A stretch of DNA of 64,000 bases from Pseudomonas chlororaphis subsp. piscium. Its GTDB lineage: Bacteria; Pseudomonadota; Gammaproteobacteria; Pseudomonadales; Pseudomonadaceae. Location: contig NZ_CP027707.1 of NCBI RefSeq assembly GCF_003850345.1, positions 3,720,001-3,784,000 of the forward strand. The letters run 5' to 3'. The translations under genes and the position numbers were made by a program. The notes under the pieces were generated by a model, which saw nothing but the letters and a program-made list of their open reading frames with translations, had not been told where the DNA came from and made no database searches. Position 1 is the stretch's first letter. Every line of letters begins with the position of its first letter. This document shows, in pieces, positions 1 to 64,000 of this stretch.

Positions 1-897
1 GTACTGAACTTTCACAGCGCCATCAACACCGAGATTGATTCCAGTTCCAAAGAGAAAACAAGCCGTTCAACAGGAAAAGACAGTGTTGAATCTGCACGCC
101 GTAGCTCACTCGGATCTCTTCTGCTGACGTTGGCGGATGATGCAGGGCTGAACCAGCGGAATCGTCATGATGATGAAATCTCGCTCTCTGGGTTGACCAA
201 GGCTGCGGACCAGTTCGAGGTCACCGAAGGCATCAGCTTAAGCAAGGTTTTCTCAACCTCCCTGACAGTGTTCGAGCAGGGGCAATTAGGAAAAACTCTC
301 AGGACGCTAGCCAACGACTGGCCACAAAGGTCACGCCCTTATGGCCTAATGGCCGGAACTATCGACTCTCTGGAGCAACTTGATTATCAGGGAGCAAAAA
401 CCTCTCTTGGTCACCCTCATACCTCAGGGCCTTACCTGGTACTGGCGACATTCACCAATAAACCCAGCGAACCGAATAATCGTTTTTATTATCTGACACG
501 AATCGTGACCATGCCCATTGTCGAGAAAAACTGGCCAATGCCAGTAGAGTCGAATTTGGAACGCGAAGTGGCGAAGACCTTGAAAAGGCTTATGTATTCG
601 CTGCTCAAGGAATACCAAGTAGAGGTGACCTTGAATAAGCCTTTGCTGGACACTCAAGTCGGTAACGGCAACATCCGATGCGACTTCATTCTTTCCGACC
701 CAGTCAGCAATAAAACTCTCGCCATTGAAGTGATGGGCTTCAAAAATGCGGAGTACCGCGAGCGCAAGGAGCGGCAGATTCCACTAATGCGTACGCAGTA
801 TTCCAAGCTGATTGAAGTCGAAATGTCAGGCACCGAAGAGGAAAAAAAGAAAAACCTGACAACGCTGAGCAGAGAGGTCCGCAAGTTTTTCGGCTGA
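1..897 (+). CDS. Partial protein of unknown function with a nuclease-like C-terminus
   Basis: The frame is open from base 1, so the 5' end lies outside the window; the internal TTG at 130 is only a possible start. At least 298 residues are present, ending at TGA 895-897. I do not recognise the family with certainty; the layout recalls DUF1173-type proteins of mobile elements. The last ~110 residues look like a PD-(D/E)XK nuclease fold: an acidic helix (ESNLEREV), then a strand with Asp (RCDFIL) and one with Glu (LAIEVMG). The usual Lys of the ExK motif is replaced by Met, so activity is uncertain. Base composition is clearly AT-richer than the rest of the window (about 43% GC in the first 60 bases), which suggests horizontal acquisition. 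It converges on pssA with only 16 bp between the stops. Confidence 0.6.
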   Translation, partial: VLNFHSAINTEIDSSSKEKTSRSTGKDSVESARRSSLGSLLLTLADDAGLNQRNRHDDEISLSGLTKAADQFEVTEGISLSKVFSTSLTVFEQGQLGKTLRTLANDWPQRSRPYGLMAGTIDSLEQLDYQGAKTSLGHPHTSGPYLVLATFTNKPSEPNNRFYYLTRIVTMPIVEKNWPMPVESNLEREVAKTLKRLMYSLLKEYQVEVTLNKPLLDTQVGNGNIRCDFILSDPVSNKTLAIEVMGFKNAEYRERKERQIPLMRTQYSKLIEVEMSGTEEEKKKNLTTLSREVRKFFG

Positions 898-913
898 CCT
901 CCCTCTCCCCCTT

Positions 914-2257
914 CTACAGGATTCGATACAGCAACCGCTCGATCCGTACCCGGCTGACCCGGCGCAGGAACTTGCCGACAGCCGCCGGGTAGTCCACCAG
1001 GGTTTCCAGGCGCTGGAAGTGCTCGATGCGCTGGGTGTGGCGGAAGATCGTTTCCAGTTCCTGGCGCCGCGGCTCCAGCAACTCGCCCTTGGGGTCGTCG
1101 AGCAGCAAGGCGTTTTCCAGGTCGAGGCGGAAGGCCCGCGGGTTGAGGTTGTTGCCGGTGAGCAAGGTGTAGCGCTGGTCCACCCACATGCCCTTGAGGT
1201 GATAAGTGTTGTCGCCGTCACGCCACAGATGCAGGTTCAGGCGACCGCTGTCGATGGCCTTCTGATGCCGCTTGGCGAAGCGCCGCAGGCTGATCTCGTA
1301 GAGGTACGGCAGCGCGGCGATGACCTTGAACGGCTCGCTCGGCGGAATGTAGAAGTCGTTGGCGGTCTTGTCGCCGACGATGATGTCGATCTTCACCCCG
1401 CGCGCCAGGGCGCGGTTGATTTCCCGGGTCACCGCCAGCGGCAGGTTGAAATACGGCGTGCAGATGGTCAGTTGCTGCTGGGCACTGGCGATCAGTTCGC
1501 AGATGACCCGGCTCAGCGGGTTGTTCTTGCCCACCCCGAGCAGCGGGCTGACCGACAGTGTGTCCTTGAGCACCCCGCCGGCACTGGTATCGTAGACCGC
1601 GTGCTTGAGGCGGCTGCGCAGGTCGCCGATGTCGTTGCGCAGGCTGCGGGTGGTCGGCAGGTTCGGCAGGTCCAGGCGATGCACCGCCCGCGACGCCACC
1701 AGGCCATGCTGGACCAGGTGCTGCATGGAGTCGGCCAGCTCGCGGTTGTGCAGCAGGTGGTAGCGGTCGAAGCGGTATTTGTCGAACTTGTGCAGGTACA
1801 CATTGTTCAGGCTGGCGCCGCTGTAGATCACGCAATCGTCGATCACGAAACCTTTCAGGTGCAGCACGCCGAACAGCTCGCGGGTCTGCACCGGCACGCC
1901 GTACACCGGCACCACGCTTTCATGGGTGCGGGTCATTTCCTGGTACCAGGCCGAGTTGCCCGGCTGCTTGCCGGCGCCGATCAGCCCGCGCTGGGCGCGC
2001 AGCCAGTCGACCACGACCACCACGTCCAGCTCCGGACGCGCGGCCTTGGCGGCGTGCAAGGCATCGAGAATTTCCTGGCCGGCCTCGTCCTGTTGCAGGT
2101 ACAGGGCGACGATATAGATGCGCCGGGTAGCCTGGGCGATTTTCTCCAGCAGGCAACGGCGGAATTCGGCGGCGCCATTGAGGATGGACAGGTCATCGGC
2201 AGCCAGCGGGAAGCTGCGCAATTTGGGCAGCAGGGAACGTTTGAAAAGCGACGGCAT
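914..2257 (-). CDS. pssA: CDP-diacylglycerol--serine O-phosphatidyltransferase, phospholipase D type
   Basis: Phosphatidylserine synthase joins CDP-diacylglycerol and L-serine to form phosphatidylserine, the precursor of phosphatidylethanolamine. It is a peripheral inner-membrane enzyme in E. coli. The 447-residue protein matches the length of E. coli PssA (about 451) and carries two HKD motifs of the phospholipase D superfamily: HLKGFVID at residues 133-140 and HLKGMWVD in the C-terminal half, followed by a TGNNLNPRAF segment typical of the family. The ATG at 2257 has no strong Shine-Dalgarno. The gene stands alone, divergent from a TetR gene and convergent with the atypical gene at the left edge. 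Confidence 0.9.
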   Translation of the reverse strand: MPSLFKRSLLPKLRSFPLAADDLSILNGAAEFRRCLLEKIAQATRRIYIVALYLQQDEAGQEILDALHAAKAARPELDVVVVVDWLRAQRGLIGAGKQPGNSAWYQEMTRTHESVVPVYGVPVQTRELFGVLHLKGFVIDDCVIYSGASLNNVYLHKFDKYRFDRYHLLHNRELADSMQHLVQHGLVASRAVHRLDLPNLPTTRSLRNDIGDLRSRLKHAVYDTSAGGVLKDTLSVSPLLGVGKNNPLSRVICELIASAQQQLTICTPYFNLPLAVTREINRALARGVKIDIIVGDKTANDFYIPPSEPFKVIAALPYLYEISLRRFAKRHQKAIDSGRLNLHLWRDGDNTYHLKGMWVDQRYTLLTGNNLNPRAFRLDLENALLLDDPKGELLEPRRQELETIFRHTQRIEHFQRLETLVDYPAAVGKFLRRVSRVRIERLLYRIL

Positions 2258-2427
2258 AGGGCTCGCAGAAGGTCGAATCCAAAAGAGCGCAAGAGCTTAC
2301 ACCAAGGTGCCGGTTCGGGTCTTGCGGGTCGCTGTGAAGATTTGTCGCCTGTCCCTCGTCCCCGCCGCACAACCGCTCGCAACTGGGTGAACGACGATAA
2401 TAATCCTGCGTGAGGAAAAATAACTTA

Positions 2428-2456
2428 TTGACCAAGGAGAACGATCGTTCTACTGT
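2428..2456 (+). promoter_or_regulatory. Predicted promoter of the TetR gene with an operator palindrome in the spacer
   Basis: A -35-like TTGACC (2428-2433) and a -10-like TACTGT (2451-2456) are separated by exactly 17 bp. The spacer ends with the perfect 12-bp palindrome GAACGATCGTTC (2439-2450), placed where a repressor would block RNA polymerase. The predicted transcription start would fall within a few bases of the ATG at 2464, giving a leaderless or near-leaderless message. Confidence 0.5.
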
Positions 2457-2463
2457 ACGCCGC

Positions 2464-3042
2464 ATGAACGAAATCACTAGCAACGACACACGCGACATCA
2501 TTCTGGATGTCACCGAAAAGTTGATCTACAAAAGTGGCATCGCCGCCACTGGCATGGATCTTCTGGTGAAGACCGCCGGCGTCTCCAGAAAGAGCATCTA
2601 CCGCTACTTCACCACCAAGGACGAACTAGTGGTGGCCGCCCTGCAACGCCGCGACCTGCGCTGGATGCACTGGTTCAGGAGCGAGGTGGACAAGGCCCCG
2701 ACGCCGGCCGCGCGGCTGCTCAACCTGTTCACTGTATTGGGCGACTGGTTCGCCTCGGAGGACTTTCGCGGCTGCGCCTTCATCAATACCAGCGGCGAGA
2801 CCGGCGACCCGCAGGACCCGGTACGGGTGGTGGCCAGGGAACACAAACAGAAACTGCTCGACTACGTAGTCGAGCTCTGCAAGGCACACATTGCTGAAAA
2901 ACCCGGCACCGGGGATCCGGAGGAGCAAGCCAGACAGCTGCTGATCCTGATCGACGGCGCCATTACCGTTGCACTTGTGATGGGTGATCGCAGTGCTGCC
3001 GATAATGCGCAATGCATGGCGCGAAAGTTATTGGGCCTGTAA
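2464..3042 (+). CDS. TetR/AcrR family transcriptional regulator
   Basis: A 192-residue TetR-type repressor. Residues ~8-55 form the helix-turn-helix domain (GIAATGMDLLVKTAGVSRKS followed by IYRYFTTKDELV), and the remainder is an all-helical ligand-binding domain of the kind seen in YfiR/AcrR relatives (LTVLGDWF...FRGCAFINT). I chose ATG 2464 because translation from the upstream GTG (2410) would run through the predicted promoter and palindrome. The next gene, a small NTF2-like protein 56 bp downstream on the same strand, is the likely target or partner. The ligand is unknown. Confidence 0.85.
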   Translation: MNEITSNDTRDIILDVTEKLIYKSGIAATGMDLLVKTAGVSRKSIYRYFTTKDELVVAALQRRDLRWMHWFRSEVDKAPTPAARLLNLFTVLGDWFASEDFRGCAFINTSGETGDPQDPVRVVAREHKQKLLDYVVELCKAHIAEKPGTGDPEEQARQLLILIDGAITVALVMGDRSAADNAQCMARKLLGL

Positions 3043-3098
3043 TCCTTTAAAACAAGTTCGACACCCTGCTGAACCTCAACTTTCATTGGAGACTTTAA

Positions 3099-3578
3099 AT
3101 GTCATCTAACGCTGAAGTTCGTCCGCCACTTCCCCCTTTCACCCGCGAATCGGCCATTGAAAAGGTCCGCCTGGCCGAAGACGGTTGGAACTCCCGCGAT
3201 CCGCAGCGAGTGTCCCTGGCCTATACCCTGGACACCCAATGGCGTAATCGCGCCGAGTTCGCCCACAACCGCGAAGAAGCCAAGGGCTTTTTGACCCGCA
3301 AATGGGCCAAGGAGCTGGACTATCGCCTGATCAAGGAACTCTGGGCCTTTACCGACAACCGCATCGCCGTGCGTTATGCCTACGAATGGCACGACGACTC
3401 GGGCAACTGGTTCCGTTCCTACGGCAACGAGAACTGGGAGTTCGACGAACACGGCCTGATGTCCAACCGCTACGCCTGCATCAACGACATGCCGATCAAG
3501 GAAAGCGAGCGCAAGTTCCACTGGCCGCTGGGCCGGCGCCCGGATGACCATCCGGGGCTGTCTGACCTGGGTCTGTAA
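3099..3578 (+). CDS. DUF1348 / NTF2-like (SnoaL-fold) small protein
   Basis: A 159-residue protein of the nuclear transport factor 2-like superfamily, DUF1348 type. It is recognised by the conserved start ([20 protein letters not shown]), the central W-R-G/N-E block, the segment [26 protein letters not shown], and the C-terminal [16 protein letters not shown]. Such proteins are single-domain cone-shaped folds; the enzymatic role of this family is not established. GGAG lies 8 bases before the ATG. It follows the TetR gene on the same strand and is probably co-transcribed with it. A REP doublet follows immediately. Confidence 0.85.
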
Positions 3579-3585
3579 CCTTCTT

Positions 3586-3668
3586 CTGTAGGAGCGCAGC
3601 TTGCGCGCGATGCTGGCGACGCGGTGTGTCCGCTAAACCGCTATCGCGAGCAAGCTTCGCTCCTACAG
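3586..3668. repeat. REP doublet, GTAGGAGCG family
   Basis: Two inverted copies of the Pseudomonas REP unit (CTGTAGGAGCGCAGCTTGCG... and ...CGAGCAAGCTTCGCTCCTACAG) face each other across a short spacer. It lies between the stops of the convergent DUF1348 gene and sfnG. Confidence 0.9.
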
Positions 3669-3674
3669 TCCACT

Positions 3675-4769
3675 TCAGGCCGCGGCATCCTGGCGCTTCA
3701 GTGCCGCCTTGGCTTCCAGCTCGCGCACCAGTGGCAATACGCGCTTGCCGAAGTACTCCACCTCTTCCTGGAAATGCAGGAACCCCGCCAGCACCAGGTC
3801 CACCCCCACCGCCTTCAAGGCGACGATGCGCTCGGCGATCTGCTGCGGCGTGCCGATCAGGTTGGTCTTGAACCCGTCGTTGTATTGCACCAGGTCCTCG
3901 AAGGTGGATTTGGCCCAGTTGCCCTCGCCTTCCGGCGACGCCTTGCCCGCCTGTTTCGCCGCGTCGCCAAAGGCGTTCACCGCTTCCGGGTCGGCCTGGT
4001 CGATGATCTCGGCCAGCACCGCGCGCGCTTCCTCCTCGGTGTCGCGGGCAATCACGAAGGCATTGACCCCGACCTTCACCGAATGATTGTTCGCCGCGGC
4101 CTTGGCACGAATGTCGTCGACCTGGGCCTTGATGCCTTCCGGCGTGTTGCCGTTGGTGAAGTACCAGTCGGACACCCGCGCCGCCATGTCCCGCGCGGCA
4201 CGGGAGCTGCCACCCTGGAACACTTCCGGCTGGCCCAGCGGCTTGGGCTTGAGGCTGTAGTTGTCGAAGCGATAGAAATCGCCGCGAAAAGTGAAGTTGT
4301 CCTGGCTCCAGATGCCCTTGAGGGAACGGATGAACTCTTCGGAACGCCGATAACGCTCGTCGTGCTCCAGCCAGTGTTCGCCGATGGCCTGGAATTCGCC
4401 CTTGAACCAGCCGCTGACGATGTTCACCGCGATCCGGCCATTGGTCAGCTGGTCGATGGTCGCCAGTTGCTTGGCCGCGAGCGCCGGTTGCCAGGGGCCG
4501 GGCAGGATCGCGGCAATCACCTTGAGCTTCTCGGTGGCCGCCAGCAGCGCGTGGCTGAACGCCACGGACTCATGCTGGAACTCGGCGCCGTAGCCGGCGG
4601 TGAAGCGGATCTGGGTCAGGGCGTACTCGAAACCGGCGGCCTCGGCCAGCTGCGCCAGCTTGCGGTTGTAGTCGATGCCCCAGTGGGTGCGCTGCTCGAT
4701 CTTGCTGACCACCAGCCCGCCACTGACGTTCGGCACCCAGTAGGCAAATTTCACGGCTTGCTGACTCAT
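3675..4769 (-). CDS. sfnG: FMNH2-dependent dimethyl sulfone monooxygenase
   Basis: SfnG oxidises dimethyl sulfone to methanesulfinate with reduced flavin, a step that frees sulfur from dimethyl sulfide derivatives when sulfate is scarce. The 364-residue protein belongs to the bacterial-luciferase-like TIM-barrel flavin monooxygenases (start FAYWVPNVSGGLVVSKIEQR; family blocks TNGRIAVNIVSGWFKGEF and FQGGSSRAARDMAARVSDWY; C-terminal AGFLHFQEEVEYFGKRVLP). ATG 4769 is preferred over an upstream frame extension because family members begin near it. A sigma-54-type promoter lies about 50 bp upstream (4821-4835). The divergent neighbour is an SfnB-like flavin monooxygenase, which fits organosulfur use. 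Confidence 0.92.
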   Translation of the reverse strand: MSQQAVKFAYWVPNVSGGLVVSKIEQRTHWGIDYNRKLAQLAEAAGFEYALTQIRFTAGYGAEFQHESVAFSHALLAATEKLKVIAAILPGPWQPALAAKQLATIDQLTNGRIAVNIVSGWFKGEFQAIGEHWLEHDERYRRSEEFIRSLKGIWSQDNFTFRGDFYRFDNYSLKPKPLGQPEVFQGGSSRAARDMAARVSDWYFTNGNTPEGIKAQVDDIRAKAAANNHSVKVGVNAFVIARDTEEEARAVLAEIIDQADPEAVNAFGDAAKQAGKASPEGEGNWAKSTFEDLVQYNDGFKTNLIGTPQQIAERIVALKAVGVDLVLAGFLHFQEEVEYFGKRVLPLVRELEAKAALKRQDAAA

Positions 4770-4820
4770 TGGCTTGTCCTCGCGACTGAAGTGTTCGAAT
4801 AACAGTGTCCGGGGAACAGA

Positions 4821-4835
4821 GCAGCAACCGTGCCA
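4821..4835 (-). promoter_or_regulatory. Predicted sigma-54 promoter of sfnG
   Basis: Read on the minus strand the site is TGGCAC-GGTTG-CTGC, with GG and GC at the spacing of the -24/-12 consensus (TGGCAC-N5-TTGC). Transcription would start about 40 bases before the sfnG ATG. In Pseudomonas, sfn genes are known to be activated by the sigma-54-dependent regulator SfnR, which is not in this window. Confidence 0.65.
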
Positions 4836-4862
4836 GCTACATGGCACCAGACAGCCGGCCCC

Positions 4863-4967
4863 CTGTAGTCGCTGCCGCAGGCTGCGATTGTCTGCGCAGC
4901 AGACGCTGTCTTTGCCGACGCAGGAAGGCCCTTCGGGCCTTTTCGCAGCCTGCGGCAGCGGCTACAG
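4863..4967. repeat. REP doublet, CTGTAGCCGCTGCCG family, inside the sfn divergent promoter region
   Basis: Inverted copies of CTGTAGTCGCTGCCGCAGGC and GCCTGCGGCAGCGGCTACAG enclose a smaller hairpin (AAGGCCCTTCGGGCCTT, around 4925-4941). Together with the two sigma-54 sites it fills most of the 381-bp gap between sfnG and the SfnB-like gene. Confidence 0.9.
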
Positions 4968-5000
4968 GTAGGCCGTCGAACAGGTCGATTTGTTGATGCG

Positions 5001-5023
5001 CTGTTGGCTGGGCAACAGTTGCC
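5001..5023. promoter_or_regulatory. Overlapping inverted repeats, candidate enhancer/UAS
   Basis: CTGTTG (5001-5006) is inverted at CAACAG (5013-5018), and the perfect odd palindrome GGCAACAGTTGCC spans 5011-5023. The position, about 50-70 bp upstream of a sigma-54 site, is compatible with a binding site for an enhancer-binding protein such as SfnR. That assignment is inference. Confidence 0.35.
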
Positions 5024-5070
5024 GGCAAGCCACCCCGCGCACGGCCCGCTGATTACGGTCACCCGCCTCC

Positions 5071-5086
5071 CGGCACGGACCCTGCA
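5071..5086 (+). promoter_or_regulatory. Predicted sigma-54 promoter of the SfnB-like gene
   Basis: CGGCAC-GGACC-CTGCA matches the -24/-12 spacing, with GG and GC conserved. It resembles the site upstream of sfnG on the other strand, so the two divergent genes probably share regulation. Transcription would begin near 5097, giving a leader of roughly 55 bases. Confidence 0.6.
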
Positions 5087-5150
5087 ATCCGCTCCGCAGA
5101 AACCAGGCTTTCACTGCCGAGCCAATTTATTGCTGAGAAGGAGCTGTGCC

Positions 5151-6389
5151 ATGACCGAACACCAGGTGATCAACCCATTGTCCGTAGGCGTCGACTACGA
5201 AGCCCTGGCCGGGCGCTTCCGACCGATTTTCAAGCGGATCGCCGCCGGCGCGGTGGCGCGCGAGCAATCGCGCAGCCTGCCGTACGAGGCGATCCTGTGG
5301 CTCAAGGAAGCCGGTTTTGGCGCGGTGCGGGTGCCGGTGGAATACGGCGGAGGCGGCGCTTCCCTGCCGCAGTTGTTCCAACTGCTGATCGAACTGGCCG
5401 AGGCCGATTCCAACGTGCCGCAAGCCTTGCGCGGGCACTTCGCCTTTGCCGAGGACCGGCTCAACGCCGCTCCGGGGCCGGCGCGGGACCTGTGGTTCAA
5501 GCGTTTCGTCGACGGCGACATCGTCGGCTGCGCCTGGACCGAGATCGGCAGCGTGGCCATCGGCGACGTCATCACCCAGGTCTCGCCGGATGGCGACAAA
5601 TGGCGGCTCAACGGCGAGAAGTTCTACAGCACCGGGAGCATTTTCTCCGACTGGATCGATGTCTACGCCCGGCGCAGCGACACCGGTGGCGATGTGATCG
5701 CCGCGGTGCGCGCCCGCCAGCCGGGCATCGTGCAGAGCGACGACTGGGACGGCTTCGGCCAGCGCACCACTGGCAGCGGCACCGCGCATTTTGTCGATGC
5801 CGAGGTGGAGGCCGAGAACCTTATCGACTTCGCCACCCGCTTCAAATACCAGACTGCCTTCTACCAGTTGGTGCTGCTGGCGACGTTGGCGGGCATTGGG
5901 CGCGCCGCCGTGCGCGATGTGGCCCACGAGGTGCGCAACCGCAAGCGTATCTACAGCCACGGCAACGCGCCACGGGTCAGCGAGGATGCCCAGGTGCAGC
6001 AGGTGGTCGGCGAGATCTCAGCCCTGGTATACGCCGCCGAGGCCAGCGCGGTGCGCGCGGCTGAGCCGGCGCAGCAGGCGTACCTGGCGCGTTTCGCCGG
6101 TAATGACGAGGCGGAACGGGCGGCCAATGTCGCGGCGGAAATCCAGTCGGCCACGGCCCAGGTGGTGGTCACCGAGCTGATCCAGCGCGCCACCAGCGAA
6201 CTGTTCAATGCCCTCGGCGCTTCGGATATCCGCCAGGGCAAGGCCCTCGACCGCCACTGGCGCAACGCCCGCACCCTGTCGTCGCACAACCCGGTGATCT
6301 ACAAGGCGCGCATCGTCGGCGATTGGCTGATCAATGGCAGCGAACCACCCTTCGTGTGGCAGATCGGCAACGGGCCGGAGCGCCAATAG
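5151..6389 (+). CDS. Acyl-CoA-dehydrogenase-like flavin monooxygenase, SfnB/DszC type
   Basis: A 412-residue protein with the acyl-CoA dehydrogenase fold: helical N-terminal domain with VPVEYGGGGASLPQLFQL, central beta domain around residues 130-240 (CAWTEIG, WRLNGEKFYSTGS), and C-terminal four-helix domain. Members close to SfnB, SfnC and DszC use reduced flavin and oxygen on organosulfur compounds instead of dehydrogenating acyl-CoA, and the variant C-terminus (ALGASDIRQGKALDRHWRNARTLSSHNPV) is typical of that branch. ATG 5151 has GAAGGAG 8 bases upstream. It is divergent from sfnG with its own sigma-54-like site, which supports a sulfur-scavenging role. The exact substrate cannot be read from sequence. 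Confidence 0.8.
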   Translation: MTEHQVINPLSVGVDYEALAGRFRPIFKRIAAGAVAREQSRSLPYEAILWLKEAGFGAVRVPVEYGGGGASLPQLFQLLIELAEADSNVPQALRGHFAFAEDRLNAAPGPARDLWFKRFVDGDIVGCAWTEIGSVAIGDVITQVSPDGDKWRLNGEKFYSTGSIFSDWIDVYARRSDTGGDVIAAVRARQPGIVQSDDWDGFGQRTTGSGTAHFVDAEVEAENLIDFATRFKYQTAFYQLVLLATLAGIGRAAVRDVAHEVRNRKRIYSHGNAPRVSEDAQVQQVVGEISALVYAAEASAVRAAEPAQQAYLARFAGNDEAERAANVAAEIQSATAQVVVTELIQRATSELFNALGASDIRQGKALDRHWRNARTLSSHNPVIYKARIVGDWLINGSEPPFVWQIGNGPERQ

Positions 6390-6407
6390 CAGCCCCGCCG
6401 CCCTCAA

Positions 6408-6525
6408 TGTAGGAGCGGCCGGTCGACGCTCGATTGCCCGCGATGGCGTCAATGGCCGCGCCGCTATCCTGAAAGAGTTGTGGCGCTTGTGAGGGCCTCA
6501 TCGCGGGCAAGCCTCGCTCCTACAG
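6408..6525. repeat. REP doublet with one long-variant unit
   Basis: The left unit is the long form in which the stem reads TGTAGGAGCGGCCGGTCGAC then GCTCGATTGCCCGCGATG. The right unit is the ordinary inverted copy ending GCCTCGCTCCTACAG. It lies between the SfnB-like gene and the TauE-like gene. Confidence 0.9.
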
Positions 6526-6615
6526 CGTTGGGACGGTCGCGGGCGTGAAAGGTTATGGGTAAGATACCGACCTTTCGCGCAGCTCTTCTGCGCCCCGCCG
6601 AAATAAGTCGATCCC

Positions 6616-7395
6616 ATGCCTTTCGAACTCAGCGTAGATTTGACCACCCTCGCCATTCTTGCCCTCGTTGCCTTCATTGCCGGCTTTATCGATGCCATTG
6701 CCGGCGGTGGCGGCCTGCTCACCACCCCGGCGCTGCTCACCGCCGGCCTGCCGCCGCACCTGGTGTTGGGCACCAACAAGCTGAGTTCGACCTTTGGCTC
6801 GGCCACCGCCAGCTTCACCTTCTACCGGCGCAAGCTGTTCCACCCGCGGCAATGGACCCACGCCATAGTCGGTACCCTGGTGGGTGCGCTGACCGGCGCG
6901 GTGGTGGCCCATTACCTGCCGGCCGAATGGCTGAACAAGATGCTGCCGGTGATCGTCTTCGCCTGTGGTGTGTACCTGCTGTTCGGCGGCACGCCAAAAG
7001 CACCGCTGGACAGCGAAGCGCCGATCAAGAAAAAGTGGCAATCGACCCAGGGCTTCAGCCTCGGTTTCTACGACGGCGTGGCCGGCCCGGGCACGGGCGC
7101 CTTCTGGACCGTCAGCAGCCTGCTGCTCTACCCCATCGACCTGGTCAAGGCCAGCGGCGTGGCGCGCAGCATGAACTTCGTCAGCAACGCCGCGGCGCTG
7201 TCGATCTTCATCTTCTCGGGCCAGGTGGACTGGGCCATCGGCCTGAGCATGGGCCTGTCGTTGATGGTCGGCGCCTTCTTCGGCGCCCGCACCGCCATCA
7301 GCGGCGGCGCGAAATTCATTCGCCCGGTGTTCATCACCGTGGTCCTTGGGCTGACCGTGCGCCTGGCCTGGCAGCACTGGTTCAGCGCCGTCTGA
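6616..7395 (+). CDS. TSUP family (TauE/SafE, YfcA-like) membrane carrier
   Basis: A 259-residue inner-membrane protein with about eight hydrophobic segments and the two repeated family signatures: FIDAIAGGGGLLTTPALL with GTNKLSSTFG in the first half, and GFYDGVAGPGTGAFW with ARSMNFVSNAAAL in the second. TauE/SafE/TSUP proteins are thought to move sulfite, sulfoacetate or related organosulfur anions across the membrane. The position next to two organosulfur monooxygenases makes a sulfur anion a reasonable substrate, but YfcA-type proteins are widespread and poorly characterised. A rho-independent-like hairpin follows the stop. Confidence 0.85.
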   Translation: MPFELSVDLTTLAILALVAFIAGFIDAIAGGGGLLTTPALLTAGLPPHLVLGTNKLSSTFGSATASFTFYRRKLFHPRQWTHAIVGTLVGALTGAVVAHYLPAEWLNKMLPVIVFACGVYLLFGGTPKAPLDSEAPIKKKWQSTQGFSLGFYDGVAGPGTGAFWTVSSLLLYPIDLVKASGVARSMNFVSNAAALSIFIFSGQVDWAIGLSMGLSLMVGAFFGARTAISGGAKFIRPVFITVVLGLTVRLAWQHWFSAV

Positions 7396-7410
7396 CCCCT
7401 GAAACGACAA

Positions 7411-7443
7411 CGGGCGAACCCAGTGGATTCGCCCGCGTTCTTT
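7411..7443. terminator. Terminator-like hairpin between tauE-like gene and nudC
   Basis: CGGGCGAA (7411-7418) pairs with TTCGCCCG (7428-7435), followed by a T-rich tail (TTCTTTACTT). It can serve the + strand gene and, less well, the convergent nudC. Confidence 0.7.
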
Positions 7444-7469
7444 ACTTCCAGCTTCCTTCCAGCCGGTGC

Positions 7470-8300
7470 TCAACCCGGCAATACAGGCTCCGCCAACCCC
7501 AGGCGCCGGGCCACATACAGATCGATCAGGTAACGGGCAATCGAGCGCGACGCCGGCAGCGGCGGCAACGCATGCACGTTGAACCACTGCGCATCCTCGA
7601 TCTCGTCTTCCTGGGGCACGATCTCGCCCCCAGCGTACTCGGCATGAAAACCCAGCATCATCGAATGCGGGAACGGCCAGCACTGGCTGCCGATGTACTG
7701 GATATTCTTGACCTCGATCTGCACCTCTTCGCGCACCTCACGCACCAGGCAGTCCTCGGCCGACTCGCCCGGCTCGGCGAACCCGGCCAGGGTGCTGTAG
7801 ACCCCGGGGACGAAACGCGGCGACCGCGCTAGCAGCACCTCGTCGCCACGGGTGATCAGCACGATCATGCTCGGCGAAATCCGCGGGTAGCTGCGCAGGT
7901 CGCAGGGCTCGCAGTACATCGCCCGCTCGCGCACCACCTGGGTCATGGGCTGGCCGCAATTGCCGCAGAAGCGGTGCTCGCGAGCCCAGGTGCCGATCTG
8001 CGCGGCATAGCCCAGGACCTTGTACAGGGTGTGGTCGCCGTCGAGCATGAACGCCCGCAGGCCTTTCCAATTGCACCCCGGCACCTCGGAAACGCTCTTG
8101 AGCTCCAGCAGGTAGACCGGCTCGCCATCCAGGTGGCCGATACCGTGCTCGGCAAGGATCGGCAGGTCCTGGCGCTTGAGCCATTCGCGGGGGAACAGCG
8201 CGCCGTTGTCGTCGAACAGAAAGCCCTGCGGGCCGCGGGCCACGGCCCAGCCGCCGGGAAGGTCGATATCCAGTACTGCGGTGGTCCAGCGTGAAGTCAT
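7470..8300 (-). CDS. nudC: NAD(+)/NADH pyrophosphatase (also RNA deNADding enzyme)
   Basis: NudC hydrolyses NAD(H) to NMN(H) and AMP and removes NAD caps from RNA. The 276-residue protein has a four-cysteine zinc site (CGNCGQPM ... [14 protein letters not shown], near residues 110-135), the Nudix box [20 protein letters not shown], and the downstream SQCWPFPHS motif that marks NADH pyrophosphatases; the usual SQPWPFP has Cys in place of Pro here. ATG 8300 is taken as start; a TTG at 8306 abuts the stop of the preceding gene. The upstream isomerase gene ends at 8307, so translation of nudC is probably coupled to it. Confidence 0.92.
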
Positions 8301-8306
8301 GTTCAA

Positions 8307-9119
8307 TCAGTCCAGAAATTCAGGTTTCTGTTTGCTCATATGGGCGGCCATGGCCACGCGCAGGTCGGTGGATTGCAGCATGGCGGAGTTCCAGGTAGCG
8401 ATGTATTCCAGGCCGTCGTCGATGCGATGGTCGCGCATGTAGCTGATCATTTCCTTGGTACCGCTGACGGCGATCGGCGACTTGCTGGCGATTTCCCAGG
8501 CAATGCTCATCACGCCGTGGAGCAGGCTTTCGCTGTCGGCGTAGGTGCGATTGACCAGGCCGATGCTACGCGCTTCCTCGGCGCCGAAGGTGCGTCCAGT
8601 GTAAGCCAGTTCGCGCAGCATGCCGTCACCGATGATACGCGGCAAACGTTGCAAAGTGCCGACATCGGCGGCCATGCCGATATCGATTTCCTTGATCGAG
8701 AATTGCGCGTCCGCGGCGGCGTAGCGCATGTCGCAGGCGGCGATCAGGTCGATGGCGCCGCCCAGGCAGTAACCCTGGATCGCCGCCAGCACCGGCTTGC
8801 GACAGTTGTCGACGGCATTGAAGGACGCCTGCAGCTGCAGGATCTTGCGCCGCAGCAGGCGCGCGTTGCGCCCGACGTCCTTGCCCAGCTCGTTGGCCAC
8901 CCCGGCCAGCATCATCAGGTCGATGCCGGAGGAAAAGTGCTTGCCGGCGCCGCTCAGCACCACCACGCGGACTGCGTCGGTGTCGTCGATCCAGCGGAAG
9001 ATCTCGATGATCTCGCTCCAGAACGCGGCGTTCATCGAGTTGATCTTTTCCGGACGGTTGATCTGCACATGGGCGATGTTGTTAGCAAGTTCGACGTGAA
9101 AGGCTTGATATTCGGACAT
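8307..9119 (-). CDS. Enoyl-CoA hydratase/isomerase, probable delta(3,5)-delta(2,4)-dienoyl-CoA isomerase
   Basis: A 270-residue crotonase-fold protein. The first oxyanion-hole strand (SGAGKHFSSGIDLMML) and the second (AAIQGYCLGGAIDLIAACDMRYA) are present. The active-site segment KEIDIGMAADVGTLQRLPRI is the signature of dienoyl-CoA isomerases (ECH1-like), with the AADVG aspartate, and differs from plain hydratases. It would shift double bonds in 3,5-dienoyl-CoA intermediates during beta-oxidation of unsaturated fatty acids. ATG 9119 is the family start; the longer frame has no support. It sits directly upstream of nudC with abutting ends. No other fatty-acid gene is adjacent. Confidence 0.85.
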   Translation of the reverse strand: MSEYQAFHVELANNIAHVQINRPEKINSMNAAFWSEIIEIFRWIDDTDAVRVVVLSGAGKHFSSGIDLMMLAGVANELGKDVGRNARLLRRKILQLQASFNAVDNCRKPVLAAIQGYCLGGAIDLIAACDMRYAAADAQFSIKEIDIGMAADVGTLQRLPRIIGDGMLRELAYTGRTFGAEEARSIGLVNRTYADSESLLHGVMSIAWEIASKSPIAVSGTKEMISYMRDHRIDDGLEYIATWNSAMLQSTDLRVAMAAHMSKQKPEFLD

Positions 9120-9230
9120 GGCAGCATTCCTTACCGGGCAAAAAAATGAGGCCCGAACTATAGCAAGGGCCCGTGCGGCGCAGTAAGGCAGCGCATCGGC
9201 CAAAACCGGGACTGGCAACACAGCGGCCCC

Positions 9231-9259
9231 TTGTGGGAGCGAGCTTGCTCGCTCCTACG
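9231..9259. terminator. Single REP-type hairpin downstream of the methyltransferase gene
   Basis: GGGAGCGAG-CTTG-CTCGCTCC forms one short, strong hairpin just after the end of the methyltransferase gene (read on the minus strand). It is a solitary REP unit and may act as a terminator or mRNA 3' stabiliser. Confidence 0.55.
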
Positions 9260-9269
9260 GATTGCCGGA

Positions 9270-10052
9270 TCACGGGATTTTTTGGGCCCAGAACGCCGCG
9301 GTTTCGTAAGGCACGCTGACCACGCATCTGTCCCGCAGCTCCGGCTCCGCGGCGATCAGGTCGGCGATCTGCCGGTCGACCTGCGCCCGCTCCGCATCCG
9401 GCAAGGCGGCAATGAAGCTGGTGGAGCGCACCCGATCGAAAATCACGTTCTCCGGCGCGCCGCTGTGGCTGTTGCTGAAGTGCTGTTCCTGCAAGGGCGT
9501 GAACCGCGGATGGGGAAAGGCCTGGCGCCAGGCCCCTGTGTAATAGCGCGGAGTGTCGCCTTGCAGGGCGTTGACGATCCGGTCCAGGCGCTGCACCCAC
9601 GGCACCCGCGCATCGCGCAGGTTCCACACCAGGCCCAGGCGGCCGCCCGGCTTGAGCACCCGGGCGATCTCGCTCAAGGCTTCATGGCTGGCGAACCAGT
9701 GAAAGGCCTGGGCGCAGACCACGACATCCACCGACTCGTCGGCCAGCGGAATAGCGGTGGCAGTGCCGCTCAGGGCTTCGGCCCGGGGATGGCTGGCGTC
9801 GAGTTTGGCGAGCATTTGCGCCACCGGCTCCACGGCAATCACCCGCGCCCCGGTGGCCAACAGGCGCCCGGTGAACTTGCCGGTGCCGGCGCCGAGATCG
9901 ACCACCACCTGGCCGGCCTGCAAGCCCAGGCGGGTGCGCAGCCACTGGTCCAGCGCCGGCGGGTAGTCTGGACGGCCACGCACGTAGGTGTCGGCCGCCC
10001 CCTTATAGCCGTCGGCGGCAGCGTGATGGATCGAGGGTTGCGGGTCTTTCAT
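9270..10052 (-). CDS. Class I SAM-dependent methyltransferase
   Basis: A 260-residue methyltransferase of the Methyltransf_11/UbiE-like group. Motif I (VVDLGAGTGKFTGRLL) binds S-adenosylmethionine near residues 38-53, the acidic motif II is VIAVEPVAQML, and VLKPGGRLGLVWN is the post-motif strand. The N-terminal half (YKGAADTYVRGRPDYP) matches a common family of proteins annotated only as methyltransferases; the substrate is unknown. ATG 10052 has GGAG about ten bases upstream, whereas the longer frame from 10070 does not. It is divergent from a small secreted protein gene. Confidence 0.85.
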   Translation of the reverse strand: MKDPQPSIHHAAADGYKGAADTYVRGRPDYPPALDQWLRTRLGLQAGQVVVDLGAGTGKFTGRLLATGARVIAVEPVAQMLAKLDASHPRAEALSGTATAIPLADESVDVVVCAQAFHWFASHEALSEIARVLKPGGRLGLVWNLRDARVPWVQRLDRIVNALQGDTPRYYTGAWRQAFPHPRFTPLQEQHFSNSHSGAPENVIFDRVRSTSFIAALPDAERAQVDRQIADLIAAEPELRDRCVVSVPYETAAFWAQKIP

Positions 10053-10197
10053 CGGTCGGCTCCAGATCATTGGCCAATGCTGCCCAGCATAGCCTCGCCG
10101 AGGCGACTGACGGCATGAAAAAACGCTCGGTCTGGGCTGCGCGGCCAGGGCGATGGACCTTTAATGGGGGGACCGCTATCCGAATGGAGACTGCGCG

Positions 10198-10434
10198 ATG
10201 AACATCCGTCCCCTCGCCTTCGGCGCCCCGCTGCTGCTCGCTGGCGGCCTGCTGACAACCTTGCTGGCGGCCGCCGCCAACTGCCCGGACGGCCAGGTCT
10301 GGGACAGCAAGAACCAGCGCTGCGTCAGCCAGCGCACCACCCGGCTGCCGGACGCCGAGCGCGCCGGCTACACCAATGGCCTGACCCAACAGGGCCGCTA
10401 CGAAGAGCTCATTGCCGCTGGCCGCAAGACCTGA
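10198..10434 (+). CDS. Small exported protein with a two-cysteine motif
   Basis: A 78-residue protein. Residues 1-27 look like a signal peptide (basic start, long Leu/Ala core, AAA-type end), leaving a mature peptide of about 50 residues that begins NCPDGQVWDSKNQRCVSQ. The pattern C-P-x-G-x3-W-x5-Q-x-C resembles small disulfide-bonded loops. The family is unknown to me; similar short proteins are annotated as hypothetical in Pseudomonas. GGAGA lies upstream of the ATG. It stands between the methyltransferase and pncA. Confidence 0.65.
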   Translation: MNIRPLAFGAPLLLAGGLLTTLLAAAANCPDGQVWDSKNQRCVSQRTTRLPDAERAGYTNGLTQQGRYEELIAAGRKT

Positions 10435-10537
10435 CGTCAGGTGGTGCCCATGCCCTGACCGGCGGAGCGGTGCCATGGACGGGGCGCGCTATGCTCTCGG
10501 AGAATGGACTGATCGTTCAACCTCAGGGAGCTTGCAC

Positions 10538-11200
10538 ATGCCTATTGCCAAAACCTCCAGCAGCCGTCGCTCACGCAAGGCGCTGCTGGTCATCGACGTA
10601 CAGAACGACTTCATCCCCGGCGGCGCGCTGGCGGTGCCGGAGGGCGACCAGATCGTGCCCTTGATCAATCGCCTGGGCGCCCACTTCAAGCAGGTGGTGA
10701 TCGCCCAGGACTGGCACCCGGCCGGGCATATCTCGTTCGCCTCCAGCCACGAAGGCCACGCGCCGAACGACCTCATCCAGCTGCCCTATGGCCCGCAGGT
10801 GCTGTGGCCGGACCATTGCGTGCAGGCCAGCCGTGGCGCCGAACTGCACCCGAAACTCAACCTGCCCCACGCCCAGTTGATCCTGCGCAAAGGCTGCAAT
10901 CCGGATATCGACAGTTACTCGGCCTTCGTCGAGGCGGACCGCACCACCACGACCGGCCTGGCCGGCTACCTGAGCCAGCGCGGCATCGATACGGTGTACC
11001 TGGTGGGGCTGGCCCTGGACTATTGCGTGGCCTGGTCGGCGCTGGATGCGCGGGCGGCGGGCTTCAATACCTTCGTGATTGTCGACGCTTGCCGGGCCAT
11101 CAATATGGACGGCTCGCAGGACAAGGCCACCCGGCAAATGCGCGCGGCGGGCGTGAACCTGATCAAGGCCAGCGAGCTACAGCCGACCGCGCTGTGCTGA
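10538..11200 (+). CDS. pncA: Nicotinamidase
   Basis: Deamidates nicotinamide to nicotinate for NAD salvage. The 220-residue isochorismatase-fold protein has the catalytic triad of the family: Asp20 in LVIDVQNDF, Lys in LILRKG, and Cys in GLALDYCVAWSA. The metal-binding Asp/His cluster is in QDWHPAGHISFAS. ATG 10538 is preceded by GGGAG; the longer frame lacks support. A strong hairpin follows the stop. Confidence 0.92.
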   Translation: MPIAKTSSSRRSRKALLVIDVQNDFIPGGALAVPEGDQIVPLINRLGAHFKQVVIAQDWHPAGHISFASSHEGHAPNDLIQLPYGPQVLWPDHCVQASRGAELHPKLNLPHAQLILRKGCNPDIDSYSAFVEADRTTTTGLAGYLSQRGIDTVYLVGLALDYCVAWSALDARAAGFNTFVIVDACRAINMDGSQDKATRQMRAAGVNLIKASELQPTALC

Positions 11201-11226
11201 TGCAACAGCTTCCATAACGTCGATTG

Positions 11227-11259
11227 GCCGGGCATTCCCCATCGCTGGGGATGCCCGGC
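11227..11259. terminator. Strong bidirectional hairpin between pncA and the histidine kinase gene
   Basis: GCCGGGCATTCCCC (11227-11240) pairs with GGGGATGCCCGGC (11247-11259) across a six-base loop. It lies between two convergent genes. There is no good T-run, so it may work by stem strength alone or as an mRNA 3' stabiliser. Confidence 0.6.
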
Positions 11260-11264
11260 ATGGC

Positions 11265-12566
11265 TCAGGCCGGCGTCGGCAGCCACAGGCGGAAACGCGC
11301 GCCGCCCAGCGGCGAGGCCTCGACGGTCAGGGTCCCGCCCTGGGCTTCCAGGGCCCGGCGGCTGATCGCCAGGCCGAGGCCGAAGCCGCCGGTGGCGCGA
11401 TCGCGGCTGCGGTCCAGGCGGTAGAAGGGTTCGAACACCCGCTCGCGCTCGTCGTCGGGAATGCCGATGCCATCGTCGTCGACCCAGATTTCACAGCCGC
11501 TGTCGCTGACATGCACCCCGACCTGAATGCGCTTTTCGCAATAACGCGTGGCGTTGCGCAGCAGGTTCTGGATCGCCCGGGCGGTCAGCCGCGGATCGAG
11601 GGTGAAACGCTCCAGGCTGCCGTGCAGCAACACATCGATGACGATGTCCGGGGATTCCAGCTCGTCGTCGACGCTGCCGAGGATGCTGTCGATGAACTCG
11701 TCCAGCGACACCTCCACCTGCTCCGGCAACTGCGCCGGGATCTGCAAACGGCTGTAGGACAGCAGCTCGAGCACCAGTTCATCCAGTTCGCGAATGTGCG
11801 CCACCAGCCCTTGCAGACGTTCGCGGCTGGTCGCTGGCAGGTCGTCGGAGAGCGCCAGGGCCAGGCCGAAGTCGAGCCGGGTCAAGGGGGTGCGCAGCTC
11901 GTGGGACACCGCGTTGAGCAGGTCGCGTTGCTGGTTCAGCAGGTTTTCGATGTCGCCGGCCATGGTGTCGAAGACATTGGCCAGGCTGCCGATGTTGGAG
12001 CTTGCGGAAATCTGCGTGCGCTCGCTCAGATGGCCCTTGCCGAAGCGCTCGGCGGCGTGTTTCAGGCGCTCCAGATCGCGCCAGTGCGGTCGCAGCCAGA
12101 GCAACAGGCAGGCGAGCATGGTCGCGCCGATCAGCACGTTGATGCTCCAGTACAGCAGGCTGACGTCGATCGGGTCCGGCGGCACTACCATCTGCACCGC
12201 CATCTGCTCGTCCAGCGGCGCCACCGCGAGGGTGCGCCAGCCCCAGTCGCCGACCCGCACCACGTTCTCGCCGCGTTGCAGGCGTTCGCGCTCGTACAGG
12301 GTGAAATCGGCGTCGTCGTTGCGGGTCAGGACGATGTGCAGCGGCTGGAACTCCTGGTCCATTTGCGCGGCCAGGGCCGGCCACTGCTCCGAGGGTACGC
12401 CGCGAAACTGTTTGACGATCAGGCTTTGCAGGCCCCGGGAATAATCCAGGTTGTAGGTGACGAAACGCTCGTGGAAGACCTTCACCACCAGCTCCGGTAC
12501 CAGGTAGATCGCCGCGCTGAACGAGACGATGGTCACCAGGTACAGGCGAATCAGGATTCTCAGCAT
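11265..12566 (-). CDS. Sensor histidine kinase, RstB/ParS-like
   Basis: A 433-residue inner-membrane kinase: transmembrane helix at ~5-25, periplasmic sensor of ~110 residues, second helix at ~138-160, HAMP linker (RPHWRDLERLKHAAERFGKG), H-box VSHELRTPLTR, N-box NLLRNATRY, and ATP lid motifs DDGIGIP and GGFGLGLAIS. Length and the HAMP region resemble E. coli RstB; in Pseudomonas the ParS sensor of ParRS has a similar layout. It begins 4 bp after the stop of its response regulator, so the two are one operon. The divergent RND pump is a likely target. The stimulus is unknown. Confidence 0.85.
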   Translation of the reverse strand: MLRILIRLYLVTIVSFSAAIYLVPELVVKVFHERFVTYNLDYSRGLQSLIVKQFRGVPSEQWPALAAQMDQEFQPLHIVLTRNDDADFTLYERERLQRGENVVRVGDWGWRTLAVAPLDEQMAVQMVVPPDPIDVSLLYWSINVLIGATMLACLLLWLRPHWRDLERLKHAAERFGKGHLSERTQISASSNIGSLANVFDTMAGDIENLLNQQRDLLNAVSHELRTPLTRLDFGLALALSDDLPATSRERLQGLVAHIRELDELVLELLSYSRLQIPAQLPEQVEVSLDEFIDSILGSVDDELESPDIVIDVLLHGSLERFTLDPRLTARAIQNLLRNATRYCEKRIQVGVHVSDSGCEIWVDDDGIGIPDDERERVFEPFYRLDRSRDRATGGFGLGLAISRRALEAQGGTLTVEASPLGGARFRLWLPTPA

Positions 12567-12570
12567 CGAC

Positions 12571-13272
12571 TCAGCATTCCCATTCGGAACGGCTGAACAG
12601 GTAGCCCTTGCCCCACACGGTCTTGATCTTGCGCGCCTCGCCGGCGTGGTCGTCGAACTTGCGCCGCAGCTTGGAGATCGCCACGTCCACCGAGCGGTCG
12701 GTGCCGTTGAACTCGATGCCCCGCAGGCGTTGCAGGATCTGGTCGCGGCTCAGCACCTCGCCAGCATGCCGGGCCAGCACCACCAACAGGTTGTATTCGC
12801 CGCTGGACAGCTCCACCAATTGATCGCGCCAGCTCACCGTACGCTCCGACAGGTCGATGCACAGGTTGCCCATGAGGATCCGGTCGCTGGCGGTCTGCGG
12901 CTCGCCGAGGCTGCTGCGACGCAACAGGGTGCGCACCCGCGCCAACAACACGCGCGGCTCGCACGGCTTTGTCACATAATCGTCGGCGCCCATTTCCAGA
13001 CCCAGCACCTGATCATGGCTATCATCACGGGCGGTCAGCATCAGGATCGGCAGCGACGCCGAGTCGGCCCGCAGCAGGCGGCAGACCTGCAGGCCGTCCA
13101 GGCCGGGCAGCATCAGGTCGAGAATCACCAGGTCCGGCGGATTGACCCGCGCCCGTTCACGCACCTGGTCGCCGCGGCTGATGACATTGACCTGATAGCC
13201 GTTGCGCTCCAGGTAACTGGCGATCAGTTCAGAAAGCGCGGGGTCGTCTTCGACCAGAAGAATGTTGGGCAT
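12571..13272 (-). CDS. OmpR-family response regulator, RstA/ParR-like
   Basis: A 233-residue regulator. Receiver domain at 1-115 has the acidic pair in LLVEDDPAL, the phosphorylated Asp52 in LVILDLMLPG, and Lys in DDYVTKP. The C-terminal winged helix (LSSGEYNLLVVLARHAG, then DVAISKLRRKFDD, then TVWGKGYLFS) is of the OmpR/PhoB class. ATG 13272 starts the canonical MPNILLVEDD. It is followed closely by the sensor kinase gene and divergent from the RND efflux genes. TTCACAC direct repeats in the intergenic region are candidate binding sites. Confidence 0.9.
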   Translation of the reverse strand: MPNILLVEDDPALSELIASYLERNGYQVNVISRGDQVRERARVNPPDLVILDLMLPGLDGLQVCRLLRADSASLPILMLTARDDSHDQVLGLEMGADDYVTKPCEPRVLLARVRTLLRRSSLGEPQTASDRILMGNLCIDLSERTVSWRDQLVELSSGEYNLLVVLARHAGEVLSRDQILQRLRGIEFNGTDRSVDVAISKLRRKFDDHAGEARKIKTVWGKGYLFSRSEWEC

Positions 13273-13392
13273 GGATTGAAAGTCTTTGAGTGAAGAAAAA
13301 CCCAGCGACAACGTTCCTTAGGATGTTCCCCGGGAAGCCGTCGCCCGATCAGCGAGGCACAAAGGATATACAACCTCACGCGCGCCCGAGCA

Positions 13393-13435
13393 TTCACTTC
13401 ACACTTTTTCACACAGCACCTACACAGCTTCACAG
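13393..13435. promoter_or_regulatory. TTCACA direct repeats, candidate response-regulator sites
   Basis: TTCAC at 13393, TTCACAC at 13398-13404 and 13408-13414 (10-bp period, one helical turn), and TTCACAG at 13429-13435 lie between the divergent two-component and RND operons. Direct repeats about one turn apart are the usual targets of OmpR-type dimers. Confidence 0.45.
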
Positions 13436-13487
13436 CGGTTCTTGCGGCTTGCCCTTAGCATGCCGCAGTCATCATTGGGGTATCAGC

Positions 13488-14645
13488 ATGTCGAAAAACC
13501 TGTTTGCGCCGTTCTGCCTGTTGTTGCTGGCAGCCGCGCTGAGCGCTTGTGACAAGGCCTCCACCGCCGAGGAACAGGCGCCGTTGGCCAAGGTCCGGAT
13601 CGAAACCATCGAGACTCGCCCGCTGTCGATCAGCAGCGAACTGAGCGGGCGCATCGCCGCGCCGCGCGTCGCCGAGGTCCGCGCACGGGTGGCCGGCGTG
13701 GTGTTGCAACGCACCTTCCGCGAAGGCACCGACGTCAAACAGGGCGACGTGCTGTTTCGCATCGACCCGGCGCCGTTCAAGGCCGACCTCGACAGCGCCC
13801 TGGCCAGCCTGCGCAAGGCCGAGGCCAACGCCTTCCAGGCCCGCTTGCAGGAACAGCGCTACGCCCAGTTGATCGAAGACAAGGCCATCAGCGCCCAGGA
13901 ATACGACAACGCCCGGGCCAACGCGCGCCAGACCGCCGCCGACGTGGCCGCCAACCAGGCCGCCGTGCAGCGCGCCCGGCTGAACCTGGGCTACGCCACC
14001 GTCACCGCGCCGATTTCCGGGCGCGTCGGCCGCGCCCTGGTCACCGAGGGCGCGCTGGTGGGCCAGAACGAAACCACGCCGCTGGCGCTGATCCAGCAGC
14101 TGGACCCGATCCACGCCGACCTCACCCAGTCGACCCGCGAGCTCAACGACCTGCGCCGCGCCTTCCGCGCCGGCCAGTTGCAGCAGGTCGGCCAGGACCA
14201 GGCCAAGGCCACGCTGATCCAGGACGACGGCAGCCTCTACCCGCTGCCGGGCAAGCTGCTGTTCGCCGACCTCAGCGTCGACCCGAGCACCGGCCAGATC
14301 ATCCTGCGCAGCGAGTTCCCCAACCCGGACCTCGACCTGTTGCCCGGCAGCTTCATTCGCGTACGCCTGGAGCAAGCGGTGAACAGCCAGGGCATCAGCG
14401 TGCCGCAGCGCGCCATCCAGCGCGACAGCGCCGGCATCGCCCAGGTGCTGCTGGTGGATGCCGAGCAGCGGGTGGTGCAGCGCCCGGTGCAACTGGGCGC
14501 CGCGCAAAAGGACCGCTGGATCGTCAGCGAAGGCCTCAAGGCCGGCGACCGTATCGTCGTCGAGGGCCTGCAGCACGCCCGTCCGGGCGAAAAGGTGCAG
14601 ATCGACGACAGCCCTCTTCCCCTTGCCCAGACCACTGGACAGTAG
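13488..14645 (+). CDS. RND efflux periplasmic adaptor (MexA/AcrA-type lipoprotein)
   Basis: A 385-residue membrane-fusion protein that links an RND pump to an outer-membrane channel. The lipoprotein signal ends at LSAC (Cys21). It is followed by the split biotinyl-lipoyl domain (RARVAGVVLQRTFREGTDVKQGD and NLGYATVTAPISGRVGRALV), an alpha-hairpin between them, and C-terminal beta-barrel and membrane-proximal domains (LLPGSFIRVRLEQ; VVEGLQHARPGEKV). The RND gene starts 12 bp downstream. Among Pseudomonas systems it is closest in type to MexA/MexE-like adaptors, but I cannot name the pump. Confidence 0.9.
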   Translation: MSKNLFAPFCLLLLAAALSACDKASTAEEQAPLAKVRIETIETRPLSISSELSGRIAAPRVAEVRARVAGVVLQRTFREGTDVKQGDVLFRIDPAPFKADLDSALASLRKAEANAFQARLQEQRYAQLIEDKAISAQEYDNARANARQTAADVAANQAAVQRARLNLGYATVTAPISGRVGRALVTEGALVGQNETTPLALIQQLDPIHADLTQSTRELNDLRRAFRAGQLQQVGQDQAKATLIQDDGSLYPLPGKLLFADLSVDPSTGQIILRSEFPNPDLDLLPGSFIRVRLEQAVNSQGISVPQRAIQRDSAGIAQVLLVDAEQRVVQRPVQLGAAQKDRWIVSEGLKAGDRIVVEGLQHARPGEKVQIDDSPLPLAQTTGQ

Positions 14646-14657
14646 GTAGGAACCCTC

Positions 14658-17600
14658 ATGCCGCAATTCTTTATCGACCGTCCGGTGTTCGCCTGGGTGG
14701 TCGCCCTGTTTATCCTGCTGGCCGGCGCCCTCTCCATCCCGCAGTTGCCGGTGGCGCAGTACCCCAACGTCGCCCCGCCGAGCATCGAGATCTACGCCGT
14801 GTACCCGGGCGCCTCGGCGCAGACCGTGGACGAAAGCGTGGTCAGCCTGATCGAGGAAGAGCTCAACGGCGCCGACCACCTGCTGTACTTCTCGTCCCAG
14901 AGCAGCCTGGGCAGCGCTACCATCACCGCCACCTTCCAGCCGGGCACCAACCCGGAAATGGCCCAGGTCGACGTGCAGAACCGCCTCAAGGTGGTGGAGC
15001 CGCGCCTGCCGCAAGCGGTGACCCAGCAAGGCCTGCAGGTGGAAAAGGTATCCGCTGGCTTCCTGCTGCTGATCACCCTCACCTCCAACGACGGCAAGCT
15101 CGACGACGTGGCGCTCAGCGACTACCTGGCGCGTAACGTGATGAACGAGATCCGCCGTCTGGACGGGGTCGGCAAGGCCCAGTTGTACGGCGCCGAGCGG
15201 GCCATGCGGGTGTGGATCGACCCGCAGAAGCTGATCGGCTTCAACCTGACCCCGGCCGACGTCAACGCGGCGATCGTCGCGCAGAACGCCCAGGTCTCGG
15301 CCGGCAGCATCGGCGACCTGCCGGGCAGCTCGACCCAGGAAATCACCGCCACCGTGCTGGTCAAGGGCCAGCTGTCGACCCCGGAAGAGTTCGCCGACAT
15401 TGTCCTGCGGGCCAATCCGGACGGCTCCACCGTGCGCGTCGGCGACGTCGCCCGGGTGGAAGTCGGCAGCCAGGAATACCAGTTCTCCACCCGCCTCAAC
15501 GGCAAGCCTTCCACCGCGGTCGGCGTGCAGCTGTCGCCAGGAGCCAACGCCCTGAACACCGCGACCCTGATCCGGGCGAAGATGGACGAGCTGGCGCGCT
15601 ACTTCCCGGCCGGCGTGGAATACAAGATCCCCTACGACACCTCGCCCTTCGTCAAGGTCTCGATCACCAAGGTGATCTACACCCTGGGCGAAGCCATGCT
15701 GCTGGTGTTCGCGGTGATGTTCCTGTTCCTGCAGAACATCCGCTACACCCTGATCCCGACCCTGGTGGTGCCGGTCGCGCTGATGGGCACCTTCGCCACC
15801 ATGCTGGCGCTGGGCTTCTCGATCAACGTGCTGACCATGTTCGGCATGGTGCTGGCCATCGGCATCCTGGTGGACGACGCCATTGTGGTGGTGGAGAACG
15901 TCGAGCGGATCATGGCCAGCGAAGGCCTGTCGCCCCGGGACGCCACGCGCAAGGCGATGCAACAGATCACCGGCGCCATCGTCGGCATCACCCTGGTGCT
16001 GGTGGCGGTGTTCCTGCCGATGGCCTTCATGCCCGGTTCGGTGGGCGTCATCTACCAGCAGTTCTCGCTGTCGATGGCCACCTCGATCCTGTTCTCGGCC
16101 TTCCTCGCCCTGACCCTGACCCCGGCCCTGTGCTCTACCCTGCTCAAGCCGATCGCCAAGGGCGAGCACCATGAAAAGGGCGGCTTCTTCGGCTGGTTCA
16201 ACCGGCGCTTCGAAAACCTCAGCGACGGCTACCAGCGCTGGGTCGCCTATGCGCTGAAACGCTGCGGCCGCTACCTGCTGGTGTACGTCGTGCTGCTGGT
16301 GGGCCTGGGGCTGCTGTTCAGCCGCCTGCCCTCTTCGTTCCTGCCGGTGGAGGACCAGGGCTACACCATCACCGACATCCAGCTGCCACCGGGCGCGAGC
16401 AAGAACCGCACGATCCAGGTGGTGGAGCAGATCGAGGCGCACAACGCCGGCGAGCCCGGGGTCGGCGACAGCACGGTGATTCTCGGCTTCAGTTTCTCCG
16501 GCAGCGGGCAGAACGCCGCGCTGACCTTCACCACCCTCAAGGATTGGTCACAGCGCGGCAGCGACGATTCGGCGCAATCCATCGCCGACCGGGCCAACGC
16601 CGCCTTCAGTGAAATCAAGGACGCGGTTTCCTATGCCGTGCTGCCACCGCCGGTGGACGGCCTGGGCACCTCCAGCGGCTTCGAGTTCCGCCTGCAGGAT
16701 CGCGGCGGCCTCGGCCATGCCGCGCTGATGCAGGCCCGCACCGATCTGCTGGCTGCGGCGGAAAAGAGCCCGATCCTCACCAACGTGCGCGAAAGCGCCC
16801 TGGCCGAGGCGCCGCAGGTGCACCTGGAAGTCGACCGCAAGCAGGCCAATGCCCTGGGCGTGTCCTTTGCCGACATCGGCAATGTGCTGTCCACCGCGGT
16901 TGGTTCCAGCTACATCAACGACTTCCCCAACCAGGGGCGGATGCAACGGGTGGTGGTCCAGGCCGAGGGCGATCGACGCAGCCAGGTGGAAGACCTGCTG
17001 AAGATCCATGTGCGCAACAACCTCGGCAAGATGGTGCCGCTGTCGGCCTTTGCCCAGGCGCGCTGGACCCAGGGCCCGACCCAGCTGACCCGCTACAACG
17101 GCTACCCGGCCATCAGCATTTCCGGCGAGCCGGCCGCGGGCCACAGCACCGGCGAGGCCATGGCGGAAATCGAGCGCCTGGTCAGCCAGCTGCCGACCGG
17201 CCTGGGCCAGGAATGGACCGGCCTGTCGCTGCAGGAACGTCTGTCCGGCAGCCAGGCGCCACTGCTCCTGGGGCTGTCGCTGCTGATCGTGTTCCTGTGC
17301 CTGGCGGCGCTGTACGAGAGCTGGTCGATTCCCACATCGGTGCTGCTGGTGGTGCCCCTGGGCGTGCTCGGCGCGGTGCTCGCGGTGACCCTGCGCGGCA
17401 TGCCCAACGACGTGTTCTTCAAGGTCGGGCTGATCACCATCATCGGCCTGTCGGCGAAAAACGCGATCCTGATCATCGAGTTCGCCAAGAGCCTGTACGA
17501 CGAAGGCCACGACCTGGTGGACGCCACGGTGCAGGCCGCGCGCCTGCGCCTGCGGCCGATCGTCATGACCTCGCTGGCGTTCATCCTCGGCGTGGTGCCC

Positions 17601-17786
17601 CTGGCCATCGCCAGCGGCGCCAGCTCGGCCAGCCAGCAGGCCATCGGTACCGGGGTGATCGGCGGCATGATCACCGCGACCCTGGCGGTGGTGTTCGTGC
17701 CGGTGTTCTTCGTGGTGGTGATGCGGCTGGTCAGGCGCAGCGGTAAAAAAGCAGCGAGCGTCACGGCGCCAGGAGCCGCCGAATAG
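14658..17786 (+). CDS. RND multidrug efflux transporter, HAE1 family (AcrB/MexB/MexF-like)
   Basis: A 1042-residue inner-membrane proton antiporter. It has the first helix [19 protein letters not shown], the porter domain, the TM4 proton-relay motif [18 protein letters not shown] (paired Asp), the conserved EG.SPRDAT..AM segment, and the second-half [19 protein letters not shown] and [16 protein letters not shown]. Length and motifs match AcrB-type pumps, which form trimers and export drugs, dyes and aromatics. No outer-membrane channel gene follows, unlike mexAB-oprM or mexEF-oprN, so the complex must borrow one encoded elsewhere. Confidence 0.93.
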
Positions 17787-17830
17787 TCATGCGGCGGGTC
17801 TTCAACGCAGCGCGTTATTGTTGAGGACTC

Positions 17831-17856
17831 ATCGCGAGCAAGCTTCGCTCCTACAG
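17831..17856. repeat. Solitary REP unit, GTAGGAGCG family
   Basis: One inverted unit (ATCGCGAGCAAGCTTCGCTC then CTACAG) without a partner, between the RND gene and the DUF1345 gene. Confidence 0.85.
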
Positions 17857-17946
17857 AAGACCTATGTGATCGCAGGGCGCCGCCGGCCCTGCGGCCACGG
17901 GGCCGGCATGCTAAGGTTTGCGGCAAATCCGCCACCGCGAGCCGTC

Positions 17947-18588
17947 ATGTCCCTTCTTGTACGTACCCACCCTCGCCTGACCCTCGGCGCCCTGATCGGC
18001 CTGGCGGTGGGCATCCTGGCGCCGGCCGATACCTTGATCAGCAAGATTCTCATCGGCTGGAACGCCGGGGTCTGGAGCTACCTGGCGCTGATGTGCTGGC
18101 TCACCGCGCGCTCCAGGGCCGACGATGTGAAACGCATCGCCGAGGTCGAGGACGAAAACGCCGGGCTGGTGCTGTTCATGGTCTGCATCGCGGCCATCGC
18201 CAGCCTCGCCGCCATCACCCTCTCGCTGGCCGGCAGCAAGGACCTGGAAACCGGCCGGCGCCTGCTGCACTACGCCTTTACCGGCCTGACGGTGATCGGC
18301 TCCTGGCTGCTGATCGGGGTGATCTTCAGCGTGCACTACGCCCGCCTCTATTACACCTGGGGCGGCAAGGACCCGGCCCTGCGTTTCGCCGAAGGCCTGA
18401 CCACCCCCAATTACTGGGACTTCCTGTATTTCTCCTTCACCATCGGCGTGGCGGTGCAGACCTCCGACGTCGGCGTCGCCACCCGCGAGCTGCGCAAGAT
18501 CGTCCTGGCCCAGTCGCTGATCGGTTTTCTGTTCAATACCGCGATCCTCGGGTTTTCCATCAACATCGCCGCCGGGCTGTTCGGTTGA
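17947..18588 (+). CDS. DUF1345 family inner-membrane protein
   Basis: A 213-residue protein with five or six hydrophobic helices ([89 protein letters not shown]). The DUF1345 signature YARLYYTWG...LRF then [21 protein letters not shown] lies near the C-terminus and resembles the pore-loop region of ion channels. Function is not established. ATG 17947 gives the usual family length; the longer frame crosses a REP unit. Confidence 0.85.
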
Positions 18589-18663
18589 TGCCGCACAAAT
18601 GTTCTAGATCCGCCCCGGCCGGCGGGCGCTAACTGTCACTCTCGCCCTTGCCACGGACATTCC

Positions 18664-19503
18664 ATGAACGCGCACAACTGGATCGATCTGGCCCAGGACG
18701 CCGACACCGGCATCGAAACCCTGCGCGCCCATTTCACCGGCCATGCCTACGACCCCCACTGGCATGACAGCTACCTGGTGGGCGTGACCGAGGAAGGCGT
18801 GCAGCAATTCCACTGCCGGCGCGAGCGTTTTCACAGCACCCCGGGCAAGGTGTTTTTGCTCGAACCCGGGGAAATCCACGACGGCGACGCGCCCACCGAC
18901 AGCGGCTTCACCTACCGCATGCTGTACCTCGACCCGCAGTGGCTGGAGCGCGAACTGAGCGCGCTGTTCGAGGAGGCGCCGGCCGACAGCCAGCTGAGTT
19001 TCGCCAACAACCTGGCCAGCGACCAGCGCCTGGCCCAGGCCACCAGCACCGCCTTCCACAGCCTGCACCACGGCGAGCTGCGCATCGTCCGCCAGAGCGC
19101 CATGGACCAGTTGCTCGACCAGCTCACCGGCCACCTGCGCTGGCGCCAGCGCTACCACCAGGACCCGCGCCTGCCGCTGGTGGCGCACAAGGCCCGCGAC
19201 TACCTGCATGCCCATGCCCAGCAGGACATCAGCCTGGACGAGCTGGGCGCGGTCTGCGGCGTCGATCGCTTCCGCCTGACCCGCGCCTTCAAGGCCGCCT
19301 ATGGCCTGCCGCCCCACGCCTATCTGGTGCAATTGCGCCTGGCCAAGGCCCGGCGCCTGCTGGCCCGCGGCGCGCAACCGGCCGACGTGGCCATGGCCCT
19401 GGGGTTCGCCGACCAGAGCCATATGGGCCGCTGGTTCGTCCGCGCCTACGGCCTGACCCCGGCAGCCTATCGCAAGCGCTGCTCAAACCTTCCAGACGCC
19501 TGA
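18664..19503 (+). CDS. AraC-family transcriptional regulator with cupin-like sensor
   Basis: A 279-residue regulator. The N-terminal ~160 residues are an AraC-type ligand-binding beta-barrel (YDPHWHDSYLVGVTEEG, LEPGEIHDGD). The C-terminal double helix-turn-helix (ISLDELGAVCGVDRFRLTRAF and PADVAMALGFADQSHMGRWF) is complete. The LysE exporter gene starts 52 bp downstream on the same strand. AraC-LysE pairs of this kind are common in Pseudomonas and suggest that the regulator senses the exported metabolite. Confidence 0.88.
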   Translation: MNAHNWIDLAQDADTGIETLRAHFTGHAYDPHWHDSYLVGVTEEGVQQFHCRRERFHSTPGKVFLLEPGEIHDGDAPTDSGFTYRMLYLDPQWLERELSALFEEAPADSQLSFANNLASDQRLAQATSTAFHSLHHGELRIVRQSAMDQLLDQLTGHLRWRQRYHQDPRLPLVAHKARDYLHAHAQQDISLDELGAVCGVDRFRLTRAFKAAYGLPPHAYLVQLRLAKARRLLARGAQPADVAMALGFADQSHMGRWFVRAYGLTPAAYRKRCSNLPDA

Positions 19504-19555
19504 ACCCGCGCCGGCGAAGATCGCCTTCCTCGATCTTCACTGGAACCTGCCTGCG

Positions 19556-20170
19556 ATGTTGCCTTCCCTGTCCACCCTGCTGCCCTTCCTGCTGTTCGCC
19601 TTCGTTGCCTCGATCACCCCGGGGCCGACCAATATCCTGCTGCTGAGCAACAGCGCCCGCTACGGTTTCAAGGCCGCGCTGCCGATTGTTCTCGGCGCCT
19701 GCCTGGCCGCCACCGGCATCGTCATGCTGGTGGGCAGCGGCCTCGGCCGCACGCTGATGGAGGTGCCCGGCCTGCCGACGGCCATGCGCTGGGCCGGGGT
19801 GATCTGGCTGAGCTACCTGGCCTGGCAGATCTTCCGCGCCCCGGCGCCGTCCCTCGATCCACAGTCCGATACCCAACACAGACGCCTGGGCCTGCTCGGC
19901 GCCGCCAGCCTGCAACTGGTCAACCCGAAAACCTGGATGATGGCCCTGGTCGTGGTCAGTGTGTTCGTCGGCAACGGCAGCGAACGCCAGGGCCAGGTGC
20001 TGTACCTGTCGCTGGTGTTTTTCCTGGTGTCCCTGCCTTGCCTGGGCGCCTGGGCGCTGCTCGGTGCCGGCTCCGCCCGGCTGCTGCGCTCACCGCGGGC
20101 CATGCAGCGTTTCAACCGGGGCATGGCGCTATTGCTGCTGGCCTCGGCCTGGGCGAGCTTGTGGGCCTGA
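19556..20170 (+). CDS. LysE/RhtB family amino-acid exporter
   Basis: A 204-residue inner-membrane protein with about six helices. The family signature FVASITPGPTNILLLSNSARYGF is at residues ~16-38, with the conserved QLVNPKTWMMALVVVSVF in the second half. Proteins of this family export amino acids or analogues such as lysine, threonine or homoserine lactone. Position after the AraC gene suggests co-regulation. The 134-bp palindromic element downstream may mark the end of the transcript. Confidence 0.88.
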   Translation: MLPSLSTLLPFLLFAFVASITPGPTNILLLSNSARYGFKAALPIVLGACLAATGIVMLVGSGLGRTLMEVPGLPTAMRWAGVIWLSYLAWQIFRAPAPSLDPQSDTQHRRLGLLGAASLQLVNPKTWMMALVVVSVFVGNGSERQGQVLYLSLVFFLVSLPCLGAWALLGAGSARLLRSPRAMQRFNRGMALLLLASAWASLWA

Positions 20171-20249
20171 ACTGAGTCGCCCCAGTGCAAGAGCCGGTCG
20201 CCTCAGGGCGCTTTCATAAGGGGCTGCGTTACCTAAAGTGGTGCTGGGA

Positions 20250-20383
20250 TCTGTACGAAAAGTCGGCGAGCGATGGCCAGGCAAGGCAAAAACAGGCGAG
20301 GAAGCGGAGTTTAGGGGCCTAAATGAGCATTCCGAGCCTGTTTTTAACGCAGCATGGCCGAGCGCAGCCACTTTTCGTACAGA
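20250..20383. repeat. 134-bp interspersed palindromic element
   Basis: The ends TCTGTACGAAAAGT (20250-20263) and ACTTTTCGTACAGA (20370-20383) are perfect inverted repeats. A second inverted pair, AAAAACAGGC (20288-20297) and GCCTGTTTTT (20336-20345), lies inside, and the exact centre is TTTAGG-GG-CCTAAA (20310-20323). No coding potential is seen. It could form a large cruciform or mRNA hairpin, and resembles the long inverted repeats dispersed in P. fluorescens genomes or a MITE. It fills most of the gap between lysE-like and choX-like genes. Confidence 0.8.
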
Positions 20384-20443
20384 CCCCCACGGCGCAACAA
20401 GACGCCGCCCCGACAATAACAACCTGCCGGACGAGACCCTGTG

Positions 20444-21388
20444 ATGAAAACCCTGTTCAAGCCTTGTCTCCCGCTTCTCTGTGGCGCCCTGCTCCTCAGC
20501 GCCAATGCCTGGGCCAGCGAGCCCGCTTCCTGCAAGACCGTGCGCATGGGCGTGGTCAACTGGACCGATGTCATCGCCACCAGTGGCATGGCCGACGTGC
20601 TGCTGACCGGCCTGGGCTACGACAGCAAGCAGACCAGCGCCGTGCAGCAGATCATCTTCGCCGGCATCCGCGACAAGCGCCTGGACATCTTCCTCGGCTA
20701 CTGGAAACCGGCGATGGACAAGAACATCGCGCCGTTCCTCCAGGCCGGGCAGGTCAAGATCCTGGATCAACCGAGCCTGGCCGACGCCCAGGCCACCCTC
20801 GCCGTGCCGGACTATGTCGCCGCCGCGGGGCTGAAGACCTTTGCCGACATCGCCCGCTTCAAGGAGCAACTGGGCGGCAAGATCTATGGCATCGAGCCCG
20901 GCAGCGGCGCCAACACCACCATCAAGACGATGATCGACAGCGACCGTTTCGGCCTCAAGGGCTTCAAGCTGGTGGAGTCCGGCGAGGCCGGCATGCTGGC
21001 GGCGGTGCAACGGGCGATCAACCGCAAGGAGTTCGTGGTCTTCGTCGGCTGGACCCCGCACCCGATGAACATCAATATGCGGATCGCCTACCTGACCGGC
21101 AGCGAAGACGTCTACGGGCCCAACGAAGGCGCGGCCAGCGTGTCCACCGTCACCGCGCCGGACTACGCCGAGCGCTGCCCCAACGTCCAGCGGCTGCTGC
21201 AGAACCTGACCTTCACCGCGGCCCAGGAAAGCCAGCTGATGGTGCCGATCATGGAACGCAAAACGCCCCAGGACGTGGCGCGGCAATGGCTGCGCGAGCA
21301 CCCCGAAGACCTGCAACGCTGGCTGGCCGGAGTCAGCAGCTTCGACGGCAAGGACGGCGTGGCCTCCGTGCAGGCCAGCCTGAAATAG
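20444..21388 (+). CDS. Choline/betaine/carnitine-type ABC transporter substrate-binding protein
   Basis: A 314-residue periplasmic binding protein of the ChoX/OpuAC family. A signal peptide (LLCGALLLSANAWA) is cleaved near residue 26. The mature part has the quaternary-amine-binding features NWTDVIATSGMADVLLTGLGY, LGYWKPAMD, GIEPGSGANTTI and VFVGWTPHPMN, the last supplying aromatic residues for the cation box. No ATPase or permease gene is adjacent. In P. aeruginosa, orphan proteins of this family (CaiX, BetX) share the CbcWV core transporter, so this is probably a similar stand-alone receptor. Which ligand it prefers cannot be told here. Confidence 0.85.
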   Translation: MKTLFKPCLPLLCGALLLSANAWASEPASCKTVRMGVVNWTDVIATSGMADVLLTGLGYDSKQTSAVQQIIFAGIRDKRLDIFLGYWKPAMDKNIAPFLQAGQVKILDQPSLADAQATLAVPDYVAAAGLKTFADIARFKEQLGGKIYGIEPGSGANTTIKTMIDSDRFGLKGFKLVESGEAGMLAAVQRAINRKEFVVFVGWTPHPMNINMRIAYLTGSEDVYGPNEGAASVSTVTAPDYAERCPNVQRLLQNLTFTAAQESQLMVPIMERKTPQDVARQWLREHPEDLQRWLAGVSSFDGKDGVASVQASLK

Positions 21389-21406
21389 TGACGTCCTGCC
21401 GGCCTT

Positions 21407-21486
21407 ATCGCGAGCAAGCTCGCTCCTACAGATATTTGCGCCATTCCCTGTAGGAGCAGCCGGTCGATGCTCGACTGCTCGTGATG
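21407..21486. repeat. REP doublet with one long-variant unit
   Basis: The left inverted unit (ATCGCGAGCAAGCTCGCTCC) is followed by the long-variant right unit reading TGTAGGAGCAGCCGGTCGAT then GCTCGACTGCTCGTGATG. It lies between the choX-like gene and the hydrolase gene. Confidence 0.85.
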
Positions 21487-21518
21487 CCCCTCTTCCAGAC
21501 AACGGACCTCCCCCGCCC

Positions 21519-22445
21519 ATGCGCCACTACCCGCTCTCCCCCGAACTCGTCGCCTTCGTCGCCAGGACGGAGAGCTTCACCAGCCCCGACAACAGCTTAA
21601 AGGGCTGGCGCGACAGCTACAGCCGCATGTGTCGCGCATTCACCCCACCTCGCCCCAGCGGCCTGCAAGTCAGCGACCTACAACTGGCCGGGGTCCCGGT
21701 GCGCGCCTATTGCCCCACCAGCCCGACACCCGCGGATGGCTGGCCCTGCCTGCTGTACCTGCACGGAGGCGGCTGGGTGGTGGGCGACCTGGATTCCCAC
21801 GATTTCATCACCACCTACCTGGCGGCGCAGCTGCAGGTGCTGGTGATTGCCGTGGATTACCGCCTGGCGCCCGAGCATCCGTTCCCCGCCGCCTTCGACG
21901 ATTGCCTGGCGGTCTGGCGCGCCCTGCAGGCCGGCGCCAGCCCCTTTGCCCTGGATCCCCGGCGGCAACTGGTGATCGGAGACAGCGCCGGTGGCAACCT
22001 CGCCGCGGCCTTGTGCCTGGCCCTGCGCGATGCCGGCGACCCCTTGCCCGCCGCCCAGGTGCTGCTGTACCCCGGCCTCGGCGGCGCCGCCGACTTGCCC
22101 TCGCGCAGCCAGTGCGCCGACGCGCCCCTGCTCGGCAGCAACGACCTGGATGCCTACCAGGCCCTGTACCTGCCCGGCCCGGCCCAGCGTTCGCCCTATG
22201 CCCGGCCCTTGCTGGCCACGGACTTCAGTGGCCTGCCCGCGGCCTTTATCGCCCTGGCGCAGTTCGACCCGCTACGCGACGACGGCGAGCTGTATCACCA
22301 GCGACTGCTGGCCGCCGGCGGCCACAGCCAGCTGTACCCTGGCCTCGGCCTGGTGCATGGCTGCCTGCGGGCCCGGGGCCTGGCGCCGGAGGTGGATGCG
22401 CTGTATGGCGCCTTGCTCGATTACCTGCGGCGCGCCCTCGAATAG
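21519..22445 (+). CDS. Alpha/beta hydrolase of the hormone-sensitive lipase (HSL) family
   Basis: A 308-residue cytoplasmic esterase-like protein. The HSL oxyanion motif HGGGW is at residues 82-86 and the nucleophile elbow GDSAG at 154-158 (Ser156). The acid is expected in AQFDPLRDD and the catalytic His in LGLVHGCLR near residue 281. YRLAPEHPFPAAFDD is also typical. HSL-type enzymes hydrolyse short acyl esters; the natural substrate is unknown. The gene stands alone between REP elements. Confidence 0.88.
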   Translation: MRHYPLSPELVAFVARTESFTSPDNSLKGWRDSYSRMCRAFTPPRPSGLQVSDLQLAGVPVRAYCPTSPTPADGWPCLLYLHGGGWVVGDLDSHDFITTYLAAQLQVLVIAVDYRLAPEHPFPAAFDDCLAVWRALQAGASPFALDPRRQLVIGDSAGGNLAAALCLALRDAGDPLPAAQVLLYPGLGGAADLPSRSQCADAPLLGSNDLDAYQALYLPGPAQRSPYARPLLATDFSGLPAAFIALAQFDPLRDDGELYHQRLLAAGGHSQLYPGLGLVHGCLRARGLAPEVDALYGALLDYLRRALE

Positions 22446-22472
22446 GTCTCATCCGGATACCGCGTGCTCCTT

Positions 22473-22577
22473 ATCGCGGGCAAGCCTCGCTCCTACAAAA
22501 GCCGGCATACCCGCAGGAGCGAATTCATTCCGAAGAGGCGCTTGCAAAATCCTGTAGGAGCGAGGCTTGCCCGCGAT
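22473..22577. repeat. REP doublet, GTAGGAGCG family
   Basis: ATCGCGGGCAAGCCTCGCTC...CTACA and, inverted, TGTAGGAGCGAGGCTTGCCC flank a degenerate middle. With the operators downstream, this is what the 344-bp gap before ptxS contains. Confidence 0.9.
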
Positions 22578-22703
22578 CACCTGCAACGCAGGTGCCAGAC
22601 GCCCCGTCCCTCAAAAAAAGACTACGAACGGTCGGCCGCATGACATTTTTTTCATCCCGCTGGCGCTGATCGCGCTTGACGGCGAAAGCGCTTTGCTGTT
22701 TCC

Positions 22704-22717
22704 TGAAACCGGTTTCA
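22704..22717. promoter_or_regulatory. PtxS operator upstream of ptxS
   Basis: A perfect 14-bp palindrome TGAAACCGGTTTCA, the sequence reported as the PtxS target in P. putida and P. aeruginosa. It lies about 75 bp before the ptxS start and suggests autoregulation. Confidence 0.88.
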
Positions 22718-22740
22718 GCGATGCGGCAGAACGTCGCACC

Positions 22741-22754
22741 TGAAACCGGATACG
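22741..22754. promoter_or_regulatory. Degenerate second PtxS half-operator
   Basis: TGAAACCGGATACG keeps the left half-site TGAAACCG and loses the right. Its start lies 37 bp from that of the perfect operator. A further palindrome AAAGCGCTTT (22685-22694) lies upstream. Either may add cooperativity. Confidence 0.4.
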
Positions 22755-22789
22755 CCCATAACAAGAACGCCAATGACAGGTCGCCGCCC

Positions 22790-23818
22790 GTGAACAGTTT
22801 TTCCGCCGCCCAGCGCAGCCGCGTCACCATGCTCGATGTCGCCGAACGCGCCGGGGTCTCCAAGGCCAGCGTTTCGCGCTTTATCGGCGAAGACCGCGCC
22901 CTGCTCTCCGATGCCATCGCCCAGCGCATCGAACAGGCGATAGCCGAACTGGGCTACCGCCCGAACCAGATGGCCCGCGGCCTGAAACGCGGGCGCACGC
23001 GCCTGATCGGCATGCTGGTGGCCGATATCCGCAACCCCTATTCGATTGCCGTGATGCATGGCGTGGAAACCGCCTGCCGCCAGCACGGCTACAGCCTGGT
23101 GGTGTGCAACACCGACCGCGACGACGAGCAGGAGCGCCAGCACCTGGCCAACCTGCGCTCGTACAACATCGAAGGCCTGATCGTGAACACCCTGGGCCAT
23201 CATCTGGACGAACTGCGCGAACTGCATCGGGAAATGCCCATGGTCCTGGTGGACCGCAAGGTCGAGCAGTTGCACAGCGACCTGGTCGGCCTGGACAACC
23301 CGCAAGCCGTGCGCAGCGCCATCGAACACCTGCAAGAGCGCGGCTATCGCGACCTGCTGCTGGTCAGCGAACCCTATGACGGCACCAGCTCGCGGCTCGA
23401 ACGCAGCAACAGTTTCAAGGCGCAGATCCAGCAGCGCCCGGCCTTGCAAGGCGCGGTAGTGGAAACCGGCGCCACGCTGAACCAGCAGCTGCAACAGTTC
23501 CTCGCCGCCCCCGGCCCTGGCCCGAAAGCCCTGTTCTGCGCCAACGGCGTCGCCGCCCTGGCCGCGACCCGGGCCTTGCGCGAGCTGGGCTGCCCGCTGT
23601 TCGACGAAATCGGCCTGATCGCCCTCGACGACCTCGACTGGTATCCGCTGGTGGGCACCGGCATCACCGCCCTCGCCCAGCCCACCGAGCGCATCGGCGC
23701 CAGCGCCTTCGAGTGCCTGCTCAAGCGTTTGCGCGGTGATGTCGAGCCGCTGCGGGTGCTGGACTTCCCGGCCGAGCTGATCGTCCGTGGCTCCACCCGA
23801 CAGCGAGGGTCTCTGTAA
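22790..23818 (+). CDS. ptxS: LacI-family repressor of 2-ketogluconate utilisation
   Basis: A 342-residue LacI-type regulator; P. aeruginosa PtxS has nearly the same length. The N-terminal helix-turn-helix is VTMLDVAERAGVSKASVSRF with the hinge helix NQMARGLKRGRT. The sugar-binding core follows (LIGMLVADIRNPYSIAVMHG; IGLIALDDLDWYPLVGTGIT). GTG 22790, with ACAGG nine bases upstream, is chosen; the longer frame would run through the operators. In Pseudomonas, PtxS represses the kgu genes and its own gene and is released by 2-ketogluconate. The kguEKTD operon follows after a REP cluster. Confidence 0.9.
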   Translation: MNSFSAAQRSRVTMLDVAERAGVSKASVSRFIGEDRALLSDAIAQRIEQAIAELGYRPNQMARGLKRGRTRLIGMLVADIRNPYSIAVMHGVETACRQHGYSLVVCNTDRDDEQERQHLANLRSYNIEGLIVNTLGHHLDELRELHREMPMVLVDRKVEQLHSDLVGLDNPQAVRSAIEHLQERGYRDLLLVSEPYDGTSSRLERSNSFKAQIQQRPALQGAVVETGATLNQQLQQFLAAPGPGPKALFCANGVAALAATRALRELGCPLFDEIGLIALDDLDWYPLVGTGITALAQPTERIGASAFECLLKRLRGDVEPLRVLDFPAELIVRGSTRQRGSL

Positions 23819-23848
23819 CCACGGATCGACCCGGGAATCGCGGTGCCG

Positions 23849-23990
23849 GTGTAGCCGCTGCCGAGCCAGCGAGGTTGCGATTGGCAACGCAGTTGCCGCA
23901 AAACCTGCGTCCGCGATCTGCCTGGAAAACGCTTCGGCCGGGTTACGACGGCTACACCGCCGATCGCAGCCTGCGGCAGCTGGCTACAGG
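23849..23990. repeat. REP cluster, CTGTAGCCGCTGCCG family, between ptxS and kguE
   Basis: GTGTAGCCGCTGCCGAGCC, an internal degenerate unit (GGTTACGACGGCTACACC) and GATCGCAGCCTGCGGCAGCT...GGCTACAG form an imperfect multi-stem structure. It may terminate or attenuate the ptxS transcript. Confidence 0.75.
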
Positions 23991-24054
23991 GAACGGCGCA
24001 GGCATGAAGATAGGGAAATGAGCTTCTTTTGGGGGGCTTTTTTTTGAGAAGAAA

Positions 24055-24068
24055 TGAAACCGGTTTCA
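24055..24068. promoter_or_regulatory. PtxS operator at kguE
   Basis: A perfect TGAAACCGGTTTCA palindrome ends 12 bases before the chosen kguE start. It overlaps the apparent upstream ATG at 24054, so that ATG is unlikely to be used. Binding here would block transcription or early elongation of kguEKTD. Confidence 0.88.
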
Positions 24069-24080
24069 GAGGCCATGACC

Positions 24081-24863
24081 ATGAATAAATCGCCTGTTTC
24101 CATCAGCCTTTCCAGCTACGGCGCCGACCGCGTCCGTGAGCAGGGCCAGGGCAGTTTCATCGAGGTGCTGGCCGCCGCCGGCGCGTCGCGCATCGAATGG
24201 CGCGAAGAGCTGCTGACCGTCGAAGACCCGTCCCAGCTGGCCCAGGCCACCCGCGAGCGACAACTGGAAAGCGTGTTTTCTTCGCCGCTGGAACTCTGGG
24301 TCGCCGGGCGTTCCCGGGCCAACCCGTTGCTGGAACAGGCGCTGCAACGGGCCGAGGCCTTCGGCGCGAAAAGCCTCAAGGTGTCCCTGGGCTATTTCAC
24401 CGAGCACAACGACCTGCCCCAACTAGCCCAGCTGCTGGCGCAGTCCCCGGTGCAACTGCTGGTGGAAAACGACCAGACCCTGCACGGCGGGCGCATCGAA
24501 CCCTTCCAGCGCTTCTTCGCCGAAGTCGAGCGCCACCGCCTGCCGGTGCAGATGACCTTCGACATCGGCAACTGGCAGTGGCAAGACCAGTCCGCCTCCG
24601 CCGCCGCGCGCCTGCTGGGCCGGCATGTCGGCTACGTGCACTGCAAGGCCGTGGCCCGGCGCGCCGACGGCAAGCTGGTGGCGATACCGCCGGGCATGGC
24701 CGACCTGCATCTGTGGGAACAATTGCTGCGGCACATGACTCAAGGGGTTACCCGGGCCGTGGAATATCCGCTGCAAGGCGAAGACCTGGTGCAGCTGACC
24801 CGCGAACACGTTGCCACCCTCGCCCGCCTTGGCCAATCCCGCCTGGAGCACGCCCATGTCTGA
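24081..24863 (+). CDS. kguE: Putative sugar epimerase/isomerase of 2-ketogluconate utilisation
   Basis: A 260-residue TIM-barrel protein of the xylose-isomerase-like AP endonuclease-2 superfamily. Metal-ligand segments are visible around [11 protein letters not shown] (Glu), [11 protein letters not shown] (Glu/Asp), [10 protein letters not shown] (Asp) and GYVHCKAV (His), as in such isomerases. Its biochemical step is not firmly known; it is the first gene of the kgu operon in Pseudomonas. ATG 24081 has AGAGG eight bases upstream; ATG 24075 is possible. Its stop overlaps the start of kguK by 8 bp. Confidence 0.85.
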
Positions 24864-25842
24864 GCTCGATATCCTGTCGTTCGGTGAAACCATGGCGATG
24901 TTCGTCGCCGAACAGAGCGGCGACCTGGCCCGGGTCGGCCACTTCCACAAACGCATCGCCGGCGCCGACAGCAATGTGGCCATCGGCCTGTCACGCCTGG
25001 GCTTCAAGGTCGGCTGGCTGAGCCGGGTCGGCGCCGATTCCCTGGGGCGCTTCGTCGTCGACAGCCTGCAGGCCGAAGGCGTGGACTGCCGCTTCGTTGC
25101 CACCGATCCGCGCTATCCCACCGGTTTCCAGCTCAAGTCCCTGGAGGAGCACGGCGACGATCCGCGGGTGGAATACTTCCGCCGCGGTTCGGCGGCCAGC
25201 CACCTGAGCGTCGCCGACATCGCCCCCGAACTGCTGCGCGCCCGACACCTGCACGCCACCGGCATTCCCCCGGCGCTGTCGACCTCGGCCCGTGACCTGT
25301 CCCACAACCTGATGAGCAAGATGCGCGCGGCCGGCCGCAGCGTCTCTTTCGACCCGAACCTGCGGCCCAGCCTGTGGGGCAGCGAAAAACTGATGATCCA
25401 CGAGATCAACCGCCTGGCCGTGCTCGCCCACTGGGTGCTGCCGGGCCTGGGCGAAGGCCGCCTGCTGACCGGTTATGAAGACCCGGCCGACATCGCCGCG
25501 TTTTACCTGGACCAGGGCGTCGAGGCCGTGGCGATCAAGCTCGGTGCCCATGGCGCCTACTACCGCACCCAGTTGCACGAAGGGTTCGTCGAGGCCGTAC
25601 CGGTGACCCAGGTGGTCGACACCGTGGGCGCCGGCGACGGTTTTGCCGTCGGCCTGATCAGCGCCCTGCTGGAAAACCACAGCGTCGCCGAGGCGGTGCA
25701 GCGCGCCAACTGGATCGGCAGCCGCGCCGTGCAGAGCCGGGGCGACATGGAAGGTTTGCCGACCCGCGCTGAACTGCCCGTGGCCGCCGCGCGAACGCTC
25801 GCCAGCAGGCCCGTCACACCAGAAACCGTACAAACGCTATAG
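24856..25842 (+). CDS. kguK: 2-ketogluconate kinase
   Basis: A 328-residue PfkB/ribokinase-family sugar kinase that phosphorylates imported 2-ketogluconate at C6. Features: N-terminal [12 protein letters not shown], the glycine-rich substrate site [15 protein letters not shown], and the C-terminal anion hole and catalytic base [18 protein letters not shown] (Asp of GAGD). The start overlaps the end of kguE, which suggests translational coupling. The next gene is the transporter. Confidence 0.92.
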
Positions 25843-25926
25843 CGACAAAACCGTGAAGACACCTCAACCCGACTGAACCCTTGCATTACCTGTTGCGACA
25901 AAAACAACAAGCTCAGGAGCACCCTT

Positions 25927-27222
25927 ATGCAAACGCTGAAACTCGCCACCCGCCGCTGGTGGTACATCATGCCCATCGTGTTCATCACCTACAGCCTGGC
26001 GTACCTGGACCGCGCCAACTACGGGTTCGCCGCCGCCTCCGGGATGGCCGCCGACCTGATGATCACCCCGGGCCTGTCGTCCCTGCTCGGCGCCTTGTTC
26101 TTCCTCGGTTACTTTTTCTTCCAGGTACCGGGGGCGATCTACGCGCAAAAACACAGCGTGAAGAAGCTGATTTTCGTCAGCCTGATCCTCTGGGGCGGCC
26201 TGGCCACCCTCACCGGCGTGGTGTCCAACGCCTACATGCTGATCGCCATCCGCTTCATGCTCGGGGTGGTCGAGGCCGCGGTAATGCCGGCGATGCTGGT
26301 CTACCTGTGCCACTGGTTCACCCGGGCCGAACGCTCGCGGGCCAACACCTTCCTGATCCTCGGCAACCCGGTGACCATGCTCTGGATGTCGGTGGTCTCG
26401 GGGTACCTGGTGGAGCATTTCAGCTGGCGCTGGATGTTCATCATCGAAGGTCTGCCGGCGGTGCTCTGGGCCTTTATCTGGTGGCGCCTGGCCGATGACC
26501 GCCCAAGCGCAGCGAAATGGCTCAGCGACCAGGAAAAACACGACCTGGAAAGCGCCCTGGCCGCCGAACAGGTGGGCATCAAGGTGGTGAAGAACTACGC
26601 CGAGGCCTTCCGCTCGCCCAAGGTGATCATCCTCGCCCTGCAGTTCTTCTGCTGGAGCATCGGCGTCTACGGCTTCGTCCTGTGGCTGCCGTCGATCCTC
26701 AAGCACGGCGCGCAGATGGACATGGTCGAGGCCGGCTGGCTGTCGGCGCTGCCTTACCTGGCCGCGGTGATCGCCATGCTCGGGGTGTCCTGGGGTTCGG
26801 ACCGGATCCAGAAGCGCAAGCGTTTCGTCTGGCCGCCGCTGCTGATCGCCTCCTTCGCCTTCTACGGCTCCTACCTGCTGGGTACCGAGCACTTCTGGTG
26901 GTCCTACAGCCTGTTGGTGATCGCCGGCGCCTGCATGTACGCGCCTTACGGGCCGTTCTTCGCCATCGTCCCGGAGATCCTCCCGGCCAACGTCGCCGGC
27001 GGCGCCATGGCGCTGATCAACAGCATGGGCGCCCTGGGCTCGTTCGGCGGCTCCTACCTGGTGGGCTACCTGAACAGCGCCACCGGTTCGCCGGGCGCCT
27101 CCTACCTGCTGATGAGCGGCGCGCTGCTGCTGTCGGTGGTGCTGACCATCTTTCTCAACCCGGGCGCCAGCGACCGCAGCCGCACCGCGCTGCCGGTACG
27201 TCGCCGCCTGGCGCATTCCTGA
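25927..27222 (+). CDS. kguT: 2-ketogluconate MFS transporter
   Basis: A 431-residue major facilitator of the anion:cation symporter group (phthalate-permease-like), with about twelve helices. It carries the early motif YSLAYLDRANYGFAAASGM and the GFFLGYFFFQ-like second helix (LGYFFFQVPGAIYAQ), plus the mid-loop LVYLCHWFTRAERSRAN. In Pseudomonas kgu operons this gene imports 2-ketogluconate formed in the periplasm from gluconate. CAGGAG precedes the ATG. It lies between kguK and kguD in the canonical order. Confidence 0.92.
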   Translation: MQTLKLATRRWWYIMPIVFITYSLAYLDRANYGFAAASGMAADLMITPGLSSLLGALFFLGYFFFQVPGAIYAQKHSVKKLIFVSLILWGGLATLTGVVSNAYMLIAIRFMLGVVEAAVMPAMLVYLCHWFTRAERSRANTFLILGNPVTMLWMSVVSGYLVEHFSWRWMFIIEGLPAVLWAFIWWRLADDRPSAAKWLSDQEKHDLESALAAEQVGIKVVKNYAEAFRSPKVIILALQFFCWSIGVYGFVLWLPSILKHGAQMDMVEAGWLSALPYLAAVIAMLGVSWGSDRIQKRKRFVWPPLLIASFAFYGSYLLGTEHFWWSYSLLVIAGACMYAPYGPFFAIVPEILPANVAGGAMALINSMGALGSFGGSYLVGYLNSATGSPGASYLLMSGALLLSVVLTIFLNPGASDRSRTALPVRRRLAHS

Positions 27223-27241
27223 ATCGAACAAGGTGAACCCC

Positions 27242-28234
27242 ATGAAAAAACAGGTCGTGCTGTACAAGAAACTCTCGCCACCCTTGATGGCCCGCCTGCA
27301 TGAGCAGGCCCAGGTGACCCTGATCGAGGACCTCAGCGCCCAAGGCCTGGCCAAGCTGCGCGGTGCCCTGCCCGCCGCCCAGGGCCTGCTCGGCGCCAGC
27401 CTGCGCCTGGATGCCGAACTGCTGGACCTGGCGCCGCAGCTGGAAGCCGTGGCCAGCGTGTCGGTGGGTGTCGACAACTACGACATCGACTACCTGACCC
27501 GGCGCGACATCCTGCTCAGCAACACCCCGGATGTGCTCACCGAAACCACCGCCGACACCGGTTTCGCCCTGATCCTGGCCAGCGCCCGGCGCGTGGTGGA
27601 GCTGGCCAACCTGGTGCGCGCCGGCCAGTGGAACCGCAATATCGGCCCGCTGCATTTCGGCAGCGACGTGCACGGCAAGACCCTGGGCATCATTGGCATG
27701 GGGCGGATCGGCGAAGCCCTGGCCCAGCGCGGTCATTTCGGCTTCGGCATGCCGGTGATCTACCACAGCAACAGCCCGAAGCCGGCGATGGAGCAGCGTT
27801 TTGGCGCGCGCTACTGCAGCCTGCCGGAACTGCTGCAACAGGCTGACTTCATCTGCCTGACCCTGCCGCTGACGGACCAGACCCTGGGCCTGATCGGCCG
27901 CGAAGAGTTCGCCCTGATGCGCCCGGAAAGCATCTTCATCAATATTTCCCGGGGCAAGGTGGTGGACGAACAGGCGCTGATCGAGGCTTTGCAGCAGCGG
28001 CGGATTCGCGCGGCCGGGCTGGATGTGTTCGAACGTGAACCCCTGGGCCACGACTCACCGCTGTTGCAGTTGAACAATGTGGTGGCCACCCCGCATATCG
28101 GCTCGGCGACCTTCGAGACCCGCGAGGCCATGGCCCGCTGCGCCGTCGACAATCTGCTGGCGGCCCTGGCCGGACAGCGCCCGGCCAATCTGGTGAATCC
28201 CCAGGCGTGGGAACGCCGCAAGGCTGCGGTCTGA
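27242..28234 (+). CDS. kguD: 2-ketogluconate-6-phosphate reductase
   Basis: A 330-residue D-isomer-specific 2-hydroxyacid dehydrogenase. It reduces 2-keto-6-phosphogluconate to 6-phosphogluconate, which enters the Entner-Doudoroff route. NAD(P)-binding GMGRIGEALAQR is at ~148-159. The catalytic Arg, Glu and His lie in NISRGKVVDEQAL, LDVFEREPLG and TPHIGSATFETR. The family also includes glyoxylate/hydroxypyruvate reductase (GhrB), so the name rests largely on operon context. ATG 27242 is used; an in-frame GTG lies three codons upstream. Confidence 0.9.
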   Translation: MKKQVVLYKKLSPPLMARLHEQAQVTLIEDLSAQGLAKLRGALPAAQGLLGASLRLDAELLDLAPQLEAVASVSVGVDNYDIDYLTRRDILLSNTPDVLTETTADTGFALILASARRVVELANLVRAGQWNRNIGPLHFGSDVHGKTLGIIGMGRIGEALAQRGHFGFGMPVIYHSNSPKPAMEQRFGARYCSLPELLQQADFICLTLPLTDQTLGLIGREEFALMRPESIFINISRGKVVDEQALIEALQQRRIRAAGLDVFEREPLGHDSPLLQLNNVVATPHIGSATFETREAMARCAVDNLLAALAGQRPANLVNPQAWERRKAAV

Positions 28235-28263
28235 GCCCTGCATTCGCCGGGCCTGACACCCCC

Positions 28264-28367
28264 CTGTAGGAGCGAGGCTTGCCCGCGATGAACCTGAGAG
28301 CGCCGCGTTTATCCAGTGGGTCCGCGTAATCGTTAACGACCATCGCGGGCAAGCCTCGCTCCTACAG
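28264..28367. repeat. REP doublet, GTAGGAGCG family, after kguD
   Basis: CTGTAGGAGCGAGGCTTGCC and its inverted copy flank a ~55-bp spacer (GAGAGCGCCGCGTTTATCCA...CGTTAACGA). The spacer is nearly the same as that of the doublet at 45936-46039. Confidence 0.92.
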
Positions 28368-28387
28368 GTTCCTTGGAGGCCACACTG

Positions 28388-29584
28388 TCAGCGGCGTTTT
28401 GAGGATCGGCCTTCGAGCAGATCCTGGGTACAACGCACGATCCGCTGGCAGGCATCGGCCAGGCGCTGTTGATCCACCACCAGACCGATACGGATATGCC
28501 CCGCCGCGCTGGGGCCAAAGGCCTCGCCGGCGAGCACCGAGACGCCGTGCCCTTCCAGCAGCAGCTCGGCGAATTGCTGGGCGCCCAGGCCGGTTTCCCG
28601 CACATCGACCATGACGAACATGCCGCCATCGGGCTTGACCGGTTTCAGCCCCGGGCATTGGCTCAGTTGCGCACACACCAGGTCGCGACGCTGGCGATAT
28701 TCCTCGCGCATCTGTTCCAGTTCCGGCAGGTCGGCATCCAGCGCCACCACCGCGGCGTTCTGCACGAAGTCCGGTAGCCCGTACAGCATGCACAGCGCCA
28801 GATCGCTCAGGTGCCCGGCCAGGGCCTGGGGCGCCACCACCCAGCCGACCCGCCAGCCGGTCATGGCATGGGACTTGGACAGGCTGTTGATGGTCGCCGT
28901 GCGTTCGGCCATGCCCGGCAGGCTGCCGGGGCTGATGTGTTCGCCGTCGAACAGCAGGTCGCTGTAGACCTCGTCGGAGATCAGCCACAGGTCATGCTCG
29001 ACGCACAGGCGCGCCAGGGCCCGCCAGGTTTCCCGGGACAGGCTGGCGCCGGAGGGGTTGTTCGGGCTGTTGAGCATCAGCGCGCGGGTCTTCGGTGTGA
29101 TGCGCGCAGCGACCGCGGAGGGCTCGACGCGAAAGCCGTTCTCCGGGCGCACCGGAATCGGCAGCACCTTGGCCCCGCAGGCGCCGAACACCCCTTCGTA
29201 GGTGACGTACATGGGCTCGGCGACCAGCACCTCGTCGCCGGGGTCGAGCAGGCACTGGGCCACGGAGAACACCGCGCATTGCGCCCCCGGCAGCACCACC
29301 ACGTGCTCGGCGTTCACCGCCTGGCCGCTGCGGGTGGCATGTCGGTGGGCGATGCGGGTGCGCAGCGAACGGTTGCCGCGCACCTCCGAGTAGTGGGTGT
29401 CGCCCGCCAGCAGGCTATCGATGGCGGCCTGGACGATCGGCCTGGGGGTGTCGAAATCCGGGTCGCCGATGGTCAGCAGCACCACATCGACGCCCTGCTC
29501 GCGCAGCTCCAGGGCGCGGTAGTGAATCTGCCAGGCCGCGGCACCTTCGCCGGCGATCCGTTGGGTCAAGGCTGAATAGCGCAT
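28388..29584 (-). CDS. aruH: Arginine:pyruvate transaminase
   Basis: A 398-residue class I/II PLP aminotransferase. The start MRYSALTQRI and the runs DFDTPRPIVQAAIDSLLAG and GMFVMVDVRETGL agree with what I recall of P. aeruginosa AruH, which converts L-arginine and pyruvate to 2-ketoarginine and alanine, the first step of the arginine transaminase pathway. PLP lysine is in NSLSKSHAMTGWRVGW; the phosphate-binding NNPSGASLSRE and SDEVYSDLLF motifs are present. ATG 29584 has AAGGAGA upstream. The aruI decarboxylase partner is not adjacent. The chemoreceptor gene ends just upstream on the same strand. Confidence 0.8.
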   Translation of the reverse strand: MRYSALTQRIAGEGAAAWQIHYRALELREQGVDVVLLTIGDPDFDTPRPIVQAAIDSLLAGDTHYSEVRGNRSLRTRIAHRHATRSGQAVNAEHVVVLPGAQCAVFSVAQCLLDPGDEVLVAEPMYVTYEGVFGACGAKVLPIPVRPENGFRVEPSAVAARITPKTRALMLNSPNNPSGASLSRETWRALARLCVEHDLWLISDEVYSDLLFDGEHISPGSLPGMAERTATINSLSKSHAMTGWRVGWVVAPQALAGHLSDLALCMLYGLPDFVQNAAVVALDADLPELEQMREEYRQRRDLVCAQLSQCPGLKPVKPDGGMFVMVDVRETGLGAQQFAELLLEGHGVSVLAGEAFGPSAAGHIRIGLVVDQQRLADACQRIVRCTQDLLEGRSSKRR

Positions 29585-29621
29585 CTCGCTCTCCTTGGGC
29601 ACGCATTCCAACAACCCTAAC

Positions 29622-31247
29622 TCAAATCACAAAGCGCGCCACCATCGCATTCAAATCCACCGCCAGGCGCGACAGTTCATGGCTGGCGGCGCTGGTCTGG
29701 TTGGCCCCGGCGGCCGACTGGGTGGCCAGGTCGCGGATGTTCACCAGGTTGCGATCGACCTCGCGGGACACCTGGGCCTGCTCTTCCGAGGCGCTGGCGA
29801 TCACCAGGTTGCGCTCGTTGATCAGGTTGATCGATTCGGCGATCTGCTCCAGGGCCACACCGGCGGCGCGGGCCATTTCCAGGGTGCTCTGGGTGCGCTG
29901 GTTGCTCTGCTGCATCGACTGCACCGCCTCGCCGGTGCCGTTCTGGATGCCAGCGACCATCTTTTCGATTTCCTGGGTCGATTGCGCGGTGCGATGGGCC
30001 AGGGCCCGCACTTCATCGGCCACCACCGCGAACCCGCGCCCGGCCTCACCGGCGCGGGCCGCCTCGATGGCCGCGTTGAGGGCCAGCAGGTTGGTCTGCT
30101 CGGCGATGGCGCGGATCACGTCCAGCACCTTGCCGATGTCGCGGCCCTGGGTGGCCAGGCCTTCGATCATCACCGAAGTGCTTTGCACGTCGTGGGTCAT
30201 GGTCTGGATCGCGTCGACGGTTTCCACCACCCGGTCGCGGCCTTCGCGGGCGGCCTGGGTCGACTGGTTCGAGGCTTCGGAAGTCGACACGGCGTTGCGC
30301 GCCACTTCTTCCACGGCGGCGGTCATTTCGTTGACCGCGGTGGCCGCCTGTTCGATTTCGTTGTTCTGCTGCTGCAAGCCACGGGAGGCTTCCTCGGTGA
30401 CCGCGCTGAGCTCTTCCGAGGCCGAGGCCAGTTGGGTCGCCGAACCGGAGATCTGCTCGATGGTCTTGCGCAGGTTGCCCTGCATGTCGCTCAGGGCGCC
30501 AAGCAAGCGGGCCGGCTCATCCTTGCCGTCGATCTCGATGGCCTTGGTCAGGTTGCCCGCGGCGATGGTCTGCGCGGCCAGCACCGCGCGGTTCAACGGG
30601 GTGACGATGCTGCGGGTCAGCAGCAGGGCCAGCACCACCGTGAGCAGGGCCGCGACCACCGCCACGACGATGATGCCGGTGATGGCACTGTGGTAATGCT
30701 CACCGGCCAGGTTAGACGCCTGGGTGGCCCCGGCCTTGTTGATCTCCACCAGTTTGTTCAGCTGTTCGCCCATCTGGTCGGTGCCGTCCTTGATCCGCGT
30801 ATTGATCAGGGTGCGCAGCTCCTCGAGCTTGTTCTGTCGCGACAGCTCCATCATGTCGTTCTGCGCCTGCAGGTACTTTTCCAGGGTGGCCGCGAAGGTC
30901 TTGTACAGGGCCACCTCCTCTTCCCCTGCCGGCAAGGCGGCGTAGCTGGCCTGGGCCTGCTTGAGCTTGTCCACCAGGGCGCCGATGCGTGTCTGCGCTT
31001 CCTGCAGGCCGGCCGGTTCACGATTGACCAGCACCCGGAACGAGAGAATCCGCAGGCGCAGCACGTTTTCGGTGACGTTGCCGAGGAACCCTACGCTGGG
31101 CAGTTGGTTCCTTTCCATTTCCAGGGAGGCCTGTCGGATGACCGACATGCGGTTGACGGCAAACACACCCAGCGCGATGACCAGCAACGCGATGAACGCA
31201 AAACCGAGGAAGGCTCGAGGCGCGATATTCATATTACGTAGGGACAT
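29622..31247 (-). CDS. Methyl-accepting chemotaxis protein
   Basis: A 541-residue transmembrane chemoreceptor. Helix 1 is at ~12-33 ([20 protein letters not shown]), followed by a ~150-residue all-helical periplasmic domain of four-helix-bundle (4HB_MCP) type, helix 2 at ~193-215, a HAMP domain ([23 protein letters not shown]), and a long cytoplasmic signalling coiled coil with the invariant hairpin tip [42 protein letters not shown] block. Methylation regions flank it. No C-terminal NWETF-type pentapeptide is present. It lies between aruH and hpaBC, but the ligand cannot be inferred safely; aromatic acids or amino acids are options. Confidence 0.92.
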
Positions 31248-31581
31248 AGGATGACTCTCGGGAATTGAGGACTGCGAGCATCCATGCACTGAACCCTGTC
31301 ACCAGCGGCGGCTGGCGGCCTGACAGGTAGGCGCCACTGTTGTAGTTGGTCTGTGGCCCTAATACCGATATCGGCAGCGCTTTAGGTTTTTTGCAGGTAT
31401 TTGTAAAAAAAAATTTCTTCACAGGTGGGTGTTTCAGGACTGATACAACAGGCCCATGACCAGCCCCCCATGAAAAGTGCAATTCATTCGCCGGAAAAGC
31501 CATTCAGTCGCCACCCCGCCCTGCCCATCATGGGCCCCAGCTCATAAAGACAACCCATAACAACAATGACTGGAGTGGATG
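31248..31581. promoter_or_regulatory. Divergent intergenic region between the chemoreceptor and hpaB
   Basis: 334 bp with no gene. I see a perfect 10-bp palindrome CCGATATCGG (31365-31374) followed by an AT-rich tract (about 31380-31425, including a run of nine A). No convincing sigma-70 or sigma-54 promoter and no CGTTAAC-type operator like that of the hpaG promoter are seen. GGAG at 31572 is the hpaB ribosome-binding site. Confidence 0.4.
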
Positions 31582-33144
31582 ATGAAACCCGAAGACTTCC
31601 GTGCCGAGACCAACCGCCCGCTGACCGGCGCCGAATACCTGGCCAGCCTGCGCGATGATCGCGAAATCTACATCTATGGCGACCGGGTCAAGGACGTGAC
31701 CAGCCACCCGGCGTTCCGCAACTCCGCCGCCTCCATGGCGCGCCTCTACGACGCCCTGCACGACCCCGAGACCAAGGACAAGCTGTGCTGGGACACCGAC
31801 ACCGGCAACGGCGGCTACACCCACAAGTTCTTCCGTTCGGCGAAAAGCGCCGACGACCTGCGCCAGCAGCGCGACGCCATCGCCGAGTGGTCGCGCCTGA
31901 CCTACGGCTGGATGGGCCGCAGCCCGGACTACAAGGCCGCCTTCGGCAGCGCCCTGGGCGCCAACCCGGAGTTCTATGGCCAGTTCGCGGACAACGCCCG
32001 CACCTGGTACAAGCGCATCCAGGAAGCCTGCCTGTACCTCAACCACGCCATCGTCAACCCGCCGATCGACCGCGACAAACCGGTGGACCAGGTCAAGGAC
32101 GTGTTCATTTCGGTGGACGAGGAAGTCGAGGGCGGGATCATCGTCAGCGGCGCCAAGGTGGTGGCCACCAACTCGGCCCTGACCCACTACAACTTCGTCG
32201 GCCAGGGCTCGGCGCAGCTGCTGGGGGACAACACCGACTTCGCCCTGATGTTCATCGCGCCGATGAACACCCGCGGCATGAAGCTGATCTGCCGCCCGTC
32301 CTACGAACTGCAGGCCGGCATGACTGGCTCGCCGTTCGACTACCCGCTGTCCAGCCGCTTCGACGAGAACGACGCGATCCTGATCATGGACAAGGTGTTC
32401 ATCCCCTGGGAAAACGTGCTGATCTACCGCGACTTCGAGCGCTGCCGGCAGTGGTTCCCCCAAGGCGGTTTCGGCCGGCTGTTCCCGATGCAGGGCTGCA
32501 CCCGCCTGGCGGTCAAGCTCGACTTCATCACCGGCCTGCTGGTCAAGGCCTTGCAATGCACCGGTTCCCTGGAGTTTCGCGGGGTGCAGGCGCAGGTCGG
32601 CGAGGTGGTGGCCTGGCGCAACCTGTTCTGGTCGCTGACCGATGCCATGCACGGCAACGCCAGCGAATGGCTCAATGGCGCCTTCCTGCCCAGCGCCCAG
32701 GCCTTGCAGGCCTACCGGGTACTGGCGCCCCAGGCCTACACCGACATCAAGAAGATCATCGAACAGGTGGTGGCCAGCGGCCTGATCTACCTGCCGTCCG
32801 GCTCCCGCGACCTCAAGGACCCGGTCCTCAACCAGTACCTGAGCACCTATTGCCGGGGCTCGGCGGGCATGGGCCACGAGGAGCGGATCAAGATCCTCAA
32901 GCTGCTGTGGGATGCCATCGGCACCGAGTTCGGCGGCCGCCACGAGCTGTATGAAATCAACTATGCCGGTAGCCAGGACGAAATCCGCATGCAGTGCCTG
33001 CGCCATGCCCAAGCCACCGGCTCGATGAAAGCCATGACCGAGCTGGTGGACAAATGCCTCGGCGACTACGACCTCGACGGCTGGACGGTGCCGCACCTGA
33101 CCAACCCGGACGACATCAACATGCTCGACCGCATCCGCCAGTAA
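31582..33144 (+). CDS. hpaB: 4-hydroxyphenylacetate 3-monooxygenase, oxygenase component
   Basis: HpaB hydroxylates 4-hydroxyphenylacetate to 3,4-dihydroxyphenylacetate with FADH2 delivered by HpaC. The 520-residue protein has the exact length of the P. aeruginosa/E. coli enzymes and the group features: the acyl-CoA-dehydrogenase-like fold, WSRLTYGWMGRSPDYKAAF near the start, HYNFVGQGSAQLLGDNTDFALMFIAPMNT, and YCRGSAGMGHEERIKILKLLWD near the end. GGAGT sits five bases before ATG 31582; ATG 31579 is the alternative. hpaC follows 75 bp downstream. Confidence 0.95.
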   Translation: MKPEDFRAETNRPLTGAEYLASLRDDREIYIYGDRVKDVTSHPAFRNSAASMARLYDALHDPETKDKLCWDTDTGNGGYTHKFFRSAKSADDLRQQRDAIAEWSRLTYGWMGRSPDYKAAFGSALGANPEFYGQFADNARTWYKRIQEACLYLNHAIVNPPIDRDKPVDQVKDVFISVDEEVEGGIIVSGAKVVATNSALTHYNFVGQGSAQLLGDNTDFALMFIAPMNTRGMKLICRPSYELQAGMTGSPFDYPLSSRFDENDAILIMDKVFIPWENVLIYRDFERCRQWFPQGGFGRLFPMQGCTRLAVKLDFITGLLVKALQCTGSLEFRGVQAQVGEVVAWRNLFWSLTDAMHGNASEWLNGAFLPSAQALQAYRVLAPQAYTDIKKIIEQVVASGLIYLPSGSRDLKDPVLNQYLSTYCRGSAGMGHEERIKILKLLWDAIGTEFGGRHELYEINYAGSQDEIRMQCLRHAQATGSMKAMTELVDKCLGDYDLDGWTVPHLTNPDDINMLDRIRQ

Positions 33145-33219
33145 GCGCCGCCCGACCTGCATGACCCGCGGGGCGACCAGCGCTTGCCGGCGCCCGCGGG
33201 TTCACCCGAGGAATCTGTC

Positions 33220-33732
33220 ATGACTCAACTCGATCCCAAGCAACAGGCCTTTCGCAATGCCATGGCGCACATGACCGCGGCGGTCAATGTCATCACCAGC
33301 AACGGCCCGGCCGGACGCTGCGGCATCACCGCCACCGCGGTCTGCTCGGTCACCGACAGCCCGCCCAGCCTGATGGTCTGCGTCAACCGCAACAGCGCCC
33401 TGAATCCGGTGTTCAAGCGCAACGGCCGACTTTGCGTCAACGTGCTGTGCGGCGAACACGAAGAAGTCGCCCGGCACTTCGCCGGCATGACCGGGGTGGA
33501 GATGGAGCAGCGCTTCAGCCTGCACCCCTGGCGCGACGGCCAGGACGCCCTGCCGGTGCTCGACGGTGCCCTGGCCAGCCTGCAGGGGCGGATCACCGAG
33601 GTGCAGGAAATCGGCACCCACTCGGTGATGCTGGTGCAGCTGGATGAGATCTGCGTGCGCGAACACGGCGATTCGCTGGTGTATTTCAGCCGTGGTTTCC
33701 ATCGGTTGCAGCGGGCCGTCCAGGCGGCCTGA
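33220..33732 (+). CDS. hpaC: 4-hydroxyphenylacetate 3-monooxygenase, flavin reductase component
   Basis: A 170-residue NAD(P)H:flavin oxidoreductase of the flavin_reductase (HpaC) family, the usual length. It supplies reduced FAD to HpaB. Conserved parts: FRNAMAHMTAAVNVITSNGPAG, GITATAVCSVTDSPPSLMVCVN, and the C-terminal VYFSRGFHRL. GAGGA precedes ATG 33220. The TGA stop at 33730-33732 is itself the first triplet of an 8-bp tandem repeat. Confidence 0.95.
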   Translation: MTQLDPKQQAFRNAMAHMTAAVNVITSNGPAGRCGITATAVCSVTDSPPSLMVCVNRNSALNPVFKRNGRLCVNVLCGEHEEVARHFAGMTGVEMEQRFSLHPWRDGQDALPVLDGALASLQGRITEVQEIGTHSVMLVQLDEICVREHGDSLVYFSRGFHRLQRAVQAA

Positions 33733-33779
33733 TCTTCTGATCTTCTGATCTTCTGATCTTCTGATCTTCTGATCTTCTG
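33730..33779. repeat. Tandem 8-bp repeat (TGATCTTC)6 at the hpaC stop codon
   Basis: Six perfect copies of TGATCTTC run from the stop codon directly into the next REP doublet. Because the stop lies in the first unit, changes in copy number would not alter HpaC. Each unit contains TGATC. Confidence 0.95.
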
Positions 33780-33878
33780 TAGGAGCGAAGCTTGCTCGCG
33801 ATCAATCCGCAACGATAACGCGCGTTGGCTGATGTATCGCCGCTGCGCGGCTATCGCGAGCAAGCTTCGCTCCTACAG
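33777..33878. repeat. REP doublet, GTAGGAGCG family, after hpaC
   Basis: CTGTAGGAGCGAAGCTTGCT and its inverted copy flank a spacer (CAACGATAACGCGC...CGCCGCTGCGCGGCTAT) that is nearly identical to the spacer at 38501-38612. It occupies the gap before the LuxR gene. Confidence 0.92.
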
Positions 33879-34030
33879 AAACCATCCCCCTTCATCCTGC
33901 ATCTGTAGGATAGCGATCCTCCACCAACCCGACGATACTCGTGCCCAGGCCCTGCCCACGTCCCTGGACGTTCCGGTCGCTACTGACTCCGTGACGAAAA
34001 CAATAAGAAAGTCGCACAGAGGAATACCCC

Positions 34031-35008
34031 ATGAGCCGTCATGAACATGGTCACGCCAGCCTGCTGCAAGCCTTCAGCTCGCTGACCCTGGAGTTGCAGC
34101 GCCTGGCGCAGCACAAGGACATCGAACATTTCCATGGCCATGCGCTGAACCGCATCGGCCAGTTGCTGCCCTTCGACAGCGCCTGGTGGGGCCGCGCCGC
34201 GCTGATCGACGGCCTGCCGGAAGAACACAGCTCCTACCTCCACCGCCTGCCCCCCAGCTACCTGCCGGACTGGCAGTCGATCAAGCACGTCGACGTCACC
34301 GTCGGCCGGGTCCATGCCCACCCTGGCCAGGCGGTGATAGTCGACATGCGCGACCCGGCCAACGGTCCCGGCCTGAACTGGCTGGGCACGACCTACAACA
34401 TCGGCGAACTGCTGTGCGTGGTGTACATCGACCCGCAGACCCACCTCAGCGACCACCTGGCGCTGTATCGCGCCCCCGGCGCCAAGCGCTTCGACGCCGA
34501 CGACTGCCTGCTGCTGAACAACCTGATGCTGCACCTGGTGGCCGCGGTGTCGGCCAACCAGATCCGCACCCTGGTGGCCATGCGCGAAACCCTCACCAGC
34601 CCGCGCAACCTGGCGCTGGCGGTGTGCGACCAGCGCGGCACCCTGCACTGCGCCGAACGCGGCTTCGTCGACCTGCTGCTTGGCGAATGGCCGGACTGGA
34701 GCGGCCCCTGCCTGCCCGTGCCCGTGGTCGATGGCGGTTATGAAGGCCGGCACCTGCAGTTCGAAGCCTCGCCGGTGGGCGACCTGTTCCTGCTCGCCGC
34801 CCGCGGCCGCACGCTGCTGACCCAACTGAGCCCACGGGAAAACGACGTGGCCCTGGGCTTCGGCGAAGGCAAGACCTACAAGGAAATCGCCCGCGAGCTG
34901 GGCCTGTCGCCGAACACCGTGCGCCATCACATCCGCGCCATCTACAACAAGCTCGGGGTCAAGGACAAAACCCGCATCGCCCACCTGCTGCACGCCCCGC
35001 CCGACTGA
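34031..35008 (+). CDS. LuxR-family transcriptional regulator
   Basis: A 325-residue regulator. The C-terminal ~60 residues are a LuxR/NarL helix-turn-helix (LSPRENDVALGFGEGKTYKE, then IARELGLSPNTVRHHIRAIY and KLGVKDKTRIAH). The N-terminal ~240 residues form a sensor domain with no receiver or recognisable autoinducer-binding motif; FDSAWWGRAALIDG is a recurring start in this uncharacterised Pseudomonas group. It lies upstream of an outer-membrane channel, an MFS carrier and a deacetylase-like gene on the same strand, which it may control. It may alternatively regulate hpaBC, which it follows. Confidence 0.85.
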   Translation: MSRHEHGHASLLQAFSSLTLELQRLAQHKDIEHFHGHALNRIGQLLPFDSAWWGRAALIDGLPEEHSSYLHRLPPSYLPDWQSIKHVDVTVGRVHAHPGQAVIVDMRDPANGPGLNWLGTTYNIGELLCVVYIDPQTHLSDHLALYRAPGAKRFDADDCLLLNNLMLHLVAAVSANQIRTLVAMRETLTSPRNLALAVCDQRGTLHCAERGFVDLLLGEWPDWSGPCLPVPVVDGGYEGRHLQFEASPVGDLFLLAARGRTLLTQLSPRENDVALGFGEGKTYKEIARELGLSPNTVRHHIRAIYNKLGVKDKTRIAHLLHAPPD

Positions 35009-35145
35009 CGCTTAGCCCCTTTCCTGACTGACTTTCGCGCTGTCGTTTTGACGGCCACGGGGCGCTTTTGCCCTTTTTCCAGCCACTGCCGCGTACCGGC
35101 GAGCCTTTCGCCGCACAACAACTTTAAAAAAGAGACGTGACGCCC

Positions 35146-36021
35146 ATGACCAGAACGCTTCCGCGCCGCACCGCCCTGGCCTTCACCGGCGCCCTGCTGA
35201 GCCTGAACGCCAGCGCCGCCGACCTCAACGCCCGCGACTTCTTCGGAGCGCCCTCGGGCACCAGCCTCGGTGTGCTGTACCTGCCGGCGACCCGCGCCGA
35301 CGACTTCCACGGCCCCGCCGACAGCACCGGCAAGGCCGAGCTGAAGGTCAACGCCCTGGCCTATCGCCAGGTTTTTTTCACCGATATCTGCGGCACCCTG
35401 TGCACCCCGCAATTCATCCTGCCCTTTGCCGATATCGACGCGCGCCTGCCCGGCGCCGCCCGTCACACCGGGGAAAGCGGCTTCGGTGACCCGCAGGTCG
35501 GCGGCACCCTGTTCTTTATCAACGACCCGGCCTCGCGCACCTACAGCGGCTTGCTGACCCTGATCACCCTGCCGGTGGGCGAATACCACAGCGAGAATCC
35601 GGATGTCTCGCCGGGCGCCAACCGCTGGGGCGCGACCTTCGTTTACAACTACACCCAGGGCGTCGGCGAGAAGTGGGTGCTGGAAGCCAACCTGGAAGCC
35701 CAGCTCTACGCCAAGAACGACGACTATTTCGGCAGCGACCTGAAACAGGACCCGCTGTACCGCCTGCAAGCCTTCGCCTCCTACGACTTCACCGCCAGCA
35801 CCTACGGCGCCCTGCGCCTGATCCATGCCGACGGTGGCGAGCTGCGGATCAACGACCAGCGCATCGACGACACCCACAAGCGCTACACCCAGGTCGGCTT
35901 CGAGGTCGGTCACTGGCTGGACCAGCAGAACCAGCTGATGTTCGGCCTCTCGCAAAACGTCGCCACCCGCAATGGTTACCACGGCACCGACGCCTTGTTG
36001 CGTCTGGTCCACGTGTTCTGA
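35146..36021 (+). CDS. Outer-membrane protein of the MetA phenol-pathway / SphA-like transporter family
   Basis: A 291-residue protein with a signal peptide ending near NASAA. The remainder is rich in alternating beta-strands and ends with a terminal Phe (LLRLVHVF), as outer-membrane barrels do. The pattern (AYRQVFFTDICGTLC..., GDPQVGGTLFFINDP, LLTLITLPVGEY, NYTQGVGEKWVLEANLEAQLY) matches the MetA-pathway phenol degradation family (PF13557 type), thought to be channels for hydrophobic or aromatic substrates. ATG 35146 is chosen over an upstream GTG. An MFS gene follows after 26 bp. Confidence 0.8.
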   Translation: MTRTLPRRTALAFTGALLSLNASAADLNARDFFGAPSGTSLGVLYLPATRADDFHGPADSTGKAELKVNALAYRQVFFTDICGTLCTPQFILPFADIDARLPGAARHTGESGFGDPQVGGTLFFINDPASRTYSGLLTLITLPVGEYHSENPDVSPGANRWGATFVYNYTQGVGEKWVLEANLEAQLYAKNDDYFGSDLKQDPLYRLQAFASYDFTASTYGALRLIHADGGELRINDQRIDDTHKRYTQVGFEVGHWLDQQNQLMFGLSQNVATRNGYHGTDALLRLVHVF

Positions 36022-36047
36022 AGCGCTTTTTCCGGAGCTATCCCACC

Positions 36048-37223
36048 ATGAACACCCCCATGATCGACAAGAGCCAGGCATTCACCGGCGATCAGCCGAG
36101 TACGGCATCGCCGCTGGCCTTGCTGGCGGCCATCGTGCTGTTCGCCGCCATCACCCCGACCATCCTCATGACCGCCCCGGCGGTGGCCGCGCAACTGGCC
36201 AGCCAATGGCAACTGAGCCCGTCGCAGATCGGCGACCTGTTTTCCACTGAGCTGGGGGCCATGAGCCTGGCCACCCTGCCCGCCTTCTGGTGGCTCAAGC
36301 GCGTCGACTGGCGCCGCGCGGCGCTGCTGGCCGGGGCGTTGTTCATAGTCACCAACCTGCTGTCGATCTGGGCCCAGGGTTATGGCGCGCTGCTGGCCCT
36401 GCGTTTCTGCAGCGCCCTGGCTGGCGGTTCGCTGATGATCATCTGCCTGTCCAGCGCCGCCTCCACCGCCAACCCCAGCCGGGCCTATGGCCTGTGGGTC
36501 ATGGGCCAGTTGGTGGTCGGGGCGCTGGGCCTGGGCATTCTGCCGCGGCTGTTCGAGCACTACGGCCTGGCGGCCTGCTACCTGCTGCTGGCGCTGCTGA
36601 TGACCCTGTGCCTGCCCCTGGCGCGCTACTTTCCCCAGGGCGCGCCGGCCACGGAAAAAACCGCGCAGCAGGCCGCCGCCGTGCCGAAGTGGAAGGTGCT
36701 GTGCGGCATTCTCGGCATCCTCGGTTTCTATATCAGCCTCAGCGGGGTCTGGACCTTTATCGGTTCGATCAGCGCCAAGGCCGGCATCTCCGCGCAAGCC
36801 AGCGGCGAGCTGCTGGCCGTCGCCACGGTCATGGGCATCGTCGGCGCCGGTTGCGCCTCGTTGATCGGCAATCGCCTGCCGCGCCTGCTGTTGCTGCTGC
36901 TCGGCTACAGCCTGATGGCCGGCTCGGTGCTGTTGCTGCTGGGGGCGCCGACCCTGGCACGCTTCGCCCTCGCCGCCCTGGTCTTCAAGTTCACCTGGAC
37001 CTTCATCCTGCCGCTGATCCTCGCCTGCCTGGCCGACCTCGACCGCTCCGGCAAGCTGATGAACGCCTCCAACCTGGTGATCGGCGGCGGCCTGGCCATC
37101 GGCCCCGCGCTGGCCGGCCGGCTGATCGAAAGCAGCGGCGGCTTCCAGCCACTGCTGATCGGCGGCGCCTGCCTGACCCTGCTGTCGCTGGCGCTGATCC
37201 TCGGCTGCCGACGCAACACCTGA
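36048..37223 (+). CDS. MFS transporter, unknown substrate
   Basis: A 391-residue inner-membrane protein with about twelve helices. It shows no strong match to a substrate-specific subfamily; the start LALLAAIVLFAAITPTILMTAPAVAAQL and the helix-4 region ALRFCSALAGGSLMIICLSSAAS resemble drug-proton or aromatic-acid carriers. CCGGAG lies before ATG 36048. It is in line with the outer-membrane channel and the deacetylase-like gene, so the three probably form one uptake and processing unit. The stop codon begins a 9-bp tandem repeat. Confidence 0.82.
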   Translation: MNTPMIDKSQAFTGDQPSTASPLALLAAIVLFAAITPTILMTAPAVAAQLASQWQLSPSQIGDLFSTELGAMSLATLPAFWWLKRVDWRRAALLAGALFIVTNLLSIWAQGYGALLALRFCSALAGGSLMIICLSSAASTANPSRAYGLWVMGQLVVGALGLGILPRLFEHYGLAACYLLLALLMTLCLPLARYFPQGAPATEKTAQQAAAVPKWKVLCGILGILGFYISLSGVWTFIGSISAKAGISAQASGELLAVATVMGIVGAGCASLIGNRLPRLLLLLLGYSLMAGSVLLLLGAPTLARFALAALVFKFTWTFILPLILACLADLDRSGKLMNASNLVIGGGLAIGPALAGRLIESSGGFQPLLIGGACLTLLSLALILGCRRNT

Positions 37224-37254
37224 ATCCCCTGAATCCCCTGAATTCCCTGAACAC
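37221..37254. repeat. Tandem 9-bp repeat at the MFS stop codon
   Basis: TGAATCCCC, TGAATCCCC, TGAATTCCC and TGAACACC follow one another from the TGA stop (37221-37223), then run into a REP doublet. The arrangement parallels the one at the hpaC stop. Confidence 0.85.
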
Positions 37255-37261
37255 CTGACTC

Positions 37262-37363
37262 CTGTAGCCGCTGCCGAAGGCTGCGATCGGCCCGCAGGGC
37301 CGTTGCGGTTTCCAGATCGCTGAAGGCCTTCGGCCTTATCGCAGCCTGCGGCAGCGGCTACAG
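37262..37363. repeat. REP doublet, CTGTAGCCGCTGCCG family
   Basis: CTGTAGCCGCTGCCGAAGGC and GCCTGCGGCAGCGGCTACAG in inverted order, with an inner GAAGGCCTTC-type hairpin. It lies between the MFS gene and the deacetylase-like gene, 24 bp before the start of the latter. Confidence 0.9.
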
Positions 37364-37387
37364 ATTCCCTCATAGATGGAGATGCCC

Positions 37388-38494
37388 ATGACCCGCAAAA
37401 CCGCGTTTTTCTTCGATGAACTCAGCCTCTGGCACAGCGCCGGGCCACATGCGCTGACGCTGCCGGTGGGCGGCTGGGTGCAACCGCCCGCCGCGGCCGG
37501 GCACGCCGAATCGCCGGAAACCAAGCGCCGCCTGAAAAGCCTGCTGGACGTCTCCGGCCTGACCCGCCAATTGCTGGTGCGCAGCGCCACGGCCGCCAGC
37601 GAAGAGGACCTGCTGCGGGTGCACAGCGCCGAGTACCTGCAACGCTTCAAGTCCCTGAGCGAGGCCGGTGGCGGCGAACTCGGCCCGCAAGCGCCAATCG
37701 GCCCGGGCAGCTACGAGATCGCCCGGCTTTCCGCCGGCCTGGCCATGGCCGCGGTGGATGCGGTGCTCGGCGGCGAAGCCGACAATGCCTACTCGCTGTC
37801 CCGCCCGCCGGGACACCATTGCCTGGCCGACGGCGCCATGGGTTTCTGCTTCCTGGCCAATATCGCCATCGCCATCGAGGCGGCCAAGGCCAGGCGCGGC
37901 CTGGGCAAGGTCGCAGTGATCGACTGGGACGTGCACCACGGCAACGGCACCCAGTCGATCTTCGAGGAACGCGGCGATGTGCTGACCATTTCCCTGCACC
38001 AGGACGGCTGCTTCCCGCCCGGCTACGGCGGCGAGCTGGACCGCGGCCGCGGCGCCGGGCTGGGGGCCAATCTCAATATCCCGCTGCTGCCCGGCAGCGG
38101 CCACGATGCCTACCTGCATGCCCTGCAACGCATCGTGATTCCGGCCCTGGAGCGCTTCCAGCCGGAGCTGATCATCGTTGCCTGCGGCTACGACGCCAAC
38201 GCGGTCGACCCGCTGGCGCGCATGCTGCTGCACAGCGACTCGTTCCGCGCCATGACCCGCCAGGTGCGCGAAGCCGCCGAGCGCCTGTGCCACGGGCGCC
38301 TGGTGCTGGTGCATGAAGGCGGTTATTCCGAGGCCTATGTGCCCTTCTGCGGGCTGGCAACGGTCGAGGAGCTGGCCGGCGTCAAGACCGCGGTGACCGA
38401 CCCGATGCTGGAATTCATCCGGCTCCAGCAACCGAACCCGGAGTTCCAGGCGTTTCAGCGCCAATTGCTCGACCGTCAGGCCGAGGCGCTGTAG
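37388..38494 (+). CDS. Class II histone-deacetylase-like amidohydrolase (HDAH type)
   Basis: A 368-residue zinc amidohydrolase of the HDAC/acetylpolyamine family, closest in pattern to bacterial HDAH proteins (Bordetella/Alcaligenes FB188 HDAH, P. aeruginosa PA3774). The catalytic His pair is in SRPPGHHCLADGAMGFCFL. Zinc ligands are Asp and His in DWDVHHGNGTQ and Asp in CGYDANAVDPLARM. The active-site Tyr is in VHEGGYSEAYVPFCGL. Such enzymes remove acyl groups from amines; the true substrate is unknown. ATG 37388 has GGAG six bases upstream. It follows an MFS gene across a REP doublet. Confidence 0.88.
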   Translation: MTRKTAFFFDELSLWHSAGPHALTLPVGGWVQPPAAAGHAESPETKRRLKSLLDVSGLTRQLLVRSATAASEEDLLRVHSAEYLQRFKSLSEAGGGELGPQAPIGPGSYEIARLSAGLAMAAVDAVLGGEADNAYSLSRPPGHHCLADGAMGFCFLANIAIAIEAAKARRGLGKVAVIDWDVHHGNGTQSIFEERGDVLTISLHQDGCFPPGYGGELDRGRGAGLGANLNIPLLPGSGHDAYLHALQRIVIPALERFQPELIIVACGYDANAVDPLARMLLHSDSFRAMTRQVREAAERLCHGRLVLVHEGGYSEAYVPFCGLATVEELAGVKTAVTDPMLEFIRLQQPNPEFQAFQRQLLDRQAEAL

Positions 38495-38500
38495 CGACCT

Positions 38501-38612
38501 TGTAGGAGCGAAGCTTGCTCGCGATGGATTTACAACGATAACGCGCAGTGGCAGGTACATCGCCGCTGCGCGGCTATCGCGAGCAATCGAGCGTCGACCG
38601 GCTGCTCCTACG
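38501..38612. repeat. REP doublet with a long-variant right unit that supplies a stop codon
   Basis: TGTAGGAGCGAAGCTTGCTC on the left, then the inverted long variant (CGCGAGCAATCGAGCGTCGA then CCGGCTGCTCCTACG). The CTA at 38608-38610, part of the REP end, is the TAG stop of the AraC gene on the minus strand. Confidence 0.9.
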
Positions 38613-39585
38613 AGGAGGGGGATGCCTGGGAGGCGCGCACTGCGCTTGGGGTCTGGCCGTAATGGGCCTTGAAGGCCCGGGCGAAGTGGGCCTGGCTGGT
38701 GAAGCCGTGGCGGTAGGCGATTTCGCCGATATCCAGGCCCGCTCCCCGTGGGCTGCTCAGCAGGTCATGGGCCTGCTGCAGGCGTTTTTCCAGGATAAAG
38801 CGGCTGGGCTGGGTGTCCTCCAGGGCAAACAGCCGGCTCAGGTGCCGCGGCGAAATGCCGGTTTGCGCGGCCACCCGTTCGCAGCTCAGGTCCGGGTCGG
38901 CCAGTTGTTCGTTGATGCACTGCTTGGCCGCCAGCAGATAGGAGGCGCTCAGCGCATTGATCCGCCGCTCTCCCACCTGCCCGGCGATCAGGCTCCCCAA
39001 CAGTTCCAACGCCTGGTTCTGATAATCATCGGCGTCCTCGCTCAAAGGCTGCTGGAAAAACCCCCGAGTGCGTTCGCCCAGGGTACGCAGCAACAGGCGC
39101 TGCACGCCGCTTTGTCCGCCGATCTTCAGCGGGCGGTCGAAGCGCTTGAGGCAGCGCTCGGCGAACAGTTCCTGGGGAATGTCGAAAATGAACTGGCGCA
39201 TCGGCCCGGAGAACCCGAACAGGTAGGGTTTGTCGGTGCGGTAGACGATCAGCTCGCCCGGTTCGAGCAACTGGCAGGCGCCGTCCTGATAGAAAAACGA
39301 GCCGCTGCCGGTGACGAAGGACACGAACACCGACTCCTTGGGCACCGAGCGGATCATCGAGTTGTCACGCTCGACCACGTGCTCGTTGCCCTCGATCTGC
39401 GCCAGGCGCATGCCCTCCAGCTGCAGGTTGTCCTGGCTGGCGGCAAAACCGCTTTCACAAAAAGAGCTGCATTTGAGGCCGACCAGGGTGGAGGCGTTGT
39501 AGTCCTCCCAGAAGGCCAGCCGCTGATCCAGGGCGATGCTCTGGGTGCAGGCATGCCGGGTTTCGAGCAAGGCGCATGGAGACAT
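38608..39585 (-). CDS. AraC-family regulator (AraC_binding_2 / FeaR-like)
   Basis: A 325-residue regulator with an N-terminal AraC_binding_2-type domain (DQRLAFWEDYNASTLVGLKC, FVSFVTGSGSFFYQDGAC, ELIVYRTDKPYLFGFSGPMR) and a C-terminal AraC helix-turn-helix pair (LSCERVAAQTGISPRHLSRL and GEIAYRHGFTSQAHFARAFK). This domain pair occurs in activators of aromatic catabolism. ATG 39585 is taken (GAGAAG upstream); ATG 39600 would add five residues. The gene is divergent from the cupin-led operon, which it most likely activates. Its stop codon lies in a REP unit. Confidence 0.87.
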   Translation of the reverse strand: MSPCALLETRHACTQSIALDQRLAFWEDYNASTLVGLKCSSFCESGFAASQDNLQLEGMRLAQIEGNEHVVERDNSMIRSVPKESVFVSFVTGSGSFFYQDGACQLLEPGELIVYRTDKPYLFGFSGPMRQFIFDIPQELFAERCLKRFDRPLKIGGQSGVQRLLLRTLGERTRGFFQQPLSEDADDYQNQALELLGSLIAGQVGERRINALSASYLLAAKQCINEQLADPDLSCERVAAQTGISPRHLSRLFALEDTQPSRFILEKRLQQAHDLLSSPRGAGLDIGEIAYRHGFTSQAHFARAFKAHYGQTPSAVRASQASPSS

Positions 39586-39772
39586 TTTTATTCTTCTCAT
39601 GGGCAGAAAGTTCGCCGGTCGGCAAGGCAGTGACCGGATACCGGGGCCGCAGCACACACCGGCCGCGGTCGTTCATTAATATATGAACCTTATACCCTGT
39701 CAACGTGAAACGCTGTGGGTGCAAGTCGATTTCCAGGGTAAACAGCGTCCCTGAAGCCTGTAGGAAAAGCCT

Positions 39773-39804
39773 CGTCCGATCCAGTCAACAATCCCGTCCG
39801 ATTC
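39773..39804 (+). promoter_or_regulatory. Direct repeats 22 bp apart, candidate AraC-activator site
   Basis: CGTCCGATCC (39773-39782) and CGTCCGATTC (39795-39804) repeat with a 22-bp period, two helical turns, 67 bp before the start of the cupin gene. This spacing is typical of AraC-family half-sites. Confidence 0.5.
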
Positions 39805-39870
39805 GATAAAACCCCGCCTGAGCGCCGCGCCTAAAGTCGCCTCGACTCCCACAACGAATAGAGGCCGACC

Positions 39871-40404
39871 ATGCCCGAAGCCGCCAGCCGTGAATTCTGG
39901 AAAGACCTGCAACCGATCGCCAATTGCTTCAAGCCGGACGCCAAGCCCGAGGTCTACCTGCCCAATGCCGCCAGCGACGACCTGAAGCTCTATGTGCCCT
40001 TCACCGAAACCGTGTCTTCGCGGCCGCTGTGGATCTCGCCGAGCGAGAACCGCTGGTGCGACATCCTCATGGCCAGCAGCGCCGGGCTGGTGAACCGGCA
40101 TTACCACCCCCACGAAGTGTTCGCCTACACCCTGTCCGGCAAGTGGGGCTACCTGGAGCACGACTGGACCGCCACCGCCGGCGACTTCGTCTACGAGACC
40201 CCGGGCGAAGGCCACACCCTGGTGGCCTACGAGCACGAGCAACCGATGCGCGCGTTTTTCATCGTCAAGGGCCCGCTGATCTGGCTCGACGAACAAGGCG
40301 AGCCGGAGGGTTATTTCGACGTGCACTCCTACATCGCCATGTGCCGCGCGCATTACGAAAAGATCGGCCTCGGCGCGGCCTATATCGACACGCTGTTTCG
40401 CTGA
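39871..40404 (+). CDS. Cupin protein of the 2,4'-dihydroxyacetophenone dioxygenase family
   Basis: A 177-residue cupin. The metal-binding first motif is visible as NRHYHPHEVFAYTLSGKWGY and the second as YETPGEGHTLVAYEHEQPMRAFF. Length and motifs match 2,4'-dihydroxyacetophenone dioxygenase-like proteins; the Alcaligenes enzyme is iron-dependent and splits an aryl hydroxyketone into a carboxylic acid and formate. Whether this one is active on the same substrate is unknown. It leads an operon with an MFS carrier, a zinc dehydrogenase, a porin and a GMC oxidoreductase, under a divergent AraC gene. Confidence 0.82.
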   Translation: MPEAASREFWKDLQPIANCFKPDAKPEVYLPNAASDDLKLYVPFTETVSSRPLWISPSENRWCDILMASSAGLVNRHYHPHEVFAYTLSGKWGYLEHDWTATAGDFVYETPGEGHTLVAYEHEQPMRAFFIVKGPLIWLDEQGEPEGYFDVHSYIAMCRAHYEKIGLGAAYIDTLFR

Positions 40405-40434
40405 GCTCACCTGTCCCTCCCGCGGAGAACGACC

Positions 40435-41700
40435 ATGGCTTACAACAACAATAAAGCCGGTTACGAGAACATCCTGCTGGGCGTGCTGTTCCTGACGTTC
40501 GGTTTCGTCTTTTTCGATCGTTTGGCCCTGTCCTTCCTGTTCCCCTTCATGGCCGACGAGCTGCAACTGAGCAACAGCCACCTGGGCATGCTGTCGTCGG
40601 TCCTGGCCCTGGCCTGGGCGGTGTCCGGCGCGCTGGTCGGGGCCTGGTCGGACCGGCGCGGCAAGCGCAAGCCGCTGCTGATCGTCGCGGTGATCCTGTT
40701 TTCCCTGTGCTCGGCGCTGTCGGGGCTGGTCACCGGCTTTCTCAGCCTGCTGCTGTTCCGCGGCATCATGGGCCTGGCCGAAGGGCCGATCCTGCCGCTC
40801 TCGCAATCGCTGATGGTGGAGGCCTCCTCGCCCCATCGCCGGGGCCTGAACATGGGCCTGCTGCAAGGCTCGGCGGCCGGGCTGCTGGGCGCGGTGATCG
40901 GCCCGCCGGTGCTGATCGCCCTGGCCGAAGCCTACGGCTGGCGCCATGCCTTTATCGTCTCGCTGGTCCCCGGATTGCTGATCGCCCTGCTGATCTGGCG
41001 CTTTGTGCGCAACGACGCGCCGCCGGCACCGATCACGGACAACAGTTCTGCTGCGCCGGTCAATCGCCTGGCCCTGCTGAAAAGCCGCAACATCGTGCTC
41101 TGCACCCTGATCAGCTGCGTGTTCCTCACCTGGTTCGTGATCCTGATTTCCTTCACCCCGACCTTCCTGGTCAAGGTCCGCGGCTACAGCCCGGCGAGCA
41201 TGGGCACGGTGATGAGTTGCCTGGGCGGCGCCTGGGTGTTGTGGGGCTTCGGCGTGGCGGCGATTTCCGACCGCTTCGGCCGCCGCCCGACCCTGGTGCT
41301 GTTCTCGCTGATCGCCGCCTGCTGCCCGATCGCCCTGCTCTACGCCAACAGCCCGCTGCTGATGGGCGTGCTGATGCTGCTGACCTACACCGGCCTGGGT
41401 TGCTTCACCCTGTTCATGGCGACCATCCCGGCGGAAACCGTGCCCCGGGAAGTCATGGCCACCGCGCTGGGCATGATCATGGGCATCGGCGAGCTGGTGG
41501 GCGGTTTCGTCTCGCCGACCATCGCCGGCTTCGCCGCCGACCGTTACGGCCTGTCCATCGTGATGTGGATCTCCTGCGGCGGCGCCCTGCTGGCCGCGCT
41601 GTTGGCGCTGTTCCTCAAGGAAACCGCGCCGGCGGTCCTGGCCCGCGGCCGCCGCGCTGAACCTTCCCCCTCTTGTGCCCTGCAAGGAAACCAGCCATGA
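40435..41700 (+). CDS. MFS transporter, aromatic-acid/sugar-acid type
   Basis: A 421-residue inner-membrane carrier with about twelve helices. MFS motif A is in the loop after helix 2 (GAWSDRRGKRKPL) and its second copy in the other half (AISDRFGRRPTLVL). GIMGLAEGPILPLSQSLMVEAS is the helix-4/5 signature of the anion:cation symporters. It is 30 bp downstream of the cupin gene, and its stop overlaps the next start (ATGA at 41697-41700), so it belongs to one operon. It presumably imports the operon's substrate. Confidence 0.88.
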   Translation: MAYNNNKAGYENILLGVLFLTFGFVFFDRLALSFLFPFMADELQLSNSHLGMLSSVLALAWAVSGALVGAWSDRRGKRKPLLIVAVILFSLCSALSGLVTGFLSLLLFRGIMGLAEGPILPLSQSLMVEASSPHRRGLNMGLLQGSAAGLLGAVIGPPVLIALAEAYGWRHAFIVSLVPGLLIALLIWRFVRNDAPPAPITDNSSAAPVNRLALLKSRNIVLCTLISCVFLTWFVILISFTPTFLVKVRGYSPASMGTVMSCLGGAWVLWGFGVAAISDRFGRRPTLVLFSLIAACCPIALLYANSPLLMGVLMLLTYTGLGCFTLFMATIPAETVPREVMATALGMIMGIGELVGGFVSPTIAGFAADRYGLSIVMWISCGGALLAALLALFLKETAPAVLARGRRAEPSPSCALQGNQP

Positions 41701-42761
41701 AAGCATTACGTTGGCATGCCGCCCGCGACCTGCGCCTGAGCGATCTGCAACTGCCACAGCCCGGCCCGGGCGAGGTGCTGGTCCAGGTGGCCTACTGCGG
41801 TATCTGCGGCAGCGACCTGCACGAATACGCCGACGGTCCGCACTCGATCCCGCAACAGCAGCCCCACTCGCTGTCCGGTTGCCGCGCGCCCCTGACCCTC
41901 GGCCATGAATTCTGCGGCCAGGTCCTGGCGGTGGGCGCGGGCGTCGAGCGGGTCCAGGTCGGCAGCCGGGTGGCGGTGGAGCCGGAGTATCGCTGCGGCG
42001 ATTGCCAGTACTGCCGCGCCGGCCAGTACAACCTCTGCCAGTCCATGGGTTTCATCGGCCTGATGGGCGACGGCGGTTTCGCCGAACAGGTGCTGGTGCC
42101 GGCCTACATGCTGCACCCGCTGCCGGATTCAGTGAGCTTCAAGCAGGCCGCGGTGCTGGAGCCGGCGGCGGTGGCCTTTCACGCGCTGAACCAGAGCAGC
42201 CTGCTGGCGGGCGACAGCTGCGTGGTATTCGGCCTCGGCCCGATCGGCCTGCTGCTGATCCTGCTGGCCCGGCTGCGCGGCGTGGAGCGGATCTTCGCCG
42301 TGGACATCAGCCCGGAACGCCGACGCCTGGCCCGCGACTTCGGCGCCCAGGAAGTGCTCGATGGCCACGCCGCCGACCTGCCGCAACGCTTGCACGAATT
42401 GAGCGGCGGCGGAGTCGATACGGCCTTCGAGGCCGCCGGCAGCCAGCAGACCCTGAGCCTGGCCCTGCATGCCCTGCGCAAGGGCGGTGAGGTGGTGCTG
42501 GTGGGGCTGATGGGTGAGGTCAGCGTCGATGCCTTCCACCTGGTGAACAACGAACTGCGCCTGCTCGGCAGCGTGGGTTATCGCAATGCCTATCCGCCGC
42601 TGATCGAGCTGTTGGCCAGCGGCCGCCTCGACCTGACCCGCGCGGTGACCCGCTGCGTGACCCTGGACCAGGCGGTGGAGCATGGCTTCGAAGCGCTGCT
42701 GCGGGACAAGAGCCAGATCAAGGTGCTGGTCAATCCCAACCCCGAGCTGGCCAAGGCGTGA
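41697..42761 (+). CDS. Zinc-dependent medium-chain dehydrogenase (butanediol/threonine dehydrogenase-like)
   Basis: A 354-residue NAD-dependent alcohol dehydrogenase. Catalytic zinc ligands are in CGICGSDLHEY and GHEFCG; the structural zinc has the cysteine cluster CGDCQYCRAGQYNLC. The NAD site is GLGPIGLLL followed by the acidic AVDISPERRR, which favours NAD over NADP. The insert PHSLSGCRAPLTLGHEF is the mark of 2,3-butanediol dehydrogenase-like members. In this operon it may oxidise an alcohol made or imported by its neighbours. The start overlaps the MFS stop. Confidence 0.88.
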   Translation: MKALRWHAARDLRLSDLQLPQPGPGEVLVQVAYCGICGSDLHEYADGPHSIPQQQPHSLSGCRAPLTLGHEFCGQVLAVGAGVERVQVGSRVAVEPEYRCGDCQYCRAGQYNLCQSMGFIGLMGDGGFAEQVLVPAYMLHPLPDSVSFKQAAVLEPAAVAFHALNQSSLLAGDSCVVFGLGPIGLLLILLARLRGVERIFAVDISPERRRLARDFGAQEVLDGHAADLPQRLHELSGGGVDTAFEAAGSQQTLSLALHALRKGGEVVLVGLMGEVSVDAFHLVNNELRLLGSVGYRNAYPPLIELLASGRLDLTRAVTRCVTLDQAVEHGFEALLRDKSQIKVLVNPNPELAKA

Positions 42762-42763
42762 CC

Positions 42764-42865
42764 CTGTAGCCGCTGCCGCAGGCTGCGATAAGGCCGAAGG
42801 CCTTCGGCGATCTGGAGACCGCAACGGCCCTGCGGGCCGATCGCAGCCTGCGGCAGCGGCTACAG
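42764..42865. repeat. REP doublet, CTGTAGCCGCTGCCG family, inside the cupin-GMC operon
   Basis: CTGTAGCCGCTGCCGCAGGC and its inverted copy enclose GAAGGCCTTC and GGCCCTGCGGGCC hairpins. It separates the dehydrogenase gene from the porin gene and may set their relative expression. Confidence 0.92.
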
Positions 42866-42910
42866 ACCTGAACGACTCATCACAAAAACAACAAGAAACG
42901 AGTACCGACC

Positions 42911-44212
42911 ATGAAAAGCACTCCCCTGCTGTGCCCGCTGCTGGCGGCTGTCCTGTTCACCCCTTTGTGCCAGGCCGAAACTCCCACGCCCAGCCGCGAA
43001 GGCCCGCTGGCCGGGCTCGGCGAGCAACTGGCCGGCTACGGCATCCGACCCCATGTGCAGTTCTGGAGCCTGTCGATGAACAACCTCGACACCGGTCCGC
43101 GGGAACACAGCTTCGGCAACAGCGGCGACCTGTTCGTCGGCGCCGACTTCGACCTCGAGACCCTCGCCGGCCTCGAAGGCGCGGCCGTTCATTTCGAGGA
43201 AACCTTCTTCATCCTCGACACCGCCACCGGCCAGCCGACCTCGCGCAACTGGCAAGGCGCCGCCGGCAGCTATTTCGCCGGCGCGCCGATCCACAACGAC
43301 ATCACCAGCAACCAGTTGAGCCTGCTGACCTACCAGCAGACCTGGCTCGACGGCCAGGTCGACATGAGCCTGGGGCGCACCAACGCCCGACGCTACTTCT
43401 ATATCTACAACTGCGAAACCCTGGTCACCTGCAACGACCCGATCATCGATTCGTCCACCGGCATCCTGCCGCCGCCCTACGGCAGCTGGGGCGGCTACCT
43501 GAAGTACCAGCCGACGCCAGGCTTGTATGTGCATGCCGGCGCCTTCGAATCGAACCCGGTGGACTACCTGAAAAAACGCAAGGGCCTGGACTTCAGCACC
43601 GACGACGCCAGCGGCACCAGCCTGCTGCTGGGCATCGGCAGCAAGAACGACGGCGCCTACAGCTCCCACTACGAACTCAATGGCTACTACAACACCTCCA
43701 ATCAGTACGACCCGCTGACCGGCGCCAGCGAACACGGCACCGGCGGCGCCTTCTTCAAGTTCCAGCAAGGCTTCTGGCGGGCCGACGGTGGCCAGGGCAC
43801 CGCGCCCCAGGCCTTGCTGGCGTTCGGCTCGCTGTCGCTGGCCGCCGACGACAAGCAGCCCTTCAGCCATTTCGCCGAAATCGGCCTGACCTACCTGGCG
43901 CCCTTCGACCGCCCCCAGGACAAGCTCAACCTCAAGGCCAGCTACCTGCGCCTCAACGACCACCAGTTGCGCTTCCAGCAGCAGGCGCGGATCGCCAACG
44001 GCGGCGACCCCAGCCTGGGCGAACGCAATGTCTACGCCATCGAGGCCAACGGCCATTTCGCCCTGACCCGGCACCTGGCGCTCGAACCCAGCGTGCAGTA
44101 CCTGATCAACCCGGACAACTTCTACAACCCCGAGGCCCGCGAGCTCAGCGGCAACGGTTTTGTCGTCGGCCTGCAAGTCATGTACGACGTCGGCGCGGCG
44201 CTGGGGTTGTGA
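42911..44212 (+). CDS. OprB-family carbohydrate-selective porin
   Basis: A 433-residue outer-membrane protein. The signal peptide (LLAAVLFTPLCQA) is cleaved after about residue 22. The mature part has the OprB layout: PLAGLGEQLAGYGIRPHVQF, GDLFVGADFDLETLAGLEGAAVHF, LTYQQTWLDGQVDMSLGRTN, and strong C-terminal strands (NGFVVGLQVMYDVGAALGL). OprB-type porins pass sugars, polyols or other small polar compounds. It lies in the AraC-controlled operon between the dehydrogenase and the GMC oxidoreductase, so it probably admits their substrate. Confidence 0.85.
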   Translation: MKSTPLLCPLLAAVLFTPLCQAETPTPSREGPLAGLGEQLAGYGIRPHVQFWSLSMNNLDTGPREHSFGNSGDLFVGADFDLETLAGLEGAAVHFEETFFILDTATGQPTSRNWQGAAGSYFAGAPIHNDITSNQLSLLTYQQTWLDGQVDMSLGRTNARRYFYIYNCETLVTCNDPIIDSSTGILPPPYGSWGGYLKYQPTPGLYVHAGAFESNPVDYLKKRKGLDFSTDDASGTSLLLGIGSKNDGAYSSHYELNGYYNTSNQYDPLTGASEHGTGGAFFKFQQGFWRADGGQGTAPQALLAFGSLSLAADDKQPFSHFAEIGLTYLAPFDRPQDKLNLKASYLRLNDHQLRFQQQARIANGGDPSLGERNVYAIEANGHFALTRHLALEPSVQYLINPDNFYNPEARELSGNGFVVGLQVMYDVGAALGL

Positions 44213-44244
44213 ACCTGCTTCTCACTGCCAACGAGGTATCTCCC

Positions 44245-45924
44245 ATGACTGACTCTGCCCCGCGTTCGTTCGACTACATAGTGGTCGGGGCCGGCTCGGC
44301 CGGTTGCGTGCTGGCCAACCGGCTGTCCGCCGATCCGCAGCTCAGCGTCTGCCTGATCGAAGCCGGCCCCAGCGACCGCAGCCTGTTCCCCGGCGCCTAT
44401 GTGCGCACCCCGGCGGGCATCATCCGGCTGATCGCCAACCCGAAGTGGAACTGGATGCACCAGTTCAGCGCCCAGGCCGCCAGCGGCGACCGCCCGATCC
44501 CCTGCCCCCGCGGCCGACTCTGGGGCGGCTCCAGCGCGATCAACGGCATGATCTACATCCGCGGCCACCGCAGCGACTACGACCGCTGGGCCGCGGCCGG
44601 CAACCAGGGCTGGAGCTACGACGAACTGCTGCCGTACTTCCTGCGCTCGGAGCACTTCGAGCCCGGCGCCTCGCCCTGGCACGGCCAGGGCGGCGAACTG
44701 AACGTCGCCGCGCAACGCAGCCCGAGCCCGATCAATGAGGTGTTCTACCAGGCCGCCCAGGAACTGGGCTGGCGCTACAACCCGGACTTCAACGGCGAGG
44801 AACAGGAAGGCTACGGCCCCTTCCATGTCACCCAGATCAACGGCGAGCGTTGCAGCGCCGCGCGGGCCTTCCTGCACCCGGCGCTGTCGCGACCCAACCT
44901 CAGCGTACTGAGCTCGACCCTGACCCACCGGGTGCTGCTGGAAGGCAACCGCGCCTGCGGCGTCGAGGTCAGTCAGGATGGCGCGGTGTTCCAGCTCCAG
45001 GCCCGGCGCGAAGTGATCCTCAGCGCCGGGGCGATCAACTCGCCGCAGGTGCTGCTGCTCTCCGGCATCGGCCCGGCCGCCGAGCTGGAGCGCCATGGCA
45101 TCGCCCAGCGCCATGAACTACCGGGGGTCGGCCACAACCTGCAGGACCATCAGGACGTGGTGCTGATGTACCGCTGCGACAGCGAACTGACCTATGGCGT
45201 GTCGGCCAAGGGCCTGCTGCCCCTGGCCCGCTCGCCCTGGCAGTACCTGAGCCGGCGCAGCGGTCCGCTGACTTCCAATACCGTGGAGTCCGGCGGCTTC
45301 CTGCGCCTGCAAGCCGAGGACGCCGCGCCGGAACTGGGCCTGATCGTCGCCCCGGCGCTGAAGAACCAGCCCCAGCGCCTGGTGCCCCTGGGCCATGGCG
45401 TCAGCCTGCACATCGCGGTGATGCACCCGCAAAGCCGTGGCCAGGTCCGGCTCAATTCCGCCGATCCCCATGACAAGCCACTGATCGACAGCAATTTCCT
45501 CAGCCACCCGGAGGACCTGCGCAAACTGGTGGCGGGCGTGCGCCTGGTGCGCAAGCTAGCGGCGAGCCAGGCCTTCGCCCGGCGCCTCAAGGGCGAGCTG
45601 GTGCCCGGCCCGCAAGTCGAGAGCCAGGCGCAGATCGAGCAGTGGATTCGCGACAACCTGGGCACCGTGTTCCACCCGGTCGGCACCTGCAAGATGGGCC
45701 ACGACGAGCAAGCGGTGGTCGACGACCAGCTGCGGGTCCACGGCGTGCAGGGCCTGCGGGTGGCCGACGCGTCGATCATGCCGAGCCTGACCACCGGCAA
45801 TACCAACGCGGCGGCGATCATGATCGGCGAAAAGGCCGCGGACCTGCTGCTGGGTAAGGCACCGCTGAGCATTCAGGTTCCCGCTCGCCTGGAGGAACAG
45901 GCATCCGCGCTGACCATTGGCTGA
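44245..45924 (+). CDS. GMC-family flavin oxidoreductase (alcohol/choline dehydrogenase-like)
   Basis: A 559-residue FAD enzyme. It has the Rossmann start YIVVGAGSAGCVLANRLS, GMC signature 1 (RGRLWGGSSAINGMIYIRGH), signature 2 (ILSAGAINSPQVLLLSGIG), and the C-terminal catalytic His in VFHPVGTCKMG with NTNAAAIMIGEKAAD. GMC members oxidise alcohols such as choline, polyethylene glycol or aryl alcohols. Start ATG 44245 follows GAGGT; a much longer in-frame reading upstream is out of frame with the dehydrogenase and porin genes and is not coding. It is the last gene of the operon; a REP doublet follows. Confidence 0.9.
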   Translation: MTDSAPRSFDYIVVGAGSAGCVLANRLSADPQLSVCLIEAGPSDRSLFPGAYVRTPAGIIRLIANPKWNWMHQFSAQAASGDRPIPCPRGRLWGGSSAINGMIYIRGHRSDYDRWAAAGNQGWSYDELLPYFLRSEHFEPGASPWHGQGGELNVAAQRSPSPINEVFYQAAQELGWRYNPDFNGEEQEGYGPFHVTQINGERCSAARAFLHPALSRPNLSVLSSTLTHRVLLEGNRACGVEVSQDGAVFQLQARREVILSAGAINSPQVLLLSGIGPAAELERHGIAQRHELPGVGHNLQDHQDVVLMYRCDSELTYGVSAKGLLPLARSPWQYLSRRSGPLTSNTVESGGFLRLQAEDAAPELGLIVAPALKNQPQRLVPLGHGVSLHIAVMHPQSRGQVRLNSADPHDKPLIDSNFLSHPEDLRKLVAGVRLVRKLAASQAFARRLKGELVPGPQVESQAQIEQWIRDNLGTVFHPVGTCKMGHDEQAVVDDQLRVHGVQGLRVADASIMPSLTTGNTNAAAIMIGEKAADLLLGKAPLSIQVPARLEEQASALTIG

Positions 45925-45935
45925 AAGGTGGCCAC

Positions 45936-46039
45936 TTGTAGGAGCGAAGCTTGCTCGCGATGGACTTGAGAGCGCCGCGTTTAGCCAGTCGGTACGCGTT
46001 ATCGTTAACGATCATCGCGAGCAAGCTTCGCTCCTACAG
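45936..46039. repeat. REP doublet, GTAGGAGCG family
   Basis: TGTAGGAGCGAAGCTTGCTC and its inverted copy flank the GAGAGCGCCGCGTTTAGCCA...CGTTAACGA spacer also seen at 28264-28367. It follows the GMC gene. Confidence 0.92.
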
Positions 46040-46113
46040 GGGATCACCTGCGCTCGACTGATCGGTGTTGACCCAGAAGCCCGCGTCCCTATGGATTTTG
46101 CCGTTGGGCGGAC

Positions 46114-46142
46114 ATATAGTTGCACCATACAACCATATATGG
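46114..46142 (+). promoter_or_regulatory. Inverted repeat upstream of the MarR-GNAT gene, candidate operator
   Basis: ATATAGTTG (46114-46122) is inverted as CAACCATAT (46130-46138) with one mismatch and a 7-bp spacer. The perfect palindrome CCATATATGG (46133-46142) overlaps the right arm. The size and position suit autoregulation by a MarR dimer. Confidence 0.5.
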
Positions 46143-46151
46143 AGCCTAGCC

Positions 46152-47126
46152 ATGTCCTCCCCTTCGCCGCTGGTGGATCAGATCCGTAACGAATCGCGCA
46201 AGCTGGTGCGCGAGCTGGGCTTCATGGGCGCCACCCTGGCCGGCTCCGATCTTGCGCCTTCAGCGGTGCATGCGCTGATCGAACTCGATCTGTACGCCCC
46301 GCTCACCGCCGCCCAGCTGGGCAAGACCCTGAACCTGGAAAAGTCCTCGGTCAGCCGCCTGCTGGCCAAGCTCATCGAACGCGGCGATATCCAGGAAAGC
46401 CCCAGCCCCACCGATGCCCGGGAAAAACACCTGGACCTGACCGACAGCGGGCGCAAACAGGTCGCCGCCATTCATGCCTTTGGCAGCGCCCAAGTGCAAC
46501 AGGCGCTGCGCCTGCTTGCGCCACGGGAGCAAAGCCAGCTGGTCGCTGGCATGCGCAGTTATGCCCAGGCGCTGGAGGCCTGCCGCCTGGGCCATGGGCA
46601 GATCGCCGCGGCAATCCCTAGCGTGCAGCGCGGCTATCGGCCGGGCATGATCGGTCGCATCACCGAGCTGCATGCACACTACTACTCACGCCTGGTGGGT
46701 TTCGGGCAGTTCTTTGAACAGCGCGTCGCGGCGGGTCTGGCGGAGTTCAGCGAGCGCCTGGACCACCCGGATAACGGCATCTGGCTGGCCGTGCTGGACG
46801 AGCAGATCGTCGGTTCGATCGCCATCGACCTCGGCGGCGCCCCGGACCACCCTCAGGCCGACAAGAGTGCCCACCTGCGCTGGTTCATCCTCGACGAGGC
46901 GGCCCGTGGCACCGGCACCGGTCGCCTGCTGCTCAAGGCGGCGCTGGAGCACTGCGATCAGGCGGGGGCAGCGTCCTGCTACCTGTGGACCTTCAGCGGC
47001 CTGGACGCCGCCCGGCATCTGTACGAGTCCTTCGGCTTCCACCTGGTGGAGGAACAGCCGGCGGCGCAATGGGGCAAGACCGTGCTGGAGCAGAAGTTCG
47101 AGCGCCGCCATCCAGGCCTGGCCTGA
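46152..47126 (+). CDS. MarR regulator fused to a GNAT acetyltransferase domain
   Basis: A 324-residue two-domain protein. Residues ~1-145 form a MarR winged helix (LIELDLYAPLTAAQLGKTLN, LEKSSVSRLLAKLIERGDIQ, then the wing SPTDAREKHLDLTDSGRKQV). Residues ~165-320 are a GNAT N-acetyltransferase (IWLAVLDEQIVGSIAID, LRWFILDEAARGTGTGRLLL with the acetyl-CoA loop, then GLDAARHLYESFGFHLVEE). The fusion is a known architecture in proteobacteria, but its acyl acceptor is unknown. GGAG lies seven bases before ATG 46152. It converges on the DUF1176 gene with a 6-bp gap. Confidence 0.88.
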   Translation: MSSPSPLVDQIRNESRKLVRELGFMGATLAGSDLAPSAVHALIELDLYAPLTAAQLGKTLNLEKSSVSRLLAKLIERGDIQESPSPTDAREKHLDLTDSGRKQVAAIHAFGSAQVQQALRLLAPREQSQLVAGMRSYAQALEACRLGHGQIAAAIPSVQRGYRPGMIGRITELHAHYYSRLVGFGQFFEQRVAAGLAEFSERLDHPDNGIWLAVLDEQIVGSIAIDLGGAPDHPQADKSAHLRWFILDEAARGTGTGRLLLKAALEHCDQAGAASCYLWTFSGLDAARHLYESFGFHLVEEQPAAQWGKTVLEQKFERRHPGLA

Positions 47127-47132
47127 AACGCC

Positions 47133-48227
47133 TCAGCGTCTGACCGGCGGTGCGATGTTCCACAGCCGTGGCCAGTCTTCGGAGGACAGGCCGTTGCAAG
47201 TCGGCATCTTTCGGTAATCGCTGAGCTGGAAGCTTTCGCCGTCGAACAGCCAGCGCCCGCTTTCACCGCAGTCGCCGATACCGCGGGCCAGATAGAAAGT
47301 GCTCAGCACCCCGGTCTTGGGGTCGTAGTGGGCGCCCCCCGAGCCGTCCGCGTTGTTCATGGGCAAGGCTTGCCGGCGCAGCTCCTCGAACTTCGGCGGG
47401 TTGCCGCGCGACCAGCTGCTGATCAGGTAGTCGCAGTTGTAGGCCGCGCAGTCGCTCAGCACCACCGTCAACGCCCGTCGCGCGGTCAGCGGATAGACCT
47501 CGACCTGGGGCTCGGCCACATAGTCCTCATCGTCGTTCGGCGTGCCCGGCGCGGCCAGTTTCGCGGCGGCCGCCGAAATGCGCGTGCGCTCCGCCGCCGT
47601 CAGCTCCGGAGCCCCCGGATAAGCCCGCAGCTGGGCCGGCAGCGGCCTCGCCGGTACCTCGCTGGCCGGACGCTGGCCTGGCCGCCACAGCGCCGTCACG
47701 CCATCGACCCGGCCCTGCACCGAGTCCATCAGCAGCAGCGCCGCCGACAAACCGGACAACGGCACCCGGGCTTCGTCGTTCCCCGCCAGTTTCAGTTCCT
47801 CGGCATTGCGCAGGCGTTCCAGCCATTGGCGGGCCCGGGTCGGGTCGGCGATTTCATAGCGGGTGACCTGGATTTGCGCGCCCTTCTTCTCCGGCAACAG
47901 CACCAGGGCGTCCAGCAGCTGTGGCTCCAGCGGCTGGCCGTCGAGGCGCAAGGCCGACAGCTCGGCGGGTTCGCCGCGCTGGTCCAGGCGTATCTCCAGG
48001 GGGCCGTCGGGGCCGGCGCGACGCTGGATATGCAGGGTCAGGCTGCTGTACTGCACGCCGTGCTCGCCGTTGGGCGCGCTCAGGGCGTGGCAGCTGCGCA
48101 GGTTGTCGCAGCCGGTGATCCATTCCTTGGTCTGGCGCAGCAAGGGCACCTTTTCCGCGGTGTTCTGCGCCATCGCCTGGGCGGCGCTGGCCGTCAGCAA
48201 AAGGACCATCAGGGTGCGCTGCAACAT
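47133..48227 (-). CDS. DUF1176 family exported protein
   Basis: A 364-residue protein with a signal peptide (MVLLLTASAAQAMAQ). The DUF1176 pattern is seen in WITGCDNLRSCHALS near the start, TARRALTVVLSDCAAYNCDYLISSW in the middle and ARGIGDCGESGRWLFDGESFQLSDYRKMPTCNG near the end. Six or more cysteines suggest disulfides in the periplasm. Function is not known. ATG 48227 has AAGGAA upstream. It is not obviously linked to its neighbours. Confidence 0.85.
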   Translation of the reverse strand: MLQRTLMVLLLTASAAQAMAQNTAEKVPLLRQTKEWITGCDNLRSCHALSAPNGEHGVQYSSLTLHIQRRAGPDGPLEIRLDQRGEPAELSALRLDGQPLEPQLLDALVLLPEKKGAQIQVTRYEIADPTRARQWLERLRNAEELKLAGNDEARVPLSGLSAALLLMDSVQGRVDGVTALWRPGQRPASEVPARPLPAQLRAYPGAPELTAAERTRISAAAAKLAAPGTPNDDEDYVAEPQVEVYPLTARRALTVVLSDCAAYNCDYLISSWSRGNPPKFEELRRQALPMNNADGSGGAHYDPKTGVLSTFYLARGIGDCGESGRWLFDGESFQLSDYRKMPTCNGLSSEDWPRLWNIAPPVRR

Positions 48228-48298
48228 GGGACTTTCCTTGTCGGGCAAAAGCGCCGATTGTCCCACGCCGCGCTCCTGCCCTCCCAGTTTTTTTGCCT

Positions 48299-49210
48299 TC
48301 AGGACGAGGGTTTCACCGCGCCCTGGCGCGCCCGATATTCCCCCGGCGTCATCTTCGCGTAGCGCTGGAAGAACCGGCTGAAATACGCCGGGTCCTTGAA
48401 CCCCAGCTGGTAGCAGATTTCATTCACCGAACTGGCGGTGAACAGCAGCAGGCGCTTGGACTCCTGCATCAGGCGCTCGTACACCAGGCGTTTCGACGGC
48501 AGGTCGGCGATGCGCCGACAGACGTCGTTGAGGCGCGCCTCGGTGACGCCGATCTGCCCGGCATAGCGCGACAGCGGCCAATGCTCCAGGTACTGGGCTT
48601 CGATCAGTTCGTTGAAGCGATGGAAGATGTGCAGGTCTTCGTGGCGCGCCGGGCGCGCCTTGAGGGAATTGGCCGAGAGCCTGAGCAGGCTGATCAGGAT
48701 CAAGCGGGTCAGGGCCTCCAGCGCTGGCGCATGCCCGGCGCCCTGCCCGGCGACCTCCTCCTGCAATTCATCGAACAGCAGCGCCAGGCGCCGTGCCTCG
48801 CCAGCGAACCCCGGACCCAGGCGCGCCAGGGCCACGCAGGCCGGCGCTACCTGCGGACCGCTAGCGAGGCGGCTGTCGGCTTCGATCAGCTCCCACACCA
48901 ACTGCTGGCGCACGGTCAGCACGTGGCCTTCGCTGTCGGCCTCGGTGACAAAGGAATGGGCAATGGTCGGCGGCGTGAGGAAAAACATCGGCCCCGATTC
49001 CAGGTATTGCTGGTCGTCGAGGTAGACCCGCACCGCGCCGCTTTTCACGTAGTGCACCTGGAAAAACCGGTCGTGGCGGTGCACCGGCATGTTGCGGCCG
49101 AAGAACCCGGCCAGGTTGCTCAGCTTGTCGTAATGCACCTGCGAGTCGGCGTAACGCTGGTCGTAGACCTGGCCGATGTTGATGTTGGGGATCGGCTGGC
49201 GATCGCTCAT
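48299..49210 (-). CDS. hpaA: 4-hydroxyphenylacetate catabolism regulator, AraC family
   Basis: A 303-residue AraC-type activator; E. coli HpaA has about 296 residues. The N-terminal cupin (PVHRHDRFFQVHYVKSGAVR, GPMFFLTPPTIAHSFVTE) binds the effector, and the C-terminal helix-turn-helix (VTEARLNDVCRRIADLPSKR; VNEICYQLGFKDPAYFSRFF) binds DNA. In E. coli HpaA activates hpaBC in response to 4-hydroxyphenylacetate. Here it sits next to the lower-pathway operon, divergent from hpaG1, as in P. aeruginosa. ATG 49210 is the family start; the longer frame upstream is AT-rich leader. Confidence 0.9.
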   Translation of the reverse strand: MSDRQPIPNINIGQVYDQRYADSQVHYDKLSNLAGFFGRNMPVHRHDRFFQVHYVKSGAVRVYLDDQQYLESGPMFFLTPPTIAHSFVTEADSEGHVLTVRQQLVWELIEADSRLASGPQVAPACVALARLGPGFAGEARRLALLFDELQEEVAGQGAGHAPALEALTRLILISLLRLSANSLKARPARHEDLHIFHRFNELIEAQYLEHWPLSRYAGQIGVTEARLNDVCRRIADLPSKRLVYERLMQESKRLLLFTASSVNEICYQLGFKDPAYFSRFFQRYAKMTPGEYRARQGAVKPSS

Positions 49211-49351
49211 GGTGGCGTGTCTCTTTTTTTCGCTCGCGGCGCTTTTTATTTCGCCGCAGCGCTTTTTTATTTTTACCCGCGGCAAGCGCCCACATCCTGC
49301 GTGATTCGCGGCCTGTTCACCAGTACACGGCAAACGGGTCATGGCCGGCGC

Positions 49352-49380
49352 TTGACGATCGTTAACATATTAAATATAAC
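49352..49380 (+). promoter_or_regulatory. Sigma-70-type promoter of the hpaG operon
   Basis: TTGACG (49352-49357), a 17-bp spacer, then TATAAC (49375-49380). It is the best sigma-70 promoter in the window and is overlapped by the CGTTAAC repeats. The leader to the hpaG1 ATG is about 50 bases. Confidence 0.75.
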
Positions 49381-49395
49381 GTTAACACATTAACG
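49360..49395. promoter_or_regulatory. Tandem CGTTAACAyATTAA operators over the hpaG promoter
   Basis: CGTTAACATATTAA (49360-49373) and CGTTAACACATTAACG (49380-49395) repeat with a 20-bp period. The second is also an inverted repeat (CGTTAA/TTAACG). They cover the spacer, the -10 box and the start site, as expected for a repressor. In E. coli the MarR-type HpaR represses this operon; no hpaR gene is in the window. Confidence 0.6.
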
Positions 49396-49435
49396 AAATC
49401 ACCTCGTCTTCCGCGATGCTCAGGAGAAAACCACA

Positions 49436-50119
49436 ATGAGCCGTGCACTGCATGAAGTCGCCACCGGCACCCTGTTCGGCGTCGCGCTGAACTATCAGGG
49501 CCTGTTGCGCAGCCACCTGGAATCCTTCACCCAGCCGCCCTACCAGAAGCCACCGGTCAAGCCGGTGCTGTTCATCAAGACCCCCAACACCCGCAACGTC
49601 CACGGCGGCGCCGTGATCTACCCGAAGGGTGTCGAGCGCCTGCAACCGGGCCCGGCGCTGGGCGTGGTGATCGGCAAGAGCACCAGCCGGGTCAGCGCGG
49701 AAAACGCCCTGCAGCACGTCGCCGGCTACACCATCGTCAACGAATTCAGCCTGCCGGAAGACAGCTACTACCGCCCCGCCGTCAAGGCCAAGTGCCGCGA
49801 CGGTTTCTGCGCCCTCGGCCCGGAACTGGTGCCGGCGGCACAGGTGGCCGATCCCCATGGGCTGGAACTCAAGCTGTGGGTCAACGGCGAGCTGCGCCAA
49901 CACAACAGCACCGCCAACTTCGTACGCGGCATCCCCCAGTTGATCGCCGAACTCAGCGAGTTCATGACCCTGCACGAGGGCGACGTGCTGATCACCGGCA
50001 CCCCCGAAGGCCGCGTCGACGTCAAGCCCGGCGACCGCGTCGAAGTGGAGATCAGCGGCCTGGGCCGTCTCGCCAATCACGTTGTTGCCGAAACAGCCGC
50101 CGAAATAGCCGCCGAATAA
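49436..50119 (+). CDS. hpaG1: Bifunctional isomerase/decarboxylase, N-terminal-type subunit
   Basis: A 227-residue fumarylacetoacetate-hydrolase-fold protein. With HpaG2 it decarboxylates 5-oxopent-3-ene-1,2,5-tricarboxylate and isomerises the product in homoprotocatechuate breakdown. E. coli HpaG (~429 residues) is a fusion of the two halves, which are separate genes here. Metal-binding fold motifs include KPVLFIKTPNTRNVHGGAVI, GYTIVNEFSLPEDSYYRPA and VLITGTPEGRVDVKPGDRVEVE. CAGGAG precedes the ATG. First gene of hpaG1G2EDFXHI. Confidence 0.9.
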   Translation: MSRALHEVATGTLFGVALNYQGLLRSHLESFTQPPYQKPPVKPVLFIKTPNTRNVHGGAVIYPKGVERLQPGPALGVVIGKSTSRVSAENALQHVAGYTIVNEFSLPEDSYYRPAVKAKCRDGFCALGPELVPAAQVADPHGLELKLWVNGELRQHNSTANFVRGIPQLIAELSEFMTLHEGDVLITGTPEGRVDVKPGDRVEVEISGLGRLANHVVAETAAEIAAE

Positions 50120-50128
50120 GGAGCCGCC

Positions 50129-50929
50129 ATGAAACACGCCCGCATCCGTTATCAAGGCCAGGTCCACGACGTGGTGGTCAACGCGCCCAACAGCGTGAAA
50201 CTGGCCGATGGCCGTGTGCTCGCCGAGGATCAGGTCGAGTGGCTGCCACCGGCCACCGGCAGCATGTTCGCCCTGGGCCTGAACTACGCCGACCACGCCG
50301 CCGAACTGGCCTTCAAGCCGCCGACCGAGCCGCTGGTGTTCATCAAGTCCCCCGGCACCTACACCGGCCACAACCAGGTCACCTGGCGCCCGGACAACGT
50401 CGCCTACATGCACTACGAGTGCGAACTGGTGGCGGTGATCGGCAAGACCGCGCGCAACGTCAAGCGCGAGGACGCCCTGGACTACCTGGCCGGCTATACG
50501 GTTTGCAACGACTACGCGATCCGCGACTACCTGGAAAACTACTACCGGCCCAACCTGCGGGTGAAAAACCGCGACGCCACCACCCCGGTGGGTCCCTGGA
50601 TAGTCGACGTCGCCGACGTGCCCGAACCGAACCGGCTGAAGCTGCGCACCTGGGTCAACGGCGAGTTGCGCCAGGAAGGCACTACCGCCGACATGATCTT
50701 CGACATCCCCTACCTGATCGAATACCTGTCCAGCTTCATGACCCTGCAACCCGGCGACATGATCGCCACCGGTACCCCCGAAGGCCTGTCCGACGTGGTG
50801 CCCGGCGATGAAGTAGTGGTGGAGGTCGAAGGCATCGGCCGGCTGGTCAACCGCATCGTCGGCGAGGCGGAGTTCTTCCGGATCAAGGCACAACACGACA
50901 CGCAACTGGCGGCCAAGGAGCACGCATAA
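50129..50929 (+). CDS. hpaG2: Bifunctional isomerase/decarboxylase, C-terminal-type subunit
   Basis: A 266-residue FAH-family protein, partner of HpaG1. It has MFALGLNYADHAAELAFKPP, the acidic metal site CELVAVIGKTARNV, GYTVCNDYAIRDYLE, and MIATGTPEGLSDVVPGDEVVVE. The first ~40 residues (IRYQGQVHDVVVNAPNSVKL) are the N-terminal extension seen in this branch. It starts 9 bp after hpaG1, and its TAA is directly followed by the hpaE ATG. Confidence 0.92.
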   Translation: MKHARIRYQGQVHDVVVNAPNSVKLADGRVLAEDQVEWLPPATGSMFALGLNYADHAAELAFKPPTEPLVFIKSPGTYTGHNQVTWRPDNVAYMHYECELVAVIGKTARNVKREDALDYLAGYTVCNDYAIRDYLENYYRPNLRVKNRDATTPVGPWIVDVADVPEPNRLKLRTWVNGELRQEGTTADMIFDIPYLIEYLSSFMTLQPGDMIATGTPEGLSDVVPGDEVVVEVEGIGRLVNRIVGEAEFFRIKAQHDTQLAAKEHA

Positions 50930-52390
<1,461 letters not shown>

Positions 52391-52403
52391 GGTTGAAAAA
52401 CCC

Positions 52404-52511
52404 GCTGTAGCCGTGGCCGCGGGCCGCGATCCGGCGCCTTGTTCACAGTCGATCGAGGTGTCCCGGTTACGACTGCTACGCAGTCGATCGCAGCCTTCGG
52501 CAGCGGCTACA
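52404..52511. repeat. REP doublet between hpaE and hpaD
   Basis: CTGTAGCCGTGGCCGCGGGC and GCAGCCTTCGGCAGCGGCTA form a less perfect doublet with an inner GATCG...CGATC stem. It interrupts the hpa operon. Confidence 0.85.
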
Positions 52512-52545
52512 AGATCGAACAATAAGATGTTTCAGGAGAAGCACC

Positions 52546-53403
52546 ATGGGCGAAGTCGTCATGGCCGCCAAGGTCTGCCACGTTCCATCGATGTACCTGT
52601 CCGAACTGCCGGGCAAGCACCACGGCTGTCGCGAAGCGGCGATCGCCGGGCACAAGGAAATCGCCCGCCGCGCCCGTGAACTGGGGGCCGACACCGCGGT
52701 GGTGTTCGATGTGCACTGGCTGGTCAACAGCGGTTACCACATCAACTGCGGCGAGCACTTCAAGGGCACCTACACCAGCAACGAACTGCCGCACTTCATC
52801 AAGAACATGGACTACGACTACAGCGGCTGCCCGGCGCTGGGCGAGCTGATTGCCGCCGAAGCCAATGCCGCCGATGTGCGCACCCTCGCCCACAACATCC
52901 CCAGCCTGGAGCTGGAGTACGGCACCCTGGTGCCGATGCGCTACATGCACATGGACGTACCGCCGGAGCAGCATTTCCAGGTGATTTCCATCGCCGCCTG
53001 GTGCGCCTGGCACAAGCTCGAAGACAGCTTCACCTTCGGCGCCGCGGTGCGCCGGGCCATCGAAAAGAGCGACCGCAAGGTCCTGGTGCTGGCCTCCGGC
53101 TCGCTGTCGCACCGTTTCTCCGACGACCGCGAGGCCGAAGCCAACATCCATAACTGGACCCGCGAATTCGACAAGCAGGTGGACCTGCGGGTGGTCGAGC
53201 TCTGGCAACAGGGGCGCTTTCGCGAGTTCTGCTCGATGCTCCCGGACTACGCCGAGCACTGCTTCGGCGAAGGCCGGATGCACGACACCGCCATGCTCCT
53301 GGGCCTGCTCGGCGGCCCTGAATACAACCGGCCGGCGGAGATCGTCACCGCGCCTTTCGGCAGCTCCGGCACCGGTCAGATCAACGCCATTTTTCCACTC
53401 TAG
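52546..53403 (+). CDS. hpaD: 3,4-dihydroxyphenylacetate 2,3-dioxygenase
   Basis: A 285-residue class III (LigB-type) extradiol dioxygenase (E. coli HpaD about 283) that opens the homoprotocatechuate ring between C2 and C3. Likely iron ligands lie in the N-terminal SELPGKHHGCRE and FDVHWLVNSGYHINCGEHF and a later Glu in the GCPALGELIAAEANA region. The LPHFIKNMDYDYSG and VLASGSLSHRFSDDR segments are family-typical. CAGGAG precedes the ATG. It follows hpaE across a REP doublet and precedes hpaF. Confidence 0.93.
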   Translation: MGEVVMAAKVCHVPSMYLSELPGKHHGCREAAIAGHKEIARRARELGADTAVVFDVHWLVNSGYHINCGEHFKGTYTSNELPHFIKNMDYDYSGCPALGELIAAEANAADVRTLAHNIPSLELEYGTLVPMRYMHMDVPPEQHFQVISIAAWCAWHKLEDSFTFGAAVRRAIEKSDRKVLVLASGSLSHRFSDDREAEANIHNWTREFDKQVDLRVVELWQQGRFREFCSMLPDYAEHCFGEGRMHDTAMLLGLLGGPEYNRPAEIVTAPFGSSGTGQINAIFPL

Positions 53404-53480
53404 ACGCCGCGCCAGCCTCGCCAACCCAGCCCTGGAATTCCAGGGCTGGCCGCCGAAGGTTCGCCCGCAAGGAGGATCAC

Positions 53481-53870
53481 ATGCCGCACTTCATCGCTGA
53501 ATACACCGACAACATCGAGCAGGCCGCCGACCTGCCGGGGCTGTTCGAGAAGGTCCACGACTGCCTCGGGGCCAGCGGCGTATTTCCGCTCGGCGGCATC
53601 CGCAGCCGCGGCGTACGCCTGGACACCTGGCGCATGGCCGACGGCAAGCACGACTACGCCTTCGTCCACATGCACCTGCAGGTCGGCGCCGGGCGCGACC
53701 TGGCGACCAGGCGCAAGGTCGCCGAGGCACTGTTCGAGATCATCAAGGCGCACTTCGCCGAACTCCAGGCCCAGCGCCTGCTGGCACTGTCGTTCGAGAT
53801 GAGCGAATTGGATGCCGAGCTGAACTTCAAGCACAACAACGTGCATGAGTTTCTCAAGCGGCAAGCGTGA
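53481..53870 (+). CDS. hpaF: 5-carboxymethyl-2-hydroxymuconate delta-isomerase
   Basis: A 129-residue tautomerase-superfamily enzyme (E. coli HpaF about 126) that ketonises the dicarboxylate product of HpaE. Pro2, the catalytic base after Met removal, is present (MPHFIAEYTDNIE). The segments GIRSRGVRLDTWRMADGKHD and FVHMHLQVGAGRD are typical of the CHMI family. AAGGAGGA precedes the ATG. A REP doublet lies between it and hpaX. Confidence 0.93.
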   Translation: MPHFIAEYTDNIEQAADLPGLFEKVHDCLGASGVFPLGGIRSRGVRLDTWRMADGKHDYAFVHMHLQVGAGRDLATRRKVAEALFEIIKAHFAELQAQRLLALSFEMSELDAELNFKHNNVHEFLKRQA

Positions 53871-53871
53871 C

Positions 53872-53973
53872 CTGTAGCCGCTGCCGCAGGCTGCGATAAG
53901 GCCGAAGGCCTTCAGCGATCTTGAAGTCGCTGCGGCCGTCCCGGCCGATCGCAGCCTTCGGCAGCGGCTACAG
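53872..53973. repeat. REP doublet between hpaF and hpaX
   Basis: CTGTAGCCGCTGCCGCAGGC and its inverted copy with an inner GAAGGCCTTC hairpin, the second REP doublet inside the hpa operon. Confidence 0.92.
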
Positions 53974-54015
53974 AGTCCGTGCCCTATCGACAAGAACAAT
54001 AAAGAGGCCCCGCCC

Positions 54016-55323
54016 ATGTCCAGCTCAACCCTAGCCCTGCCCAGCGCCGCGGAGACGTCCGACACCTATCGGCGGATCACCTGGCGCCTGATGCCCCTGC
54101 TGTTCACCTGCTACATCTTCGCCCACCTGGACCGCATCAATATCGGCTTCGCCAAGCTGCAGATGACCCAGGACCTGGGCTTCAGCGACAGCGTCTACGG
54201 CTTTGGCGCCGGCCTGTTCTTCATCGCCTACGCGCTGTTCGGCGTGCCCAGCAACCTGGCCCTGGACCGGGTCGGGCCGCGCCGCTGGATCGCCAGCCTG
54301 ATGGTGGTCTGGGGCCTGCTGTCCAGCGCCATGCTGCTGGTGGACAGCGCCGCCGGCTTCTACCTGTTGCGCTTTCTGCTGGGGGTGGCCGAGGCCGGGT
54401 TTTTCCCCGGCATCCTGGTGCTGCTCAATCGCTGGTTCCCGGCCAGCCGCCGGGGCCAGGTGACCGCGCTGTTCGCCATCGCCGTGCCCATGGCCGGGGT
54501 GATCGGCGGGCCGCTGTCGGGCTGGATTCTCGAAAGCTTCCACGACCTGGGCGGGATGCGCGGCTGGCAATGGATGTTCCTGATCGAAGGCCTCCCGGTG
54601 GTGTTCCTCGGCCTGGTGGTACTCAAGGCGCTGCCGGAAAGCATCGACAGCGTCGCCTGGCTGACCGACCAGCAGAAGCAGCAACTGCACGCGGCCCTGA
54701 GCCAGGAAGAACAGCACAAGCCGATCACCCACTTCGCCGGCATCCTCCAGGACAGACACATCTGGCTGCTGGTGTGCATCTACTTCGCGGTGATGCTGGC
54801 GGTCAACACCATCGCCTTCTGGATGCCGACCCTGATCCACCACGCCGGCATCGCCCGCGACAGCCGCGTCGGCATGCTCAGCGCCCTGCCGTACCTGGCC
54901 GGCTGCCTGTTCATGATCGGCGTCGGTCGCTCTTCCGACCGCCTGCGCGAACGGCGCTGGCACCTGAGCGTGCCGCTGCTGATGTCCAGCCTCGGCCTGA
55001 TCGCCGCCGGCCTGGCCCCGGACAACGCCTGGCTGGTGATGGCCGGGCTGCTGGTGGCCGGCATGGGCGCCAGCGCCGCGCTGCCGATGTTCTGGCAACT
55101 GCCGCCGGCCTTTCTCGCCAGCAACACCCAGGCCGCGGGGATCGCCCTGATCAGTTCCTTCGGCAGCATCGCCGCCTTCCTCGCGCCCTACCTGATCGGT
55201 GTGGTCCGCGACGCCACCCAGAGCGCCAGCCTCGCCCTCTATGCCCTGGCCCTGCTGATCGCCGGCGGCGCCTGGCTGGTGCTGCGGGTGCCGGCCCTTA
55301 TCGTCAATCCCCAGGAGAAGTAA
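54016..55323 (+). CDS. hpaX: 4-hydroxyphenylacetate MFS permease
   Basis: A 435-residue major facilitator of the anion:cation symporter family with about twelve helices ([60 protein letters not shown]). E. coli HpaX takes up 4-hydroxyphenylacetate, and this gene lies in the same cluster between hpaF and hpaH. The family also carries phthalate and tartrate, so specificity rests on context. The stop is 2 bp before the hpaH ATG. Confidence 0.88.
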
Positions 55324-55325
55324 CC

Positions 55326-56129
55326 ATGCTCAGCACTTCGGACATCCAGCAGGCCGCCGCCCGCCTCGACGCCGCCGAACGCAATCGGGAACAGATCGCC
55401 CAGCTGTCGCTGGAGTTTCCCGGCATCACCATCGAAGACGCCTACGCCATCCAGCGCAGCTGGGTGGAACACAAGATCCGCGCCGGGCGCAAGCTGGTCG
55501 GGCACAAGATCGGCCTGACCTCGCGGGCCATGCAGGTGTCGTCGAACATCAGCGAGCCGGACTTCGGTGCCCTGCTGGACGACATGCTGTTCGAGGAAGG
55601 CAGCGACATTCCCTTCCAGCGCTTTATCGTGCCGCGGGTCGAGGTGGAGCTGGCGTTCATCCTCGGCAAGCCGCTCAAGGGCCCGAACTGCACGCTGTTC
55701 GATGTGCTCGACGCCACCGAGTGGGTGATTCCGGCCCTGGAGATCATCGACGCGCGCATCCAGCAGGTCGACCCGCGGACCCAGGTCACGCGCAAGGTGT
55801 TCGACACCATTTCCGACAACGCCGCCAACGCCGGGGTGGTCATGGGCGGCCGCGCGGTGCGCCCTGGCGATATCGACCTGCGCAAGGTGCCGGCGGTGCT
55901 GTACCGCAATGGGGTGATCGAGGAATCCGGGGTATCCGCCGCAGTACTCAACCACCCGGCCAAGGGCGTTGCCTGGCTGGCCAACAAGCTGGCGGCCTAC
56001 GACGTCGGCCTGGAAGCCGGGCAGATCATCCTCGGCGGTTCCTTCACCCGCCCGGTGGCGGCCCGCCCCGGCGATACCTTCCATGTCGACTACGATCAAC
56101 TCGGCAGCATCGCCTGCCGTTTTGTCTGA
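55326..56129 (+). CDS. hpaH: 2-oxo-hept-3-ene-1,7-dioate hydratase
   Basis: A 267-residue FAH-fold hydratase, exactly the length of E. coli HpaH. It adds water to 2-oxohept-3-enedioate to give 4-hydroxy-2-oxoheptanedioate. Diagnostic parts are [20 protein letters not shown], the metal-binding [15 protein letters not shown] and [12 protein letters not shown], and [20 protein letters not shown]. It lies between hpaX and hpaI with very short gaps. Confidence 0.94.
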
Positions 56130-56140
56130 GGAGGACGCTC

Positions 56141-56941
56141 ATGCAACTGCCGATCAACCATTTCAAGCAACGCCTGCGCCAAGACGCGCCGCAGATTGGT
56201 CTGTGGCTGGGCCTGGCCAATGCCTATTGCGCGGAGCTGGCGGCCAACGCCGGTTTCGACTGGCTGCTGCTGGACGGCGAACACGCGCCCAACGACCTCA
56301 ACAGCCTGCTTGGCCAGTTGCAGGCCATCGCCCCCTACCCGGTGCAAGGCATCATCCGCCCGCCGGTGGGCGACACCGCGCTGATCAAGCAACTGCTGGA
56401 TATCGGCGCCCAGACGCTGCTGATTCCCATGGTCGAGAGCGTCGAGCAGGCGCGGCAATTGGTGCGCGCCATGCGTTATCCACCGGCAGGCATTCGCGGC
56501 GTCGGCAGCGCCCTGGCCCGGGCCTCGCGCTGGAACAGCATTCCCGGTTACCTGGACCAGGCCGACGAGCAGATGTGCCTGCTGGTGCAGATCGAGAACC
56601 TCGAAGGCCTGGCCAACCTGGATGCCATCGCCGCCCTGGAGGGGGTCGATGGTGTGTTTATCGGCCCGGCCGACCTCTCGGCGTCCATGGGCCATCGCGG
56701 CAACCCGGGACATCCCGAGGTGGTCGCGGCGATCGAGGGCGCCATCGCGCGGATCCGCAAGGCCGGCAAGGCGGCCGGGATCCTCAGCGCCGACCGCACA
56801 TTGGCGCAGCGCTATATCGAGCTGGGGGCGAACTTCGTCGCCGTGGGGGTGGATACCACGGTGCTGATGAAGGGGTTGCAGGGGTTGTTGGGGCAGTACA
56901 AGGAGGTGGCGGCGCCTACCTCGGGTGGTGGGGTTTACTGA
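56141..56941 (+). CDS. hpaI: 4-hydroxy-2-oxoheptanedioate aldolase
   Basis: A 266-residue class II (metal-dependent) pyruvate aldolase of the HpcH/HpaI family (E. coli 262). It splits 4-hydroxy-2-oxoheptanedioate into pyruvate and succinic semialdehyde. Active-site segments are [30 protein letters not shown] (Arg), [11 protein letters not shown] (Glu), and [20 protein letters not shown] (Asp). GAGGAGG precedes the ATG. Last gene of the hpa operon, closing the pathway. Confidence 0.95.
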
Positions 56942-56987
56942 AGTTCTGTGGGCGATCCCTGACGGCGCGGGGTGTCAGGTAGAGCTG

Positions 56988-57090
56988 ATCGCGGGCAAGC
57001 CTCGCTCCTACAGAAGCCTGTGTCGATCCGCGAAATGGGGAGGACGCAATCCTGTAGGAGCGGCCGGTCGACGCTCGATTGCCCGCGATG
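56988..57090. repeat. REP doublet with a long-variant right unit
   Basis: GATCGCGGGCAAGCCTCGCT on the left and the long variant (TGTAGGAGCGGCCGGTCGAC then GCTCGATTGCCCGCGATG) on the right. The right unit matches the one at 6408 base for base. It separates the convergent hpaI and glycerate kinase genes. Confidence 0.92.
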
Positions 57091-57093
57091 ACG

Positions 57094-58236
57094 TCAGCCC
57101 TGGCGTGCCGCCAGGCGCCAGACCCGGGCGATGTCCGCCGCCCTGTCCCGCAGCAAGCGCGGTGCCTCGGCGCAGGCCTGCTCCAGGGTCATGGGGCCGG
57201 AGGCCAGGGCAAAGGCCGCATCCACGCCGTGCTCATATATCTGCTCGTAGCCTTCGCCCAGGGTCCCGGCGATCACGATCACCGGCACATTGTGCTGCTT
57301 GGCTATACGCGCCACGCCAAAGGGGGTCTTGCCACGCAGGGTCTGGGCGTCGAAGCGACCTTCGCCGGTAATCACCAGGTCCGCGCCCTGCACGGCCTCG
57401 GCCAGCCCCACCAGCTCGGCCACCACTTCCACTCCTGGACGAAACCGCGCCCCAAGGAACGCCTTGGCGGCGAACCCCAGGCCGCCGGCGGCACCGCTGC
57501 CCGGCTCGTCGCGCACGTCCTTGTCCAGCACCTGGGCGGCCTGGTCGGCGAACTGGCCGAGGGCGCGGTCCAGCTGTTCGACCTGCTGTGGCGACGCGCC
57601 CTTCTGCGGGCCGAAAATCGCCGAGGCGCCGTGAGGACCACAGAGAGGATTGTTGACGTCGGCGGCGATCTCGAACCGCACCTCGGCCAACCGTGGATCG
57701 AGGTTACTCAGGTCGACCCGCGCCACCTGTGCCAGGGCCAGGCCGCCCAAGGGCAAGGCCTGGCCATCGCGATCCAGCAGGCGCACGCCCAGCGCCTGCA
57801 AGGCACCGCTGCCGGCGTCGTTGGTGGCGCTGCCGCCGATGGCCAGGATCACCCGCTGCGCGCCGGCATCCAGGGCCGCGCGGATCAACTCGCCGGTGCC
57901 AATGGTGCTGCTGGTGCAGGCATCGCGCTGGCCTGGCGGCACCAGTTGCAGGCCGCTGGCCTCGGCCATTTCGATGATCGCGGTCTGGCTCTGCGGCAGC
58001 CAGCCCCAGCGCGCGTCCACCGGCACCCCCAGCGGCCCCTGGACCCGGGTGGTGCGCAACTGGCCCTCGCAGGCGTCGAGGATCGACTCCACCGTGCCCT
58101 CGCCGCCGTCCGCCATTGGGCACTGGATCAGCTGCGCGTCCGGCCACACCCGCGCCAGCCCGTCGGCGATGGCGCTGGCCACGCCAGAGGCACTCAGGCT
58201 GTCCTTGAAGGAGTCGGGGGCGATAATGATTTTCAT
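57094..58236 (-). CDS. Glycerate kinase (GlxK/GarK type)
   Basis: A 380-residue glycerate 2-kinase of the GarK/GlxK family, phosphorylating D-glycerate to 2-phosphoglycerate. It is recognised by the start MKIIIAPDSFKDSLSA, CPMADGGEGTVESIL, LAIGGSATNDAGSGALQALG, and the C-terminal LVITGEGRFDAQTLRGKTPFGVARIA. GGAGA precedes ATG 58236. A CdaR-type regulator lies upstream and an MFS carrier diverges beyond it, which suggests a small glycerate or sugar-diacid utilisation locus. Confidence 0.93.
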   Translation of the reverse strand: MKIIIAPDSFKDSLSASGVASAIADGLARVWPDAQLIQCPMADGGEGTVESILDACEGQLRTTRVQGPLGVPVDARWGWLPQSQTAIIEMAEASGLQLVPPGQRDACTSSTIGTGELIRAALDAGAQRVILAIGGSATNDAGSGALQALGVRLLDRDGQALPLGGLALAQVARVDLSNLDPRLAEVRFEIAADVNNPLCGPHGASAIFGPQKGASPQQVEQLDRALGQFADQAAQVLDKDVRDEPGSGAAGGLGFAAKAFLGARFRPGVEVVAELVGLAEAVQGADLVITGEGRFDAQTLRGKTPFGVARIAKQHNVPVIVIAGTLGEGYEQIYEHGVDAAFALASGPMTLEQACAEAPRLLRDRAADIARVWRLAARQG

Positions 58237-58360
58237 GGGCTATCTCCGGTTCTTATGGCGCCCATGCTGCCAGTTGGCCGCGACCTTGACCCCGGTCGGC
58301 TGCACAAGTGTGGGGCGGCTTTATTGTTCATTGTCACAATCATAGGTGCCAGACGCAGCC

Positions 58361-58451
58361 CTGTAGGAGCGAGGCTTGCCCGCGATCAAGGCGCCGCGGT
58401 GTATCAGGCTCACCGCGGTGTGGCCATCGCGGGCAAGCCTCGCTCCTACAG
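58361..58451. repeat. REP doublet, GTAGGAGCG family
   Basis: CTGTAGGAGCGAGGCTTGCC and its inverted copy around a short spacer, between the regulator and glycerate kinase genes. Confidence 0.92.
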
Positions 58452-58468
58452 AATCGCGTGGGGATCGC

Positions 58469-59599
58469 TTAAGCCGTGGTGGCGGGTGCGTCGGTCTGCG
58501 GCAACAGCTGCACCCCCAGGTACAGCGCCAGCATGCCGTCGAGCTTGAGCGGGTCGACGCCGCTGAGTTCGGCGATGCGCTCCATGCGGTAGCGCAGGCT
58601 GTTGCGGTGGATGCCCAGGGCGTCGGCGCAGGCCTGGCTCTGGCCGTCGTGGTCGCACCAGCTGCGCAGGGTCGCCAGCAGCTGGCCATTGCTGTCCTTG
58701 GCGATGACCTTGCGCAAGGGGCTGAGCAACTCGTCCAGGGCATCGTCATTGCGGTGGCGCCAGAGCATCACCGGCAAACGGAAACGATTGAGGGTCAGCA
58801 GCCGCGATTGGGGCAGCACGTCACGGCCATAGGCGAGCAAGTCGCCGACCCGCCGGTAGCAGCGGCGCAGCCCTGCCAGTCCGTCGGCCTGGCCGCCCAC
58901 GGCGATGCGCAGGATGTTCCAGCCCAGGCTGTCGAGCTTTTCCAGCAGCCGCGGGTTGTCGACGCTCAGGGTCGCCGGCCGGCACCACAGCAACGAGGAC
59001 TTGGCCGAGCTGACGCACCAGCTGTCCGGGTAACGGGACATCAGCCAGGCACTCAAGGCCTCGACGGTCTGCCCCGCCCCTTGCTCCGGGCCCAGCTCGA
59101 ACAGATAAGGCGTACGTGGCAGCTGCGGCTTGAGGCCCATCTGCTGCGCCTCGTCCACCAGCCGCGGCGAATCCCCACTGTCGCTGAGCAGCAGCGCCAG
59201 CAGGTCGTCGCAACGCTGGCGGCGCCATTGCTGTTCGGCCTGCTGGTGACGCTGGCCCACCAACATCTCGGCGGTCATGCGCACCAGCTCGGCATAGGTG
59301 CGCAGCAGTTCCGGCTCGCCGGTGATGCCCAGCACGCCGATCAGCCGCTGGTCGTGCAGCAGCGGCAGGTTGATCCCCGGCTGCACGCCCTTGAGGTGCT
59401 TGGCGGTCTGCGCGTCGATCTCCACCACCCGGCCGTTGGCCAGCACCAGCTGTGCGCCTTCGTGGCGGGTGTTGATGCGCTCGGGCTCGCCGCTGCCAAG
59501 GATCAGACCCTGGCTGTCCATGACGTTGACGTTGTAGGGCAGGATGGCCATCGTCCGGTCGACGATATCCTGCGCCAGGTCGTGATCCAGTTCGAACAT
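58469..59599 (-). CDS. CdaR/SdaR-type sugar-diacid regulator
   Basis: A 376-residue regulator. Residues 1-~135 are the sugar-diacid recognition domain (MFELDHDLAQDIVDRTMAIL, VNVMDSQGLILGSGEPERIN, GINLPLLHDQRLIGVLGITG). A linker GGDEF-like/PucR region follows, and the C-terminal helix-turn-helix is CADALGIHRNSLRYRMERI. E. coli CdaR activates glucarate, galactarate and glycerate genes. Here the neighbours are glycerate kinase and an MFS carrier, so glycerate or a related acid is the probable inducer. Confidence 0.9.
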   Translation of the reverse strand: MFELDHDLAQDIVDRTMAILPYNVNVMDSQGLILGSGEPERINTRHEGAQLVLANGRVVEIDAQTAKHLKGVQPGINLPLLHDQRLIGVLGITGEPELLRTYAELVRMTAEMLVGQRHQQAEQQWRRQRCDDLLALLLSDSGDSPRLVDEAQQMGLKPQLPRTPYLFELGPEQGAGQTVEALSAWLMSRYPDSWCVSSAKSSLLWCRPATLSVDNPRLLEKLDSLGWNILRIAVGGQADGLAGLRRCYRRVGDLLAYGRDVLPQSRLLTLNRFRLPVMLWRHRNDDALDELLSPLRKVIAKDSNGQLLATLRSWCDHDGQSQACADALGIHRNSLRYRMERIAELSGVDPLKLDGMLALYLGVQLLPQTDAPATTA

Positions 59600-59652
59600 A
59601 GCGGCGTGATCCTAAGAAAGCGGGCTCGGGTGCGATGGCGAAGGCTTGTTCA

Positions 59653-59692
59653 CCGGCACAGGGGATGCCGGCAAACCCTGTGCGCCGGCACA
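59653..59692. promoter_or_regulatory. Repeats in the CdaR/MFS divergent region, candidate operator
   Basis: CCGGCACA occurs at 59653-59660 and 59685-59692. CACAGGG (59657-59663) is inverted as CCCTGTG (59676-59682). They lie between the regulator start and the MFS start and could bind the CdaR-type activator. Confidence 0.4.
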
Positions 59693-59781
59693 AAGACAGC
59701 GGCCCATGGGGTGACCGAGACTCTCGGGGCGATCAACGTTAACCTCGCATCGCAAAAAATCATAATAAAGAGAGACACGCC

Positions 59782-61092
59782 ATGTCACAGAGCGCCGCTG
59801 CCACCCTGGCCACCGATGACGATAAAAACGCCGTCTACAAGCGCATCACCCTGCGCCTGATCCCCTTCATCTTCATCTGCTACCTGTTCAACTACCTCGA
59901 CCGGGTGAACGTCGGCTTTGCCAAGCTGCAGATGCTCGATGCCCTGAAATTCAGCGAAACCGTCTACGGCCTGGGCGCCGGGATCTTCTTCATCGGCTAC
60001 GTGCTGTGCGGCGTGCCGAGCAACCTGGCGCTGAACAAATTCGGCCCGCGGCGCTGGATCGCGCTGATGATGATCACCTGGGGCACGCTGTCGACCTGCC
60101 TGCTGTTCGTCACCACCCCGACCCAGTTCTACACTCTGCGCCTGTTCACCGGCGCCGCCGAGGCCGGCTTCTTCCCCGGCGTGGTGCTGTACCTCTCGCA
60201 GTGGTTCCCGAGCTTCCGCCGCGGCCGCATCATGGCCCTGTTCATGTCGGCGATCCCGGTCTCCGGCCTGCTCGGCAGCCCGTTCTCCGGCTGGATCCTC
60301 AACCACTTCGCCGCGGGCCAGGGCGGCATGGCCGGCTGGCAGTGGATGTTCCTGCTGCAGGGCATCCCCACCGTGATCCTCGGCGCCCTGGCGTACTTCC
60401 TGCTCAATGACAATTTCGCCCACGCCAAGTGGCTGAGCCCGCAGGAACGCGCGCTGCTGGAAGCCGACCAGGCCGAAGACGCCGCGCGCAAGCCGCGGAC
60501 CACCGGCGATTCCCTGGCGGCGGTGTTCAAGAACCCAGCCATCTGGGCCTTCGGCCTGATCTACTTCTGCATCCAGAGCGGCGTGTACGCCATCAACTTC
60601 TGGCTGCCGTCGATCATCAAGAACCTCGGCTTCAGCGACAACCTGGTGATCGGCTGGCTCAGCGCCATTCCTTATCTGCTGGCGGCGCTGTTCATGCTGA
60701 TGGTCGGTCGCTCGGCCGACCTGCGCCAGGAACGCCGCTGGCACTTGGTGGTACCTATGCTGATGGGCGCCATCGGCCTGGTGATCGCGGTCAACTTCGC
60801 CGCCAACCCGACCATTGCCATCCTCGGCTTGACCATCGCCACCATGGGCGCCCTCACCGGCCTGCCGATGTTCTGGCCGGTACCGACCGCGCTGCTGAGC
60901 GCCGGCGCCGCCGCGGGTGGCCTGGCGCTGATCAACTCCATGGGCCAGATGGCCGGTTTCCTCAGCCCCTACATCGTCGGCTGGGTCAAGGACAGCACCG
61001 GTTCCACCGATGCCGCGCTGTACCTGCTGGCCGGGGTGATCGTCAGCGGCAGCCTGCTGGCCCTGCGCATGACCCGCACGCTGAAACGCTGA
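59782..61092 (+). CDS. MFS transporter, anion:cation symporter family (glycerate/tartrate-type)
   Basis: A 436-residue carrier with about twelve helices, strongly similar in pattern to HpaX and tartrate/glucarate carriers ([60 protein letters not shown]). GAGAGA precedes the ATG. It is divergent from the CdaR-type gene and presumably imports the substrate of the glycerate kinase pathway. A terminator-like hairpin follows. Confidence 0.87.
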   Translation: MSQSAAATLATDDDKNAVYKRITLRLIPFIFICYLFNYLDRVNVGFAKLQMLDALKFSETVYGLGAGIFFIGYVLCGVPSNLALNKFGPRRWIALMMITWGTLSTCLLFVTTPTQFYTLRLFTGAAEAGFFPGVVLYLSQWFPSFRRGRIMALFMSAIPVSGLLGSPFSGWILNHFAAGQGGMAGWQWMFLLQGIPTVILGALAYFLLNDNFAHAKWLSPQERALLEADQAEDAARKPRTTGDSLAAVFKNPAIWAFGLIYFCIQSGVYAINFWLPSIIKNLGFSDNLVIGWLSAIPYLLAALFMLMVGRSADLRQERRWHLVVPMLMGAIGLVIAVNFAANPTIAILGLTIATMGALTGLPMFWPVPTALLSAGAAAGGLALINSMGQMAGFLSPYIVGWVKDSTGSTDAALYLLAGVIVSGSLLALRMTRTLKR

Positions 61093-61113
61093 GCCACGCC
61101 TCCGAGCCTGCCA

Positions 61114-61145
61114 CCGGGCCTGCCCTCTGGCGGGCCCGGCTTCCT
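61114..61145 (+). terminator. Terminator-like hairpin after the MFS gene
   Basis: CCGGGCC (61114-61120) pairs with GGCCCGG (61133-61139), extended by GCC/GGC inside, followed by a weak pyrimidine-rich tail (CTTCCTG). Confidence 0.6.
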
Positions 61146-61307
61146 GGGACAAGCTGCGGGGTTGTCACCGCCTCGCTACAAAAAGCAACAGCCCGCCCGG
61201 GCGCCCCCGTGGTATATCGGACAGACATCCGGCCGCGGCAGTTTTCCATTGGCTGGATCGATTGATGACTCCCTCGCAGACCTTACCGAAGGAAGACCCA
61301 CAGGATC

Positions 61308-63209
61308 ATGACCGCGCCCATCTCCCTCGCCCGCCTGAGCGATATCCAAGCCCTGGAACAGCAGCAGCCCCTGGCCCAGCGCAATCTTCCCGCCAGCACC
61401 TATGAACTGTTGCAACGCTCGGCCAGCCGTTTCGGCGAGCGCACCGCCCTGACCTTCCTGCCCCAGGGCAGCCTCCAGGACCAGCCCTGGAACATCAGCT
61501 ACGCCGAGTTGTTCGCCCAGGTCACCCGCACCGCCAACGCCCTGCACCGGCTGGGCATCCGCCCGGGCAAGGCAGTGTCCTTCCTGCTGCCCAATCTGCC
61601 GCAGACCCATTACGTGATCTGGGGCGGCGAGGCCGCCGGGATCGTCAACGCCATCAACCCGCTGCTGGAGCCGGAGCACATCGCCGAACTGGTCCGCGCA
61701 TCCGGCACCACGGTGCTGGTGACCCTGGCGCCCTTCCCCGGCACCGACCTCTGGCAGAAAGTTGCCAACCTGCGCGAACGCCTGCCGGAGCTGGAAGCCA
61801 TAGTCACCATCGACCTGGCCAACCTGCTGCCCGAGCCGCAACGCAGCGCGATCAAGAGCCAGCGCCCGGCGATGCCGGAGGGCGTGCTGGACTTCGACAC
61901 CCTGCTCGCCGCCTGCCCCGCCGACCACCTGGAAAGCGGCCGGGTGATCCAGCCGGACGACATTGCCTCGTACTTCCACACCGGCGGCACCACCGGCACG
62001 CCGAAACTGGCGCCCCACAGCCACCTCAATGAAGTGGCGATGGCCGAGATCATTGGCCTGCACGGCGATTACAGCAGCCACGACGTGCTGCTCTGCGGGC
62101 TGCCGCTGTTCCACGTCAACGGGGTGATACTCACTGGCCTCGCCGCCTTCCACCGCGGCGCCCGGGTGCTGCTGGCCGGGCCCCAGGGCTACCGCAACCC
62201 GACGCTGATCAAGGATTTCTGGCACCTGGTGGAGCGTTACCGGATCAGTTGTTTCAGCGGTGTGCCGACCATCTTTGCCGCCTTGCTACAGGTACCCAAC
62301 GATGGGATCGATGTCTCCAGCCTGCGTTTTGCGGTGTGCGGCGCCGCGCCGATGCCGGTGGAGCTGATCCGTCAGTTCGAGGCGCGCTCGGGGCTGAAGA
62401 TCATCGAAGGCTATGGCCTCACCGAAAGCACCTGCGCCACCAGCTGCAACCCACGGGACGGCGAGCGCCGGGTCGGTTCCATCGGCCTGCGCCTGCCGTA
62501 CTGCGAGGTCAAGATCGCCGTGCTCGACAGCGATGGCCACTACCTGCGCGACGCCGCCAGCGACGAACCCGGTAACGTCTGCCTGCGCGGGCCGACGGTG
62601 TTCAAGGGCTATCTGCAGGCCGACAAGAACCAGGGCCTGTGGCTCGACGGCGGCTGGTTCAACACCGGCGACCTGGGGCGCATCGACCGGGACGGCTACA
62701 TCTGGCTGACCGGGCGCAGCAAGGACCTGATCATCCGCGGCGGCCACAACATCGACCCGCAGATGATCGAAGAAGCCCTGCACCGCCACCCGGCCGTGGC
62801 CATGGCCGCGGCGGTGGGCAAGCCGGACATCAAGGCCGGCGAGCTGCCGGTGGTGTACATCCAGCTCAAGTCCGGCGCCAGCGCCGATCCGGCCGAGCTG
62901 CTGGAGCACGCCGCGCGCCATATCCATGAACGGGCCGCGCTGCCCAAGGACGTCTGGCTGCTCGAGCAGATCCCCCTGACGGCCGTGGGCAAGACCTTCA
63001 AGCCGGCCCTGCGCCTGGACGCCATTCGCCGGGTGTTCGAGGACGAGGTCCGGCAGGTTGCCGAGGGCATCCGCGTCGAAGCCGTCAGCGACGAGCGCCA
63101 CGGGCAACGGGTGGATATCCATGTGCCCGACCTGGATGAGAGCCGCCGCGCGGCCCTGGACCAACGCCTGAGCGGTTACGCGGTGCGCTACCAGCTGCAC
63201 TCGGCCTGA
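61308..63209 (+). CDS. Acyl-CoA synthetase (AMP-dependent ligase)
   Basis: A 633-residue ANL-superfamily enzyme that activates a carboxylic acid to its CoA thioester through an acyl-adenylate. P-loop-like motif: YFHTGGTTGTPKLAPHSH; adenylate-binding motif GYGLTESTCATSC; hinge region WFNTGDLGRIDRDGYIWLTGRSKDLIIRGGHNIDP; catalytic Lys expected in PLTAVGKTFKPALR. The ~80-residue C-terminal extension after that Lys is longer than in most members. The substrate (medium-chain, branched or aromatic acid) cannot be determined. It stands alone between hairpins and converges on a VOC protein gene. Confidence 0.88.
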   Translation: MTAPISLARLSDIQALEQQQPLAQRNLPASTYELLQRSASRFGERTALTFLPQGSLQDQPWNISYAELFAQVTRTANALHRLGIRPGKAVSFLLPNLPQTHYVIWGGEAAGIVNAINPLLEPEHIAELVRASGTTVLVTLAPFPGTDLWQKVANLRERLPELEAIVTIDLANLLPEPQRSAIKSQRPAMPEGVLDFDTLLAACPADHLESGRVIQPDDIASYFHTGGTTGTPKLAPHSHLNEVAMAEIIGLHGDYSSHDVLLCGLPLFHVNGVILTGLAAFHRGARVLLAGPQGYRNPTLIKDFWHLVERYRISCFSGVPTIFAALLQVPNDGIDVSSLRFAVCGAAPMPVELIRQFEARSGLKIIEGYGLTESTCATSCNPRDGERRVGSIGLRLPYCEVKIAVLDSDGHYLRDAASDEPGNVCLRGPTVFKGYLQADKNQGLWLDGGWFNTGDLGRIDRDGYIWLTGRSKDLIIRGGHNIDPQMIEEALHRHPAVAMAAAVGKPDIKAGELPVVYIQLKSGASADPAELLEHAARHIHERAALPKDVWLLEQIPLTAVGKTFKPALRLDAIRRVFEDEVRQVAEGIRVEAVSDERHGQRVDIHVPDLDESRRAALDQRLSGYAVRYQLHSA

Positions 63210-63213
63210 GTCG

Positions 63214-63242
63214 GCGGCGGCCCCGGCAATCGGGGTCGCCGC
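63214..63242. terminator. Bidirectional hairpin between the ligase and VOC genes
   Basis: GCGGCGGCCCC (63214-63224) pairs with GGGGTCGCCGC (63232-63242) with one G-T wobble and a seven-base loop. It lies between two convergent stops. Confidence 0.6.
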
Positions 63243-63245
63243 GCT

Positions 63246-63656
63246 TCAGTCAGGCGCGCCGCCATCCGCCGCATAGCGATACCCAGGATGCAGGTCGGCG
63301 CCCGCCGGTGCATCCAGTTCCAGCACCAGGCCACCCGGTATCTGTACGAAGATCTGCCAGGTGCCGTCCTGCGGCACCTGCGCCACCTGATGCGGCAGGC
63401 CGCTGGCCCGGACCCGCTGCAATACCAGCGCGGCATCCTCCTCGGTCCTGAAGGCAATATGGCTGAGCGCCGTCTCGGCGAAGGTCGGTTGCTCGATCAC
63501 GTGCACCAGCGCCTGCCCGTCCTGATACAACCAGCGCCCGGGAAAGGGAAACGGCGGGCGCCGTCCGGCCTGCAACCCGAGCAAGGCCTGGAAGGCCCGC
63601 TGCAAGGTGTCGCCCTCGGAGGTGTTGAAGGCCAGATGATCAAAATTCCAGGTCAT
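63246..63656 (-). CDS. VOC-superfamily (glyoxalase/dioxygenase-fold) protein
   Basis: A 136-residue protein with the beta-alpha-beta-beta-beta repeats of the vicinal-oxygen-chelate fold. Candidate metal ligands are His in WNFDHLAFNTS, His in TALSHIAFRTEED, and Glu in IPGGLVLELDAP. It could be a lyase, dioxygenase or resistance protein; nothing in the neighbourhood decides. It is divergent from a LysR gene, which may regulate it. Confidence 0.8.
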   Translation of the reverse strand: MTWNFDHLAFNTSEGDTLQRAFQALLGLQAGRRPPFPFPGRWLYQDGQALVHVIEQPTFAETALSHIAFRTEEDAALVLQRVRASGLPHQVAQVPQDGTWQIFVQIPGGLVLELDAPAGADLHPGYRYAADGGAPD

Positions 63657-63816
63657 GACACACCTCCGCCACCGATAACAGCGGTGCGATCCGGCAAGAA
63701 TGTAGTGAGCGGTTTCATGAGTTAACCCTGTGCGATGGAAGTGACTGCATATTCACAGCTTGATAATCGAGGAAAAATCCCGGTAAAACGCAAGGATCTT
63801 TAAAGGATTTTTAGCA

Positions 63817-64000
63817 ATGAGCTCGATTCTCGACCTTGAAGTCTTCGTCCGCACCGCCGACTCCGGCAGCATTTCCGCCGCCGCCCGCAGCCTGGAGCTG
63901 ACCCCCGCCGCCGCCAGTATCGCCCTCAAGCGCCTGGAGACTCGCCTGGGCATGCGCCTGCTGGCCCGTTCGACCCGCAGCATGCGCCTCACCGAAGAAG
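63817..64000 (+). CDS. LysR-family transcriptional regulator, 5' part only
   Basis: The first 61 codons of a LysR-type regulator, cut by the window end. The N-terminal helix-turn-helix is clear: LDLEVFVRTADSGSISAAAR, SLELTPAAASIALKRLETRL, then LLARSTRSMRLTEE. AAAGGA lies nine bases before ATG 63817. It is divergent from the VOC gene. Confidence 0.9.
   Translation, partial: MSSILDLEVFVRTADSGSISAAARSLELTPAAASIALKRLETRLGMRLLARSTRSMRLTEE

Follow-up and report, generated by a model that had tools for sequence, protein, structure and literature searches.

A 2,4'-dihydroxyacetophenone dioxygenase operon of Pseudomonas chlororaphis as a candidate peripheral route for the catabolism of para-hydroxyphenyl glycols

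Which compound is served by an operon that combines a cupin, an MFS transporter, two unlike alcohol-oxidizing enzymes and an outer-membrane porin next to one AraC-family regulator? We analyzed a window of 64,000 nucleotides (the whole stretch of DNA under study, positions 3,720,001 to 3,784,000 of contig NZ_CP027707.1) from Pseudomonas chlororaphis subsp. piscium. An ORF scan located all frames of the operon, which spans 38608-45924 of the window. Together with the Pfam matches, it confirmed what an earlier note had read from the letters, namely a divergent AraC_binding_2 regulator and five genes on one strand, with a gap of 30 bp between the cupin and MFS genes and an ATGA overlap between the MFS gene and that of the zinc dehydrogenase (ZnDH). 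The features are as follows:

38608..39657, minus strand: AraC-family regulator, a presumed activator, FeaR-like and divergent (Pfam AraC_binding_2 and HTH_18; best NCBIfam match FeaR)
39774..39813, plus strand: proposed operator, direct repeats GTCCGAtnCrgnCAA / GTCCGATTCGATnAAACC, 22 bp apart (footprint alignment of 23 sequences)
39832..39837, plus strand: candidate -10 element TAAAGT (conserved cTAaAGT), downstream of the operator (footprint alignment)
39871..40404, plus strand: cupin, a predicted 2,4'-dihydroxyacetophenone dioxygenase (DAD) of the 3-His Fe(II) type (4p9g comparison; Cupin_7, Cupin_2)
40435..41700, plus strand: MFS transporter, galactonate- or aromatic-acid-symporter-like (MFS_1, 179.5 bits)
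41697..42761, plus strand: zinc medium-chain dehydrogenase, ZnDH (ADH_N, ADH_zinc_N; similarity to 6ie0)
42764..42865, no strand: REP-like palindrome in the ZnDH-OprB gap (50-nt arms, 80% complementary)
42911..44212, plus strand: OprB-family outer-membrane porin (Pfam OprB, 227.6 bits)
44245..45924, plus strand: GMC flavoprotein alcohol oxidase/dehydrogenase (similarity to solved GMC enzymes)

The Pfam scan covered the regulator, cupin, MFS, ZnDH and OprB, and all eight families named above (AraC_binding_2, HTH_18, Cupin_7, Cupin_2, MFS_1, ADH_N, ADH_zinc_N and OprB) scored over cut-off; the GMC was identified by similarity to solved structures. Its start lies 32 bp past the end of the OprB gene, although the frame is open upstream to 42682. 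The palindrome occupies most of the 149-bp gap between the ZnDH and OprB genes, and its core motif has nine copies in the window at up to two mismatches. A terminator scan gave three predictions, none in any gap, compared to 4.9 expected from shuffles, i.e., more than observed. A sigma-70 consensus scan of the window called no promoter, and an Rfam search of the window at the gathering score returned no matches. Identical gene order was found in 15 of 80 DAD loci of other genomes (the best 80 of 283 cupin relatives), so the arrangement is not due to chance.

The identity of the cupin is central to the question. It was compared to the crystallized DAD of Alcaligenes sp. 4HAP (PDB 4p9g, 5bpx; PMC4219425), and 133 of 173 residues (77%) are identical to 4p9g. 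The iron ligands His77, His79 and His115 match His76, His78 and His114 of 4p9g (the number used in the paper and in 4p9g is the window number minus 1, anchored on the iron histidines), and are invariant in 81 sequences. All 22 of the iron and pocket residues checked are identical between the two proteins, including Tyr93, Phe43, Phe129, Trp61 and Asp63 of the pocket (4p9g numbering); across the 81 sequences, 20 of these 22 are invariant, the exceptions being Val41, replaced by Ala in one sequence, and Met156, replaced by Leu in 47. The invariant residues include the phenol-binding pair, Trp62 and Asp64 in the window cupin. In the available text of PMC4219425, the DAD counterparts of this pair are modeled as holding the phenolic hydroxyl, a substrate analogue that lacks this hydroxyl reacts at 5% of the rate, and DAD is presented as an unusual dioxygenase that cleaves the side chain, not the ring. 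Many of the cupin relatives carry the name DAD in their source annotation. Judged by its sequence, the window cupin is a DAD, an enzyme of an already known kind, and is expected to split an alpha-hydroxyketone that carries a 4-hydroxyphenyl group into 4-hydroxybenzoate and formate; the comparison bears out the earlier suggestion of a DAD-like cupin yielding acid plus formate. Because the cupin matches DAD in both sequence and pocket, the ring of the substrate is very likely para-hydroxyphenyl, and a terpenoid, a polyol or a generic diol is disfavored. Thus, of the original idea that an aryl or terpenoid diol or hydroxyketone is oxidized and then cleaved, the aryl part holds, for one compound class, whereas a terpenoid is unlikely given the retained pocket. 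The window cupin has alcohol dehydrogenases and transporters as neighbors; the gene surroundings of the Alcaligenes enzyme are not given in the available text of PMC4219425.

The oxidoreductases point to the step before cleavage. The closest solved relative of ZnDH is the (R,R)-2,3-butanediol dehydrogenase 6ie0 (E 1e-89, residues 1-348), and the motifs CGICGSD, GHEF, LEPAAV and GLGPIG were located, so that both full-length similarity and the zinc motifs, which we used to define an (R,R)-butanediol dehydrogenase of the MDR type, were found. None of the 25 NCBIfam models listed for ZnDH (of 26 matched) scored over cut-off; the P. aeruginosa orthologue is annotated as 2,3-butanediol dehydrogenase. 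The SDRs found in relatives have the meso-butanediol dehydrogenase BudC as their top or second NCBIfam match, below cut-off: against the BudC equivalog NF052558 (cut-off 270), the SDRs of loci L021 and L039 scored 190.4 and 187.5 bits. ZnDH and these SDRs therefore resemble 2,3-butanediol/acetoin dehydrogenases (BdhA-type MDR and BudC-type SDR), with the difference that here they are linked to an aromatic dioxygenase, and both would be enzymes of a diol/hydroxyketone pair. The GMC is nearest, over almost its whole length, to the chloramphenicol-inactivating oxidoreductase 8b7s, with other GMC alcohol oxidases scoring close behind. It fell just below the cut-off of the choline dehydrogenase model NF002550 (602.7 bits, cut-off 605) and did not reach that of BetA, TIGR01810 (507.2 bits, cut-off 732.1); the GMC family motifs are present.

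We then have to ask how firmly these enzymes are tied to DAD. Locus counts were obtained with tblastn probes, and family scans were run on chosen neighbor genes; the set consists of the best 80 of 283 cupin relatives, with more distant DAD contexts lying outside it. An alcohol dehydrogenase probe matched near the cupin in 73 of these 80 loci (43 with ZnDH and/or SDR downstream, and 30 with an SDR of the alphaproteobacterial type), a raw count, and dehydrogenases are common genes. A stricter coverage limit leaves 72 of the 80 loci, each with the match inside 3 kb, and five of the remaining eight loci are cut by contig ends (L011, L020, L040, L045 and L066; the cut ZnDH of L020 is in the count of 73 and out of that of 72). 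In all 32 Pseudomonas loci, the regulator is divergent from the cupin and the MFS gene directly follows it. In 13 of the 32, however, both ZnDH and GMC are missing from the operon and a single SDR is present instead, so that the former view of a fixed five-gene route that needs both enzymes is not supported. In the tree, the loci of the SDR-only form group as one clade (support 1.0) that falls inside the form with ZnDH and GMC. Its 13 loci are represented by 12 genomes, as L022 and L029 come from one strain. None of the 12 has a ZnDH orthologue (best identity 42%); one has a GMC orthologue (84%), 10 have GMC relatives of at most 49%, and one has none at the limit used. The replacement of ZnDH and GMC by SDR is thus nearly clean genome-wide. 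Between the SDR of this clade and that of the PA7 form of P. aeruginosa, identity is only about 48%, so the functions of the two may differ; simple retention of an ancestral SDR as the origin of the SDR-only form is unsupported, given this divergence and their different places in the operon. Separation of the cupin from GMC and dehydrogenase in relatives, which the earlier note had regarded as refuting, is partly observed, because of the 13 loci and the genome-wide orthologue counts, but the operator still ties GMC to the regulator. Because a single SDR takes the place of both enzymes, ZnDH, GMC and SDR probably serve one oxidation, that of an aryl glycol (e.g., 4-hydroxyphenylglycol) to the hydroxyketone. 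Against this reading, the pairing of two unlike enzymes, GMC and an MDR, in one operon suggests that there are two steps of oxidation or else two stereoisomers, and it is our guess that ZnDH handles one enantiomer, and SDR or GMC the other. Among 199 sampled Pseudomonas genomes, the operon is patchy (nine genomes, including that of the window); a close GMC occurs in six of the nine (unlinked in G181) and not in three, with up to seven candidates scored per genome. One genome of this sample, G149, retains regulator, MFS and GMC but yielded no cupin under the limit applied, which implies that GMC also has a use free of DAD.

The conserved regulatory region argues for a single regulon. The pattern of the proposed operator has a single occurrence in the 7.07-Mb genome when up to three mismatches are allowed, and the reversed-pattern control has none; under the same limit, 28 of the 30 loci from L009 to L038 carry it. 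Ten loci outside its derivation, close relatives of the deriving loci, have 0-4 mismatches; in 60 shuffles of each, the lowest values were 7-10. In 449 null windows of 400 bp, the values were 8-15 apart from two windows, one with 0 mismatches, which is the operator of L013 itself located elsewhere in that locus, and one with 26, which is a run of N. The direct repeat recurs across the Pseudomonas forms of the operon and before a stand-alone regulator-GMC pair, and the latter occurrence is what ties GMC to this regulator. We found both marks of a single AraC regulon, an operator conserved at the divergent promoter and unique in the genome, through which the AraC-type protein would act as activator. 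Its best NCBIfam match is FeaR (NF007243), at 109.7 bits and below the cut-off of 199. FeaR is the activator of phenylethylamine catabolism; by contrast, the window operon has no amine oxidase gene. The regulator probably starts downstream of the listed GTG, as the alignments of distant relatives begin near residue 19-21.

Taken together, we favor, with moderate confidence, a peripheral route that degrades an aryl glycol, i.e., a vicinal diol with a para-hydroxyphenyl ring; the simplest candidate is 4-hydroxyphenylglycol, plain or with further ring substituents. We infer the identity of the substrate, the order and direction in which the oxidations run, the specificity of the transporters, and the binding and activation by the AraC protein. 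The steps would be the following: (i) OprB passes the aryl glycol through the outer membrane, and MFS carries it into the cell; (ii) the benzylic secondary alcohol is oxidized to the alpha-hydroxyketone, here by ZnDH and/or GMC, and elsewhere by a BudC-like SDR; (iii) the Fe(II)-dependent DAD, using O2, cleaves the hydroxyketone between its carbonyl carbon and its carbinol carbon, which releases 4-hydroxybenzoate and formate; (iv) the breakdown is completed by enzymes with genes at other sites in the genome (4-hydroxybenzoate hydroxylase, protocatechuate dioxygenase and formate dehydrogenase), while the FeaR-like protein, acting through the repeat with its 22-bp spacing, activates one promoter. 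The genes for step (iv) are present in the same genome over cut-off (pobA, 692 bits; protocatechuate dioxygenase beta, 360 and 355; Fdh-alpha, 941). What is new here is the pathway proposal and the enzyme swap; the chemistry itself is already known.

Two unlike oxidoreductases would also suit two steps on a longer side chain. In that case, a lignin-derived arylglycerol or phenylpropanone (e.g., 4-hydroxyphenyl- or guaiacylglycerol) would be oxidized by GMC at the terminal alcohol and by ZnDH at the benzylic one, and DAD would cleave a substituted alpha-hydroxyketone. Chloramphenicol, on which the nearest enzyme to GMC acts, is an aryl-propanediol, and chloramphenicol-inactivating GMC-type enzymes oxidize a side-chain alcohol. 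Moreover, in Novosphingobium MBES04, a gene described as DAD-like showed the strongest induction with compounds related to lignin, and one of the effectors was a phenylpropanone monomer (available text of PMC10866074). However, the pocket is the same as in the DAD known for a two-carbon side chain, and the SDR-only clade has one oxidoreductase in its operon; we therefore regard this explanation as doubtful.

The P. aeruginosa operon bears on the direction of the reaction. It reads regulator|cupin-MFS-BDH-SDR-porin-GMC, beside hpaBC; the six proteins that it has in common with the window operon are 69-87% identical, and it differs in having an SDR between ZnDH and OprB. This SDR is 100% identical to the crystallized 4avy (PA4098; 4avy/4b79). 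PA4100 is presumably the GMC, and the other genes presumably carry the tags PA4094-4097 and PA4099. In the accessible literature, PA4100 is a dehydrogenase of unknown function, and PA4098 is a probable SDR that binds NAD in a site said to preclude NADP (available text of PMC3539698). An NAD-type site suits oxidation over reduction. This argues against the uptake of 4-hydroxyacetophenone or free 2,4'-dihydroxyacetophenone, with DAD as the catabolic step and with dehydrogenases that only interconvert ketone and diol or detoxify the ketone. Alcohol dehydrogenases are reversible, and the strain in which DAD was described, Alcaligenes sp. 4HAP, takes its name from 4-hydroxyacetophenone and grows on it; nevertheless, the operon has no side-chain hydroxylase gene, its five genes include no Baeyer-Villiger monooxygenase (HAPMO route), and the sole monooxygenase probed nearby is the ring hydroxylase hpaBC, matched in 9 of 80 loci. 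We consider this alternative unlikely.

The transport proteins hint in another direction. The best NCBIfam matches of MFS are a D-galactonate transporter and an aromatic acid/H+ symporter, with scores that fall well short of cut-off, and the only solved relatives of OprB are Porin B 4gey/4gf4 (E 1.3e-15). A galactonate-like MFS and an OprB porin point to a more polar, sugar-like substrate, counter to an aryl glycol. Catabolism of a terpenoid, polyol or sugar acid is nonetheless very unlikely and was set aside, since the aromatic stacking pocket of DAD is retained and 4-hydroxyphenylacetate genes lie close by in two lineages; the window operon itself is flanked by HpaB, HpaC, HpaA and HpaG-N, all over cut-off, a setting that, like the place beside hpaBC in P. 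aeruginosa, also speaks for the favored route. A further possibility, that GMC detoxifies a nitroaryl alcohol resembling chloramphenicol and DAD completes the conversion to 4-nitrobenzoate, has in its favor the nearest solved GMC and a gene of the PnbB family (4-hydroxylaminobenzoate lyase) near DAD in two Pigmentiphaga loci and one Burkholderiales locus, but is the least probable of all and was rejected on the invariant phenol-binding pair and the absence of PnbB matches in Pseudomonas loci (3 of 80 loci overall), with other GMC alcohol oxidases close behind 8b7s and no cupin mentioned in the available text of the chloramphenicol papers that matched the combination search.

The theme of DAD plus alcohol dehydrogenase extends to alphaproteobacterial clusters, which differ in the transporter: they contain a branched-chain-type ABC transporter, SDR, ALDH and a TPP enzyme, and the MFS, OprB and GMC probes were unmatched beside the cupin. 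The ABC permease probe matched in 27 of 80 loci, with ALDH in 25 and the TPP enzyme in 16 of these; one possible role of the TPP enzyme is that of an alternative hydroxyketone lyase.

In the open-access literature searched, we found no published function for this operon, no direct report on a catecholamine/octopamine or phenylglycol source, and, among the papers listed, no relevant catabolic report for hydroxyacetovanillone or hydroxyacetosyringone. A 3,4-dihydroxyphenylglycol route in Comamonas was proposed by mammalian analogy, via methylation and aldehydes, not DAD (available text of PMC6307125). It is possible, and we propose it tentatively, that the DAD family has its physiological place in a widespread, as yet unnamed pathway for aryl glycols. 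In such a pathway, stereo-complementary enzymes (a butanediol-type MDR versus SDR or GMC) would convert both enantiomers of 4-hydroxyphenylglycol-type diols into one achiral hydroxyketone that DAD cleaves to 4-hydroxybenzoate and formate; each lineage would have kept or swapped enzymes depending on which stereoisomers it encounters, and the PA4098 operon of P. aeruginosa would be the fullest version. The available text of PMC4219425 is silent on the step that produces the DAD substrate in bacteria, and aryl glycol oxidation is a concrete candidate for it. The proposal would also be the first function offered for an orphan operon of a heavily studied Pseudomonas, the SDR of which was crystallized without substrate, and it would provide a clean example of enzyme replacement within one regulon.

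The operon at 38608-45924 is catabolic, and its chemistry is ordinary. It comprises a divergent regulator and, on the plus strand, genes in the order cupin, MFS, zinc medium-chain dehydrogenase (ZnDH), OprB and GMC flavoprotein. Cupin and MFS lie 30 bp apart, MFS and ZnDH overlap in ATGA, 149 bp separate ZnDH from OprB, and 32 bp lie between OprB and GMC. The first two junctions had been described in the earlier note and are both present; its positions for all six genes were confirmed by open frames and family matches. The host genome is a single contig of 7.07 Mb.

38608-39657, minus strand: AraC-type regulator, divergent from the cupin gene
44245 (start), plus strand: GMC alcohol oxidase/dehydrogenase

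Repeat-type palindromes occupy 42764-42865, 45926-46049 and other intergenic spots of the window, where the motif GCAGCCTGCGGCAGCGGCTACAG has nine copies with up to 2 mismatches; the palindrome 3' of the GMC gene is another motif.

The cupin is identical at 133 of 173 residues to the crystallised 2,4'-dihydroxyacetophenone dioxygenase (DAD) of Alcaligenes sp. 4HAP. Its closest relatives among the matches listed, possibly without the record of its own genome, are from Pseudomonas sp. NFIX28, P. chlororaphis and P. morbosilactucae. From excerpts of PMC4219425 we took 22 iron ligands and residues of the active site and mapped them with a one-residue shift that the iron histidines set. The window cupin has the DAD residue at all 22, and 20, including those modelled as holding the phenolic hydroxyl, are invariant over this cupin and 80 relatives (best 80 of 283). 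The same excerpts give 5% of the rate for the substrate analogue without the phenolic hydroxyl. Because of this identity, the kept pocket and the low analogue rate, the cupin very probably cleaves a 4-hydroxyphenyl alpha-hydroxyketone to 4-hydroxybenzoate and formate, consistent with the earlier proposal of a DAD-like cupin yielding acid plus formate. The host genome has matches above cut-off to pobA (692 bits), protocatechuate dioxygenase beta (360 and 355 bits) and formate dehydrogenase alpha (941 bits); by these matches, the steps after 4-hydroxybenzoate and formate are encoded.

We then compared 80 fetched DAD loci (best 80 of 283), in which cupin neighbours were identified with probes. 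All 32 Pseudomonas loci among them have the divergent regulator, with MFS directly after the cupin. The genes following MFS are (i) ZnDH-OprB-GMC in 15 of the 32, so that the window order recurs in these; (ii) OprB-SDR in 13, which do not share it; (iii) ZnDH-SDR-OprB-GMC in P. aeruginosa PA7; and (iv) ZnDH-SDR-OprB in one, contig ends interrupting the remaining two. Loci of Marinobacterium, Marinomonas, Comamonas and Caballeronia read cupin-MFS-ZnDH, with or without SDR, and one Comamonas locus reads cupin-MFS-SDR. A branched-chain-type ABC transporter is found in 27 of the 80 loci (alphaproteobacterial by title), together with an aldehyde dehydrogenase in 25 and a TPP enzyme in 16 of these. 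An alcohol dehydrogenase (ZnDH or either SDR kind) lies near the cupin in 73/80 loci as a raw count (43 from the ZnDH/SDR probes, 30 more from a second probe round) and in 72/80 at a stricter coverage limit, always within 3 kb; of the other eight, five end at contig ends and L050, L084 and L085 are uncut. Three Pigmentiphaga/Burkholderiales loci (L061, L064, L068) also carry PnbB-family (4-hydroxylaminobenzoate lyase) and formamidase-family genes, which suggests a different aromatic substrate there. In four alphaproteobacterial clusters (L051, L058, L105, L107) a thiamine-diphosphate enzyme, matching NF006203 above cut-off in L051, precedes DAD and may be an alternative route to hydroxyketone cleavage.

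The 13 SDR-only loci form a single clade (support 1.0) nested in the ZnDH+GMC form in a tree of concatenated AraC, cupin, MFS and OprB; Pseudomonas salomonii ICMP 14252 has two such loci, L022 and L029. The exchange is nearly complete genome-wide as well. No ZnDH orthologue was found in 12 SDR-only genomes, matches at the limit used (41-42% identity) occurring in four; a GMC orthologue (84%) was found in one, relatives only (41-49%) in ten, and nothing at the limit used in one. The SDR of the SDR-only type was found in none of 16 ZnDH+GMC genomes, the window's included (E 1e-50), and PA7, the seventeenth examined, has a relative at 48%. Given this near-clean exchange, one SDR can apparently replace ZnDH and GMC together, which argues that all three would serve one net oxidation. 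The nearest solved relative of ZnDH is (R,R)-butanediol dehydrogenase, and for the SDRs the meso-butanediol dehydrogenase model ranks first or second, with a score under its cut-off. These likenesses point to a vicinal diol/hydroxyketone couple and hence to an aryl glycol as the putative substrate. By analogy with the butanediol enzymes, our guess is that ZnDH and SDR or GMC may act on opposite enantiomers.

A promoter alignment of 23 sequences revealed two conserved direct repeats, 22 bp apart, at 39774-39813, followed by a conserved cTAaAGT. With up to 3 mismatches this putative operator pattern occurs once in the host genome (reversed control, 0) and in 28 of the 30 loci L009-L038, the remaining two having 4. 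Ten loci outside the pattern derivation, close relatives of those used, gave 0-4 mismatches, compared to shuffle minima of 7-10 (60 shuffles each); the best score among 449 other 400-bp windows was 8, the operator of L013 itself excepted. Weaker operators (5-7 mismatches) at the same distance are present in P. aeruginosa, another Pseudomonas (L041) and Marinobacterium. Outside Pseudomonas, Azoarcus sp. TTM-91 (L066) has the pattern 100 bp upstream of the cupin, with 3 mismatches; the contig stops there, which leaves the regulator out of view. Two SDR-only genomes, those of L038 (read as L100) and G181 (L102, L103), have elsewhere a lone GMC with its own regulator copy, 70-71% identical to the window's regulator.

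L100:5444-8464: stand-alone regulator-GMC pair, genome also with an SDR-only DAD operon
L102:7532-10399: stand-alone regulator-GMC pair, genome also with an SDR-only DAD operon

Because these lone pairs carry the same operator (1-2 mismatches), GMC would be tied to the regulon even when unlinked. Two findings speak against a strict pathway role of GMC: one sampled genome (G149) has regulator-MFS-GMC with no cupin at the limit used, and a close GMC is absent from three of nine sampled cupin genomes (the window's own among the nine). The start of the L100 pair resembles the cupin leader, as if an operon copy had lost its middle.

Upstream of the operon are hpaBC (31579-33732), and downstream of it hpaA/hpaG (48299 onward); HpaB, HpaC, HpaA and the HpaG N-terminal domain all score above cut-offs. 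The 4-hydroxyphenylacetate degradation genes are thus split around it, with an hpaA and hpaG-like run at 48299-56941, its later genes judged by eye. The fetched DNA includes hpaBC in 9/80 DAD loci (best 80 of 283). Directly downstream is a MarR regulator-GNAT acetyltransferase fusion (46065-47126). On the other side adjoins a histone-deacetylase-family amidohydrolase gene (37376-38494), behind an MFS, a Phenol_MetA_deg-family outer-membrane protein and a LuxR regulator, a group that recurs in eight fetched loci (L009, L012, L014-L019). By eye, 24054-28234 resembles an operon for 2-ketogluconate utilisation, with isomerase/epimerase-like, kinase, MFS and 2-hydroxyacid dehydrogenase genes.

P. 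aeruginosa CP109682 is annotated hpaB-hpaC-thioesterase-regulator / DAD-MFS-butanediol dehydrogenase-SDR-porin-GMC. This record, CP109682.1 (L104; 425 kb), is labelled plasmid; its content (hpaBC, operon, fimbrial gene) looks like ordinary chromosomal DNA, and it is perhaps a piece of chromosome. Its SDR equals the PDB 4avy protein at every residue over 241. Excerpts of the structure paper describe that protein, PA4098, as a probable SDR with NAD bound and without known substrate, and call it essential (PMC3539698). Elsewhere in print, as far as the excerpts go, PA4098 appears in the table of a transposon screen, PA4100 is a dehydrogenase of unknown function, and PA4097, there named a lipolytic protein, and PA4098 are mildly up, by log2 1.0 and 0.8, in biofilms with Candida albicans, a rise that is a lead only.

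No assignment of this operon was found in the open-access literature searched. The whole route, from an aryl glycol such as 4-hydroxyphenylglycol through the hydroxyketone to 4-hydroxybenzoate and formate, is somewhat favoured, its substrate being inferred. The dioxygenase was already known; the argued upstream step, the description of the operator and the enzyme swap are new.
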